64,000 nucleotides of DNA from Paramacrobiotus metropolitanus. Taxonomy: Eukaryota; Tardigrada; Eutardigrada; Parachela; Macrobiotidae. Shown one piece after another: positions 1 through 64,000 of the stretch; position 1 is the first letter of the stretch; every line of letters begins with the position of its first letter. The DNA lies in assembly GCF_019649055.1 (NCBI RefSeq), contig NW_026570278.1, positions 434,001-498,000 of the forward strand, written 5' to 3'. A program made the position numbers and the translations under genes. A model generated the notes under the pieces. It made no database searches and was not told where the DNA came from. It worked only from the letters and a program-made list of their open reading frames with translations.

Positions 1-255
1 AAGTACGCTGACTTGGGTGATCGGTGCAATTTCCAACCCGTAGCATTGGAAACAATGGGAAGCTGCGGTCCTCTTACCATGGATTTCATCAATGAGATGG
101 CTAGACGCATCAGAGAGCAGACCGGTGAAATCCGCGCGAAGCATTTTCTGTTACAGCGTTTTAGTATAGAGATTCAGCGCGGTAATGCTGCTTGTGTGTT
201 GGGAACTGTTGAGAAGCAGCTTGATCTCGATGATGTGTTTTTGGTTTGTGTATAG
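1..255 (+). pseudogene. 3' end of a retroelement-type ORF, cut by the window edge
   Basis: The frame is open from base 1 to a TAG at 253-255, and the true start lies outside the window. The residues around FQPVALETMG, RIREQTGE and the closing QRFSIEIQRGNAA resemble a short C-terminal segment that recurs in reverse-transcriptase-associated proteins of invertebrate mobile elements, after the polymerase domain. No catalytic motif is visible here, so only the tail can be described. The family link is from memory of that motif and is an inference. It could instead be the last exon of a host gene captured from such an element. Confidence 0.45.
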
Positions 256-342
256 TTGAGCAGATTTTGGATGTTCTCTAACTGATTACTTCCTTTTATT
301 ATAGATATTCGCATGCACGATATTAGATTCTGGCCACCATGC

Positions 343-474
343 AACTACAGAGACTATCCAAAAGTTCAGCGGCCACATAAGTCGACAGGGACTACTGGTG
401 GCTACACAAACTACAAAGACTACCAAAAGTTCAGCGTCTACACGAGACAAAATGGACTACCGGTTACTGGAATA
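343..474 (+). repeat. two-unit tandem repeat of about 66 bp
   Basis: The blocks starting at 343 and 409 both begin AACTAC, carry CCAAAAGTTCAGCG, and end with ACTAC(T/C)GG. They are imperfect copies with a period of 66 bp. Because 66 is a multiple of three, several overlapping frames stay open, but there is no start, splice signal or homology to support a gene. Confidence 0.55.
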
Positions 475-594
475 TATGCTGCGGAAAAACTACTCTGTAG
501 CGACGGAGGCTACATTTGACTACGGTGGCCAACCGGACTACAAGCCAAGAATGTTGATCCAAAAAAATAACCATGTTCGAAGTGTGCCATAGGT

Positions 595-2340
595 GCGTGC
601 ATCCGCCTACTCACCGCAAACACAGCGGTGTGGTCTGGTGACCGGTGCTCCAGTCGCAAGCCAGCGGCGATTCTTACCGCGGTGTACTTCGTGCAAAACG
701 CGATGATGGTACTTAAAAAGCTCCCACCACACAACAATTCAGCAATTTTACGATGATTATTCTGGTTAATAAATTCGATCGAACGACAAAATTGATATCG
801 TATAAAGGTATTTATCGGAAAATTTATCGATCGAACTTGATAATCAGAAAAATTTATCATAGAACTGAATGAATCGTTGCGGTAACTGTAGTGCGTTGTG
901 AGAGTTTTAAGCACCACAAAGTAATCGAAAGTAACAAAATACCCAATAAATTTATTCAGCAGTCAGATTCAGCAGCGACTTTGGGAATGGAATTGTAAAA
1001 GTTTTTACAATTTACGATGTAAGTAGATTACCGTGCGTTTAATTTTGTTTTGCACATTACAATTTTTCACAATGTACCTTGTAAATGCACAATAGTCAAA
1101 GTGACTAAACATGAGGACGTTATTGGATGGGGCGGTTGTAGAGCAGTGATCGATGACGTTACATTTAAACCGTGAAAGGCTTAACGGAAAAGAAGAACAT
1201 TTTTTGGCAGTGCGCTAATATCAACAAAAAGGCTAACGGAAACACCAAAATCATGCACACAATACACATACATCAACATAAAAAAACAACCGTCGAGTTG
1301 CAAAACAATCAGCAGTTGCGGCAAAAGCAAAGTTTAAATGTGCACGAATTTTTTCGAAAAACTCAAATCTTTATTTTACATACCACAGGTAAGCGAAAGA
1401 TTAAAAAGGGATTTGGTTAAGGTATGGAGGAGATCTGTCAGCAGCAGGTGATATGTATGGACGGTTGCAATAACCTGGAGAAGCAGCCGAAGAGAACACG
1501 GCCAAATCCATGTTTGGGAACAAATGAAAATGCGTAAGAGCATTCTGGAAGGTATTTCAGTGCGACAGCGTAAACGACGCATCAATTACTGCAATTGTCA
1601 GCTTCGTCAGGGTGGACACATCCACCAGTCTTAGATCAACATCCTTCCAATTACGTTTGCCGCCATCGGGCTGGAAACCGCCGTACCTACAAATATCACA
1701 AAAAATCCAATTTCAGAAGGCATAAACCCACTGTACTCACACAAGCTTTTCAAAGAACCTACAGTTGAAAGAGACATCGAACGAGATGCCACTGATTGGG
1801 ATACTCAAGAGCTTCCACCCACCGCCGATGGATGGACCGGACATACATGATTATACGCTGCGGTGTCGACTGGAGGACAGTTCTTCTCCGCCGCTTGCAA
1901 AAACTTCCGCTGCATACCAGCATGACCATCAGCAGAATGCAGCATGAGATACGGGATCACAAACGAAACTCCCCGGGGTTCAGCAAAGCCTGCTGTGATA
2001 TACGGGAACTTGTTGTCGTCGATGAACCCGTAGCCCGTATTCCTGGCAATTTCCGGCACCGTATAATTCCGCAGAGCCATATGCCGAAAAAAGGCAAGAA
2101 ATTTGGATAAATTTCGAAATTGCCATAGACTATCAACAGTAAAATCGTCTGGTTCCAGCAAGTCGTGCATATCAAATTATGCGTGAAACTATTTTTGATC
2201 ATTATGTAGTGCAGCTGCGTCATTTGGACGGCCATTAAAGCTACCAGCACCTTTTTGACGAGGGTCAGGATTGTGAACCGGATGTTATCAAGAAGAGTAC
2301 GACTTTTGGTATCAGCCGTTAGTGCCTTATTTAAGCCCTA
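595..2340 (+). repeat. segmental duplication, copy 1 (partner at 19692-21455)
   Basis: This segment runs parallel to 19692-21455 in the same orientation. Shared landmarks include the ACTCACCGCAAACACAGCGG block near 612, the TTCGATCGAACGACA block near 773, and the ATTAAAAAGGGATTTGGTTAAGG block near 1399. The segment contains the 3' half of exon 3 of gene X plus about 1.2 kb beyond its stop. Numerous substitutions and small indels show that it is old. Confidence 0.85.
1775..2340 (-). pseudogene. decayed copy of exon 3 of gene X
   Basis: On the minus strand, 2170-1805 translates to a segment closely matching the gene X product encoded at 21588-20862. Shared stretches include EPDD, TVDSLW, the LRNYT block and AAYNHV. 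Upstream, around 2250-2170, the match continues only in another frame, so at least one frameshift is present. Exons 1 and 2 are absent. The partner locus keeps the full three-exon gene, so this is a truncated duplicate without its promoter. Confidence 0.75.
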
Positions 2341-2595
2341 CGTCCGTTCTAAATCAGTAATAAAACTGTCGTAATATAAAAGTAATGCAAGGCAGTATAT
2401 ATCCATAAAGAAAATTAAACCAAGGGCACTTCCTGTAATGTACTCTGTATGCTATTTTGCTCGGGATTATTGTACATTGCTCGTAGAGCATTCACCTGCC
2501 GAGTCCGAATGGACAATCGCAATCGAAACAGAATCGGCAGGGAGCCGCAGGCTCCGATCTCGTTCACCAACAATTTGGCACCGCCCCTTTCGTAC

Positions 2596-2760
2596 AGCTT
2601 AGGACAAAAAAGACGTATAATCCCACCCACAGCATTCCGAACGCATGCAACGCAGTGCGCTGTACGGCTCAGCTAAAATATCCGGTTGTCGTACAATTGC
2701 ACTTGCCACATGCGTACGGATATCTGGGTGTGGGGTTATGCGTCTTTTTTGTCCTGAGCT
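2596..2760. mobile_element. 165-bp MITE, copy 1
   Basis: The terminal inverted repeats are about 30 bp long: AGCTTAGGACAAAAAAGACG at the left and its near-exact complement ending GTCCTGAGCT at the right. In this copy the symmetry extends outward to TACAG...CTGTA, which suggests a TA target duplication. A second 165-bp copy lies at 52104-52268. There is no coding capacity, so the element is non-autonomous. Confidence 0.85.
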
Positions 2761-2763
2761 GTA

Positions 2764-4320
2764 TATTATAAACGGAGGAAATAGTAGATGTCAGTACTTA
2801 TGAAAAAGCATGGCGTTTTGGACTTTTGCCGAGTGGTAAATGCATAAGATACATCCAGTGTAGATCTGTGTTCAGCATACCCGTTCGCGTCCATCCCTGT
2901 CCAGTGGCATGGTGGGGGACTCTTTATACAAGAGCCCGTAACGCAGGTACTGTACATAGCTCCTGCTCTTTAGTTATTTTGTATTTCACGGTAGAGATGT
3001 AAAGTGTCATTTTACAAAATCGGACTGTCAAACACAGTGTGACCTGGGCATGCAACAAGTGACCAAAGGTGCCCAAAATCTGGAGTATTGGGATCGCGAT
3101 GGTCCTTGCAGCATCCCAGCATAAGACATTTTCAAAACAAATTATTCGAGCCAACCTAGCGGCCATTATTGCAAAACTATAAAACGACTCGAAAAATAAC
3201 TAGATGTAGGGTACAAGCGCATTCATTCTAAAATTTCCTGCCAAGTTTGACAGGGATCGGCATGGTTCTACTTTAACATTAGAATTAGAAATTCGGTATA
3301 AAATCCCAAAGGTTTAGTGGAAAGGCACACATGCAGTCAAAAAATCGAACAAAAGAAGTGTTGCAAAGGCTGTTATTTCGGTGGTGATCGAAATGACCGG
3401 TAATCAGCAAGCTCGAAAATTTTCAAAATCGTTTTTTTGGAGAGGGAATCTGAAAAACTATTTAGAAGTGTAAGCAACAAGAACTAAAGCGAACAATGGA
3501 CCGAAAAGTTTTTCCATTTGCTGGCACCAAAATTTTCAGAGCACAATGCAAAAAATCAGATTTGCAGTAGACTCGACAAACGAATACTTTGAAGTATACT
3601 GACATGCTATATGGAAGACACTACACATTCTACAGTACTAGATGACCATCCAAACTCAGTAGATAAAGTGGGAAATAAATGCTACGAACTATTTCTTATG
3701 CCTAATCCACCGATAACTACTCTGTAGTAAAACACTTTACCAGTTATCCAACTACGTGCACGAATACGATCTGGATGATGTACTTATCCAGATTAGTTGT
3801 GACTTCCGGTAGGTAAACACACTAATTTTTTCGCTACAGAAGACACGAGAGCTCCAATAACACAACTTCTTATTAGCAACTGCAAGTTCACACAACACTT
3901 TTGTCTAGACTGACTTTCTCTATCAAAAACAGATGACCATTTCTCTGCTTTAACATGGGAAAGTTCAAAAACAGAAAACACCGCCGACGTCATAATACGG
4001 CGTACAAGAAACAGCCTCGGCTTCGCCTCCGCGTTTCTTGGGTTCTAAACTCCTTGGCCGGTTCACGGATTGTTAACTTAGAACGGATAAATCTGAAGAG
4101 CCCGATAACAAAAATTTTATAAAAAAATGGATGTTTTGGTTTCGTGCAGTCGAACGCAATTACTTTGACTTTACAGATCTTTTTTTGTTAAATTTTCTTA
4201 GCGAAAAACCATCCGAATCTAATCACCCACGAGAGTACCACATTACAAACTAAAAGGACGCTAAGACTGGACAGTGGTGGTAGATAGGTCACTCATTAAG
4301 AACTTAGCAGGCCCTGCTCT
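2764..4320. other. intergenic, no gene seen
   Basis: I see no convincing ORF, splice structure or RNA gene. Near 4015 there is a short block CTTCGCCTCCGCGTTTCTTG that recurs in similar form just after the minisatellite near 6040. This suggests that the flanks of the two repeat arrays share ancestry. Confidence 0.5.
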
Positions 4321-4339
4321 ATTTTGCTCAGCAATACAG

Positions 4340-4480
4340 TTTGGTCATACGTTCACCTAACGGGCTCTGTGCACTGGATAGCATTGGTAGCTCGGTCACC
4401 CATCTACCTAACGGGATTTATGCAAAGGACAGTACTGGTAACTCGGTCACTAGATCACTTAACGCGAGGTTTCCAGCGAT
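4340..4480 (+). repeat. small outlying array of the 51-bp minisatellite
   Basis: There are about two and a half units of the same repeat that forms the array at 5341-6031, including AGCTCGGTCACCCATCTACC. In one frame they read as VIRSPNGLC, SSVTHLPNG and NSVTRS units. The frame ends at 4531 after a non-repetitive tail that resembles the tail after the main array. Confidence 0.8.
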
Positions 4481-5340
4481 TCGGTCATTTTGCGGCAACT
4501 CATATCACGCGGTCAGGATACGATTTTGAGTGATACGAATGCAAAGATGTATCAGAAGAATGATTATACTATACTACTACGTTGGCAGAAAAATTATTTT
4601 ACTTTCAATCAATCAGTTATAAGGTTTTAAAGTCAAAAATTTTAGGCTAAATTTCACTAAGCGCTGTTTGGTAAAAAAATAATCTAGAAACGCTATCTTG
4701 TGCAGAAACATTGTAAAAGCTTATCACACACAGGAAATTTGAATATCGTTTCATTTGAAAATGTAAAATATTCAAAACTAATTTTGGGGGGTTGGGGCAG
4801 TACTGCCCCTGAACGTTTCCAGTTATAACTCTCGTAGTTTTCATGGTATCGAAAATCGGTGTGTGTGATAAGGTCTAAAGACAGAGCTCGATTTAATGAC
4901 ATTTTCCACTCAATTTTTTGGTAACGCGTTGATTTGTTATGCAATTAAGTTCAATTTCACACAAAGCGCATTCAAAGTTTACGGTGTTTTGTTGCGCTAT
5001 GTTCGGTACAGAGAATGTTCAGCTGGACCGCTGAGTAAAACAAATGAAAGGCAGATGAGTTAGAGACGGCGAGCGACTGCGTGCCGCATGATAAGATAAA
5101 GGCCGTTGGTCAAACAAGCTATCACACCGTCGTGTCACTAATTGCTTCGACTCGACATTTCTTTGAAGAAGCTGATTACTCTGCTTGCTTACACAATGGC
5201 TCCATTGAGAATCACTTTCTTCGCTGCTGACCATAAAAGATCGGATGTGATAACCCGGATTGTCTTAATGCAGCGCTAGCCGCTTTCTCTCTGTTGAACA
5301 GCGCTTTCTCCTTCGACACCCTTGACGGAAAGTTGTTTTA

Positions 5341-6031
5341 CAGTAGTGGTAGCACGGTCACCCATCTACCTAACGGGATCTATGCACTGGACAGTATTGG
5401 TAGCTCGGTCACCCATCTACCTAACGGGATCTATGCACTGGACAGTAGTGGTAGCTCGGTCACCCATCTACCTAACGGGATCTATGCACTGGACAGTATT
5501 GGCAGCTCGGTCACCCATCTACCTAACGGGATCTATGCACTGGACAGTAGTGGTAGCTCGGTCACGCGTTCACCTAACGGGCTATGTGCGCTGGACAGTA
5601 TTGGTAGCTCGGTCAGCCGCTCACCTAACGGGCTTTGTACATTGGACAGTACTGACAGCTCGGTCACCTGCTCACCTCCCGGACTTTCTGCGCCGGAAAT
5701 TAGTGACAGCGCGGTCACCCGCTCTCCTACCGGGCTTTCTGCGCCGGACAGCAGTGGTAGCTCGGTCACCCGCTCACCTAACGGGCTTTCTGCACCGGAC
5801 AGCAGTGGTAGCTCGGTCAGCCGCTCACCTAACGGGCTTTGTACACTGGACAGTAGTGACAGCTCGGTCACCTGCTCACCTCCCGGACTTTCTGCGCCGG
5901 ACATTAGTGACAGCGCGGTCACCCGCTCTCCTACCGGGCTTTCTGCGCCGGACAGCAGTGTTAGCTCGATCTCCCGCTCACCTAACGGACTTTGTACACT
6001 GGACAGTAGTGGTAGCTCGGTCACTCGTTTC
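5341..6031 (+). repeat. 51-bp minisatellite, 13 full units plus a partial one
   Basis: The unit is 51 bp (17 codons). In one plus-strand frame it reads SSVTHLPNGIYALDSIG, varying to SSVTRSPNGLSAPDSSG. Units 1-5 alternate DSIG and DSSG endings, which gives a 102-bp dimer. From unit 6 onward a four-unit (204-bp) higher-order block repeats, with the order SVSR, SVTC, SAVT and SSVT/SSIS types. Two plus-strand frames and one minus-strand frame stay open because the period is a multiple of three. The frame has no ATG in this array, so it is either an exon with an upstream start or non-coding. I favour a non-coding satellite but cannot exclude a repeat protein. Confidence 0.9.
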
Positions 6032-6129
6032 ATCTCGGCTCCGTTTCCGCGTTTCTTGAGGTCTACGACTGGTCTGTTCGAATTTTTATTTTAATCGTTT
6101 TTATTCGTATCTTTTGGCTCTGTCAACTG

Positions 6130-6610
6130 GACTGTAGTGGTGGACTGGTGGGGTTTTCTGCGCCGGAAAGTAGTGGTTGCTCGGTCAACCGCTCAACTTC
6201 CGGGATCTGTGCACGGACAGTAGTGGCAGCTCAGCACTCCTTCACCGAACGGGTTTTTTGCGCCGGACAGCATTGGTAGCCCGGTCACCCGCTGCGCTAA
6301 CCGACTATCTGCGCCGGATATTAGTGACATCGCGGTCACCCGCTCTCCAACCGGGATCTGTGCACCGGATAGTAGTGGTAACTCGGTCACTCGTTCCCTA
6401 ACGGGCTTTTTACACGAAAAGTAGTGACAGCTCGGTCACTCGCTCACTCGGTCACTCGCCATCGGACAGTAATGACAGCTCGGTGAACCGCTCACATAGC
6501 TATCCATAGTGGCAGTTCGGCCACTCACTGGCTCAGCGGGCTATTTTAACTAGAATGTTGTGGTATTTCGGTCAACTAACGGGCTTGTGCACTGAACAGT
6601 GGCGGTAGTT
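6130..6610 (+). repeat. degenerate continuation of the 51-bp repeat
   Basis: Phrases such as GTAGCTCGGTCA, ACCCGCTC and TGCGCCGGA(C/T)A recur with indels that break the 51-bp register. This looks like the eroded edge of the array, as expected when homogenisation acts mainly in the centre. Confidence 0.75.
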
Positions 6611-8129
6611 CTGCCTATCGCTGCTGGCCGGCACTTGTTTAGAAATTGTCCTCGATGACAACGTTGGATATGTAGTCGTTCTTGTCGCAATAACGCCAAC
6701 GGTCTGCTAATTAAATTGATTCTGATATTTTAATTAGTAGAAAGTACTTTCATTTTTTAACTATATTTTATTTTGTTTACGAGGCAACATTGCCTGGTTA
6801 AAAATACCACGATGATAATTATTATTATAATAATTTAGTTACATTTGGTGAAGGTAGTCAAAACTCTTCCGCTGTGGCGCTCGAAGCGGGAGAAGTTTTA
6901 AAAGAAATGAATACTATCTGGCCGGGTTTTCGACTACGGGCTTTCAGAATATAATATTGGTTTTGGTCAGTCTTTTCTGGCTTGCCGGCTCTGGTGTATC
7001 CCATTCGTGGCAATATAGATCTGAATCTTGATACTAACAACCAATTAGTATGCTCAAAACGGAAGAAACAGCCATGTACTCTACCAGATAAGTACATGAA
7101 GAGGCGTACGTTACTCATGTGACCTTAATACATACTACGCAATACGAACTACGCTAAGTTCAGGGTTAGAAGAAATAATAAGTTTGAACTTATGCAAACG
7201 TAATTCACGGAAGGCACAGTTACCTAGATATTTCTGACATTTCGGCATTCCACCACGAACAGGCGTCGTTGAGTTATCGAGCTATAACGGATAACAGCGG
7301 AAATGACCATGCGGGTACAGTTTTTCAGTGCCGGTTGGGTATACACCGTATACTCTAGGACGTATGATGCGGTGCGGGTAGTTGTCGCTGTGGTCACTGG
7401 CTTATAAACCACTTAGTGATGGCTGAGACCGTTTGTAGGGTACCCTCCCTCTACACCTCCGTTCACAAAAAAGATACCAAAAGTCGGCTATTTTTATGTA
7501 TTATACATATCGTTGTATTTGTCGATGAAGCTGCAGCCCGATGTTCTCCCTGGCTTGAAAACGGTTTGCAACCTTGTTAGTAACTGTGAAAGCTTTAGGC
7601 TAGCGCTGACACGTCAATTATAGCATAACCGCGTTTTTATAACTTTTTTCGTTAGTCATTCAACCGGAGAACTCCGGTCTGTCAATGCCCCATATGACGC
7701 CTTTTACTGTACTAGTTATAGAGCAGTATCTAGAATTAATATGATTCATCAGCTGAATAATTTGGAAAAACGGCGACCATAGCTAGCCGTATAATGGCGA
7801 CAGTACTAGCATTAGCCATTAGATATTGTTTAAAGTCCGTCAACGTGACTGACTGATGCCTTATTAAAGCCAAATAAAGCTGTAATATCTTGCCCGGCCC
7901 ATTAATGGACCTTTGAGACATCACCCAAAGCTAAAGGAGAGGTACGGTTTAGGGCGAGGAAACTGTTTTTTACTCTGCTCTCTGCTGATGAGTCTGATGA
8001 CAGTCCCATGGCTTCGGATAACCTCCTTTAGCTTGGAGTGATATCCTCTGCTCGACCGCCGCGGAGAAAAAACAAACGGTAGGTTATAGTTCAGCGTCCT
8101 TTCAAGGAAGCCGCTTTCTTGAACAAAAG
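6611..8129. other. intergenic, no gene seen
   Basis: There is AT-rich sequence around 6700-6840 and nothing recognisable after it. Short ORFs on both strands lack start context, splice sites and family motifs. Confidence 0.5.
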
Positions 8130-10620
8130 AACTTTATTTCTGATTGATATTAATTGATATTGATTATTTATTGGTTGATATTTTACCGAGAAACATACCG
8201 ACCAGCGGGACATTTGGCGAGTTACTTACACTGTTTGGTTGCTCGAAGGGATAATCGTGATTGTACACTCGCGCATGCCGAAAGGCAAATGCTTTCATGT
8301 CTTTTGTTACGGGTCTAATGACTATTATCGTTAATACATCTGCTATCGATAATTACACTAACGATAAGTTCGACAACGCTTAAGAACAGCATAGAAATAA
8401 TTCTGAAGTTAATTAGTTCTGCTTGGTTTTGATTGTTGTCGAAAATGGATGTCAATCAATCGGTTAACTCCAGTACACTTAAATACGAGTGTCCCTGGAC
8501 GGACAATTATGTATAATGAAACCAAAGCGCAGGAACGTTCGGAGAACAGTTTTATCATCTGCTATCCGATTCTGTTTTTGCACCATGGGAAATCTTTCCT
8601 CTATCGCAGTTTTTGGAACTACAGTGTATTCGACATGCACCAAGTGCCGATGTTTTACTACTAGGACTAGCGGTTGGTGATCTCTTGAAACTGTAAGTTG
8701 CATGGTAAAGGACTGTATAAGAACAGTGTAGCGTGACGGTACTAAATTTTGACCACGCAGTATACTGTTTTACCTGCAGGATAAAAGCCAAATATAGAGC
8801 AGTTATGTACATTTCTTACTCACTGTTTTTGATACTGACAATTTCGTATTACTGGACTCTGCTGTAAGTTCATATGAGAACTATTAGAGGAATCATGATC
8901 AAGAAAACCTCGGCATCGAGAAAGGGCAGCGGATTTCCCTGGAGATACAGCTGGGAAATGCGGCATCATTTATGGCGAGAATGGAGGCAGTGAAAGAGTC
9001 AACGAATTCTTTCTGTTGTGAAACTTGTGATATTAAAATGCTTTAACTGATCCCTGATTTGTACATTGTATTTTAACAAATAAAAACGGCTTAGTACTAT
9101 TAATGTAACATAAAAGTTTGTATACAGCTAAAAGTAGAGGTCAAATTTTCGGCCGTACATATTGCACCTACGGTACAATATGTACCGTAGGGAACATTCG
9201 TACCGCACTATGAAAAATTCAGTACCACATATTACAATAATTACAATTATAAAAATAAGGCTCCACGAGTGCAATACCAACCTGCACTGTCACGGTTATT
9301 ACAAAGTAGATGATCGAACAAAAAGTGGACCAAAACGGCTTTATCGCAGCAATTCGCATAAGTAGGGTTTCTTACAAAAACTAGCGTTTTTGTAAGAAGC
9401 CCAACGATTTGTGCGTCTTTAGCAACACTGAACGACTACGTACAAGGTCTTTACATTTGGCTACAGACCGGATTCCCAAGATTCTCGGATTGGTAAGGAC
9501 TACGGCACTGATAATTCTCCATGTGGATTAAGTACTGAAAAAACGTTCTAATATATTGACTGGGCACACGGTAATTCGGTAATTAGGGTTTTGGTGGTGT
9601 TTTCCATTGAACGGTTTCGTGCCATTGTGAGAGCCCATTTGACGTATCCAGTCTCCACAAAAGTTTCCCGGATCCTTGTTGTAACTTGTTTCGTTTATGG
9701 AATCGTGACTTGTGCTGATAAAGCCGTCCCTCAGTACTATTTGTTGGCTACACTGGACATTCCGAGTTTCGATGCGGAAACGTCACTACCCTTCGAATCA
9801 TCGCTGCCTCAGACTATGCAAACATGGAACACGGTGTCCAGTATCTACGGAGTACGGTACAACAAGTTACAACATATTCTATCATATTATAACACGTCCT
9901 TTACTTCCATATTATAAATATCCATATTTAAATTTGCATATAGTATTATAGTGAGTAACTGAATCCAGTGTGATCTGCAGGCAGTTGAGACATTCGTCAT
10001 ATTCATCATTCTTCTGGTATGCAATGCGACCATCATTTACAAAACTATCGCCAATCGCCGCACTGCTGAACCGGGAATAACGAACGTGCCGCACCGAGCC
10101 AAGCGAAACATCGAAGCACCGCTTCTCATTTCCGCCGTTTCGACGTATTTGATCTGCAGACCTCCCAAAGCGATCAACGACACCCTGGGGCAGCTGTCGC
10201 AGTATCCGTTTTGCTTTATTAATTACCAACATTTTAACCTGTTGTGGCGACCTGCCGATTCCATCATGCTGATTCCCTATTCCGCCAACTTTTATCTTTA
10301 TTGTGAATTCAGTACAAAATTTCGCAAGGGAGTGAAAACGACTTACGCTGCCTTTTTATTGAAAATCCAGCTGTGGAAGAGAAAATCACCTCGTCATCAA
10401 GAAGTCGCAGCGAAGGCAAGCAACAATTCCAGGATCAACTCACCCCAGTTAAATAATAAAGGGCCGAAACAACGTCCTGGCGACAAATTTCACGAGAGCC
10501 CGCAAAAGCGTCAACGACTGGTTGTGTTTGGAAATGAAGAACATTCATGCAGTTCAACGGAAACCACCATCACGGTTACTACAAAACTGTAGCGAATCTG
10601 CGAATGTATGTAATACGAAT
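8130..10620 (+). repeat. segmental duplication, copy 1 (partner 49440-51690)
   Basis: The TTGATATTAATTGATATT block near 8144, the GGTTGCTCGAAGGGATAA block near 8237 and the GPCR exon recur at 49458-50010. The 3' end (TCCTGGCGACAAATTTCACG near 10477) recurs near 51530. The partner lacks the equivalent of about 9420-10475 and carries an extra inverted-repeat transposon. This copy therefore preserves the empty insertion site near 9105-9116. Confidence 0.85.
8445..10592 (+). pseudogene. rhodopsin-like GPCR pseudogene (class A, peptide-receptor type)
   Basis: Exon 1 starts at ATG 8445 and ends before GTAAGT at 8693. It carried TM1 and TM2 (LAVGDLL), but it has an in-frame stop after the first 23 codons and a small deletion near 8575 that shifts the frame. 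The exon at about 9590-9917 holds SIERFRA, an E/DRY-like end of TM3, followed by TM4. The exon from about 9980 (after TGATCTGCAG) to 10592 is open and holds TM5, TM6, and TM7 ending SIMLIPYSANFYLY, in the place of NPxxY. A basic and Ser/Asn/Gln-rich tail follows. The TM7 wording recalls invertebrate FMRFamide-type receptors, but that subfamily is an inference. The broken first exon makes this copy non-functional as written. Confidence 0.7.
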
Positions 10621-12394
10621 AAGCAGAATTACAACAATAAATGCGAAACGCCCTTTGTTGTTCTGAAAGCACAACCAACGCCCATAAACAGGTTCACCGA
10701 GACACTACGTTCATACAGTACCTTTTGTCGGGATTATTTGGCAGACCATTAACCTGAAACATAGCGTGTGTAAAAATGCAAACTGCAGAATGCTACACTT
10801 TAGCACGGCATAATCAACGAAAATTTAGTTAATGTGTAGAAGTTTTCCGGGCCCACATTTCTCAAGCGGTCGACACACGACACTGAAACTGCATCACTGA
10901 CTAAATATTATTATGACAAATAATTTCCCATTTCGATCAGTTCGCGTACGTCCTTATTATTCTCTATAGGAGGCCGATTCTGCTGCAAGAAACGAAAAAT
11001 AGTCGTCCAATTTCAAAGCGTGAATGTGGTAAAATACTGTAATCAGCAGCTGGAAGGAAATTAGCGGAACGATTGTAAAGTTCCCTTGACCAAGGTGTAC
11101 AGCCACGTACCAACCATCCCCAGCTCAAAAAGCAAACTGTTTAAAATTGTAATGTAGTACATATCTGAAAATCGGTAAATTTGCCTGGTTCCAGCGTTGC
11201 AATAGTGGGCAATACAAAACACGATCGGCCAGAATACCGTTGCTTCCCGTTCGCTCTTGCCTTTTCAGTTTGCCTTTTTCAACTTTACCACTGCCATTTT
11301 TAAGTAAAATGTGTCGGCAAAGGTAAAGTTGAGACAATGCAAAATGAATGGGTAAAGGCAAACGGGAGACTAAGGTTACCTTGGCCGAGCCAATAAAACG
11401 CGATCATGTGTAATTGTGGCATGCGGCTAAAATCATTGTTCTGCATCATCAAATTGTCACACCTGTTAGTAGAAAGGTGTACAGATTAGGAAGCCAGCTA
11501 AGTTTCTGCATTTTGGTTGTGATATTGGCTGACGTGCAGACCGGAACCGTCCATAATATACGGACGTCTAAAATGTACATTAAGGCTAAAACGTCCCGAC
11601 ACGTTAAGGCTAAAACGAATTCGCAAGCATTCCTTCCGCTCGTGATGAAAAAGGCAAATGAATATTGGGTGGGCAAAATTCACGACGGAAGTTTTGGCTG
11701 CCCCCGTTTGTTATGGATGCTTTGGACGGCTTAAGGGCAAAACGTCGGCCGGACATCTCAGACGTCTGGACGTTTTGGACGGTTACAACGCTAACTGGCC
11801 AAAGGCCCAAAGCAAACGGTGCTCAAGTACTGCTAATTCTTTGTTTTTTATGTTACAGCGGATAAACTGAACCGATGACTTATAAAGTGGATCTCCGGCA
11901 CTCTGTGCATTCGCCCATGATAATAACGTGGCAAAATGCTTAAGCAGACTGAACAAACAAATGTTCGCATGTTATTTTGGGTAGGGACAAAGATTATGGC
12001 GTAGACTGTGTGTAATATGAGAAACGTTGCTGCTGACGGGGAAGGTCTCTTAACGTCGATGCTTTAGTCGCGATTCAAGTTGGGATATTTTTATACAGTG
12101 ATACGACCGCGAGCCGTAGTGACGTCACGACGTTTGTTGGGTTCATCGTATTTAAATGAATGGATTTCCTGAACTACCAAAGCTCACAACGACAGCACCT
12201 CTGCATGAATATTGAAAGTACGGAATGTGGCAGCATACGCTACAAAAAGTGATATTGCAGCGTGTGCCGCAAGACATGTTATGAGATACAGTAAGTGCCT
12301 TTGCGTTCTTCCCTAGATGGTTCTGGCAGCGGGTTATGTGACCAGTGAGTATTGTATGGTTGTTTATTCAGTTGTAGGTGTGTGGTAGCCGTGT
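10621..12394. other. intergenic with a diverged dispersed repeat near 11660-11760
   Basis: No gene is supported. GGCAAAATTCACGACGGAAG and the following GTTTTGGCTGCCCC near 11670-11705 resemble the block at 52315-52360 (GGACAAAATTTTCGGCAGAAG, TGTTGGCTGCCCC), including GATGCTTTG further on. A two-copy dispersed repeat is the likely reading. Confidence 0.45.
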
Positions 12395-12398
12395 TTAA

Positions 12399-13078
12399 GG
12401 AAAATGGCCCGGTACATAGTGTCCAAAATGGTATACATACACTAAAACTTTCGCTTGCGCGCACTCCGAATCACTTTTTTGTAATACTTTGTGTCATTCT
12501 ATAGCTAAATGATTTGTTTACATTGTTCTGAAAACCGTTTGCGCGCGCAACATCCGGTTGCCGAGATATGGTGAAACAAAATCGGCAAAACGTTTAAATG
12601 CATTGGAGTGTACCAAAAGTCTGGTTATTACCCGATCTTCTTGAAACTTTGCTTTATAAGGCACATGGCCATGAAGTCGAAAGTGAACCAATATCAGATC
12701 CATAGCATTTTTTTCCGATTTTAAAATGAATTTCAAAAATTTTAATATTCATTTTAAAATTATGGAAAAATGCTATGAACCTGAAATTGGTTCACTTTCG
12801 ACCTTATGGTCATGTGTCTATTAGAGCAAAGTTTCAAGAAGATCGGGTAATAACCAGACTTTTGGTACACGCCAATGCATTTAAACTTTTTGCCTATTTT
12901 GTTTCACCATATCTCGGCAACCGGATGTTGCGCGCGCAAACGGTTTTCAGAACAATGTAAACAAGTCATTTAGCTATAGAATGACACAAAGTATTACAAA
13001 AAAGTGATTCGGAGTGCGCGCAAGCGAAAGTTTTAGTGTATGTATACCTTTTGGACGCTATGTACCGGGCCATTTCCC
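12399..13078. mobile_element. 680-bp foldback (long inverted repeat) element with TTAA target duplication
   Basis: The two arms of roughly 330 bp each are inverted copies. The left arm begins GGAAAATGGCCCGGTACATA and the right arm ends with TATGTACCGGGCCATTTCCC. TTAA flanks both ends (12395-12398 and 13079-13082), the duplication typical of piggyBac and Kolobok transposases. The arms meet in an AT-rich hinge near 12735. Both arms contain mirror-image short ORFs, a by-product of the symmetry. There is no transposase, so the element moved in trans. The transcript would form a long hairpin. Confidence 0.9.
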
Positions 13079-13082
13079 TTAA

Positions 13083-13600
13083 GTGTATGGTATGTCATCA
13101 AGCGATAAGTACGGGGCCAGGTAGCCACTAGCCACTACTTAAAATGTTGACCAGCCGCACATTAGCGTAACCGCACCGCTACATTCTGCTGCAGACCATT
13201 CACACAAGACATAATTTCTGTAGACTGGACCGCAAAGTAAGCTATCTTTCAGCGTAATGCTTTCGGCAAAACGTCATTTAACGACATCACAAAACAGCAA
13301 AATTGTCACTCAACTAAACTGTCAGTGAGCAAATGGGAGGAATCAGCAATATATCATCTAGCAAACTATCGAAATGCGGAACGAAGATCAAGGAAAGGAC
13401 TAGTACCCGCTCTAACCACCCTTGTCACGAAGTTTTTTGGTAGCATTTGATTTCCTGCTGCTGCTAAACATATACGGAAATAAACCCAGAAATTAAAATT
13501 ACTTCCTCAATCATTTATTTCCGATTTATCCGGGTAAGTGGAGCCCTTGACTGACTGTGCTTATTAGAATTGCCTGGTGGCAGATAATATACAGCTGTTC
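13083..13600. other. intergenic, no gene seen
   Basis: There are no ORFs or repeats worth naming. The region joins the foldback element to the upstream block of TIL unit A. Confidence 0.4.
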
Positions 13601-13858
13601 GATCCATTAGCGCACGCCTTCTACACTGTCTTTTCTTAGACGTGAAATCTATCCTTGGGGCAATCATGTCCTAATTGTGCAAGGTTTTCCAACGAACGAT
13701 ATGGCTTTCAAACGTATACGCCGAATTCCAAACAGTCATCCCGAAGCGGGTAGCAGTTAAAAAACTAATTACCAGTTACTGCTGAAACTGCATGACTGAT
13801 TGGCACCAGAAGACAAACAGCGGTTAACCCGGAACTTCGACGCGGCAATTAGCGCCGG

Positions 13859-13867
13859 TATATAAGG
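13859..13867 (+). promoter_or_regulatory. TATA box of TIL unit A
   Basis: TATATAAGG is followed by AGATGCAACTGGG, 108 bp upstream of ATG 13967. The same TATAAGGAGATGC core stands 120 bp upstream of the ATG in unit C (55264) and 106 bp upstream in unit D (61206). Conservation of the motif and spacing among otherwise diverged units supports a core promoter. Confidence 0.75.
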
Positions 13868-13966
13868 AGATGCAACTGGGTGCGAGTGCCATTAACTGGT
13901 ATCACATTAACTTGGCAGAACTACTGTTAATTTTATCCCCTTCCTTGCCAAACTGAATTGTATACG

Positions 13967-15885
13967 ATGAAATCAGCCGCTGCTATCATCATGCTGTGGA
14001 CCACCATCGCGCTGCTACTTCACCACAGTGCAGCGGAGTCTGGTTACCTCGGGGTCGAATCTGGGCTCAACACAATCAACGCGGGAAACGGCATAGTCAA
14101 ATCTGGGAGTGACACCGACAGGCCGACACGGAAATAGCGGTAAGGCATGTTTATGAATTTAAAAAATAGCGACTTGCGACCCTACAGATACGTTGAAGCA
14201 CGTTTTATTGGAATGAGCTCTTCCAAAATTAGCTGGTTAGCATAATTCTGAAACACTTTAATTTCACGCAGTTAAAGGTTTTATCTGCTTCGGTTACAAT
14301 ATTGTCGTTTAACCAGACAATGTCATGAATCAAGGGATCATGTGTTCTGGCAATTGTGTTCTGGCATACGCAACTGTACTTATCTCTGCATAGAACAGCA
14401 ACATACAATGCGAGCAACATACAAATACATGATACGAAAACCAAAATTTTGTACAGCCCTGAGCCGATTCAGATATTTTTTACTCCGCGGTGAAAACAAA
14501 AGGGGTGGCTAGTACACAGTCGTACAAAGATTGAGAATGCTTCGTTAAATTCAGTGCGCTCAGGTACAATCCATTCATTATTCGCTTTTAAAATCCGTAT
14601 GCAGCGGTAGTACAGCCAGTACAAAGCGCATACAACAACGCTTTCTACGGCAGGTTCGAATCCAAAAACAATATCCAATCGACTATACTTCAGAATTTTG
14701 TGTTTGTTAATTTTGTCAACACACGCATACTTCCACAGTCACGCAGATGGTTTAATACCGGGTTTTGCAATGGAATGTTCCGCTCCGAAATACTCGTATC
14801 TCGTTATACGTAGAGCGTTTTGTAAGACGTACTGCTGGTCGCCTGATCTCTGTGTGAACGTATTTGTTGCATATGCTGTTTTAAATTCTGGCTTTTACTG
14901 CTCGTTCGACTTAAGCAGCCCGGGTAACCCGGGTGAACCTTGTTTCAGGCAGTATGTCCATATTAATCCGTATCGAGACAGTGGGATTGGATTACGTTTC
15001 CCCGGTAAAGCACGGTTTAGGGCAATGACCTTCTCAGAACTTACTCGGTTAAGCTGAAATCTGAGAGACCTTGCTTACACGCAGTTAGCGTCGTGTAAGC
15101 CCAATTCAAAACGGTCTGACACAATTAACGTTTTCTCAAATAAATCATTATCAAGTTATCATCTCGTGTGTCAGCTGCTCTTATAACTATATACGCTTGA
15201 ACTCGGAAGTTTGAGCAACATAATATTATAATGTGACCAAGAGAAAGTGCAGCGGATTTTGGGTACACGCTTAGCGAAGACGTCGACGGCAAACGATTTT
15301 AAAACCGTGTGAAATACTTAGTGCAGCAGAAACAGACACACATGCTGAACGGCGCAAACCTGTGTTTGGCAGTATGCGTGGATACGCGGGAGTTTAAGAT
15401 GAAGCGCAGGTATCGCCAAACACACTGCTGAACACCAATTGCGCTCGCGGTTGATTTAACCATCAACCGTGGATGGTAGCGGTTACCAACATGCGTAATC
15501 GTCAACCGTGGACGGTCGAAGCGTGGCAATATTTCGTTCTTGCCTACTGCTTCCATCCACTGTTGACAGTTACGCATATTGGTTATTGCAACTATTTATG
15601 ATTTGCATTTTTTGCAGTAACTCATTAACCGACGCCCTACAAGCAATTTGGTGTGACGATCCATTAACGACACTTGGCTGTCGCGAGTGCGAGAAGTCAT
15701 GCGCCAAACCCAACCCGTCGGTGTTCTGCGCTCAAGGTTGCCAGAACACCTGCATCTGCAAACCGGGTCTATATGCTACTGGCCTTTCCTCGCCTAAATG
15801 CGCGCCGCCCAATGGACCCATACTCAACAACTGTGAAGCATCCCGCCAACTGCGTAATGGCCAAACGCAACGGCGTAAAGGCTAA
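13967..15885 (+). pseudogene. TIL-domain secreted protein gene, unit A (two exons, nonsense codon in exon 1)
   Basis: Exon 1 (13967-14139) encodes a signal peptide starting MKSAAAIIMLW, then a short Gly/Asn-rich linker, and ends at donor GTAAGGC. Exon 2 (15618-15885, after TTTTTTGCAG) encodes the TIL domain with the pattern C-x8-C-x2-C-x3-C, then C-x3-C-x3-C-x-C (NTCICKPG), and two late Cys. TIL proteins inhibit serine proteases outside the cell. The intron is phase 2 and joins the frames exactly. A TAG at 14135-14137, one codon before the splice site, would stop translation before the TIL domain unless another donor is used. AATAAA lies at 16091. The TIL exon itself looks intact, so loss may be recent. 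Confidence 0.7.
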
Positions 15886-16104
15886 CCGTATGCACTGCCA
15901 GAGGGCCGCGGCAACGGTATTTGTTGCGATTGTTCGATATGGAGAGCATTGCTGATTATTAATTAATTTCCTGACGGTGCTGCGCATGCACAGCCAGCCA
16001 GTGGTTACTTTGAAGTTTAAACAGAATTGGTAATTGTAATGAGTGACATCAGATTGGCATTTGTACAGGCTGTGCACCTACATTGGTGTAAATAAAAGAC
16101 GGGA

Positions 16105-17290
16105 ACTCCCTTGGAATAGCAAACTGTTTTTCGTTAAATTTTTTGCATTATTAAAATTCCACTGTGAAATAAACGGACTTACAATTGTCTTGCCTAACGG
16201 AAGTAAAATTTTCATTTTTGCGGATGATGTTTTCCTGTGCCGGGTAATCGTAAATGACGATGATCGCGAAAAGTTTCAGGAAGATATAAACGCGATTTAC
16301 GATGGCGCTGTAAAAAAAAGTTTAAGTTTCAACCCGAAAAAGTCAGTGCACATGCGCTTTTCCTTAAAACGCGACATGACCTTTGTCCCTAAATATTATT
16401 TAAACAACGTTGAAATTGAGCAGAAAAATGTTACTAAATACTTGGGATTAGTAGTTGATAGAAAATTGCGTTGGGGTGAACATACTGAGAATCTGTGCAT
16501 GCGAATTCGCAAGCGTATCGGCTACATATTCTCCATGTTTTACCATTACGACTCCGCCGCTTTAATATGCCTATATGAGGCTCTTGTTCTCCCTTTGTTC
16601 GACTACTGCAGCCCCGTTGTAAATCCTTTTTTTAAATTACCCAAAGACGATCTCGAAGACTGTGCGCTAAAATTTCTTAAACGTTTACGCTTAGGCTGCG
16701 CTACGGATGACTACCGCGGTCGTCTTCGTGAGTGCCGATGGGATAGTGTTCAGCTGCGCCGCATAAAGCACTCTTTGGTTTTAACTTACAAATTAGTGTT
16801 TGGTATGATTCCCTTTTGCGATTCCTTTTTTGTTAGCTATGAATCGGTTACTGCCGTTGATAATGTTGCAGGAAATACACGGAACGCTACCCGCATGGCA
16901 GAACATCCATTTCCGATTCTACCCGCCGATAGCACCTTCTGTGGCAAAACTGTACCAGCAAGCGAAGTCGACTTTTCATGTTGGACTGCGAAACTGTGGA
17001 ATGAACTGAATTTTGATGTAACAGCGTATCGCTCGATACGGACCTTCCAGAAGGCCCTGGATGAAGTACCATGGGAAAATTTTGCTTGGATTAAGGAACA
17101 ACTGCCTCAAGATCAGTTTTAAAGATCGGTTTTCGATAACGCTTAATGTTTGCAAGTGTCTCTTAATTTCAGTGTTTTTATGTTGCTCTTTTAATTCTCT
17201 TTTTGCGCTGATTGTCTGTAGATCACGATAAGGAGTGATTCCTTGTATCTAGGGACGTTAAACAATAAACCTAAACCTAAACCTAAACCA
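16105..17290 (+). mobile_element. 5'-truncated LINE with reverse-transcriptase C-terminal half
   Basis: An ORF open to the TAA at 17120-17122 carries the catalytic block KIFIFADDVFL, and downstream VTKYLGLVVDRKLRW followed by an R/I-rich helix. This is the usual order in non-LTR retrotransposon polymerases after the FADD motif. The domains upstream (endonuclease and first RT motifs) are missing, as in 5'-truncated LINE copies. A 3' UTR of about 150 bp ends in AAACCT repeats at 17266-17289. The left boundary is estimated. No target duplication was identified. It sits between TIL units A and B, and its clade cannot be assigned. Confidence 0.8.
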
Positions 17291-17437
17291 CCTGTCGTGG
17301 AACGCGGATTTCGCCTTTGGTTCTGAAGCTAACACTCTTAGTCATTTTTCTTAATTTAGTTTCGAAATAAATACACACGAAGGATAGTCATTATTGTTTC
17401 ACTTATTTGTAATAAGGCAAAAATTCTTGGAACGAGC

Positions 17438-17830
17438 AGAGTTAGTTGCAATAATATTGATTTCTGCTTGGAAATAAAGTTTCGGGCCTCAAGCACAATT
17501 AATTAATAATGCCACGCAAATGCATCTGCACGTGAAACGGATACGCAACGTTTTTGGTATGCTGCGCAAAAGTGCTAAAGTGCACACCATTGTATCCAAT
17601 GCCACGGACACGCATTATTTTCTTCAGATTCATCGGTGTCTTGTGTTTATTAAGTGGCAACTTCTGCCTAATTAGCGCACATTTCTCACTTATTTCCTGA
17701 TGCAGACGTTGATTTTCCTTGGGGCACTCATGTTTCGCTTGCATCAATGTTTCCAGTGAACGGAAAACTTTTCAACCGTACAAGTAAATTTTAGACAAGC
17801 TTAATGAGCCGCGTGGTGCCAGTTAAACCA
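17438..17830. repeat. upstream block of TIL unit B, homologous to 54769-55130
   Basis: GATTCATCGGTGTCTT, CCTGATGCAGACGTT and CCTTGGGGCA(C/T)TCAT occur in the same order in both segments. CCTTGGGGCAATCATG also occurs upstream of unit A near 13654. The minus strand is open here for 82 codons (17747-17499), but the frame is not kept in the unit C copy, so I do not call a gene. After about 17830 the similarity to unit C stops, before the point where promoter and exon 1 should lie. Confidence 0.7.
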
Positions 17831-18497
17831 TTTTTGCGGCTTTCGGACTCACGGGAGGTTACCACGTAAACAAACGAAAACAAATTCAAAAAAACGTAAG
17901 TTCTTCATTAGAAGAAGAACGAATTTTTTCACTTCTGCTATCATCCAGCAAAAGTTCTGGGGTACTCTCCAGAGCTTGTTAGGTGAGCGAGCGACCAAGC
18001 GGCTACCGTTGTCGTGGTGAACGAGCGAAAAACAAGCACAGCTAGGAGAATGCATCCGTGCCAGTTGATGTTTCTATACAGTTTTCTCTCGTGCTGCGGC
18101 AATTTTCGTGTTATGTTTTGCCAAAATAAGATAAAATATCATGCCGGTAAATAATTGGAATCAATCAAAGCGCCGATGGAAAGCAAGGGGACCACAAGAT
18201 TGGTTAGGCGAAGCCGAAGCTTTTTCTTGTGTAAAGTACCGTATTTTGAAGTTGAGGAAGTGATCTTCGGTAGGCAGCCGCCAAGCAGATTTACAACGAT
18301 CACAAACCGCATCGGTTAGCTGCATCTTTCACCTCCTGTATGGGTACGCAGTGAGGCGGGCCGTAACTCAAACCGAGTGTCTCTTGTTTAGTAATCAACT
18401 AGCTGAGCTGTATCCATTAACAATAAGATGCCCACCGACGCCGCATTGCACAGTTTATTACCAGCGCTCTCGTAACGAATGTCTTCCTTTTGCTTAG

Positions 18498-18747
18498 GGG
18501 CATTGCAGAGAATTTCAAACATCTATTTTTTCCTTGTCCCGACAAATTCCAAGTTTGGAACTGTCCCGCGTGTGAGCAACACTGCGGAAACCTCAACCCG
18601 TCGCCGTTATGCGGTTATAATTGTGATACCACCTGCATCTGCAAGCCAGGTACATATCGTACGTTCCGGGAATCACCGAGATGTGCGCCGCCGAATGGGC
18701 CCATCATCAACAACTGTAAAATACCACCCAATGTTTATAAAGGGTAA
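18498..18747 (+). pseudogene. TIL-domain exon 2, unit B (exon 1 not found)
   Basis: After the acceptor TTTTGCTTAG the exon opens in phase 2, as in the other units. It encodes the ten-cysteine TIL pattern CPACEQHCGNLNPSP, then CGYNC, TCICKPGTYR and CAPPNGPIINNC, ending at a TAA at 18745-18747. AATAAA is at 18943. The domain is intact and very close to unit C. However, no copy of the signal-peptide exon or the TATAAGGAGATGC promoter is visible between 17830 and 18490, so the unit seems to have lost its first exon. It would be functional only if another exon supplies a start. Confidence 0.65.
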
Positions 18748-19691
18748 ATATATCCAGGGAAGAATAGTCGCGGCTACGATATTTCTTGCTATTAGTTGAA
18801 GTATACCGCATACGCTGATAATCGCTTAATTTCTCAGATGGGTGTTGCGTACTCACAGATAATGTCTGATTGCTTTGAAAAGATATGGTTCTATTAATGA
18901 CATTCTATTACTGACATACTCATACTGAGTCATACATGTTCGAATAAAATAAGCTACGAACACCTCTCTTAGAATTTAAACTGCATGTAAGATAAATTCT
19001 CCGGTGAAATAAAATTCTTAAGCGGTCGTGGGATTCTGATTCCTCTGTGCTTGTTGTGGTGTTTGCGGATATTAAATGCAGTTGGTAAGCAAACTGGCAA
19101 TTGTGCCACCAAGAAGCAAATCATAAGCGCTTTACAGTCTGCAACTGACAGTGTGTGTGCACATTTTAAATGCACTGGGTGTAACACGCTTTTGAAACGA
19201 ATACATTACAGTTATTCTACGCGTTCCTCGACGTCTTGTAATTATCTCGCCTCCAACACGGGTCGGCTAACACATGTATGAGAGGTTAATACTAAGCCAG
19301 TGAATAATTTCCTGCGCAAAGGCGCAACGAGAAGCACAATCATAAATTCTTGGTGCGCTAAGCTCGATACGATACCACGGCTCTTCTCGCCGCACTCTTT
19401 ACACGTTAGTGTATTTGGCACGGTAGACACAGTCAAATATCTTTACAGTCGTTGCATTTTAATTATTACCTCCTCTCAAAAAAATTAACAGTAGCGTCGG
19501 AAACAGTTATTAAATAAGCATCAAGCGACAGACGCGGCCTAATCATAATGAAAATTTGATCTAAATCTGCCCCTGTCTCATGGTCGATGCCGCAGTTTCT
19601 CATTGGATTTCAATGCTGAAGCGCAGGCTTATTTTTCACAGATTTCCTATCGTATCTTATGTACCAGTTCCGTGACCACGGCGAGCACTCC
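18748..19691. other. intergenic, no gene seen
   Basis: The 3' flank of unit B resembles the 3' flank of unit C (the AGTATACCGCATACGCTGA block near 18798 and 57192). Nothing else is recognised. Confidence 0.5.
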
Positions 19692-21455
19692 ACGTGCACC
19701 CGCCCACTCACCGCAAACACAGCGGTATGGTCTGGTGACCGGTGCTCCAAGGCGCAATCCAACGGCGATTCTTACCGCGGTGTCCGTACGAACTACGAAG
19801 CGCGATGATATTGCTTAAAAAAACTCCCACCACACTACAATTATGTAATTTTACGATGATTTATTCTGGTTAATAAATTCGATCGAACGACATAATTGAT
19901 ATCGTATAATGGTATTTATCGTAAAATCGATAATTTATTGATCGAACTTATTAATTAGAAAAATTCATCATAGAACTGAATGAATCCTTGCGGTAGCAAT
20001 AGTGCGTTGTGAGATTTTTAAGCACCACCAAGTAATCGGAAGTTACAAAATACCCACTAAATTTACTCAGCCGTCAGATTCAGTAGTGACTTTGAGAATG
20101 GAATTGTAAAAGTTTTTACAATTTAATATGTAAGTAAATTACCGTGCGTTTATTTACATTACCATTTTTTACAATTTCCCTTGTAAATGCACAATAGTTA
20201 AAGTGACGAAACATGAGGACGTTATTGGCTGGTGCGGTTGTAGAGCAGTGATCAATGATGTTACATTTACACCGTGAAAGGAATAACGGAAAAGAAGAAC
20301 ATTTTTTTGGCAGTGCACTTATTTCATCAAAATAGCTAACGGAAACAGCAAACTCGTGCACACAATACACATACATGGACATAAAAACGACAACCGTCGA
20401 GTAGCAAAACAATCAGCAGGTGCGGCAAAAGCAAAGTTTAAATGTGCACGAATTTTTTCGAAAAACTCAAATCTTTATTTTAAATACTACAGGTAAGCGA
20501 AAGATTAAAAAGGGATTTGGTTAAGGTATGGAGAAGTTTTGTCAGCGGCAGGTGATATGTATGGACGGTTGCAATAACCTGGCGAAGCAGCCGAAGAGAA
20601 CAAGGCCAAATCCATGTTTGGGAACAAATGAAAATGCGTAAGAGCTTTCTGGAAGGTATTTCAGTGCGACAGCGTAAACGACGCATCAATTACTGCAACG
20701 GTCAGCTTCGTCAGGGTGGACACATCCACCAGTCTTAGATCAACATCCTCCCAAATCCCAATTACGTTTGCCGCCATCGGGCTGGAAACAGCCGTACCTA
20801 AAAATATCACAAATATCCCATTTTTGAAGGCATAAGTACTCACACAGGGTTTTCAAAGAACCTACAGTTGAAAGAGGCATCTAACGAGATGCCACTGATT
20901 GGGATACTCAAGAACTTCCACCCACCGCCGATGGATGGACCGGACATGATTATACGCTGCTGCGTCAACCGGAGGACAGTTCCTCTCCGCCGCCAGCAAA
21001 AACTCCCGCATTATAGCAGCATGACCATCTGAAGAATTCAGTTTGAGATACGGGATCGCAATCGAAACTCCCCGGTATTCATTAAAGCCTGCTGCGATAT
21101 ATGGGAACTCGTTGTCGTCAAGGAACACATAGTCCGTATTCCTGGTGATATCCTGCAGCGTATAATTCCTCAGAACCAGATGCCGACAAAAGGCAAGGAA
21201 TTCGGCTAAATTCTGACATTTCCATAGACTATCAACAGTAGAATCGTCTGGTTCCGGCAAGTCGTGCATGTCAGTGAACTCCGTGAGACTGTAAGGTGCG
21301 GAGCCATCTTCGAGTAGAATAAAGTGTAGCTGCGTCTTCTTGATGGCCAGTAGCCCTACCAGGACTTCTTTGACTGGGATCAAATTTGTGGACCGGAAGT
21401 TATCCAGAAGAGTAACACTTTCGGTATCAGCAGTTAGAGCCTCATTTAAACCCCA
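19692..21455 (+). repeat. segmental duplication, copy 2 (partner 595-2340)
   Basis: This is the intact-side partner of the duplication. It contains the 3' half of exon 3 of gene X and about 1.2 kb beyond its stop. It differs from copy 1 by scattered substitutions and short indels. The shared sequence ends abruptly inside exon 3, near 21450, so the duplication did not include the gene's promoter or first exons. Confidence 0.85.
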
Positions 21456-23189
21456 GGTGAAATTATAAATCCTGTTGCAGCACATAAGGGATCCCCAAAA
21501 TTGGTTCGTATCAAGTATCGAGTTATCGATGACGATGTGTCGGCTGGCGCAACGCTGGGATAAAAGCTGATGCCACAATGCGCAGACCCTGAAACAAACA
21601 CCTTGATGTGTCAATGTATTGTTAATTTTCTTGTTTTTATACAAGTGTGTGTTGCAGTCAGATAATTATCTCAGATTTATCTTCTCCAAACAAAATAAAC
21701 AAATAGCAGAAAGAGATTTTTGCATGCATAAAACACGTCATTGGGAAAACCATTCGTTATGCTACACATACTATGTTTTTACCTTTTGGCTCTTGCTTGG
21801 GTGTGCAGGTCCAGACTGTTGAGAACATACGCAATAATCGAGTGCAATACGTTACTGATTCCTTCATCATTATCTACAATTAAATACAGCGAGGTAACAT
21901 TTAGGCACTTCTCAGTTCGGGAAGTTTTTAGCACCGGGTTGGAAAAATCAAAAATGCCTGTTCTTGGACAAACCAACCCGTACGGTTTTCGGTGAACGAA
22001 ATAATTTGTTTTCAGCTGATTATCCAGGTTCCTGAATTTCAGCCAGCTCTGTATAACTAAATTTACTAGCCTCGGCCTGGGTGAACCGCGTATAAGTGTC
22101 ACGAAGCGCTGCTCTGCTGTGTGCACCGTGCAGATAAAGCACAACGTCGGATGCAACTACTGTATTTTATCAAGTAGTGACCCAGCGTTACTATTTTTTC
22201 GTAAGGGTTTTGGACGGGGTTTCTATTTTTGGGAAAATGTTTTTTCACGTATTGCAAAAACGACCCCACATTGGCGTCTTTATTTCGGGTGGGCTTCCAA
22301 AGCGGGGAGGGTCACTAATTGATAAAATGCGGTATGTGGATATAGATAGGTACTTACCGACAATAGAACATTGTTGGGAGCCCTCGATTACAATATCATT
22401 CAACAATATTGCCGGTTCCGGAAGAGGGTAACAGTTCGCAAAGGCTCTAATCAACGTATCAACACTCCATTCAGCCCGCCTGTTAACGAGCTCGTTGTGG
22501 AGCTGGGCGCAGACAAAACTGAGAGAATCTCCACAGACGGCGACGTAACTTCGGTAGACGACGTAGGCGTTACCATCATGATAGCCATCAGATGAATCTC
22601 TTGGTGGTATTATTCCTGCTGTATACAAACATTCACGTATGGCCTTCACATCCAGCATAGTAATCTTGTGAGCATTCGGAAAGGGTACGGTGAATTTGCG
22701 ATAATATATTTCGGTGGTTCTGTTGTACAACGGTGGTTCATCGAAACCGGGATCCATCGGGAGGGCGATCTGCCATAGATGCACCACCAGAAAGTGCGGC
22801 GCGACCGCATGATCCAACTGGACAACGAAGGAACCCAATATACTTGTTGATGTTACCAGTTTGGCCGAGCGAAAAACATATGGTCCGTTCTCCGTGTTGC
22901 GCAGCGCCACTTGTACTGCATAACTGCTGGTTGCCGTCACTTCCTTGTCTAACGTGGACCACATACCATCAGTTACAAAGCGTTGAGCGCGGACGTGGCG
23001 TGAGTGGATCCAGCCGGCTGGAGCCGTTGTGGAATCGAAGTTCACAAACATTAGTTCCTCGTCGATATCCTGCACGTATCCCAGCCACCAATCCCCGTTT
23101 TCTTGCCGCACCATCACCGTGTTGCCGTAATTAATCTCGCGTGGGCCACATGTTAGACCATGAAAAGGATACGATATGACAGCGTCCAT
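20862..23189 (-). CDS. gene X: three-exon gene for a 614-residue protein of unknown function
   Basis: Exons on the minus strand are 23189-22358, 22116-21831 and 21588-20862. Donors are GTAAGT (22357) and GTATGT (21830); acceptors are GCACACAG and TTTGTTTCAG. The introns are 241 and 242 bp, and both junctions keep the frame (phases 1 and 2). The ATG has strong context (CCACCATGG). The N-terminus (about residues 18-60) reads GNTVMVRQ, WWLGYVQDID and GWIHSRHV, a compact beta-rich pattern that recalls Tudor/agenet-like folds, but this is only an impression. No signal peptide or membrane segment is obvious. The 3' end is duplicated as a pseudogene at 1775-2340. The giant retrotransposon begins 207 bp upstream of the ATG, so any farther promoter elements are now beyond 47290. 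Confidence 0.8.
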
Positions 23190-23395
23190 GGTGGGTAAGG
23201 TTTAAGATTAAAACAAACTTCGAAATTCTCAGCGCATTCTCGAATCGCATAAAAATTCAAATCTGAAGTCGTAAAATTCAGTTTTCGGTCTTGGCCTAAG
23301 CGTGAGATGCGGCTTTTAAGCTGTGCTACGCGGATATTTCGTGGTGAAGTGTCAACCAGGCGCGATTCTGTGTGGCCAGTAGGTCCGCTTAGATG

Positions 23396-23728
23396 TGTGA
23401 GCCATGGCTGCACTCACGTATTCACCCTCACGCCTGTGGCGTTATGCGGATGACGTGTCTGTGTTGTGTCTCTTCTGATTGGTTGATTTCGCCTTGTGTG
23501 GGCGCGCCTATGTGCGCTGCGAAGAGCGTTGATTTAGCTCTTCGCTTGGCAGATTTGCCAGTGTTCAGGCAGTCGTTCAGTCAGTTGATTTGCACACTCA
23601 ATAAAGTGTATTTATGCTAGTGGATGCCGTGCGTTGCGCATTTATCCAGAGTTCTTAGCATATTACGCTACGCAGGATCCTGTCAGTGGGGATCTCTGTC
23701 CTGGACTCATTCTGAGTACCACGTTATA
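23396..23728 (+). repeat. 5' LTR of the giant element (333 bp)
   Basis: It begins TGTGAGCCATGG and ends GTACCACGTTATA. A CAATAAAG polyadenylation-type signal is near 23599. It differs from the 3' LTR only by two extra bases (TA after CACTCACG). The terminal TG is canonical, but the 3' terminal CA is not present. A 75-codon ORF inside is a by-product. Confidence 0.95.
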
Positions 23729-23742
23729 TGGTAGCAGAGCCC
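23729..23742 (+). promoter_or_regulatory. primer binding site, initiator tRNA-Met
   Basis: TGGTAGCAGAG directly follows the LTR and is complementary to the 3' end of animal initiator tRNA-Met (CTCTGCTACCA). The match is 11 bases and then breaks. The small LTR element at 61504-63137 uses the same primer tRNA. Confidence 0.75.
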
Positions 23743-23771
23743 GTAAAATCTGCGGTGCTCGAGTGTTTATC

Positions 23772-25100
23772 GTTTGGCGAACGGCCACAATAATCTGTTT
23801 GGCGAACGGCCACATTGATCTGTTTGGCGAACGGCCACGTTGATCTGGATCGATCGATAATTGATCGACTGCATCAGTAAGGCACTGGTTTTCCTCATCT
23901 GACAGCAAGGCGCATTCAACCGGATTGCCAGCAGGAGCGGCAACACTGAGTCAAGTATCTCCTGTGGAGAACTTGTCTCGTGTGTCTCAAGTCAGACGGC
24001 AGCTGGCCGCGGTGCAGGTCTCTCCTGTGGAGAACTTGTGCTGTTACCACTGCTAAGCAGCGAGATCCTCTGTAGAGGACAAGGCTGCTGGGCACAGGCG
24101 CCGAGAAGCCACAAGCTGGCAGCACTGAAGGAGGTGCAGGATCAGTTTTAACGCGCTCCACCAAAATAGGCTGTAGAGCGACCTTCTGATAGGCCTGACA
24201 AGCCCAGCAGAAGGCAGACGAGGTCGGACTAGGAAGGCGCCAAAACCGTGCGGAATACGGCTGCGCGGGATCGGATCGTGGAGAAGAAAACCGCGATTAT
24301 CTGGATCACTTTGGCGGAAATCGGATCGGTAAACAGGTAAAAACCGTTAATAATTATCGGATTGGTTAGCGCGTAAAAAGCGCAATTTTCATTGGTCGGT
24401 ACTGAGCTGAGACAGACGTAGGCGGAACTTTTGCACACGGCGCGCAAGTCTGGCCGTTGATCTGTGACGTCACGTAGGTCAGAAAACTTAGTGGGCACAC
24501 GTGATTGGTCAATTATATGAACTGTGATTGGTCGAAATTTTTACTGGTAAAACTGAGCTAAACGATCTCATAATAAGCTAATAAGCATCATAATTGATCT
24601 TTTCTCAGCATAATTGATCTGATATGAGCTAGTAGGAGCTGTTTTTGACAAAAATAAGTTGAGGAAAAAGTTGACCAGTCAAACCTGAGATCGATCTCTG
24701 ACCTTGAGATGAGATGTTAATGACCTCCTCAGATGAGCTGAAATGATCTATTTTGATCTCTTACATAAACTCTTTCATCGGAAACGAGCTAAATCAAGTG
24801 AAAACCGAGCTGATTTAATCAAAACGAGTTGAGGAAAAGGTGATCTGAGCTGAGCTGAGATCGATCATCTGATCTTAAACGAACTCAAAACGAACTTTTA
24901 GCAGCTCAGCTGATATCCGTAGCTACTCGCCAGCATCTCCGAAGTGAGCATATTGATCTTTTTATTGAAAAAAGTGATATTCTGAAACGAATCCGAGCTC
25001 ATCTCCCGAGCTGATAGGCGATCTATAGGGATCATAACGATCATATATTAACGTTTGTGTGAGATAAACCGACAGGTGCGTCCCAGTTATCCGATCAACC
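23772..25100 (+). other. leader of the giant element
   Basis: This 1.4-kb untranslated leader holds three tandem copies of TTTGGCGAACGGCCAC (23772-23846). It also holds three self-complementary short stems: CTCCTGTGGAG at 23959 and 24022, and CCTCTGTAGAGG at 24067. Downstream (24540-25080) it is AT-rich with many GATC and AGCTGA words. Repeated stems near the 5' end are the usual place of RNA packaging or dimerisation signals, but that role is an inference. Confidence 0.5.
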
Positions 25101-28100
25101 ATGGACAAAGACAATGTGGAACCGAAGTCTAATAGCAGTCAGGGAAGCCGAGGCTCCCGCGGATCACAGCAGGGCGCACCTGATCCGTACAAGAAGGATC
25201 TCAAACCTCTCACACGACCAGTTGAACATGAGCGGAATACACGGGCACCTAAAGCCTTCGTGAGGAAGGATTCACGAGGCTCTGATAGCACCTATCAGAA
25301 AGCACTCGAAGCGGTGTCAGCCCAAGAGAGCTCCAGTGACGAGCGACAACGATCTGCCGCGCCTGCAGCGGGAAGCAGCGAGGTGAACAAAGTGGTCACC
25401 AAAGAAGGAACGAGCTCGCAACAAGCAAAGGAGATGGACGTGACATCACAGAAGGATGTCAAGACCAGCCCTGCCACATCGGAGCAGGTCAAAGATGCCA
25501 AGTTGACCGGACCGGACCTCTATGAACAGTCTAAAGATGAGACTCTTGATGAGCTGAAGTTGGGAGATGTCTCACTTGACGACGATGTCACAGTGGAAGA
25601 CCTTTTTGAGAGTCCAATGCAATATGAAGAGATGATGAGAGATCAGAGGTTCAATAATGAAGAGTCGTACCTCACCGAGGACGATGTGACGATGAACATG
25701 TCGTTCAGGACGGCAATGAAGGAAGCCGACCGAGCTGAGGGGATGATATCGTTCGAAGATATACCGGAACACCTAATTGAACGAACTCAAACTGGGAAGA
25801 TCATCAGTGTTCGATCTCCATCCCCGAATAGTCCTACCTCAAACTTGAAGAAACAAATCAGGGAACTGCAAGCATCACTGGAAGAAAAGGAGTGTCAAAT
25901 CCTCCAAAAGAAACAAGAGTACCAGAAGAGGATAAACTCGCTGGAAGCTCACGTCTACGAGATGGAACAACAACACGGAGTTCTGGAAAACTCAGCCGCA
26001 GAGGGGAAAATCAGGTATGAGCGACAAAAAGAGATCGCCGAAGAAGCCCAGAAGGTGGCTGATGACAAAGAAGTCGAGAAGTTCATCGCGGTTGACGAGC
26101 TCAATGAGAGTATGTCCGAAGAGACAGCTGAAAAGTCAAGGAAATTAGCTGAACTAAAGGATCAGTGCGACGAGCTTCGCAAGAAGGCAAACGAAGCGGA
26201 AGTCAAGCGCAATGAATACGCGACCAAGTTAGCTGAGGCCACACAACGACTGGCATCGATGTCAACAGACATGTTGAAGCTCAGAAACGATCTGAAGCTG
26301 CGGGAGGAGAACATTGGTATCCTCCAGAAGGAGTCGCAAGCCCATCAAAAGCGAGCTGATGAGGCACTCCAGGTGGCGAAGGAGCTCACGGAGCTGGGGG
26401 CGACCGAAGGAGAACGACTTAAGGCAGGAATCAAGGAAGTTAATGAAGAAAACCAGAAGCTAACAGAAGATAATAAAAAGCTGACAGAGGAAAGCCAAAA
26501 ATGGAAAACTCAAGCACTTCGGCTGGACAAACTGGTCACGGCACTCGAAATAGCTGAGACAGAACAACAAGGAAAAGTTCATGAGCAGCTCGAGGAGAAC
26601 ATCAGGCTCAATACGGAGCTGACTGCGATGGCAACGACAGCAATGCTGAGAGAAGATGAAGCCATCGGCCTGAGAAACCAGCTGAGATCAGCAGCTGAGG
26701 AATATACTCGGATGGAAGGCGAGGTGACCCAGCTGGCCGAAATGATTAAGAACATGGAAAAGGAAACTGAAAAGATCGTCCAGGAGAAGACCTTCCAACT
26801 GCATAATCATACGCAGAAGGTAAAACAGGAGAATTCTAACCTGAAAATACAACAGGAGGAATTCCAGCTGAAAATCAAACGACTGGAAGACGAGAACAAA
26901 GCTCTCCAGCTGACAAATAAGCACAAGGACGAGCAATTATGCCAGTTCGGTGTGAAGAAAGCAACCGACGAATCACCCCCGCCTAGTTACAGTAAGGCAC
27001 AAGGGAAAGGAACTGGCGGGAGTGCACACTTCGAAATGCCGCTACGAACGGGTGGCGGCAGAGGTGATTTCAAAACGGAAAAGGATAATGAGGAATCTGA
27101 TAAACGGAACCCGTCGGGCAGCCATCAGCCACATATGAGCTCAGGTGACCCATCGCAGTATCAGCAACCTAACGAAACAGCAGTCAAAGATGATGTGAAC
27201 CGAGATGCGAGGTCCCCCCGACATGAACATGATGGGAGATATTTCAGAGAATATCGAAACGAACGCAACGAAAGGAACGAGCGAAATCAACAAGAAGAGC
27301 GAAACGAGGGTCGCGGCAAAAGGGAATTCAACAGAGCCATTAAGAATATGGGCCGAAAAACTGATCTCGCGACTTTTGACGGTAACCGAGATGCTGTGAA
27401 TGGATGGATTCGCATTGTGAAAGAGACACAGCGCACATATGATCTGACCGATGAGCAGATCATGATCGACATAGCCAGTGCTGTGAGAGGACCAGCCAAG
27501 ATCTGGTTCGACAGTGAAAGGGACATCGAAGAAGCTGAAGAAGAAGTCTACACAGTCACCGAATGGCTCAATAAATTCAAGGATGAGTACGGTGATCGAA
27601 ATGAGGAAGTCCTCGGCCTACGCGAAGCCATGGCCAGGAAGTTCAAACCCGGAAAGGAGACGCTTGAGCAGTTTTACCAAGCGATCATGAAATTCAAAGC
27701 GAAGAAGGCGATCACCGAACTACAAGCAGTCGCATTCCTCATAGACGGATGCAGAGTGGATAATAACCTCTACAATGCGCTGAAGACGAAGGGGTTTAAG
27801 ACGCCAACGGAAATTAAGGACTTCTTCAGATCATGGGCAGCTGGAGAAGATAAATACAAAGTGGTGGAAGGTCAACGTAACCAACCGGAGGTCGTGACCA
27901 TCCGATCGGGCCAAGTTGAGATGGCACCGAGACAATATGCAGCTGCACCAGCTCAACAGATGGAATATAGGCCGAGATCACCAGCTCCCGTCCAGAACCA
28001 AGTGACGTTTATTGATAGTCAGACGGGACAACCGATCACATATGCCATGGTCGCTGCGATACAAGCGCAGGCACAGGCACGACCAGTAGCCCCGGCTAAC

Positions 28101-28583
28101 GTGATACCGAACCCCCTGAACGTAGGGGTGCCACCTCAACAAGGAAGGCCCAATATCGGAAACCAATACGGAAATGGGAATGCCAACTGGAACAATGGCC
28201 AGGGAAATGGCAACTTCAACCAAAACCGAAATCAAGGGAACTATCAGCAGAACCGTGGCAACTATCAGCCACAGCAGGGTTCCCGAACTGAATGGAAATT
28301 CGGTCAAATCGATGGATGGGTGACCCAGGGCGTGCAGTTGTGCCAGAATTGTGGAATTGTGGATAACCACAATGCACAGAACTGCATGTTCGCCAACATG
28401 CCGTTGAACCGGAACCCGAACTTGTTCGCCACCCAGGAGTGGGAACGACTCCGCACCCAAGGCGGATGGCGACAGGCGGTAGCGAACGGCTACGACCTGG
28501 TTGCAGCATGGCGCCAGTTCAAGCAACAGAACGGCGGCGACCAAGGAGGTAACCAGGGTGGCGGATATAACGGCGGAGGCTGA
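25101..28583 (+). CDS. gag: Gag of the giant element, with long coiled coil and zinc knuckle
   Basis: The start ATG has good context (CAACCATGG). Residues 1-245 are Ser/Gln/Lys-rich and probably disordered. Residues about 247-615 form a heptad-rich coiled coil, unusual for Gag. A basic Arg/Asn/Glu-rich stretch follows (about 700-745). Residues about 748-922 look like the helical capsid domain of Ty3/gypsy Gag (TFDGNRDAVNGWI, then KEAMARKFKPG-type helices). The tail is Asn/Gln/Gly-rich with a knuckle C-x2-C-x5-H-x4-C at about 1081-1095; the x5 spacing is one residue longer than usual. The frame stops at TGA 28581-28583, but the same frame continues with an RGG-type tail to a TAG at 28770-28772, so the TGA may be a mutation or a readthrough site. 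Confidence 0.9.
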   Translation: MDKDNVEPKSNSSQGSRGSRGSQQGAPDPYKKDLKPLTRPVEHERNTRAPKAFVRKDSRGSDSTYQKALEAVSAQESSSDERQRSAAPAAGSSEVNKVVTKEGTSSQQAKEMDVTSQKDVKTSPATSEQVKDAKLTGPDLYEQSKDETLDELKLGDVSLDDDVTVEDLFESPMQYEEMMRDQRFNNEESYLTEDDVTMNMSFRTAMKEADRAEGMISFEDIPEHLIERTQTGKIISVRSPSPNSPTSNLKKQIRELQASLEEKECQILQKKQEYQKRINSLEAHVYEMEQQHGVLENSAAEGKIRYERQKEIAEEAQKVADDKEVEKFIAVDELNESMSEETAEKSRKLAELKDQCDELRKKANEAEVKRNEYATKLAEATQRLASMSTDMLKLRNDLKLREENIGILQKESQAHQKRADEALQVAKELTELGATEGERLKAGIKEVNEENQKLTEDNKKLTEESQKWKTQALRLDKLVTALEIAETEQQGKVHEQLEENIRLNTELTAMATTAMLREDEAIGLRNQLRSAAEEYTRMEGEVTQLAEMIKNMEKETEKIVQEKTFQLHNHTQKVKQENSNLKIQQEEFQLKIKRLEDENKALQLTNKHKDEQLCQFGVKKATDESPPPSYSKAQGKGTGGSAHFEMPLRTGGGRGDFKTEKDNEESDKRNPSGSHQPHMSSGDPSQYQQPNETAVKDDVNRDARSPRHEHDGRYFREYRNERNERNERNQQEERNEGRGKREFNRAIKNMGRKTDLATFDGNRDAVNGWIRIVKETQRTYDLTDEQIMIDIASAVRGPAKIWFDSERDIEEAEEEVYTVTEWLNKFKDEYGDRNEEVLGLREAMARKFKPGKETLEQFYQAIMKFKAKKAITELQAVAFLIDGCRVDNNLYNALKTKGFKTPTEIKDFFRSWAAGEDKYKVVEGQRNQPEVVTIRSGQVEMAPRQYAAAPAQQMEYRPRSPAPVQNQVTFIDSQTGQPITYAMVAAIQAQAQARPVAPANVIPNPLNVGVPPQQGRPNIGNQYGNGNANWNNGQGNGNFNQNRNQGNYQQNRGNYQPQQGSRTEWKFGQIDGWVTQGVQLCQNCGIVDNHNAQNCMFANMPLNRNPNLFATQEWERLRTQGGWRQAVANGYDLVAAWRQFKQQNGGDQGGNQGGGYNGGG

Positions 28584-28840
28584 GGAGGCTTCCGCGGGCG
28601 AGGTCGTGGCAACGGACGCGGCAACTACGCCAATCGGAACTGGCGCGCCAACAGTAACGGTGGTGGCGGCGACCAGAATAATGTCGGCGGCGCGAACGGC
28701 GCTGGCCAGGGGCAGCAAAACGAGCAGGCCCCGCAGCAGGACATGAATCAGGAAAACGAGCAAGATCAGTAGGCGCCGGTGAGCCTGCTGATCTCCCTGA
28801 ACCGAAACCACCGGATAAAGGAGGAACACAGAATCAGACT

Positions 28841-31339
28841 GTGTTCGAGATGGCTAAAAAGATGCCATCACCCGTGGGCAAAGTACCACAGCCGCAGAAT
28901 CGGACTGCAGGCGAAACGGCTTATAAGATGCCGTCACAGCAGCTGAAGGAGATGGCTCAAAAGATGCCATCACATGTGGGCAAAGGACCACCACTGCAGA
29001 ATCGGACTGCAGACGATATGGCTCAGAAGACGCCATCACAAGTGGGCAAAGGACCACCTTTGCAGAATCAGACTGCAGGTGAGATGGCTCAAAAGATGCC
29101 GTCACAAGTGGGCAAAGGACCACTGCCGCAGAATCAGACTGTGAGCGACCAGGTGAACAATAAGGCGAGATCACCTGACTGTAGCGAAGAGAAACTGAAA
29201 GAACGACGTGCTCAACGTAACGAGATCATCCGGAAAGCGAATCTCAAAAAGAAGGAAGAAGAGAAAGAGACCGATGATCAGCACGCCAGATTCCGCGAGT
29301 TCCTGCGTAACCGAGAAAAGGACATTCCACCACCTCCCACACCAGCGAGAGATCAAGGAGCAAGTGCAGTCGCTAGAAGCAACGACAAAAAGGTCGTCTC
29401 AATAGGTCAGGCAAAGTCACTGACGCTGCGAAATGTGCAGCTAAATGAGAGCGAACGAGCACAACAGGTCTCCGACGATTCACTAGATGATGCAAATGTA
29501 TTACAAGAAAAGCAGAGGTGGCAAAAGATGGCATATCGACCAAACGGAAATCACGGGATGTGGATAACGGTTACGCCAAAAGCGAAACTGAAAGGACAAA
29601 TGTCGCAAGAAGACTTCTGGGACATGAAACAGCTTCAAACGGATGCTGCGAGAAAACGTCTCGAGGAGATGGTTACCGGGAAACCATCCAATGGGTTAAA
29701 GAACCCAGTCCCGATCCGGAAGTGTTCATCCTGCTCAACGCAGAACCCAGATGTGTTCAATACAGCCCCAGCGTATAAGAAGACACCAGCTGACTACTGC
29801 TACTTGAAAAATGCCTCGCCAGAAGGCAAACCGCCGAATTACGGAGAAAAACTTCCGTTACAAAAGTTGCCAAACGGCGGATTTACTATAAAGAAGAAAG
29901 AGAAGCCACGGGATTTCTTGCAAGTTCTGCAGGATGACGCTAACAGGTCACCATCCAGAACAGAGGGGATGTCTTCACAAGTCGAGCCGAAGCAAACCGA
30001 CAAGGAATGGGCTAAAAAGATAACCGACTGGATGAAAGACAACGAGCATAAGATGATCGTCTATGAGAGATCACCAGAAGAGTTGAAAAATAGCGAAGAA
30101 GATGAGCTGACACTGGCTGAACAAATCACAATGGAGGTCATTGACAAGCTCCGCGATAAACCGGCAGATAACCGAGATGCGACCAAGCTGTATCAGACCA
30201 TCACTGAAGTGACAAAGAGGCACACAGAAGTTGCGAAGGGGCAACTAAATGAGCTCAAAAAGGCCGACAGCGATGTAAAAGCTGCAACGAAAAATGAATG
30301 TGAGGAGTTACAAAGCTCAAAGGAGATGAACAAAAGAGAATTCTACGATATCCGAACTGATGTGCCACATCGTATCGATCATCTGAGCTCGATACTGAAA
30401 AAGAAAAGCACTTATGCGAACGGGCAGGTGCTACCTGACATGGATCCGGGACCAGTATCACTGATACCAGTTAAATGTACGGTCCGGAAGTTAAAAGTCC
30501 AAAATGGGAACTTTCCAAAAAGAATCGAAGCGTATACGCATGAAGTCAAAGTTGGAGACATCAAAGTGATAGCAATGTTGGACACGGGAGCTGAGACATC
30601 GCTGATCAGCCGGCCATTTTGTGAAAAGAACGGACTTCACATTTTACCGCTGCCACCTGATAGGCTCGTGAAGGTAAATGGAATCAGCGGCACATCGGGT
30701 TTCGTCGTTACACACTACTGTGTGGCACCAGTAACGCTAAGAAAACGAACTACGGAACACTCCTTCTACGTGAGACCAAAGACAGATGACGTACAAGTCT
30801 TATTGGGACATGATTTCCTGGCGACAAAGTTCGTCCTAATCGATAATCACGGAGAGGAGGAAGTCGAAGATGATCCGAAGCCAACTGCCAAAGTTCAAGC
30901 TGGAAAAGTTGCGGAACTTGTAAAAGGGACAGTTAAAGCTAAAACGGAGCTAAGGGCTATCCCAGTACCAGAGGCACTGGGATCAAAAGAGATGAACATA
31001 AAAAGGGGAGGTTCATCTGCCCATCCGTCAATAGTTGAACGGATGACAGCTATCCAGCGGGAGATCTCTACCAAGTTGGGGAGATCATCAGTTAAACCGA
31101 CAGAACGGGCAAACGTCGTTATCCCAGTACCAGAGGCACGGGAAACGACGAAAGATGATCAAAAAGGAGCTAGTGAAGGAGCTATCCCAGTACCAGAGGC
31201 ACTGGGAACAAAAGATGAAACTCTTTTGACGCTGGAGCAGATCACAGCTACACAAAAAGAAGCCGCTGTTGAAGCCAAACGAGCTCTCGTACCGGACTTG
31301 GAGTGGTCAAAGCCTATCCCAGTACCAGAGGCACTTTAA
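28841..31339 (+). CDS. pol: protease-containing ORF of the giant element (PR)
   Basis: The frame is -1 relative to Gag and is open upstream to at least 28742, so a -1 ribosomal shift near the Gag end is possible; I see no textbook slippery heptamer. A 66-bp repeat (22 codons, MAQKMPSQVGKGPPLQN type) occurs about four times at 28848-29150. The retropepsin motif is LDTGAETSL, with the catalytic Asp at residue 581 (30581), and the flap-side LLGHDFL follows about 75 residues later. After the protease, IPVPEA recurs four times (30958-31338). The ORF ends at a TAA inside a TTTAA microsatellite (31335-31356), after which the coding signal continues in another frame. Confidence 0.85.
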   Translation: MFEMAKKMPSPVGKVPQPQNRTAGETAYKMPSQQLKEMAQKMPSHVGKGPPLQNRTADDMAQKTPSQVGKGPPLQNQTAGEMAQKMPSQVGKGPLPQNQTVSDQVNNKARSPDCSEEKLKERRAQRNEIIRKANLKKKEEEKETDDQHARFREFLRNREKDIPPPPTPARDQGASAVARSNDKKVVSIGQAKSLTLRNVQLNESERAQQVSDDSLDDANVLQEKQRWQKMAYRPNGNHGMWITVTPKAKLKGQMSQEDFWDMKQLQTDAARKRLEEMVTGKPSNGLKNPVPIRKCSSCSTQNPDVFNTAPAYKKTPADYCYLKNASPEGKPPNYGEKLPLQKLPNGGFTIKKKEKPRDFLQVLQDDANRSPSRTEGMSSQVEPKQTDKEWAKKITDWMKDNEHKMIVYERSPEELKNSEEDELTLAEQITMEVIDKLRDKPADNRDATKLYQTITEVTKRHTEVAKGQLNELKKADSDVKAATKNECEELQSSKEMNKREFYDIRTDVPHRIDHLSSILKKKSTYANGQVLPDMDPGPVSLIPVKCTVRKLKVQNGNFPKRIEAYTHEVKVGDIKVIAMLDTGAETSLISRPFCEKNGLHILPLPPDRLVKVNGISGTSGFVVTHYCVAPVTLRKRTTEHSFYVRPKTDDVQVLLGHDFLATKFVLIDNHGEEEVEDDPKPTAKVQAGKVAELVKGTVKAKTELRAIPVPEALGSKEMNIKRGGSSAHPSIVERMTAIQREISTKLGRSSVKPTERANVVIPVPEARETTKDDQKGASEGAIPVPEALGTKDETLLTLEQITATQKEAAVEAKRALVPDLEWSKPIPVPEAL

Positions 31340-31383
31340 TTTAATTTAATTTAATTGCAATCAGAGCAGGTAGCCCACTGGGA

Positions 31384-33183
31384 GTGAAAAGCGTTAAAAT
31401 CCGGACAAAGAAAAAGATGGAAGTCCCAATGGAGATATTAAAACGAATAACTGAAGAGGAACAGATGTTCGCGAGCGAAATCCGCGACAAAGCAATTGAA
31501 CAATTGAAAGGCCACCAGAAGAAAGCGGGAATGGAGGTCATTGAAATATCCTCAGATGGAGCAAGTGTGACACTTATTGAATGTGTGCAAAACGCCACAA
31601 AACGAAACGAAGTATTGGTCACACAACCAGCGGATAGAATTTTAACCCCAGAAGAAAGAGCCGGGAGTTGTCACCATGGTTATTACGAAGATCCGCGCAG
31701 AATTCAACCGCAGTGGGAATGCACTAAGTGTAACCGGATCGCATCCCAAGATGACCTATCAGAACGGCCCAAATGTGATGCAGTGATAGCAGACCTTAAA
31801 AGTCACGTCCTGAAAGAAGTGCGAAGTATCTTACGGACCATGAGCATGTGTAACCCACACATCGAACGATATCATTGGAACAGATACCGAACGTGGTTAT
31901 CATGCGTCAAAAACTTCATATATGGAAGAGGAAAATGGTTGCAATACTGGTAACGATGTGTGGATAATGGAATCCAAGACCCTCATGAGGTAATATTGTC
32001 AAAACGGAAACTTGAAATTGAAACCGAAGAAATGAACGAAGAGATCCAGTTATGGGAAAATGCGAGAATTGAATTGTTCTGGGACTTCCGCATCAACCAT
32101 ATGTACAGAGGCCAAGGGAAAACGATTAACTTCCCATCAGGACTTGGCACACCTGTTTATGAGTCAGTCGAGCAATTCTGCAAGGCACTTCACCACGACG
32201 ACTCGGAGATATTCGAAACGTATTGGAAAAAGTTCGAAGACGAAATCCCCACATTTGACGTTAAGGAAATGCGGGAGTTACATGTAACTCGCAAAAGAAG
32301 GGAAGCGGGTTTTATGACAAAGAAGAAGGTGACTTTTGCACCAGATGCTGACGGAGTTGAATACCCAGAGCGGGGCGGTGACACGTGGTGCATGTACGAA
32401 ACGATTCCAAGTGATGACTGGGTCACCGAAGAGCTGATGGCGAATTGCGTCTTTGTTGGTCCCAAACGACCTAAAGGTTACGAAACGGCTCACAAAGATA
32501 AGGCAGATGAAGAGCCTGCAAAAGAGGCGCACAAAGAGGACTTGCCTACAGAACCAGCTGAACAGGAATCTAACGCAACTGAAGAACGATCGCCAACAGC
32601 ATTTGAAATCGCACAAATGTTAACGGAAAGAGGAAAGATGTGGGAAAAGTTTAACGAGGAGCTCAAAAAGATCTCGGATGGTCAACAAGACCCAGTAACA
32701 AAGGCAAAAGAGGACGAGGAGACACTCGATAACGGTGAGGAAGGTCCACCGATCGAGAAAAGCCGATTAATGAGCCTCAAGGAGATCGATGAGCTGGAAG
32801 GAGCAGCTCCGGACAATGGGAGGTCCACCTCAGATGAACGAAGGTCATCGGCGAAGATACGAGTAACACGAAGTCACCCGAGAATCGCAGCTAAATATGG
32901 AAGAAAAACAATGGAAACGGGCAAACCTCTGCCCAAAAATGTAAAAGCGAAAAAACTTAGCGATTTACGAGGTGATGAAGATGACCTCTCATCTGAAGAA
33001 AGAGCTGATGAGCGACCACTTGAGCAGAGTGCTGCAAAAGATGACGAGAGCAGCAACTCAGATTCAGACTGGACGAGTTCAAGTGACAACTCAACGACCT
33101 CAGAAGATTCTGGAGTAAACGATCTCTCAGAACAAGAGGACCTGCTCGATCTCGATGAAGATGATGAGGTCGATGAAGAATAG
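31384..33183 (+). CDS. protease-RT linker region, two ORFs in one frame (stop at 31951)
   Basis: Two open stretches, 31384-31953 and 31960-33183, share a frame and are split by one TAA. The first holds a possible zinc-binding set: CHHGYY near residue 95, then CTKCNR, then C of ERPKCD. The second has a mixed helical N-terminal part and, from about residue 170, long Lys/Glu/Ser-rich and finally acidic Ser/Asp/Glu tracts. No family is recognised. Ordinary Ty3/gypsy elements have only a short spacer here. This insertion between protease and polymerase is therefore a distinctive feature of the element. Confidence 0.75.
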
Positions 33184-33198
33184 GAGCAGGAGATCAAA

Positions 33199-33675
33199 GT
33201 GCGAAGAACGAAGGTGCAACGGATGAGATTAAACCGAGAGACCATCAGAGTCTACAGCGATCAACGGATCTTCCTAAAACCATCTGTGTGCACACGCGTC
33301 AAAGTCAAGATGAGTCGATTTGTACCAGCTAATGAAAAGCTGATGTTCACACCCGTTTTCCAGGTGGAAACAGATGTCCAACCGCTAGCAGGAGTGACAG
33401 ATCACAAAGGAAAGCACTTTGATCTGGTCATCGCTAATCACAGCATCAAACGGCAAGTTGTCAAAAAGGGGCAGTTCCTTGGATACGTGGAGCCGTATGA
33501 TCATATGGAGAACGTCCAGGTCAATAGCGGCACAGTAAAAAACGTGCTCTCTGATCCGACAGTTGATGATGTAACGAAAGCTGAACTGACAAAGATCATC
33601 GGAAACTTGAAACTCGGACCTGATCTGACACGGGAGCAGAAAAATGACGTCTACAACGCATTCTGGGAGTTCTGA
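33199..33675 (+). CDS. beta-rich segment just before RT
   Basis: The frame continues from the previous ORF after a TAG at 33181-33183. Residues such as IFLKPSVCTRVKV, FDLVIANHSIKRQVV and KKGQFLGYVEP follow the beta-strand pattern that commonly precedes reverse transcriptase in Ty3/gypsy Pol. The ORF ends with TGA at 33673-33675, and the RT frame continues one codon later. So this is part of the same polyprotein, split by a nonsense codon. Confidence 0.75.
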   Translation: MRRTKVQRMRLNRETIRVYSDQRIFLKPSVCTRVKVKMSRFVPANEKLMFTPVFQVETDVQPLAGVTDHKGKHFDLVIANHSIKRQVVKKGQFLGYVEPYDHMENVQVNSGTVKNVLSDPTVDDVTKAELTKIIGNLKLGPDLTREQKNDVYNAFWEF

Positions 33676-33678
33676 AAG

Positions 33679-34938
33679 GTGTTGCCGACATCAAAGAAAC
33701 CGTACGGAGATGTCAAAGGGATCACCCACGTGATTGATACGGGAGATGCGAAACCGGTAAAGTGCAATCCCGCCAGAACCAGCTGGACAGGTCGAGAGTT
33801 CATAACAAAGCACATCGAAGAGATGCTGGCGCAGGACGTCATCGAGCCATCAGATGCCGACTGGAGTTTCCCAGTCGTGCTGGCAGCGAAAAAGAACGGT
33901 GACGGGACAATGGGCACCAGATTCTGCGTCAATTACATCATGCTGAACAATCTAACGAAGAAAAATAACTACCCGTTACCGAACCCGGATGAGTTGCTGG
34001 ATGCATGTGCAGGCAACAAATACTATGGGAAAATGGACCTGCAAAGTGGATTCTGGCAGATTCCCATGGATCCGGAGTCGATTAATAAAACGACATTTGT
34101 GACTCAAGATGGCATGTATCGGTTCAAAAGGATGCCGTTCGGAGTCTGTAACGGACCGGCAACGTTTCAACTCTGCATGGACAGAGTTTTATCCAAAGCG
34201 AAGCAAAAGGGCTGCGTCTTTGGATACATCGATGATGTCATTTTTGCTGGAAAGACTTGGGAGATTTTCATGCAAAATATGAGGAACGTACTTCAAAGTT
34301 TGGTTGAAGCAGGTTTCACCATTAAACCGACGAAATGTGAATTCGGAATGCAGGAGATGGGATTCCTGGGTCATATACTCAGTGAAAATGGAGTTCGAAT
34401 GGATCCTGAAAAGATCACCGCAGTATCGGAGTTCAAACGACCTCAGACTGAACGACAGCTGAGATCGTTCCTTGGATTGGCGAACTACTATCGGAAGTTC
34501 ATAGCTGGCTATGCACAGCACACCTGCCATTTATATGAGCTGTTGCGCAACGATAAACACGTCAGAAAAGACAGGACAGAAGTTCACACGAAGGAGTTTG
34601 AGAACTTGAAAAAGCTGCTATGTGAAGGTCCGGTGCTGGCAAAGTTTGATCCAGCTAAACCGACAGTTATCGAATGCGACGCGAGCAAAGAAGGAATTGG
34701 AGCAGTTCTATCACAAGAAGGTCATCCAATTGCCTATGCGAGCCGCGTCTTACATGGAGCTGAACGAAATTACGGTGTAACCGAATGGGAATGTCTGGCG
34801 GTCGTATTCGCCGTCAGAAAGTTTAAACCATATATCGATTACTCCGAGTTCACCGTACGAACTGACCATCAGGCACTGACGAATTTGCTAAGATCGGAAA
34901 CGAACAAAGTTGGCATGAATCCGAGATTAACAAGATAG
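33679..34938 (+). CDS. pol: reverse transcriptase and RNase H of the giant element
   Basis: Clear Ty3/gypsy RT blocks are present: VIEPSDADWSFPVVLAAKK, then MDLQSGFWQIPMD, then MPFGVCNGPATFQ. The catalytic box is YIDD at residues 183-186 (34225), where most relatives have YLDD or YVDD. Then come KCEFG, FLGHIL and RSFLGLANYYRKFI. RNase H follows with ECDASKEGIGAVL (Asp 334), the ERNYGVTEWECLA Glu, and RTDHQAL (Asp). A TAG at 34936-34938 replaces what is normally a Trp codon in the conserved RWALALQ-type block, so it looks like a G-to-A nonsense mutation. The frame then continues directly. Confidence 0.95.
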   Translation: MLPTSKKPYGDVKGITHVIDTGDAKPVKCNPARTSWTGREFITKHIEEMLAQDVIEPSDADWSFPVVLAAKKNGDGTMGTRFCVNYIMLNNLTKKNNYPLPNPDELLDACAGNKYYGKMDLQSGFWQIPMDPESINKTTFVTQDGMYRFKRMPFGVCNGPATFQLCMDRVLSKAKQKGCVFGYIDDVIFAGKTWEIFMQNMRNVLQSLVEAGFTIKPTKCEFGMQEMGFLGHILSENGVRMDPEKITAVSEFKRPQTERQLRSFLGLANYYRKFIAGYAQHTCHLYELLRNDKHVRKDRTEVHTKEFENLKKLLCEGPVLAKFDPAKPTVIECDASKEGIGAVLSQEGHPIAYASRVLHGAERNYGVTEWECLAVVFAVRKFKPYIDYSEFTVRTDHQALTNLLRSETNKVGMNPRLTR

Positions 34939-34941
34939 GCG

Positions 34942-37335
34942 ATGGCATTACAAGGCCATCAGTTCAAGATCGAGTACAAACCCGGAAAGTACTGCGATAA
35001 CGCGGATGCTTTATCGAGAGCACCTATCGAAGGTCCGACATGCCATGATGAGGAAATCGATGAAATCCCGAACTTCGAGGACATCAAAAAAGAATATGAC
35101 ATAAAGGAACCAGCGATCGAAGTTTGGCAGCTGTTCGTTCAGATGGCCGAAGAAAGAGAAAAGCGAATAAAGATCAACTCAGTTACGGCGAAAGAGCCGG
35201 CTGAGACATTGATCAACGTCAACCAGCTTAAAAGCGGGGTTGGACCTAACCCGGCACGATTCGGACCTGACTCGGCAGCTCAGAGAGCTGAGCCTAGCGA
35301 GCGAAGTAAAGATCGAGATGATCTCTGGGAACAAGATAAAGTTGCGCAGGCATTAAATGAGTGCCCAATAAAGCTGCTGAAGTTCCCGAAAAAGCCGACA
35401 AATCGATATAATAAGCTGCCAAGATGCAAAGTCATCTCTGATTGGAACGAGCTCAGCACTGCAACAGTGCGCATTGTAAATTTGCAAGGAGATGAGGAGG
35501 AGGTAGATGATTCGAATCTACAATTGCGGAATAAGCAGCTGAAAGACCCTCACCTTGCGATGATCATCGATGAATTGGAACACCTACCGGATGCAGAAAC
35601 GAGATCAAAATTCGAAGTCCACTACCAGTTATGGAACGGAATCTTATATCGGGTAAAAGATAATAAAGGCAGACTCGAAAGGACATACGTTGTACCACTG
35701 TCAATGAGAAGAGCAATCATCCATGCACTCCATGATGAGAAAGCAGCAGGCCATCTTGGATTTGAAAAGACGCTGGCAGCTATCAGACTGCGATACTATT
35801 GGGACAGAATGAGTACGGACGTCAAAAATTATATACTCGCATGTCAAGGATGTCAGTTCCACAAGACACCACGGAAGTGTCCACCTGGCAAGTTGCAGGA
35901 GATCAAAGCGGGACATCCTTTCTTCCGAGTATACGCCGACCTTAAAGGGCCATTATTACCGACAAAGAAGCGTGGATACAAGTATATTGCGGTTTTCATC
36001 GATCAGCTGACAAAATACGTGATAGCAGTACCAATGAAGACGGCGACAGCGAAGGAGTTCGCCAAAGTCTTCGTCAAACATGTGATATTGGTACATGGAG
36101 CTCCGCATATCCTGCATACGGATCGTGGCAGACACTTCACAGCGGAAGTCCTATCGAAAGTCACCAACGTGTTCAAAATAAAACACACGTTCGGAACGGC
36201 ATACCACCCAGAAGGCCAGGGCCAAGTCGAAAAGCGGATGCAGATCATCGGAGATGGTCTAGCACAGTACATGAAGGCAGGAAATGAACGGAAATCTAAC
36301 AAGTATCTGCCATATGTGGTCTCAGGGATGAACAGAGCCGTACATGTCACAACCGGATATTCAGCATATTACATGCTGCATGGAAGAGAGATGACCATGC
36401 CAGAGGATGTGGTGACCAGAACGAACTTACCAGACGATTATGGTACTCCAGATGAATGGGTGGAGACCATGAAAAAGAATTTGACTTTCGCCGAAGAAGT
36501 AGCCAAGTGCAATATAAAAGATGCGTATGAGAAGAACGCAGAAATCTATAATAAAAAGAAGTCGGAACCGAACTTCAAAGTGGGCGACATGATACTTATA
36601 CGACTTCCGAAGGACACCAAACAGGGAAAGAAGGAAAACCAATCGGACTTTAAAGCGAAATACGATAAAGTGTGGAAAATTCTCAGCTTCCCACGAGCAA
36701 ACGAAGTAGAAGTTATTGAACAGAACCCGATAAAGGAAGCGGAGTTGAAAGTCGTTTCCATAGATCGACTGAAACCATGGCACCCACCGTTATCGGGGGA
36801 CCAGAAGCGCAAAGGAGCTGTACCGGAACGCCCTTCTCCCAAACCTCCTCTGCTACCCAATGCGGAAAATGATGTAGTAGAGCCCGCTTCTTTCGAACCA
36901 CGCTCTGAAACCGAAGTGTCGGGAGATGTGAAGGAAGTTCAGCCGAAAAAGCGAAGAGGTAGACCTCGAAAAGAGGAAAAGGACTTTGAAACAGCAGTCA
37001 CATTAAGGTTGAATGCGGAAGCCGGAAATCTAGCCGAAAAACTCATAAACGAGGGTGGAGTACCAGAGCGTACTTCTCAAAAAGACTTGGAACAGTCCCT
37101 TTTCGAACCACGCACTGCTACCGAAAGTGATCAGCGGAAGGTCGCTGAACAAACAGAGCGTAATTTGAAAAGCTCTACTACCGAGGAAAATCAGCCGAAT
37201 GTGGCTGTAGAAGCATATCGTGCTTCTTCCAAACCACGCATCGCTAATGATCAGCGGGTAAAACAGCTCGAGACAGCGAAAGCAACAGCCGCCCAGCCCA
37301 ACTGGGGCGTGACATTGCCGCTGCCATCGAGCTAA
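34942..37335 (+). CDS. pol: RNase H end and integrase of the giant element
   Basis: It opens with the RNase H/IN connection (KPGKYCDNADALSRAP). The H2C2 zinc domain has HDEKAAGHLG and CQGCQ (Cys 301 and 304). The catalytic core has Asp 333 (YADLKGP), Asp 394 (HTDRGRHF) and Glu 430 (QVEKR), which is exact D,D35E spacing. The C-terminal part carries FKVGDMILIRLPKD, the usual strand pattern after the core. A basic AT-hook-like KRRGRPRK is at residues 670-677, followed by four loose repeats of a VPER...FEPR type. There is no chromodomain. The AT-hook could tether integration to chromatin (inference). The ORF ends with TAA; the following coding region is in another frame. Confidence 0.95.
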   Translation: MALQGHQFKIEYKPGKYCDNADALSRAPIEGPTCHDEEIDEIPNFEDIKKEYDIKEPAIEVWQLFVQMAEEREKRIKINSVTAKEPAETLINVNQLKSGVGPNPARFGPDSAAQRAEPSERSKDRDDLWEQDKVAQALNECPIKLLKFPKKPTNRYNKLPRCKVISDWNELSTATVRIVNLQGDEEEVDDSNLQLRNKQLKDPHLAMIIDELEHLPDAETRSKFEVHYQLWNGILYRVKDNKGRLERTYVVPLSMRRAIIHALHDEKAAGHLGFEKTLAAIRLRYYWDRMSTDVKNYILACQGCQFHKTPRKCPPGKLQEIKAGHPFFRVYADLKGPLLPTKKRGYKYIAVFIDQLTKYVIAVPMKTATAKEFAKVFVKHVILVHGAPHILHTDRGRHFTAEVLSKVTNVFKIKHTFGTAYHPEGQGQVEKRMQIIGDGLAQYMKAGNERKSNKYLPYVVSGMNRAVHVTTGYSAYYMLHGREMTMPEDVVTRTNLPDDYGTPDEWVETMKKNLTFAEEVAKCNIKDAYEKNAEIYNKKKSEPNFKVGDMILIRLPKDTKQGKKENQSDFKAKYDKVWKILSFPRANEVEVIEQNPIKEAELKVVSIDRLKPWHPPLSGDQKRKGAVPERPSPKPPLLPNAENDVVEPASFEPRSETEVSGDVKEVQPKKRRGRPRKEEKDFETAVTLRLNAEAGNLAEKLINEGGVPERTSQKDLEQSLFEPRTATESDQRKVAEQTERNLKSSTTEENQPNVAVEAYRASSKPRIANDQRVKQLETAKATAAQPNWGVTLPLPSS

Positions 37336-37340
37336 GAAAG

Positions 37341-38521
37341 GTGAAAAAAAAGAAGTCACGACCCACTCCCACGGAAATCCTCACAAGTAAAGGAGAAGAG
37401 GAAGACGCCGCCGACAAAGAACTCTTTGATCGGATAACTAAAGGACGCAGGGATATTAACCCAAAAATAAGGCTTATGGGCGTTTACGATATTAAGAACG
37501 GGAGTTGGGAAGGTGTAAAAGTGATTCGTCGTAAACCGGCTAACAGATATCGTTTTCATTATTCAAACAGGTATTAAAAGTTGATGGAACGATTGGAACG
37601 GCAGAATTCAGATAATTCTGATTCTGAAAGCATTGGAAACCCGTTAAAAGCACCGATAAGAATGGAAGGTGATCAGGGTTATAATCCGTACTTTGGAGAT
37701 GAATCGAACTCGTCTGCAGGAACGGTGCAAAACGAGCCAGGGATATCGAATCAGCCAGTCTATTTGGGAGGCACAGCCTTTACCCACACCAGCAGGACCC
37801 AACGAGTTACCAGAATACGCAGAACTGGGTGTCGGATCACTACGGCTCAAATGTCGGACCACCCCAGTTTCCAGGACAAAACATTCCTTTCTCGGGACAA
37901 CAGTTCCCAGTACACGGATCATCGCAAGTAATGATGGGACCGCCGGCAATGATGATGCCACCACCACGGCAGGTGACATCGAATTTTCCTGTCGGAATGG
38001 TACCGACACAACCGGTACGATTACCCGGATTTGGCGGGATACCGGTAGTACCTGGCGGACACGGAGGATTTAGCGGCATGTCCCCAGTCCGAACACCAGG
38101 TATCGGTGGAACTTCACCCAGATCAGTATACGGGGGATGTGGCGGAACGTCGCCTGCCCCATCCATGTCCCAAGGAGGTCTAAACCTACCGCCATTATTT
38201 CCGGACTGGACCGCAACGGCGCCAGGACCATTTGGCATATCCGTATTACCACGCCCACATCGACGATTTGATCGAGGAGGCACATCCCCACATAAAAGAG
38301 GAGGGAGATCATATGGACGAGGAAACCGATTTGAATCACCTCGATTGAGAGGGGTGTTGCCTTCGTTGGGACCACAATTGGAAGGATTACCGAAGACTCC
38401 TCCAGGCGAACCCTCAGTGTCGGAATACTCCCCACGATTGACGGTCAATATACGAGAAGACGATGACCGCCTGAACGTGATTGTGGGCGAAAACGAAACG
38501 ATTGCGGAAGAACACAGGTGA
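37341..38521 (+). CDS. post-integrase region 1: basic segment and Pro/Gly/Met-rich segment
   Basis: 37341-37577 and 37581-37931 share a frame separated by a TAA. The coding signal then appears to shift to 37829-38521. The first part is basic, with the strands IRLMGVYDIKNG and VKVIRRKPANRY. The second is very rich in Pro, Gly, Met and Gln (for example GPPAMMMPPPRQ), then Arg/Gly-rich (RGGRSYGRGNRF), and ends acidic. It is low in complexity and I recognise no family. A TGA at 38519-38521 separates it in frame from the next ORF. Confidence 0.6.
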
Positions 38522-38563
38522 GTCATACATGATTTCAACCGAATCTGCCACGATTTTTATCGG

Positions 38564-40543
38564 ATGCACGAACGCGTCGATGACGAACATGCGTTCTACG
38601 GAAAATTGATGTCAGTGGCAGGGATGTCACATCCCACACACGAGGCACTTAAAGAGAAGACAGCGGTTCTTATTCAGAAACGAAAGGAAATCGGGATTCA
38701 AATCGTAACGATGAAAAAGTGTCATCCAGCCTTAGTACATCGAGACTGGCCGGATATGGTGGAAAAGATCCTCCGCTTCATTAGGAAATATCCAGAAGAA
38801 AGATCCCGATCGGTAGATGTCGCACCGACTTCATCAAAGGAAAAAGCGGGGACATCATTGGCAAAAACTGTTGAAGAGATGACAGATGAAGAAATAATGG
38901 CAGAAAAGAAGAAACTCGATGAAGCTTTGAAACAGCGCACGAGATCACGGACCAGCTCGACAGCAGAATCATCTAGCTATAGCACGTCAAAACGTGCGAG
39001 ATCGGTGACGAAAAGTCCGAAATCAGGAGACGCAACTGGTCAAAAGGCGAAAAAGCCTACGGTGAGTAAGGAACCACCGCAGGTACAGGAAATGCCCGTA
39101 CCAGTTGTACCGGTGGCCAAGAAGGCTCATCAACCATCGGTACCACCTCCAACTCAGCCGATCCCACCACTACCAGTGGCACCCAGTCAACCGATACCTG
39201 CAACAGAGATTCCACCAGTCAAAGCATACTTGGTAACCTTCCCTGGAACAGATGGACAGGAAAAGAAAGTTTCCGCTCGACTAGTGGATAAAAACACGAA
39301 CCAGGAGATCCCATCTTGCGCGGATAGGGGAAATAAAGAGTTGAAGAAAATGATCAATACGGCATCACGGGAACAGGCGGAAGCGGCCTTAATAGCTATC
39401 CCGAATGAGGTGGATCGTAGAAACCCTCGAATTCTCATCCGAATGATGAAAGAGCTGATAGCGAAAAAGGCGAAAGAAGAGGACGCCTGGATTCATATAC
39501 GAGTGGGCACGAATGAGGACCACATGTTATATACGTACACAACCGAAGGACGGATATTGGCGGTTGAAAGAAAAACGTTAAAACCTGAAGAGGAAGATAC
39601 AGGCGGGAAGAAAAAACGAAAACCCGATTACGATACAGTGTACCTGTATACTGAGCCAGTCTGCAGACTGTTTACAATCGGATATGAATACGCAGTTGAT
39701 GTATCGGGAATAGCGATAGTGGAAATTGTCGATCCCTTATCGGGAGATCCGATTCCCTTCGCACCGATGTGCATATCGAAGGAAGACAAAGAACATGCTG
39801 ACAAGGAATCAAGAAAAACCCTTAAAGCACTATACAAAATGTTACCACCCGAGGTGAAGAATAACGCGGTAGCATTGACAGCAGCGGTGCTTAGTCTGAT
39901 GCAACAGCGCGCGGAAGCGGATCAAGCCTTCATTCGATTGACATATAACCACGACGATGGAACGCTCCGAACAGCCTGTTATGATCACCGAAAAACACCG
40001 CTATACTGGGATATTACACCTCCGGAACACATCAAAGCTGCAAACGAACAGCTCGCCAAACAACAGCAAGCTCAAGCTCAGGCTCAGCTCGCGGCACAGG
40101 AAGGTCCTGCCGGAGAAGCTGACGAGGAAATGGAAGATGACGGAGCTCCCGAAGGAGGAGATGACGATCTAGATGACGAAGATGATGAACCAGAGTCGGA
40201 AGATGAACCGGTTGATGAAGATAACCCTAAACGATCTCTGGCCACAGTTTTCGAGATCGTCAAAGGAGCCGAACATAAGCCGTGTAAAGACGTGAACTGT
40301 CCTCAATGTTTCCACCTCGGGATTCAGACGACTCTGAAGAAGATGACGAATCATTTGAAGAAGATTCGGAAGATGAAAAGCCGAAGACAAGATCGTCCAA
40401 AACGGCTACAAAGTCCACGGGAGCTGGAAAAACTGGGCAGAAATCAGGCCAAACTTCAAGAGGAGACACCAAGAAAGGAAAGGTGGAAACTCAACAGAAA
40501 AAGAAGAGGGGACACAGAAAGGAGGAGTCCTCAACGGATGTAG
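38564..40543 (+). CDS. post-integrase region 2: protein with an internally duplicated unknown domain
   Basis: The frame continues from 37829 after TGA 38519. Residues 1-90 are helical, followed by a Ser/Arg- and Pro-rich linker (about 90-220). Two copies of a domain of about 110 residues then follow. The first, near residues 225-345, includes ALIAIPNEV, then WIHIRVGTNEDHMLYTY. The second, near 360-490, includes ALYKMLPPEV, then FIRLTYNHDDGTLRTACYD. The two align over helix, helix and hairpin. An Ala/Gln stretch and a long Asp/Glu tract follow, and then CKDVNCPQC. From about 40306 the coding signal moves to another frame, so the last 78 codons of this ORF are probably out of frame. No known family is recognised. 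Confidence 0.65.
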   Translation: MHERVDDEHAFYGKLMSVAGMSHPTHEALKEKTAVLIQKRKEIGIQIVTMKKCHPALVHRDWPDMVEKILRFIRKYPEERSRSVDVAPTSSKEKAGTSLAKTVEEMTDEEIMAEKKKLDEALKQRTRSRTSSTAESSSYSTSKRARSVTKSPKSGDATGQKAKKPTVSKEPPQVQEMPVPVVPVAKKAHQPSVPPPTQPIPPLPVAPSQPIPATEIPPVKAYLVTFPGTDGQEKKVSARLVDKNTNQEIPSCADRGNKELKKMINTASREQAEAALIAIPNEVDRRNPRILIRMMKELIAKKAKEEDAWIHIRVGTNEDHMLYTYTTEGRILAVERKTLKPEEEDTGGKKKRKPDYDTVYLYTEPVCRLFTIGYEYAVDVSGIAIVEIVDPLSGDPIPFAPMCISKEDKEHADKESRKTLKALYKMLPPEVKNNAVALTAAVLSLMQQRAEADQAFIRLTYNHDDGTLRTACYDHRKTPLYWDITPPEHIKAANEQLAKQQQAQAQAQLAAQEGPAGEADEEMEDDGAPEGGDDDLDDEDDEPESEDEPVDEDNPKRSLATVFEIVKGAEHKPCKDVNCPQCFHLGIQTTLKKMTNHLKKIRKMKSRRQDRPKRLQSPRELEKLGRNQAKLQEETPRKERWKLNRKRRGDTERRSPQRM

Positions 40544-41313
40544 ACGTCGAAATTGATTATGAAGATGTGGTTGTTACAGATGATAGCCCGTCAACAGCCA
40601 CAACACCGAAGAAAATTGTCATCGAATCAGCGACATCGACCGCGTTTAAGTCGAAACCGATTGCGGTGAAGAAAGCAGTTCCGCTCGGACAAATCATGTC
40701 CGCATCGACTCAGAAAGAACGAAAAGAGAAAGCCCAAGCTGACAAGAAGAAACGCGAATCATCTCGCGAGTCAACAGCGGTATCGGAAGCGAGTAGTCGT
40801 CCAAGTACATCGACAATTGTGTCGAAATCTATCTCGGCAGCACGGACGACACGAGGTAAAACGGCTGAACCGAAGGCGGCGCCGAGCTTGGAATCGACGT
40901 TAAAAAAACAAAAACAGCTGGCTCTCCAAAAACAAAAGAAAGAAGGGAAGAAAAGCGGTGAAAAGAAATCGAAACCTCCAGCAGTCATAAGAATCGACGC
41001 CCCAGGCATGGCAGGATACGCCAGAATTCCGGGAGACAGTGAATTTGAATACTCAGAACCAGAAAACTCTGAGTCGTTTCCCGAGTTCGATGAACCTGAT
41101 GGCGAAGACCTGACGGAAGAGGATCTGATCGAAATTACTAAGAAGATTGTAAACAAGATGAGGACCAGATATACATCGATCACGTTAAAATTCCGCAGGC
41201 TAGCTAAGGAAAAGATGGAGGAACGAGATCATTCCTTCACAGCCCGAAAATTTTACACGCTGGTGGAATATGCCATGAACGTCGGGAAACTGACTAAGAA
41301 ACATCTTGAATGA
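40306..41313 (+). CDS. post-integrase region 3: acidic/basic linker and first winged-helix-like module
   Basis: It overlaps the previous ORF by 238 bp in another frame. Codon content suggests that the true protein switches here. Residues 1-90 are acidic, then Lys/Ser/Thr-rich. Residues 90-240 are Lys/Ala/Ser-rich, like linker-histone tails. The last 75 residues (41090-41310) are a compact helical module: DLIEITKKIVNKM, then ITLKFRRLAKEKM, then FYTLVEYAMNVGKL. The spacing (helix, helix, helix ending in GKL) matches the winged-helix pattern seen more clearly in the next two ORFs. It ends at TGA 41311, and the frame continues. Confidence 0.6.
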   Translation: MFPPRDSDDSEEDDESFEEDSEDEKPKTRSSKTATKSTGAGKTGQKSGQTSRGDTKKGKVETQQKKKRGHRKEESSTDVDVEIDYEDVVVTDDSPSTATTPKKIVIESATSTAFKSKPIAVKKAVPLGQIMSASTQKERKEKAQADKKKRESSRESTAVSEASSRPSTSTIVSKSISAARTTRGKTAEPKAAPSLESTLKKQKQLALQKQKKEGKKSGEKKSKPPAVIRIDAPGMAGYARIPGDSEFEYSEPENSESFPEFDEPDGEDLTEEDLIEITKKIVNKMRTRYTSITLKFRRLAKEKMEERDHSFTARKFYTLVEYAMNVGKLTKKHLE

Positions 41314-41328
41314 AAGCCGAAAGCGAAG

Positions 41329-42435
41329 TTGATCAGAACAGGCGGGATCGATAAGCAGCTATTCGATCAACACGCGGATAAAAGACGACAGATCGAGTTA
41401 GCCATAGCAGGAATGCGCAGCCCGTTTGGCTCAACTCGACATCGCATCACGCAATATATAAACGGGCTATGGCATGGTGGAAACGGGAACTTCGCAGAAC
41501 TCGAAGCGGGGAACGCTACGATGCTAACAAAGATGATTAATGAAGGAAAAGTCATCACCACCAACGCCCATATGGGATCACCGATCAGATACACGATGTT
41601 GGGACTGATACCGGTGGAAATCGAAACTCAGAATCATTACTCTTCTAGTAAAGATATGACGTTACTCGATATTAAAAAGCGAGATGATCCGGATACACCT
41701 ATTCTCAATATCCTCCACCAGAAGGGAGACCAGAAGCGAGCTGCCGAGGCGAAAATTGCGGCAGAAAAGTTGAAGAAGAAACCGCTAGAGGACAGAGGTA
41801 TCATGGATGCCGATTCTGACACAGATGATGGAGATGATGAAGATCCAGCAGCAGCTCCCGCGAAGCTGATAGGGAAAGCTGCGACGAGCCGAACGGGGGA
41901 TGAACGGAAGGTCGTTCTCCCTACCGATAAATTGGCACAACAAGCTGAGGCTGAACTCGCCGCCATGCGCGAAAGACGAAAGACGTCCGGACTTGCACTA
42001 CCTAAGACTAGTGGAGCTGGCAGTAGCAAGCCAAAAGACAACAAAGCGAACTCGGCACCCTCCCAGAGCATTGAACCGAAATCGACCAAATCATCGTCAA
42101 GTTCAATGGCGAAACTCACAATTGATGAGAAAGGACCTGTGACGGACTCAACAGAAGGTTCGGACACCGGAGCGAAATCAGAAGACCGAGAATATATGCT
42201 CGGAATACCGTTGGATAACGCCAACCAAATCTGGTGCGAACTTAAACGGTTCCTTGGAAATCAACCGGACCAGACGATGGGTCACAGGGAGCTCAAATCG
42301 GCCATGTGCACCAATAGAGTACTGAAATTATCGGGAAACAGCTTCGACCGGATGACTAAACGAGCCTACAAAGAAGGGAAATTAGGCTTCAGTTATTCGG
42401 AAACCAACAAATGGGTATATTACCTGCCGCCATAA
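41329..42435 (+). CDS. post-integrase region 4: two winged-helix (linker-histone H1/H5-like) modules
   Basis: Module 1 (residues about 17-97, nt 41377-41619) reads QIELAIAGMRSPFGSTRHRI, TQYINGLW, MLTKMINEGKVI and GSPIRY. This parallels H1 globular domains: first helix, Gly/Ser turn, second helix with I..YI, third helix ending GxL, then a wing with GS. Module 2 (residues about 295-368, nt 42211-42432) reads IWCELKRFLG, MGHRELKSAM, FDRMTKRAYKEGKLGF and WVYYL. Between them is a Lys/Ala/Ser-rich, partly acidic linker. H1 domains bind the nucleosome dyad and linker DNA. Assignment rests on pattern only. A TAA at 42433 separates it in frame from the next module. Confidence 0.65.
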   Translation: MIRTGGIDKQLFDQHADKRRQIELAIAGMRSPFGSTRHRITQYINGLWHGGNGNFAELEAGNATMLTKMINEGKVITTNAHMGSPIRYTMLGLIPVEIETQNHYSSSKDMTLLDIKKRDDPDTPILNILHQKGDQKRAAEAKIAAEKLKKKPLEDRGIMDADSDTDDGDDEDPAAAPAKLIGKAATSRTGDERKVVLPTDKLAQQAEAELAAMRERRKTSGLALPKTSGAGSSKPKDNKANSAPSQSIEPKSTKSSSSSMAKLTIDEKGPVTDSTEGSDTGAKSEDREYMLGIPLDNANQIWCELKRFLGNQPDQTMGHRELKSAMCTNRVLKLSGNSFDRMTKRAYKEGKLGFSYSETNKWVYYLPP

Positions 42436-42459
42436 CCGACACGAACCCCCCGGCTAAAG

Positions 42460-42906
42460 ATGGATCTGAAGTTTTGGAAAATCGCTATGACTGATGCAGC
42501 GATACCAAGACTGGGCGGAACTAATGGAGTGACATGGGATGATCTATCGAATTTCTTCGCCGTGAACTACGAGTTAGGAGAATTCAGTATTGAAAAAGAT
42601 CGAGAATGTATCAGGAAGGCAGTTGAAAGCCTTATCGATGAGAATATATTGGAGTTCAAAGACGATAGAATTTACTCCAGACCAGAAGATCCATCAGAAG
42701 AAACGCTGCAGGCTGAAGAAAAAGAACCCGCACAAGTGGTGACATCTGGGAAAATTGATCCTACTCCGCAGGAGATGCCACCAACTGAGACGAAAGCAGC
42801 TGAACCAGATCCGAAGTCAACGGCAATTATCCCGAATGATCCGAAAACTGTGGAAGCAACTGAGACTGTATCAGCTAATCCAGCTGACACAACACAAAAG
42901 GAGTAG
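42460..42906 (+). CDS. post-integrase region 5: third clear winged-helix module
   Basis: It is in the same frame as the previous ORF, with an ATG in good context (AAGATGG). Residues 3-78 read FWKIAMTDAAIPRLGG, VTWDDLSNFFAVNYELG, CIRKAVESLIDENILEF and DRIYSRP. This is the layout of an H1/H5 globular domain: helix, Gly-turn, second helix, third helix followed by L and a two-stranded wing. The rest is a Pro/Glu/Thr/Ala-rich tail. It could be the end of a tandem winged-helix protein, or a separately started one. Confidence 0.6.
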   Translation: MDLKFWKIAMTDAAIPRLGGTNGVTWDDLSNFFAVNYELGEFSIEKDRECIRKAVESLIDENILEFKDDRIYSRPEDPSEETLQAEEKEPAQVVTSGKIDPTPQEMPPTETKAAEPDPKSTAIIPNDPKTVEATETVSANPADTTQKE

Positions 42907-43237
42907 CACATGAGGGATGTGTGATATGCGGTAAGGAAGGTCCACCGTATATCACAGCAAAACATCACCAGCTCAGATTAAAAGAAGGCGATATAACAGT
43001 GTTAAACGTTCAAAACGGAAAAACTTAGCGAAAATGCTACACAGATGTGAAACGAGATGCGAAAAATCAGTCATATTAGGCGAATGAGCTTAAGAAGGGC
43101 GTTATGAGCTAGGAAGGTCTCAGCTCAGTATAGGAGTAGCCTAAATAGGCGTAAAATGATAAGAAGGACTTCATGGAATATCGGTGAGATGATGAGATGT
43201 CAATTAATATGATCTGATTACAGATTGAAGTGGAAAG
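42907..43237 (+). other. non-coding spacer inside the giant element
   Basis: All plus-strand frames have stops here, unlike the rest of the internal region. The spacer ends with TCTGATTACAG, a plausible splice acceptor, 17 bp before the ATG of the next ORF. It is the only place in the 3' half where the coding signal is absent for several hundred bases. Confidence 0.55.
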
Positions 43238-43903
43238 ATGGCTCAAAAAAGTCAAGCCAACCCGAAAGTTCAGATGACAAAGCAGATCCAGGCCAGGTCC
43301 ACAACTCAACCGGCACCTCTGGCCGTACGAAGTCAAGCAGCACCTGCGGCACCGAGAAATCAGGCTGCTCCGGCATCTGCAGCGAGTCAGGTGACATCTG
43401 CGATGACACCAGCGCAACGTCTTATCGATCCGGAAATCGATCGGTTTACGGGCTTTAATCCCAAATGTCCGGACTGTATCAGAAACAACAAGGCAGTTAG
43501 CGGTAAATTTCCATGTTGGAACTGCTTAATGCTCTTACCACCAGCTGAACGAAGCCTTGTGGCATATACGGAAGCCGCACGGGGCAATAAAGACGTATTC
43601 CGGAACGTTATCTACGCTGATAATTGGCAACACGTCCCACCGAAAGAGAAGATGTTAATTGAAGATCGTTACCGCCAATCTATTCAGAAAAGCGAACTTG
43701 GATGGGACGCAACACTGGAACCTCCACAAGATGACACGTGCGACGCGTATCGGAGGAAGTTTAATGCAGATATGGAACAGATGATGCAAGATAAGCGGCG
43801 TCAAGATTTGGAGGCCGAAGCGGTGGCCAGCCGTAAACGAGCAGAGGAGCAAGTCGCGCGCGAACATCGGGAGAAGTTGGCACAAAAAGGAAGGGCGCCA
43901 TAA
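43238..43903 (+). CDS. post-integrase region 6: Ala/Gln-rich protein with a paired CxxC motif
   Basis: ATG 43238 has a good context (AAAGATGG) and follows the spacer and possible acceptor, so this ORF may be expressed from a spliced RNA, as env-position genes are. Residues 1-60 are Ala/Gln/Pro-rich. Residues about 75-100 hold FNPKCPDC and FPCWNCLML, a four-cysteine zinc-ribbon-like pair. The C-terminal half is helical and charged (RRQDLEAEAVASRKRAEEQ). There is no signal peptide or membrane segment, so it is not an envelope protein. It ends in TAA, with the next coding stretch in the same frame. Confidence 0.6.
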   Translation: MAQKSQANPKVQMTKQIQARSTTQPAPLAVRSQAAPAAPRNQAAPASAASQVTSAMTPAQRLIDPEIDRFTGFNPKCPDCIRNNKAVSGKFPCWNCLMLLPPAERSLVAYTEAARGNKDVFRNVIYADNWQHVPPKEKMLIEDRYRQSIQKSELGWDATLEPPQDDTCDAYRRKFNADMEQMMQDKRRQDLEAEAVASRKRAEEQVAREHREKLAQKGRAP

Positions 43904-45609
43904 ACCGTCTCAAAATTAAAGGAAGATGAAGCAAGCGCCAGAGTTCAATCATTACTGATACAGATTGATGCGCTGATAAAAAATCCTTTTGACATCCGAA
44001 AAGACTTATTCGAAGCTCTTCTGCGTGAGAAGCTCAGGTTGGAACGAGGTGAAAAACCTAAACCAGAGACGCAGATGCTCATCGAGAAGATGACCGAAGA
44101 AGCCAGGAAGTCACGCCAACGTGAAGCGGAGGTGATGAAAGCATTCCAAAGCTTTAAACGAGATGAAGGAGGGTTTACACGACCTCGATCACCTGCCAGA
44201 CGAAGTGAGAGATCACGTGAATATTCACGGAAAGAAACTACGACTTCCGGAATGAGAGATCGCGGGAATACTCTCGTGAACGAACCCGGGACTATCATAA
44301 CGAACGAGATGATAGATCCCGTGAACGATCTCGTGAGCGATATCATCGTGGCCCAAGAGGGTGGGAACATCATGGAGATGAAGTTGTGGAAGTTGGCGCC
44401 CGACGCAAACCAATTTCGAATAACGCAGAGCGACGATCAGAATCGCGACAACCGGAACCTGAAAAGGAACGTCGTCAGGAACCGATGGGTTGTGCATTCG
44501 TACATCAAAAAGTTAGGGGCCTCACGCCGGAACGATCTCGAGATCAACGACGAGATCGGCGAAACAGAAGCTCGGACCCATATGATAAGAGATGGCAGGA
44601 TGATGTGGCATTCTACTCATCTTTTGAGCTGCCCAATAAAAGATCATCGAGCGGAGAACGTGAGGATAGCCCACCTAAATATAGCCGAATCCAGTCCACA
44701 GTTCACGTGGTAGAACCACTGGTTGTGACATTACCAGGAGATGAACCGATGGACACAACGTCTTCACAGGATACCGTGATCCACAAGAGACAGGTGATCC
44801 TTGACAGCGATCTCCAGCCGTCGACATCGGCGAGTAAGGCACCGCCGCGACGTGAGCAAGATGTCCGTCATATAATCGAAGAAAGGAGACAACAGGTTAA
44901 TCGACATGAACCAGAAAATCGTCGCGAAGTGGACAAACCGTCCCGGTTTAGTAATCCGCAACGTCGTCCTCAGTTCATCCGAAAAACATATAATATGGAT
45001 GACCTAGAAGATCAACGAGCCGAAATATGTCGATATCTGGGACTTGACATTGAATCGGAACAGTCGGGAATCATCTTGGCTCAGTTGCAGCACCTGCGAC
45101 AGTTCCTAATCGACTCTAACTACGAGGAGGAAATCAGAGAAAGCAGCCTTGGGCGATTGGCGACCACAACCGAAGATGCGAATACATACTACACGCCGAT
45201 CAGGCAGTGTGGTCTGCCAAGCCTGCTGGACCAGAACTTCTTGGGAGTTTCGATGGATACAGTCGATACCACGGGATGGACCCAGTTCGAATATCAAGAG
45301 ATAAAGGAACGACGGGAATATGTGGCGCAATTTGTACTACGACATGTGAACCCGGCATTTAAAGTGCTGGCAGCACGAGCAGCGATCGGTTTGGTAGTTG
45401 ATCCTACCAGCCATGACGCAAGAACGTGGGGTCAAAAGATCTTCGCTGCACGGTTGGCACACTACTCATCGATCAATCAATTGAGCTCCGATATCATGAA
45501 GAATAAAGTCCCACTGGTGTTTCGAGATAAAGCCGCCAAAATGGGTTCAGCCGCGAAACATCAAGCAATAGCTAAGAAGGCGGCTGATGACCTGAAAAAC
45601 GCTAAATAA
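43904..45609 (+). CDS. post-integrase region 7: helical and Arg/Ser/Glu-rich domain, then a folded unknown domain
   Basis: Coding signal runs in one frame from about 43920 to about 44238 (KNPFDIRKDLFEALLREKLR, then SRQREAEVMKAFQSF). It then shifts by one base to the frame open to 45609. On the second side the shifted frame continues an Arg-Ser/Arg-Glu dipeptide tract (RSREYSRERTRDY), so a single-base indel near 44238 explains the break. After a Pro/Arg/Glu-rich stretch, residues equivalent to 44995-45600 form a helical domain of about 200 residues (DDLEDQRAEICRYLGLD, then YVAQFVLRHVNPAFKVLAAR). No family is recognised. The stop TAA at 45607 is in frame with the next ORF. Confidence 0.6.
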
Positions 45610-45612
45610 CGA

Positions 45613-46110
45613 TTGGAATACGACAACCTCCAACGCATATTCGATTCTCACTATCAGGAGATGCTCGATCGAATCCGCGAGACGATGGACACGCAATACG
45701 TTGAACCGAAAGATCACGTCCATGCGTATATTAAAGAGCATCTATACGGACATGGGAATAATAAACCGATACCTCAAGTCCCTAATCCACCCGGCAGACG
45801 AGCTGCCAGGAATCAGCAGATTCGGGATCATTACGAGGATGTCCGACAACGGTTGGCTGACGATCCTCGTAACCGGAACTTACAGCTGGAAGAAGATGAC
45901 GCTCGACATCGACTTGAGGCGATCAAACGAAGTCGCCAAGGAAAAGGACGTGGACCACGTCATGTCGCTGTTCGAGTCGTTCAACACGAACAAGCAACGG
46001 AAGTTGCACCGACAGAACCTGTGGATCGAACCTCCGACCAAAATCAGCCGAAGTCGACGAAAAAACGTCAACCGCGAGATGGTGACGATGGAGATGAGAT
46101 GATGGAATAA
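45613..46110 (+). CDS. post-integrase region 8: C-terminal helical/basic segment
   Basis: It continues the frame of the previous ORF after one TAA. It begins with a helix (YDNLQRIFDSHYQEMLDRI), then VHAYIKEHLYG, then Arg/Asp-rich and Lys/Arg-rich segments ending in an acidic tail (DGDDGDEMME). The stop at 46108-46110 is followed by no further coding signal, so this is probably the true end of the last protein. Confidence 0.6.
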   Translation: MEYDNLQRIFDSHYQEMLDRIRETMDTQYVEPKDHVHAYIKEHLYGHGNNKPIPQVPNPPGRRAARNQQIRDHYEDVRQRLADDPRNRNLQLEEDDARHRLEAIKRSRQGKGRGPRHVAVRVVQHEQATEVAPTEPVDRTSDQNQPKSTKKRQPRDGDDGDEMME

Positions 46111-46959
46111 TGATAACGGTTAAAAAAGAGTTGCTGCGGCTTTGTGTCGGCTCTCCCTGTCCATCAACTCAGCTCAAGCTTAAAGTCTGAGAATCTTCGG
46201 TAATTAGCCGGATCTCTGTACGGAGCAGCTACGGTAAGACTTGCCGGCACTCTGTAATAAGGACGAGGTGTGCGACAGATGAACTTTACCAAGGAGGCAT
46301 GCTGAAATGAGCTTGAAAGTCGATATTAAAACGACTAAAGTTCCTCCATGACATATGGATGATGAATTATTACGATGTCGCACATCCCACATCATCTAAA
46401 AAGATGATCACACCAGGGAGGAAGCAAACTACGCTTGTCTACATGACGTCCCTCCATGACCAATACGGATCTCATTTGACCGAAGTCGTACAATAGATAC
46501 GCAAATATTCCAAAGATGAAGCAGTATTCATAAGTCGTACGATGATACGCACCTGATTCTCAAGCGGATCTGACGTGATGAAAGTCGCATTGTATGTGCA
46601 AGATGCTCAAGCGGAGCGAAGTTGCTGAATGGAGCGGAATGGGATCAAAAAGTTCCTAACGGTGGACAGGATACCTGTGACCAGATGAGTGGAGGATCCT
46701 AGTCTACGGATTTGATTAATACTTCTGTTGATCTGTTTTCTTACTGTTGATGTTATAGTATTTTTGATACAGATCTCTTATTTTCACATCACGGAATTGG
46801 AGTTGTCTATAATAGACTTGATGTGATAAAATGGACTAAAAGAGATGATGTTTTTATTAGCATTTTTACGAGCACGCACAGGCCGCTCACCAAACGATTG
46901 GATTCAACGCGGAGATGGATTTCAGCCTCGAACGGAGCTCGGCATCCCTCCCAGAGGCA
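46111..46959 (+). other. 3' untranslated region of the giant element
   Basis: About 850 bp lies between the last ORF and the 3' LTR, with stops in all frames until 46823. The sequence next to the LTR (CCCTCCCAGAGGCA) is only weakly purine-rich, so the polypurine tract expected there is short or degenerate. Confidence 0.55.
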
Positions 46960-47290
46960 TGTGAGCCATGGCTGCACTCACGTTCACCCTCACGCCTGTG
47001 GCGTTATGCGGATGACGTGTCTGTGTTGTGTCTCTTCTGATTGGTTGATTTCGCCTTGTGTGGGCGCGCCTATGTGCGCTGCGAAGAGCGTTGATTTAGC
47101 TCTTCGCTTGGCAGATTTGCCAGTGTTCAGGCAGTCGTTCAGTCAGTTGATTTGCACACTCAATAAAGTGTATTTATGCTAGTGGATGCCGTGCGTTGCG
47201 CATTTATCCAGAGTTCTTAGCATATTACGCTACGCAGGATCCTGTCAGTGGGGATCTCTGTCCTGGACTCATTCTGAGTACCACGTTATA
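46960..47290 (+). repeat. 3' LTR of the giant element (331 bp)
   Basis: Read side by side it is identical to the 5' LTR except for the absence of two bases near its start (CACTCACGTTC here, CACTCACGTATTC in the 5' LTR). It is followed by the GATG target duplication. Confidence 0.95.
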
Positions 47291-47294
47291 GATG

Positions 47295-48759
47295 GATACT
47301 AATTATTTAATCGGTTCCGGTTAGAACAAAAGGCTTAGTTCAGGCAATAGCAAAGGTCACAGCCTGCGACCTGCGCAATATACCTAAAGGAAGTTTTAAT
47401 GTTGTAAAATTGTGATGTTTTTTTGATTATGTAATAATACGATGTACCACAGGTGAATAAAGAGATTGCATCTACCTATGACTCATAGGTATATTCACTT
47501 TACAGTCTGCAGATTTTCTGGGTTATATTTGTACTGGTTTCCGGCTTGAGTAGTCTTCCCCGGCTGTCAAGCATCATTTATTTGTAATCGAAACTGGAAG
47601 CAGTCAAGCCCCATTTTAAATCAATAGTAAAAATTGTCTTAATATAGAAGTAATGCAAAGTAGTGCTAACAGGGAATGAACGGCTAGTTCACCCTTGAGC
47701 GAACATAAACGGAAACTGAACGCAAACACACTTCACACCTTGGTTAGGTACGGCAGTGGCCTTCGATGTGTTGTATTTATTATATACAGCATCATTCAAC
47801 TACGGATACGGCCGAACGATACGGATCTTGTTGTCCATAGCGTTTAGTCTGCGTGCTTTATACACGTTTATGTCAATGCTTATCCATTGTCTAGTGTGCC
47901 AGTGCATGGTCTAATAATGCTTGCAATTCTGAGCTGTGTTGTATCATATGCCTTCTGTAGCGGAGTTTGGTAATGAGCGTGTGTTGTGTTCGGCCAGGTT
48001 CAAATTCCCATGCTGTGTATGCAAAACACAGCAGGTTAATGGGTTACCTGCTACCGAGATGAAACTATTAAACTATTTAACTATTAAATAGTGTTTTTTT
48101 GCCTATTTTTTAACACACGATTTTTTACATATCTAATGGTAGCAGTAGAGTGAAGGGTTGTTCAATATTTGCAAAAATTCCCCGATGCTTCCGGGGTCTG
48201 GAGCAAATGCGCTTTGGTGCAGTGCTAATTTTTAACATACTGTATCTGCATTATTTCGGCGCTAAGGCGCAGTCCACGCACACATTAAAGCCGATATTAA
48301 CACGCAATATCATGCTAGTAAAGTACCGTCAGTGTATATGAGCCAAAATATACACACTCTAAGTAGATACAGGAACTGATATACATACCATGATTAACAG
48401 CAGATAAAATTTCAGCTCTTAAAAAATGCTGTGCAAGTATAATTAAGAATCGCGCCGTAATCGTAGCGCTGATTGAATTAAGCAGCTTTTTCTACAATAA
48501 TTTTGGAAGGCTTTCCGGCCACTTTGGAAATACTATCTGTGAACGGGGTTGTTTAGCATATGCTAACATAGGAGCAGGATGCCAACATAAGGCAGAGCCG
48601 GAGCGGGAAACCAGCAACCAATATAACAAACCCATTACGCCACCGGAAGTTGAGACGGCTGGCCGTTTCAGCAGTGACAATGTACTACGGTAGCATTATA
48701 ATGAATTTAAAAACTTATTAGTTTGGGTAAACAAATCATCTTGTCTCCGTACAGCGTAT
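47295..48759. other. intergenic; former upstream flank of gene X, with a tRNA-like repeat
   Basis: Before the insertion this DNA lay just upstream of gene X. No coding exon is supported. Near 47620-47660 a short AT-rich block resembles 2350-2390. A tRNA-like promoter pair is listed separately. Confidence 0.45.
47945..48110 (+). repeat. possible tRNA-derived SINE fragment
   Basis: TAGCGGAGTTTGG (47958) fits the pol III A box and GGTTCAAATTCC (47997) fits the B box, at a normal spacing of about 39 bases. No acceptor stem can be paired, so it is not a working tRNA. A T-run (GTGTTTTTTTGCC near 48090) could act as a pol III terminator. Only one copy is visible here. Confidence 0.35.
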
Positions 48760-49092
48760 TCAATGCACAGCGAGCTCCACTGCTCCGATCTTAAGCCTGG
48801 TCATAAAAGAATAAAACTGCATAACAATTCCCCGTACCGACTCTTTGTATAATGCACCGGTCACTAACAAGGGACAACGGTAACAGTCAAACCAGGAATG
48901 AATCTTGCGGATCAATCTGAGAGAAATTCTCCTGCTTTCAGATAATATGGAGGCAGAGATTTCCGGCCGGACCAAGCCCGATTTCTGCACACCCCATCCA
49001 AGCATCATGCAGTCACCTGCGTGCACAGTCCTTGGTTGGGGAATGCCGAAGTGCAGCCGCAATCCGTAATCGTGTAAGTTCCGGCGCAGCAA
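48760..49092 (-). pseudogene. possible serine-protease-like fragment
   Basis: The minus strand reads CMMLGWGVQKSG, then a stretch of about 45 residues, then CPLLVTGALY and RGIVMQF. In chymotrypsin-fold proteases a CxxxGWG block is followed by the region ending GGPLV...GIV, so the order fits. The catalytic GDSGG is not present, and neither the His nor the Asp motif is found upstream. It is at best a decayed fragment or an inactive homologue; chance similarity is possible. Confidence 0.25.
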
Positions 49093-49760
49093 AATAAATC
49101 CTGCAATTACAGCAGCTGCCGCCAGCCAATACCGTTTCGAAAATGAAGAAACGCAGTAAAATCTGTCATGGCTTTCAAATTTTTAGAGTACTTATCCAAG
49201 TGATATTACATATTATACTGCCATAACTGTGCGCATAATTTACCAAGGAGTCCGTCCCAAAACGTTGTGCCAAGAAATGCGTTGCAAACCCGCGGTTACC
49301 GATGTGGCGGGTTAAACCTATACTGTATCCATGAAACGGTGATGAGGACATTACTGTGCGAAATCATATTTATATGGAAGGAAGACGTTTGTATAAGCAG
49401 CGATAAATTGTCGCGGTGTCTATCATACAAGTGCGTGTCGTTGTACACTCATTTTTGATTGATATTAATTGATATTCATTGTTTATTGATTATTATTTTG
49501 CCGAGAAACCTACTGCACCTGCGGGAAATTTGTTGGGTTATTTGTACTGCATGGTTGCTCGAAGGGATAACCGTGATTGCAGCTCGCGCATGCTGAAAGG
49601 CAAATGCTTTCACGTCTTTTGTTAGGGGTCTAATGCCTATTAACGTCAATATTTTTATTGTCGATAATTACACTAACGATAAGTTTGAGAATTCTCAAGA
49701 ACGGCGTAGGAATAATTCTGAAATTAATTAAGTTTTTCTTGGTTTTGCTTGTTGTCGAAA

Positions 49761-51650
49761 ATGGATCTTAATCAATCGGTCAAATCTAGCACACTTAAAT
49801 ACGGGTGTCCCTGGACGGACAATATAACGAAACCGAAGCGCAGGAACCCTCGGAGTACAGTTATATCATCTGTTATCCCATTTTGTTGTTTTTCTGCACC
49901 ATTGGAAATTTTTCCTCTATCGCAGTTTTTGGAACCATTCGACATGCACCAAGTGCCGATGTTTTACTGCTAGCACTAGCGGTTGGTGATCTCTTGACAC
50001 TGTAAGTTGCATGGTAAAGGACTGTATAAAAACAATGTAGCGCGACGGTATTTGACCATGCTGTATGCTGTTTTACCTACACGATGCATATTTCAGCGTT
50101 ATGTATAGCAGTTATTCATATTTCTAACTCACTATTTTTGATATTATTAATTACGTATTACTGGACTCTTCTGTACGTTAATACAAGTACTATTAGAGAA
50201 CTCAAGAAAGGGCAGAGGATTTTCCTGGAGATACCTCTGCGAAAAGCGGCACCATTTATGTGGAGAATTTAGGCAGTGAAACAGTTAAACGAGCTCTTTC
50301 TGTTGTGATATTAACTGATCATTAATTTTTACGCTGCATTTTAACAAAATTAATAAAAATGCCTTAGTACATACTCGTAATGTTGGATATAGGGGGAATT
50401 CAGTGGCGCACTCTACATCTCCCCTGTACTGCTCCAGTCATCCGTATGGACTGCCACGTTATGGCTGAACAGGGGTTTTCAAAGCGCTGCATTGCACCTG
50501 CACATTGATGCAAGTACTGTACATACCGCGTACGGCGCACTGATAATCAGCCAAGTGTTGCAATCACTGCATTGACGCTGCAGAATTTGCATTTTGTTGT
50601 GCGTCGCACAGGCAGAATCCTTGAAGTGTGCTCGAATCTGGTTCAAAACGGCACATTTATCACTTAAAATGATTCCCGTAACTTATTCTTCATTTTGCAA
50701 CCAAAGTTGCGCAGAAGAAACCACTTTTTCGCCCGAAAATTGAAAATCAAAAGATTGGAAGATTTCGAAAACTCTCAAAACATGAGCCAAATCACGGTGC
50801 CACACCGGGCGGTGCCACCTGCGTCACGCTCTGGATGTCCACAGAATTTGTTTTTCCAACAACAATGTTAATAATTGTTAAGAACTCAGTACAATTCGGA
50901 TTTTGATTGATAACCTCATCTCAAAAGTTTTGTTCGTTATTAATATTTCGATGGATATGTAATCCGCATTAGTAAAACGAATAAATTAATAAAATTTGCA
51001 CGGTACATGTACCTGCATCAATGTGCAGGTATAAATGTGGCACGTTTTAAAAGCCCTGGAGGATGACTGGAGCAGTACAGGGGAGATGTAGAGTGCGACG
51101 GTAGAGTGCGACACTGAAATTCCCCTATATGATACAAGGTCTGTATATACAGTAGCTAAAAGTACTGTAGAAGCGTAATTTTTCGGGCATATGTACTGTA
51201 CAGACTGTATTGTACCTATGGTCGTACCGTATGTGTACTATTGAAAATGCAGGGCTACTCTGTACATACGTATAACAATAATAACAATTATTATAAAAAT
51301 AAGCTTCCACGAGTGCAATACCAACTTGCATTATCACAGTTATCACAAAGTAGACGATCGAACGAAAAGCGGACCATAACGGCTTTATTGCACCGTTTCG
51401 CATAAGTACAATAACGGTTTGCAAAAACTAGCGATTTGTAAGAAGCGGAACGATTTGCGCGTTTCAGCAACACTACAAACCGCTTTATTTTCTTCGTAGA
51501 AATTTTGATCCAAATCATTTATCACAAGTTCCTGGCGACAAATTTCACGACAACCCGCAAAAGCCTCAACGACTGGTTGTGTTTGGAAATGAAGAACATT
51601 CATGCAGTTCAATGGAAACCACCATCACGGTTACTACAAAAGTGTAGCGA
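49761..51650 (+). pseudogene. GPCR pseudogene, second copy (TM1-TM2 exon and C-terminal tail only)
   Basis: ATG 49761 matches the start of the first copy. After about 22 codons the frame must shift to reach the TM1-TM2 coding stretch (CTIGNFSSIAVFG, then LLALAVGDLLTL), which ends before GTAAGT at 50002. The TM1 Gly-Asn and TM2 Leu-x3-Asp signatures are clear here, clearer than in the first copy. Sequence corresponding to TM3-TM7 is deleted. The C-terminal tail region is recognisable near 51530-51640 but not in one frame. A transposon sits in the remaining intron. This copy cannot encode a receptor. Confidence 0.7.
50390..51127. mobile_element. 738-bp inverted-repeat element with TA target duplication
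   Basis: The left end is TAGGGGGAATTCAGTGGCGC and the right end is its near complement (CACTGAAATTCCCCTA). The repeats continue inward through CTCCCCTGTACTGCTCCAGT. TA flanks each end. The paralogous locus near 9105-9116 lacks it, which proves an insertion. There is no ORF for a transposase. TA duplication suggests a Tc1/mariner-type mover (inference). Confidence 0.85.
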
Positions 51651-51690
51651 ATCTGCGAATGTATGTAATAGGAGTATGCACAATTACAAC

Positions 51691-52103
51691 AAATTTTCAT
51701 ACCAGTAAAAATGCAGTGAAAAGGATAACTGAAATAAGTCTGAAAATATTTTACACAATACCGGCTGCGGTGTTTTGCGTATGATATTACGCAATACCGT
51801 AATATGGATGGACCTAGTTTGAATTGACGGGTATTGTATTTGCCCAACAGTTAAAAGCGTTGTCAGCTTCCGGCTCAAGAAAGCGTTTACTGTGGCTGTA
51901 ATCATGCCTAACAACTAATTTGATTGTACATTGTTTTACTAATTAGTTAATATAAAAGCAAAGGAATGACTCGAGGAACAACTTTAACAACAAATACAAA
52001 TTAATTTACCGTATTGCTAGTTTAGCGTGCTTGGCTGCTTACTCTCTAGACAGAATCAGCGCACATATGCTAGTGAGTGATAAATTTTAGGATTGCTTTC
52101 AGA
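51691..52103. other. intergenic, no gene seen
   Basis: This is AT-rich sequence with no supported gene or repeat. Confidence 0.4.
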
Positions 52104-52268
52104 AGCTTAGGACAAAAAAGACGCATAATCCCACCCACAGCATTCCGAACGCATGCGGCGCAGTGCGCTGCACGACGCAGCTAAAATATCCGGTTGTCGT
52201 ACAACTGCACTTGCCACATGCGTACGGATATCTGGGTATGGGGTTATGCGTCTTTTTTGTCCTAAGCT
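52104..52268. mobile_element. 165-bp MITE, copy 2
   Basis: It has the same length and the same inverted repeats as the copy at 2596-2760 (AGCTTAGGACAAAAAAGACG at the left, TTTTTTGTCCTAAGCT at the right), with about a dozen internal differences. Here the two ends pair almost perfectly. The flanking symmetry seen in copy 1 is missing on the left. Confidence 0.85.
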
Positions 52269-54098
52269 GTACTTTCGCTCATGAGGAAAACTGCAACAAA
52301 AGAACACTGAGCGGACAAAATTTTCGGCAGAAGTGTTGGCTGCCCCGGATGCTTTGAACCGTTTAGCGGCTTCCTGCGTCGCCCAAAATGCTTTTCGCAA
52401 ATAATCCAGTATTATTATACCGTAACGACAGTAAATTGTGTAATGTAGCCGTTCATCATAACATATTCTACGCTCATGAACCTGTCTGTCTGATCACTGT
52501 TCTACTTTACATGTCGTTCTCATATGCATATATAATGTGCCCTTGTATTCGCTACATTATCTATCGTTCTAACTACGATACATCCGCGTTAACATGTGTT
52601 CATAATAAAGCCTACGAAAAGCCCCGTTACAATTGGTAACACCTTTTGGGATTGTAAATTGCTCTTCTACATCTGTTATTTGTTCATTCATTTCTCCCTT
52701 CCTGATTAAGATTATTATGAATCACCATCCCATTGTCTTTACGTTTTAGCGCTAGAATCTTGATGCTCTTGACTTTTACTTTGGTACAGGCGATTCATTG
52801 TTGGATTTTCCTGCCAGCCAGCTAGCTGTTCTTGCTAATGCGCTTACCGCGCTTCTTGCCCTTGTGCTTTTTGCACTTCCTGCTACTTATTACTTTGTAA
52901 TAAGAATCTTGCCATGTTGCGTTGTGGTGTTCCTAATTATGCGGGGATGAATCTTTTTTTTCACAGCGTTCGTTGCCTAACTCATCTTCATCTTCCGGTC
53001 AGCATCTTGCCGGCCGTGCCAGCTTTTTGGCTACACGTTAGCATAACAGCCGCTAGATCGTGGTACGGTGGATTAACCATCCCACCAGAACAGCAGTCAA
53101 ACCGGCTACTGTTACAATACACTGTACGAAGCGGTCCGCATTCCGCCGAATGCCGGCTTTTTCAGCTGAATAGATGGTGCATCATTCGTGGGCAGTGAGC
53201 AGCGTCGGTATATCCGCTCTTCGCGGTCCACGAGAGCTTTCTCCTTTTTTTTAACGATTTGGTTTCCCAAAAAGCGGGTTGTCTGCACACCTAACGATTT
53301 CTGACGGATTCTGGGAGCTTCCGGGCGCGGAAGCCTGAGTAATTTAATGTCGCCTTGACCGCTTGACTTGAAAGATTATGCCAACAATCTGCCTGTTTTT
53401 GGGAACTGTCGGAGGTTCACAGAATATATGTTCACAATGGGGTCTCCGTTTACCTCTGGCAATGGTCTGGATTCACTCTCCTTTTGAAATTTCTTCCACT
53501 ACACGTGCACGGCCTTGTTATGAAAACTGAATAAAGTGACCCCTTCTTTTTGTGCTGCAGTGACCCCTTCTTTTTCTGTTTTTGGGTATACAGTCACATA
53601 GTATAGTACAATAATCAGGGGTCATGATTTGTTGCGCGGTCTAAGTCGCATTACTGGTCGGCCTCCGAATCACACCGCAGCTTTCCGAACCGCTGTCTAC
53701 GAAGAGTATTGTCTGGTTCGCCGTGAAACCGCCTCCTTTTCGGCCATTCAAACGCTAGCAAGTCGGGACATTTTAATCGATGGTTTATTGACGGTTCTCC
53801 TGCACTTCTACACATTTAAGGCTGCGGTGATGGTGTCGTGTGCGCGTATGACACGCTACAAAAACCCAGATAACTTCTAGTCTATTTAGTGTTGTAACTT
53901 ATTTCAAACTGCAGTAAACACCTTCAGAAGAAAAGACAGAAGTGCGGCTCGCTGCTGCTTGCAAAGGTTGACATAGACTTTTAGAATTTTTATTGCTCAG
54001 TAACGGTAGAAAGTCTGAACAAAACTTTTTGAAATAAAATTCGATTAAAGATATAATATGTAGAGGACTAATTTACGTGCAGCACGATTTGGTCCATG
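52269..54098. other. intergenic; one dispersed repeat, no gene supported
   Basis: 52315-52360 resembles 11670-11740. A short direct repeat GTGACCCCTTCTTTTT occurs at about 53538 and 53561. The plus strand is open at 53629-53880 without motifs or splice support, and I do not call it. Confidence 0.4.
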
Positions 54099-54145
54099 TT
54101 TAAGAATATTCGCCTCTATTGTAGTAGGGGGCGAATATTCTTAAA
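54099..54145. repeat. perfect hairpin with adjacent partial copy
   Basis: TTTAAGAATATTCGCC and its complement GGCGAATATTCTTAAA enclose a 14-base loop. The left arm and loop (TTCGCCTCTATTGTAGTA) are repeated directly after the hairpin (54150-54168). It looks like the remnant of a small inverted-repeat element. Confidence 0.65.
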
Positions 54146-54409
54146 CCAATTCGCCTCTATTGTAGTATTGAGTATGTTTTCAAAACATCTGGATTCAGAA
54201 TGTATTATTTGATCGCTAGCTTAATCCTGCCATCCCTCGCTAGCCAGTTATTTCGTTGTAGTGAGCTGAAGCGCTTATTTATTGATAATAATCTCCTTTC
54301 TTTCGAAACCACCCGAGAAAAGTTTTCACAATTTGCTTTGCATCCTTCAGGCAAGCATGTTATGAATGTTCATGGTTTTCAAACGGACGTTAACCTTGTC
54401 AGACGCCTA

Positions 54410-54600
54410 CATTGAATTTCGTTTAGTCATAACAAATCTGGTGGTACTTGTCATATTAATTACTATTTACTGCTGACACTGACGGCTGATTGGCACCCGA
54501 TAAACTGCGTTTACCTGGAACGTCGACGCGGCAATCAGCGCCACAATGCAAGGGTATGCAGTTTCGGGGAAATGCCGTTAATTCGCATCACATTAATTAG
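54410..54600 (+). repeat. truncated extra copy of the TIL promoter region
   Basis: GACACTGACGGCTGATTGGC, GGAACGTCGACGCGGCAATC and CGCATCACATTAATTAGGC follow the order of the unit A promoter at 13790-13920. The TATA box itself is changed to ATGCAAGGGTATGCAG. It is a decayed duplicate upstream of unit C. Confidence 0.6.
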
Positions 54601-54768
54601 GCGCCATCGGTTTCCGAAACGGGTTCTTGTAAGTACAATAATATTTGGCGCACATTATTTATAAGTGTTTGGAAATTAAATATGAACCCATTTCCTAGAT
54701 TATGAAAGTTGATGGAAATCGACAAAAACAAGCAGCTTGTACAGTTTGCAGAAAAAGGTGATGGAACG

Positions 54769-55130
54769 AGCAGAGTCAGTTGCCGCAATATTGATCACTG
54801 TCGGGAAGTAAAATTTCTGACATCAAGCAAAATTAATTATTAACGCCGCGCAGATCCATGTGCTCGTCAAGTCGATGCGCAACGTTCTAGGTATGCAAAC
54901 CACACCGGCAATCAGATTTTGCACAATTCCACGGCAGTCACGCTTGCTTTCCGATTCATCGGTGTCTTATGTTTATTTTTGTGGCAGCGCGGCTTACTAA
55001 GCTTGCATTCTTACTTACTTCCTGATGCAGACGTTTTTCCTTGGGGCATTCATACTTTGCTTGTATAAATGTTTCCGATACATGTAAATGGAAAGTTGTC
55101 TATCGCACACGCTAAATTTTTGACAAGCAG
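54769..55130. repeat. upstream block of TIL unit C, homologous to 17438-17830
   Basis: It shares GATTCATCGGTGTCTTATGT, CCTGATGCAGACGTTT and CCTTGGGGCATTCAT with unit B. It lies just upstream of the unit C promoter and so marks the normal 5' context of the family. Confidence 0.7.
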
Positions 55131-55263
55131 TAATAAGCGTGGTGCCTCGTGACGTCAGGTGAATGTTCTTAAAATTAATGTTAATCGGTGACACTGACCG
55201 GCAAATTGACAACATCACAGATGTTGCATACATCTGCAGTATTAACGCTACGAAAAGCGTTAG

Positions 55264-55272
55264 TATATAAGG
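55264..55272 (+). promoter_or_regulatory. TATA box of TIL unit C
   Basis: TATATAAGG is followed by AGATGCTGCC, 120 bp upstream of ATG 55384. The motif is shared with units A and D. Confidence 0.75.
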
Positions 55273-55383
55273 AGATGCTGCCTGAATGCCAGTGCTATTA
55301 ACTGATATCCCATTCAGAGTCTGCTTAGCAAAACGCTCTGCTGGCCACCCTTTTCCCATCGTCTCTGAGTTCACTTGTGAACG

Positions 55384-57143
55384 ATGAAGACAACCTCTGC
55401 TATCATCACGCTGTGGGTCATCGTCACGCTGCTTCCCCATAACAGCGCAGTGCAGTCTGGTAACCACACCGTCGAATCTGGGATCAACGCAACCAACGCT
55501 CGCAACCGCACAATCAACACTCAAAACGGCACAGTCAACGGTGAAAACGGCCCCATCAACACTGCAAACCGCACAATCAACGGTGCAAACGGCCCCAACA
55601 ACACTGCAATTCGTACAACCAGCGCTGCAAACGGCACCATCGGATCTGGGAATGCCACCGACCTGAAGCCTGAGCAAACCCGGTAAGGCCCGTTAATGTG
55701 TCTATTAGGTTTCCCCCGTAAAGTTGGTTTCAGTGCAATGGCCTCCTGGAACCCAGCTGCTGATCTCAGAGACCTTGCTTTCACACATTTAGCGCCCTGT
55801 ACAGATAAGAACATTTCAAAGCATCATGCTCTGTCGAATACAATTAATGTATTGTCGCATGAATCATAATCAAGTGATACTGTTCATACATATAACTACA
55901 TAAAAGAGATGCCAGTAGCGCACCTAGATAATCTCTATATTTGCTGCCGTCATCCGGCTGGAGTGTGGCGTTGCGGCAGTACATATGGCTAAATCTGGCG
56001 TGGTACATAAGCACCATGTATAGTCACAACGTCATACTCCCGCCGGCTGACAGCAGCAAGTGCAGGGATTATCTAGTGCGCTACTGACATCCCTTCGTAG
56101 ACGTATATGTACACTGAAGAGAAGGCGCAACGGATTTTTGAGTACGCGCTTAGTGGTACAGCGCAGACATCGCCAAACATCGAGCCGAACTTTAACTGCA
56201 TTAGCCGATTAGCGGTTGAATTAACCGTTAACCGTAGATGGTAGCCCTAACAAACGTTCGTAACTGCCAACCGTGCATGTTTGAAGCGTGGTAGTTGTTT
56301 GTTTGCTTCACACTGCAGCCATACACGGCTGACGGTTACACTTGGTTGTTAGGGCTAATATCGACACTACCGACCGAATGTTGGTAGCGTCGTAACTTTC
56401 CCGTACGGTTGCCAACCATCACCGTACGCTCGCGCACGAGGTCGACAGGATTGAAGATAAAATTTGCGTCATGGTCTTATTAAATGCGGCGTAGCAACAG
56501 GTTTCTGAGTGCAGAATGAAAAGCTGTTCTACGACGTACACATAAATGCAGAACCCGAAAAAAAATTCACTTTGACGGTTTCTTTTGAAAACAGCATTAC
56601 TGTGTTGTTTTCAATAAAAAATTTAAGAAACAAAATTTACTATTAAGGTAAAATGCGATGCCTCGCCAGCTGATTACCATAAAGTACAACCCGGATCTAC
56701 TGGCCGCAGATTTTAACTCCTCTAGCTGCGTGAAAACGAGAGCAGGCCGTTAAAGCGACCAAGTATATCTTATAGAGTGATCAACTGGCCCAACTTTTAT
56801 TCTCTAAATTATGACTATCGACGAACCATTTAAAAGTAGGATTACTAGCGAGCTCATATTGAATGCATCTGCGTTTTTTAGCATTTTCTATGGAGATATC
56901 ATCCAGCAGATGCTTATGCGTCGATGTCCCGATCCACTGCAAATTTATGACTGCAAAGAGTGTGAGAAACATTGCGGAAATCTCAACCCCTCGCCGTATT
57001 GCGGTTACGGCTGTCAATTAACATCAACATGCATCTGCAAACCAGGTACATATCGTACATTCCGGGAATCACCGAAATGCGCGCCTCCGGATGGGCCCAT
57101 CATCAACAACTGCAAGCTGCCACCCAACGTTTATAAAGGTTAA
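55384..57143 (+). CDS. TIL-domain secreted glycoprotein, unit C (two exons, intact)
   Basis: Exon 1 (55384-55682) encodes a signal peptide (MKTTSAIITLWVIVTLLPH, cleavage probably near SAVQS). A linker of about 75 residues follows, built of Asn/Gly/Thr-rich phrases (INTQNGTVNGENG), with about seven N-glycosylation sequons. The donor is GTAAGGC. Exon 2 (56882-57143, after TCTGCGTTTTTTAG) is joined in phase 2 and encodes ten cysteines in TIL order, including CKECEKHC, CGYGC, TCICKPGTYR and a final NNC. TIL proteins typically block serine proteases outside the cell; the reactive bond would lie near the C-x3-C stretch after NLNPSP. AATAAA is at 57345. This is the only unit with every part intact. 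The 1.2-kb intron holds a MITE. Confidence 0.8.
55913..56086. mobile_element. 174-bp inverted-repeat MITE in the intron of TIL unit C
   Basis: The left end is CAGTAGCGCACCTAGATAAT and the right end is ATTATCTAGTGCGCTACTG. The inverted repeat continues inward for about 60 bases. The first bases resemble those inside the 738-bp element (CAGTGGCGCAC). I found no clear target duplication. Confidence 0.75.
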
Positions 57144-58229
57144 TGTAGGCAGGGCCAGATGGGCGAGGCGATGCCATGTCTTGCGATCATTTGAAGTATA
57201 CCGCATACGCTGACTATCGCTTAATTTCTCTGACGAGCGTTGCGTGATCCCTGATATTGTCTGGTTGCTTTTGATTAGATATGGTTCTGCTAATGTCATG
57301 AAATGCGCACTTATACAGTTATACATGACCGGTTGTCAGACTAAAATAAACAACGATGAATTTAAACGAAGAACGAAGAACTCTTAGAATATAAACTGCC
57401 TATTAGTATACTAGCTAAATTTGGCGATTAATTAAAAATCCTAAGATTTCGTGGAATTCGGATATCGCTGTGCTTGTTGCAGTTAGCACATATATACAGC
57501 TGGAAAGCCAAAAAAATGGGTGGCTATAAAAAACTGGGGTGAGATGGGATGGTTATATTGATTTCCTTACTGGTTAGCTTAATTGACCGTGCTTTGTGTA
57601 ATACGAGTTGAATATTGTAAGGTTAGATCGAAAATTCCACTATGCTCGAAATATGGCAAAAATGTTGGATCAGGCACTTTTGCCTGGCATACTCAAAAAT
57701 ATTCTGTAAAACTAACGTACTTCTAGGAAAAGTTTTAGTTACATTTGTGTAAATTGAAAAGAATGGAATGCAAAATGTTACAGTTGATTAGCAAAGAGAC
57801 ATGCATATCCTTGCAAATTAGGCGGAGCCCCACTTATGCATGGATACCGTACCTGTATAAAGGGAGATGGTGATTAATGGATACCAAATCTTACGCGTGA
57901 CGTCGTTATATACGGTAATCGTGCATCCTGCACTTGAAAGTACAGAGATCGTACGGCGTGCAGACGAAACTTAACCCCGCATTGAGGTGTAGGGCTTTCT
58001 GAGATCTTGAGCAGCGACCGTAGACCACAATAAACGCGGAGGCGAAGCCGTAGCCGTTACTTGGACGTAATAATTATTGTAATTTCCGGGGTTTCGATTC
58101 GACAGTGCTGCTGCTGACTACCCCTGCTGAAGTGACTCACCGGAAGTAAACGCACAAATTACGACTTCCTCCGCGCTATTGATTTACGATTTGTGTTGCT
58201 GAGCGGAACCAGCGATTTACTGTGGTTAC
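57144..58229. other. 3' flank of unit C and intergenic DNA
   Basis: 57180-57310 matches the 3' flank of unit B. Near 57853 TATAAAGGGAGATGG resembles the family's TATAAGGAGATGC core, but no exon 1 follows, so it may be a relic promoter. Confidence 0.45.
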
Positions 58230-58490
58230 AGGCATTGCCATATGACAGGAAATACACTTATTTGATCAATTACCGCACACGTCTTACATTTCCTTTTGTG
58301 TAAATGTGAAATCTGTCCTTGGTCAATTATGTTCTGATTGTAACAGTTTTCAAACGAACGATTAATTGTCAGAGTTGTACATTTAAATTTAGTCAATCGT
58401 AAGCAATCTGGTGGTACTGTTGACACTGACTGGCTGATTTACGCCGGCAGTCAAACTGCGGTTATCCCGGAACGCCGACGCGAAAATAAG
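58230..58490 (+). repeat. distal promoter region of TIL unit D, cut off by a transposon
   Basis: GTGAAATCTGTCCTTGG, TTTTCAAACGAACGAT and GGAACGCCGACGCGAAAAT follow the order of the unit A region at 13640-13850. The expected next part (GCGCC then the TATA box) resumes only at 61199, after the inserted element. Confidence 0.7.
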
Positions 58491-59395
58491 GGCCCGCGCT
58501 GAAGCGCTGAGTCTGAGTCTGAGTCTGACCCCTAAAAGGCTGAGTCTGACTACTGAAAGTTTGAGTCTGAGCACTAAAGGGCTGAGTCTGACTATTAAGA
58601 GGCTGAGACTGTTAAAGTAATATCTCGATGACTTTAACTCTTGACCGGAAATATGGGTCCAGCGAATCATATGGTCCAACATATGGTAACATACAATTAA
58701 CGCTAAAACAAAGTAATGTAAAAGTGCAAAATGTTATTAATTTGGCAACACCCCATGCGGTAATCCAACACGGGACATTTACCGTAGGTTTTTGAGAGTA
58801 TAACTGTTTAACTGCAGCAACACAAACGTTGAACAGAACGAAAGAAATAACCACAACTGCAGCGCTACTCGGCATTTCCGGCCAAAATAAAAATAAATTT
58901 ATTTCAATTACAGTAATTCAACTACGTACTTGCTGTACCATGTATACTGAATAATAAGACGGTAATCTCCGCATGTAATCAGATCTACCTATAATAATAA
59001 TTATGGTGATATGTACTGACTAGTAATCGTATGCAACAAGGCTCAATAAATTGAATAAAGCACATGCATTACACCAGTAGAGTAATAAAGAATAGCACTA
59101 CCCAAAATTGAAATGTACCTGTCGGCTTCTCACTACAATAACAGTATGAGGTGTTTGTTGATGCGCGTATTTATGCATGTTCAAATAACAGCACTAATTA
59201 TAGCTAATGTTAATGAAGCAAAAAATCATACAGCGTTAATTGCAGCAACATTACAGCCTATCTTTAATGATTATACTAGCCTATTCTGCCAATGTAGTAT
59301 TAGAATTTCAGTTCTGCACGACATAGGCATAACAAAACCACCGACTCGCCTTCGTAGCTGATCAGCTGGAAGTTAATCCGAAATAACTAATCGTA

Positions 59396-59457
59396 TGGTC
59401 GTTCAAGTGAAACACTATGATAAGTGAACGAGCGATGGTCGTTCAAGTGAAACACGA
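59396..59457 (+). repeat. short direct repeat inside the 2.7-kb transposon
   Basis: ATGGTCGTTCAAGTGAAACAC occurs twice, about 40 bp apart, around TATGATAAGTGAACGAGCG. Confidence 0.6.
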
Positions 59458-60610
59458 GAAATAATAAATTTCCCGATTTCCCAGACCGAGTAGGTAAAGA
59501 CTGCAATGAACAGGCTAAATTTCAGAAATTGCTACAAAATCGTAATGAAGTTACCGTCACTCAAAAATTACCCAGATGCAATTTATTATATTTTACGACC
59601 ATCGGCATTCCAGATAAAGTATACTTATATGCCTATCTAGCCATCGTTCCTATGCAAACCTGTGATCAACAATAGAATAATGATCGGCGGTGTCAAATTT
59701 TAGTAGTCGGGGGAGAGCGCATCGAATGATTAATCTCGTGCGGCTGGGCTTATCAGCAAACCGCTTTCCGGAGCAGAATGCCGCCTTTCCAAAACAGTTG
59801 GTTTGGTAGATTAGTGAGCCAAAACAAGTAAATGGCGCCTAAAATTCCTCAGCCGTAAGAAATCACATTAAGCCTTTCCCAAGGCAGTTGAAAATGGCGA
59901 AAAATTGCAGGATAAACGGCAACACAGCGTTTCCCCATAAAGCTATCTGATGTGATTTTAATATGAACAATGTCTGTCAAGCAGTGACTGCCAGTCCTTA
60001 ATTAGTAAAACTTTAATGACGTAACGCTATAATTATTTAAAGTACTGCTTTCTCCGTGGTTACAGACTTACAGTCATTATTAAATACTGGACTTCATTTC
60101 GGTGCTCTACATTTCCTACACTTAAGACCCGATGAAAGGATTTTCTGACTAGAGGCCGCTAAAGAAGAATCTATAGTGAAATTGCAGATTTGTGGAAAAT
60201 ATGGCGTTTTTCACGATCAAGCCAAACTGACGACGCGGTTTTGAATCCACAAAAACGGCGTGTCATTTACGTGTCATTTTTGATTATCTTTTTGAATTTT
60301 AGTTTTCATTTTTTATACTTAGCTTTAACTGACGCTGTGATTAGCTACGTTATCTGAACCTGTACGATATGCACATTAGGACGTTAATGCTTTTCACTTT
60401 GAGTACAATTGCTGGCAAGCAGAATTCTTCATTATACCACTGCTATAATGCATTTGTCTTTATTCAAGTTTAGTGAACCGTGTTTCATAGGTTTAATTGT
60501 CAGTGCATACTGCATAATGAATATTCCCGGCTAATTATACGAGGATCTAGGATCTATGATTTGGTTACGATCTACAATAGTTATGAGCGCGCATTATCGG
60601 CTTATCATAC

Positions 60611-60688
60611 AATGGACGACAAAAAAAAGTTGAAATCGACCGGCCAGTGTGCGGTCGCGCCTCATCAACTTCTTTTTGTCGTCCACTG
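60611..60688. repeat. 78-bp hairpin nested in the 2.7-kb transposon
   Basis: AATGGACGACAAAAAAAAGT and ACTTCTTTTTGTCGTCCACT form two complementary arms around a GC-rich centre. It may be a very small inserted MITE. Confidence 0.65.
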
Positions 60689-61205
60689 TAAATGTTCCCT
60701 AATGCACCTCAACCTGCAACTGTATGCTATGCGCACTGCAGTACTGTGTAGCAGAATAAAAGTATCCGCGTCGCGCTGTATCCGCACTAGTTGCGCGAAT
60801 CGTGTACGCGCTCTTACAAGTGCCCGTGGCTGCAATTTCGTGGCTGTACTGTCCTTCAAGTGCCGGGCTGGGGCACAGTACAGTTGTAATTAAACTAACT
60901 TTAGTTTTATTTTAACTTAATTAAATTAACTTTCAGTTAATTAATAACGTTCGGTGAACCGTGAACGTCCCGTGCCGCGTACGTCCCGATCGCCGCAATC
61001 TATTGTACACATACATAACTTGGTTTTAGGGTTGCATGTAATACGGGGTTTTGCTGTACGTCGCAAATTTTTAGTCATGTGTTAAAGTCATCGAGACTTT
61101 ACACGTGCAGTATTAAGAAAACTCAGCATTTTATAGTCAGACTCAGCCTTTTAGTACTCAGACTCAGACTCAGCGCTTCAGCGCGGGCCAAAAATAAGCG
61201 CCCGC

Positions 61206-61213
61206 ATATAAGG
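61206..61213 (+). promoter_or_regulatory. TATA box of TIL unit D
   Basis: ATATAAGG is followed by AGATGCAGCTGG, 106 bp upstream of ATG 61312 and only 17 bp after the end of the inserted transposon. Confidence 0.7.
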
Positions 61214-61503
61214 AGATGCAGCTGGTGCCATTGCCGTTAATCGTTATTGCAATCCCTTTGCTCAACTACTGTTCCCCCTAATTCAGTCTTTGCCGAGCTC
61301 ACTTTTATACGATGAAGCCAACCCCTGCTATCCTCACGCTATACGGTGCCCCTCCATTGCGGTGCAGCGCAGTCTGGTAACAACAAAGTCGAATCTGATT
61401 CTGGGCAAAACGAAATCAAGGATGGAGACGGTATAATCAAATCTGGGAATGCCACAATTAAGCCAACGGAAAAACGGTAAGGCCAGTTTATGATTATTGC
61501 GGA

Positions 61504-61790
61504 TGTGGGCGACCTGCCTCATAATATACGCTATACTGGTATACATGCCGACCGAACTGCGCGCTAAACCTTTATGCCAGATCTCTCTCTTTACACATAA
61601 CGCCTACCGCGCATTTTATACTTCACAGACAACAGCATGACAATATAGCATCTAGAACAATCTAGAAGACTCTACACAATGCTGGCGGCAAACACTCCAA
61701 ACCACTAGCTGACAAAGCATGACCAGGCATCGTCGTGCACATGCGGTATACACATTGTGTGTAGATACAGCGTATGCTGTATCTACCACA
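61504..61790 (-). repeat. 3' LTR of the small LTR element
   Basis: It is 287 bp, TGTGGG...CCACA on the plus strand, and nearly identical to the copy at 62851-63137. Confidence 0.9.
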
Positions 61791-62174
61791 CTACCCTCCT
61801 TCTGTGGAAAAAAAACATATTCATGCAGTTTTATAAGTAGACAATTACTGATGACTAAGTTGACTTCTTTGTAGTTTTCTTCCTTCTTTAAGTAAGATGG
61901 CATAATGTAGGCATTTCTTGCGGTTTTAAACTTAGCATGGTAGATTTCCGTCCGAAGATCCGGTATATTCAATTCAGTCTTAAAACAGCTCGACATTTTG
62001 GAGGTCGGAATTGCAACAGTATCTCCATTTTCGCACAAAGGAAATTATTTCATAACGGAATAATATAGCGTCTCACACAGCTGTCACACAGTTGCTATTA
62101 AGGTCACGTTCACTCAGTCCGCTTCCCTTATTCAGTTATAGGCCCCCAATATTTTGATCCTGTAGATACCTTTG

Positions 62175-62543
62175 TCATTCGTGACCTTTCCAACAGTCTG
62201 CAGCAAGATGTCCAGATTCGCGACATATGTAGCATAATCTAGGAGCAACGGGACGGGATCGACCTGTAGATCTTTCTGCATTCTTTTTTAGTTGTTTAGT
62301 AATGGAAAAATATAATCTTGGCCGTATTTGCGGAGGTAACGCTTGTAGTTCATGGCAAAGTTGGTGATGGAAATCCTGTATGGCAACAGGCATGTTGTAC
62401 ATAAATCTTTCTTGAAGTTGTTGCGGTAGATGGACGAACAGGGCGCAGATAATTTGTTGGTCATTTTTCGTTTGATTTACACTTGTGAGATATTCAATCA
62501 CGTTGTCGATGTATTTTTCGGGTGATAAGGATTTAGGACTCAT
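62175..62543 (-). CDS. Gag-like protein with CCHC zinc knuckle, in the small LTR element
   Basis: ATG at 62543 opens 122 codons. Residues 1-85 are helical (YIDNVIEYLTSVNQTK, then LPQQLQERFMYN), consistent with the C-terminal part of a capsid domain. Near the end, CYICRESGHLAADC is a canonical C-x2-C-x4-H-x4-C nucleic-acid-binding knuckle. No protease or polymerase follows. A second minus-strand stretch at 62038-61652 is open for 128 codons without recognisable motifs and may be decayed internal sequence. The protein could package its own RNA for an autonomous partner (inference). Confidence 0.75.
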   Translation of the reverse strand: MSPKSLSPEKYIDNVIEYLTSVNQTKNDQQIICALFVHLPQQLQERFMYNMPVAIQDFHHQLCHELQALPPQIRPRLYFSITKQLKKNAERSTGRSRPVAPRLCYICRESGHLAADCWKGHE

Positions 62544-62850
62544 GCTGTGCTGCGAAAAGTTTGTAATGGAATGGTATGGTCGGTCAGTGATGATGTTCCA
62601 GCATTATGTTGTACTGCGCTGGGGAGGATTCTGGTTGGTGATGGTGAAGGCTGATTTCTGGGCTCAATGAAATCAGATAAGCGAAATAGCGATGATGGCT
62701 ATTCCATGCGCACTGGGATAAGAAGCTTGTATATATGAGGCAGATCTCCACAATAAAAAAATTAACTTGATGAAAGGTCGTAGAAAACTTTTAGCAACTC
62801 AGAGGATTTATATAAAGGTCACCGTGGTTCGAAACCGATCTGCTACCAGA

Positions 62851-63137
62851 TGTGGGCGACCTGCCTCATGATATACGCTATACTGGTATACATGCCGACC
62901 GAACTGCGCGCTAAACCTTTATGCCAGATCTCTCTCTTTACACATAACGCCTACCGCGCATTTTATACTTCACAGACAACAGCATGACAATATAGCATCT
63001 AGAACAATCTAGAAGACTCTACACAATGCTGGCGGCAAACACTCCAAACCACTAGCTGACAAAGCATGACCAGGCATCGTCGTGCACATGCGGTATACAC
63101 ATTGTGTGTAGATACAGCGTATGCTGTATCTACCACA
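62851..63137 (-). repeat. 5' LTR of the small LTR element
   Basis: It is 287 bp and next to the primer binding site at 62824-62848. Confidence 0.9.
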
Positions 63138-63649
63138 CGGCTTACGTTTTCACGGTTAAGCAGGATTTAGAAAACCTTCGAGAAAAATTAGTATAACCAA
63201 CTGCAAATCTGAGATAATTCTCTCTTGCGCAGTTAGCATCGTCATCGAGTGATCAGGTGTTTTCAACTGTCCTATCAATTGTGCATATGCGGAAGTTTGA
63301 TTTGTACAGTTGCCGATAATACGGCAACGTGTTTCTTTCCAATCGATGCAGTCGCCACCAAGAGCAGTTGCTATTTCGCAGGGCTTAACGGTAAGCGTGA
63401 CGATAACTATGCTTTCTATCGTCAATCCTATCGTCAAACGGTCCGATAAGGGTACGCCATGATGACGCGCAAGAGCCTATCGTATATCGTACCGTATATC
63501 GTAAGCCTTTTTGCGCTTGCGAACACAATCTATTGAGTAATCAATCAACTCACGGTTAACGGTATTCATAGTGATGCCCACCGATGCAGCATCTTAGTGA
63601 GTTTACTGGCGAGCTTATGCCGAATGCCTAATTGGCATTTCCTTTGCAG
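63138..63649. other. remainder of the unit D intron
   Basis: No element or exon is recognised. The end (GGTATTCATAGTGATGCCCACCGATGC near 63560) resembles the sequence before exon 2 of unit B near 18420, so it is ordinary family intron. Confidence 0.5.
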
Positions 63650-63918
63650 TTCATTTGCATGCGGCCGCGCAAAAAAAATTATGACATGTCCCGATCCGTT
63701 GACTATTTGGGGCTGTCAGGAGTGTGAGAGGTCTTGCGGAAACCCCAAACCCGTCGCCGTTATGCAATTTTTCTTGGGACTTGAAAATGGTCTTGCAAAC
63801 CAGATACATACCGCACCTTCCAATCACCGAAATGCCGCGCAATGGGCCTATCATCAACAACTGCATAGTCCTCTCAGCAGGGCGCCATCCGAGGGAAACT
63901 GAGAAACGGCCGGAAAAT

Positions 63919-63988
63919 GCGCCGATAAGGGAATCGAACCTCGGCTACGTCGTAGATCCGCGTAGGCAGTACCACCGAACCACGGCGC
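63919..63988 (-). other. tRNA-like sequence, probably a pseudogene
   Basis: On the minus strand, GCGCCG and CGGCGC form a six-pair acceptor stem over 70 bases. TGGTTCGGTGG fits an A box and GGTTCGATTCC a B box, and CTACG/CGTAG can form the anticodon stem. However, the anticodon loop would have 11 bases, and the D and T stems pair poorly. It lies 16 bp after the unit D remnant, at the window edge. Confidence 0.35.
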
Positions 63989-64000
63989 AAAGTTGTCGTA

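Follow-up and report, generated by a model that had tools for sequence, protein, structure and literature searches.

Extra genes located behind pol are known in several LTR retrotransposons, often without a known function (PMC7264820 and PMC5408684, as far as the available text of each goes). In the gypsy element Cer1 of C. elegans, the gene between pol and the 3' LTR encodes CERV, a nuclear protein unlike retroviral envelopes. Its domains are described as H, M and G, splicing to gag exons gives rise to it, and the accessible part of that report nowhere uses the word "winged" (PMC10309623). The planarian Burro elements are giant gypsy elements with a total length of over 30 kb, and the extra host-like domains described for them in the accessible text are BIR, ankyrin, MATH, BCL2-like and midasin-like (PMC6431247). 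Among host chromatin proteins, HP1BP3 combines three tandem H1 globular domains with a Glu-rich start, an Asp/Glu tract and a basic tail (PMC4344522, available portion), and tardigrades are already known for a nucleosome-binding protein of their own, Dsup (PMC6773438, in the portion available).

Here we describe a locus in the tardigrade Paramacrobiotus metropolitanus, contained in a stretch of 64,000 nucleotides (contig NW_026570278.1, positions 434,001 to 498,000) that we refer to as the window, in which an initial annotation had proposed four tandem winged-helix modules resembling linker histone H1/H5 within a retrotransposon. The gene that bears the modules, ORF2, is like CERV an accessory gene between pol and the 3' LTR and, like the extra domains of Burro, belongs to a giant gypsy element, but the domains it carries are those of neither. 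It is an extra gene with a nameable domain: selection maintains the H1-type modules among copies and, in strongly altered form, in sister elements. Whereas extra genes behind pol are known, we found no paper describing linker-histone domains in an LTR element, in agreement with the annotation's remark that none was known; the literature searched left most subscription papers and bioRxiv preprints outside its scope, and in the main text available for six papers (PMC11071193, PMC6431247, PMC5408684, PMC7264820, PMC11963269 and PMC10309623) the word "histone" is absent. Our tentatively favored reading as a whole is that the window holds a broken 23.9-kb Ty3/gypsy copy with a conserved ORF2, in which M2 and M4 match the H1 profile in relatives and M3 and M4 are predicted winged helices, and that the encoded protein would likely be a multivalent nuclear adaptor.

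A giant Ty3/gypsy element encloses the four modules

That the modules lie inside a retrotransposon was borne out. All four are enclosed by a Ty3/gypsy LTR retrotransposon that is 23,895 bp long and spans positions 23396-47290 of the window (Table 1). As in Ty3/gypsy elements generally, paired LTRs are accompanied by a short target duplication, and a gag-type frame is followed by the order protease, reverse transcriptase (RT), RNase H and integrase as identified with Pfam. The two LTRs are identical at 331 aligned positions without a single mismatch, one 2-base gap being their sole difference. Neither the gag-type frame nor the frame that follows ORF2 (43229..43900) had a match in the Pfam scan, and the former shares 45% identity across 596 columns with the gag-like half of P0002, an NCBI model discussed below. 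Close to its C-terminus the integrase carries an AT-hook-like RGRPRK at 36955 (within KKRRGRPRKE, window 36946-36975), to which the pol genes of two copies (L041 and L042) provide close matches. The frame of a further relative, L038, begins with a similar RRGRPRK.

We also considered an envelope as the product encoded after pol. This was rejected on hydropathy, since no frame is hydrophobic enough for a membrane span and the gene behind pol is therefore unlike an envelope: the top 19-residue Kyte-Doolittle mean across 16 frames of this copy is 1.24. As a separate observation, the plus strand of the element exhibits a strong A-over-T skew of +0.20 to +0.40 in every 2-kb block between window positions 24001 and 46000, and the adjoining blocks show values of -0.08 and -0.03.

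Table 1. Positions in the window of the element's features and the basis for each
Feature	Position	Strand	Basis
Target-site duplication GATG, 4 bp	23392..23395, repeat 47291-47294		Script check
5' LTR, 333 bp	23396..23728	+	Comparison with 3' LTR
Gag-type open frame; zinc-knuckle-like Cys/His motif near end (by eye)	25068..28580	+	Open frame
Open frame with retroviral-type aspartic protease domain, residues 621-714	28682..31336	+	gag-asp_proteas 1.4e-8, Asp_protease_2 1.5e-7 (Pfam)
Reverse transcriptase and RNase H, Ty3/gypsy order	33676..34935	+	Pfam RVT_1 1.5e-27, RT_RNaseH_2 6.8e-32
Integrase	34939..37332	+	Pfam Integrase_H2C2 4.7e-20, rve 9.1e-12
ORF2, module-bearing gene, broken here by frameshifts and in-frame stops	37662..42903	+	ORF map
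Module 1 (M1), basic, helical, cut by stop in this copy	41110..41310	+	Profile match; dN/dS 0.15; net charge +6
Module 2 (M2), linker-histone-type, GST turn before helix 2	41344..41619	+	PF00538 matches in counterparts
Module 3 (M3), predicted winged helix, basic recognition helix	42193..42429	+	Profile match
Module 4 (M4), linker-histone-type winged helix (predicted), acidic	42460..42675	+	PF00538 matches, relative's predicted fold
Next open frame; Cys-pair motif CPDC...CWNC (by eye)	43229..43900	+	ORF lists
3' LTR, 331 bp	46960..47290	+	Comparison with 5' LTR

ORF2 is a single gene maintained by purifying selection

The three open frames on which the initial annotation was based (40288-41313, 41314-42435 and 42436-42906) share the same reading frame, are split by in-frame stops and are parts of one broken gene, ORF2, behind pol. 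Further upstream the reading frame of the window copy shifts, and its start methionine was inferred from a conserved MEGD. In addition to the window copy we fetched 20 others, several of them cut or broken, and in two of these (L010 and L012) ORF2 runs without interruption over the entire fetched stretch. All four modules lie in a single open frame in L010, L012, L013, L016, L025 and L028, with M4 cut in the last. The intact gene has about 1,600-1,800 codons in other copies; for L010, the fetched part accounts for 1,525 codons, and counting from the open start gives ~1,780. Among 1,178 candidate loci we scored 49 of the type represented by P0001 (NCBI LOC129592721), a Paramacrobiotus metropolitanus protein for which the window's assembly contains a match with 100% identity across all 923 residues. 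The first listed piece is stop-free in 29 of the 49, 14 of these 29 staying open for 1,600 codons or more, and at least 32 of the 49 have a same-strand integrase 3.5-5.5 kb upstream, a number that is a lower bound because the integrase search scored 150 of the 1,178 candidates. The window copy thus seems to be a recent insertion in which ORF2 has been broken.

A very improbable alternative treats the frames as decayed remnants that code for nothing and the modules as a product of pattern-seeking, as the frameshifts and in-frame stops of the window copy might suggest. Selection on the modules refutes this reading. The median of pairwise dN/dS values is 0.15 for M1 (68 of 153 pairs), 0.10 for M2 (138 of 210), 0.12 for M3 (97 of 190) and 0.10 for M4 (129 of 210), as calculated for 18 to 21 sequences per block from among L009-L028, the window copy and L037, with fragments of fewer than 50 residues excluded and pairs used only if they shared at least 30 codons and had a dS within 0.05-2. 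Values of at least 0.5 were found for two pairs of M3 and two of M4. In the eight long frames the M2-M3 linker has a dN/dS of 0.16 (15 pairs), the C tail 0.36 (3 pairs) and the modules 0.06-0.13. All four modules are under purifying selection, and ORF2 is maintained, the modules most strongly. Since dN/dS is low in every block, the four blocks are not due to chance; they lie close to where the initial annotation had placed its modules and are recovered by profile matches.

Two other features of ORF2 and its relatives deserve mention. By eye, its first half (window 38522-40540) appears to contain a duplicated beta-meander, the second copy of which is predicted as three strands with a pLDDT of 81-86 in residues 11-40 of P0001. 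A gag-ORF2 splice of the kind described for CERV is suggested by the NCBI model P0002 but is unsupported, given that at the locus (G000:C9:1226435-1233046) the gag-like and ORF2 parts lie 1.7 kb apart and a 2,263-codon open frame is listed for both. For the same reasons P0002 is apparently a derivative without space for pol, and the locus is a possible non-autonomous form.

Kinship and predicted fold of the modules

Searches with the window's own sequence returned little. Its ORF pieces found nothing usable in Pfam and NCBIfam (E up to 1) or among PDB sequences (best E 0.67), and neither did a 373-aa piece, itself of the wrong length class for relatives, when searched against 5.8 billion proteins. 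The ORF2 of L010 retrieved three proteins (E up to 1; 7,981 candidates scored) and a sister-type query one (7,996 candidates scored), all from Paramacrobiotus metropolitanus. Linker_histone (PF00538) is the sole Pfam match of the window's own M4, at E 0.25 and 12.1 bits against a curated cut-off of 22.4 bits; it was not matched by M1, M2 or M3, of which M2 and M3 have no Pfam match at all, and none of the window's own modules exceeds the PF00538 cut-off. STAT_linker was considered for M1 and rejected as below its cut-off (E 0.019, 15.8 bits versus 27).

The relatives are more informative. When 15 of them were scanned against 24,736 Pfam families, Linker_histone was the top family in 11 and exceeded the curated cut-off in six, namely five sister-type proteins (L030, L033, L034, L039 and P0004, at 22.7-38.2 bits) and L046, whose M4 scores 23.9 bits (E 4.9e-5) and whose modules align with those of L010 at 32-34% identity. 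PF00538 also matches the M2 counterparts of P0002 (2.4e-4), L012 (0.012) and L016 (2.6e-3) and the M4 of L010 (E 1.6e-3), and is absent from the Pfam scans of P0001, P0003, L025 and L028. A genome-wide search of the 169.8-Mb assembly with the same profile found the host H1 at 104.9 bits, whereas a further 60 places scored 16-26 bits, seven of them above the cut-off; all 17 PF00538 loci that we read (L013, L030-L040 and L046-L050) are, by sequence, window-type or sister-type genes.

Profile-profile comparison with hhalign against a set of eight H1 sequences gave probabilities of 85-88% for M4, 20-31% for M2, 4-11% for M3 and at most 1.7% for M1; the sister modules reached 68% (B1), 83% (B2) and 47% (B4), with nothing for B3. 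In column shuffles the observed score against H1 was never reached for M2, M4, B1, B2 or B4, was reached by 35 of 60 shuffles for B3 and, with the wider alignment, by 1 of 40 for each of M1 and M3 (0 of 60 with the narrower one). M2, B2 and B4 additionally keep the GS/GT turn before helix 2, as in H1/H5. In relatives, then, M2 and M4 classify by profile as linker-histone-type, and the resemblance to H1/H5 claimed by the initial annotation is supported for these two modules; it is unproven for M1, and M3 is like many winged helices.

Structure prediction points to a winged helix in part of the array. In models of low mean confidence (pLDDT 39 and 44), the order helix-strand-helix-helix-strand-strand that characterizes this fold is predicted for the window's M3 and for the M4 of P0001, a relative, so that both are predicted winged helices at moderate confidence; the winged-helix order predicted for M4 would be a further likeness to H1/H5. 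For M2 the prediction shows three helices and no formed wing, and for M1 two helices at low confidence. The winged-helix layout that the initial annotation ascribed to every module is thus predicted for M3 and M4 and is unproven for M1. In the mutual alignment of the modules that it had proposed as a check, the best pair reached a hhalign probability of 13%; no sequence likeness is detectable among them, and duplication of one module into another is unsupported.

These models leave some weight, in our judgment rather little, for the proposal that the modules are ordinary winged helices from several unrelated sources whose H1 matches mirror a shared fold only, as cullin WHB or Z-alpha domains would. 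No Foldseek match of a modeled module reaches E 0.001; for M4, cullin WHB scores equal to H1, and M3 matches domains of the SarX, LOTUS, cullin and Z-alpha kinds. H1 is absent from the 50 matches listed for M3, which does not speak against kinship with it. The lack of mutual sequence likeness among M1-M4 also fits such a mixed origin. Against it, Linker_histone is the top family among 24,736 for M2 and M4 and for modules of the second family, in six cases above the cut-off, and hhalign ties M2 to the sister modules B2 and B4 at 57-68%.

The sister modules belong to gypsy elements (L044 and L045) whose integrases are about 36-46% and RTs 55-61% identical to those of the window's element. Behind the sister integrases lie genes with modules of their own (L030 and L038), and the L030 type carries four blocks, B1-B4, a diverged four-module version. 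L038 joins both types, aligning with L033 at 28% over 137 aa (E 9e-10) and with the M2 of P0002 at 39% over 54 aa (E 0.003). From these alignments, the plainest reading is that a single ancestral acquisition, followed by rapid divergence, gave rise to the window and sister types. A stronger version, which we consider doubtful, is that a giant gypsy lineage took up linker-histone-type domains, multiplied them in tandem and operates a chromatin-architectural protein of its own, whose H1-derived array would hold the cDNA and seat it on host chromatin.

Charge, linkers and a possible role at chromatin

Linker histone globular domains are strongly basic, with a median net charge of +9.5 in our comparison. 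The corresponding medians are +6 for M1, +2 for M2, +5 for M3 and -5 for M4, and +1, -3, +5 and -5 for B1 to B4, so that M2, M4, B2 and B4 lack the strongly basic character of H1 and, in both types, net charge falls from each odd module to the even one behind it. Columns of one charge in at least 90% of copies were counted as conserved: M1 and M3 possess nine and seven basic columns, respectively, with three acidic columns each, whereas the ratio of acidic to basic columns is 10/7 in M4, 8/5 in B2, 11/5 in B4, 5/3 in M2 and 2/8 in B3. The linkers also differ from H1. The initial annotation had likened them to the Lys/Ala/Ser-rich tails of H1, but the M2-M3 linker of L010 contains 11% Lys, 12% Ala and 21% Asp+Glu with a net charge of -9, versus 32% Lys, 30% Ala, 4% Asp+Glu and +45 in the C-tail of the host H1. 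The C tail of L010 has a net charge of -11, and neither it nor the linker resembles the long Lys/Ala-rich tail of H1.

These properties bear on whether the modules act as a true linker histone, clamping nucleosome dyads or naked DNA and compacting the element's DNA or local chromatin, as the initial annotation had envisaged. In relatives, M2 and M4 have PF00538 as their best-scoring family, and a precedent for tandem H1 globular domains combined with acidic stretches exists in HP1BP3 (PMC4344522, available portion), which ORF2 resembles in having several H1-type modules and acidic tracts on one chain, including an acidic tract preceding M1. However, two of the four ORF2 modules are H1-type by profile, as opposed to three tandem H1 domains, and the basic C-terminal domain of HP1BP3, a host chromatin protein, has no counterpart in ORF2. 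Moreover, M4 with -5 and 10 conserved acidic columns and M2 with +2 are far from the charge of H1, the linkers lack Lys/Ala richness and the modules sit within a transposon gene of 1,600-1,800 codons. Linkers unlike the tails of H1, together with a neutral or acidic charge in the modules closest to it, make a classical linker-histone role unlikely; we regard the full reading, compaction included, as quite improbable.

We instead favor the adaptor reading introduced above, under which the ORF2 protein would be multivalent and act in the nucleus. Since odd modules are more basic than the even ones that follow them in both types, a division of labor suggests itself in which odd modules would bind nucleic acid and even, H1-type modules a protein or chromatin partner: basic M1 and M3 may hold the element's RNA or cDNA, and neutral-to-acidic M2 and M4 may attach to the host's chromatin or to a partner, for instance the integrase. 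Docking of this kind could tether the element's nucleoprotein prior to integration, and the AT-hook-like RGRPRK of the integrase might add a further DNA or chromatin contact. Against this reading count the seven basic columns that M4 retains, the tie of M4 between cullin WHB and H1, and the poorly defined fold of M1. Should the ORF2 protein indeed place the element's nucleoprotein on chromatin, a transposon would be making its own chromatin adaptor, which would offer a new case for testing how giant LTR elements find their targets.

Alternatively, the protein may regulate the element's own transcription or RNA, with sequence-specific winged helices acting on the LTR or leader, which would make it comparable to accessory proteins behind pol in other gypsy elements. 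The conserved KRAYKE helix that precedes the wing of M3 would suit such a function, as would two precedents: export of Cer1 genomic RNA needs nuclear CERV (PMC10309623), and the TRP28 domain of Retand is probably DNA-binding (PMC11963269), each according to the text available. CERV is described there with other domains, however, and we judge self-regulation to be unlikely, if somewhat less so than a true linker histone.

Several repeats lie elsewhere in the window. A tandem array with a 51-base unit at 5237-6094 preserves an open frame that encodes a repeating SSVTRSPNGL-like peptide, and an inverted repeat at 12426-13052 has 313-nt arms that are 93% complementary and separated by a 1-nt spacer. 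A direct duplication of about 1.1 kb (757-1844 and 19861-20947) consists of pieces that are 87-96% identical and 19.1 kb apart. Lastly, a 290-nt repeat at 61502-61791 and 62849-63138, with 100% identity and 1.35 kb apart, perhaps represents the ends of a young short element.
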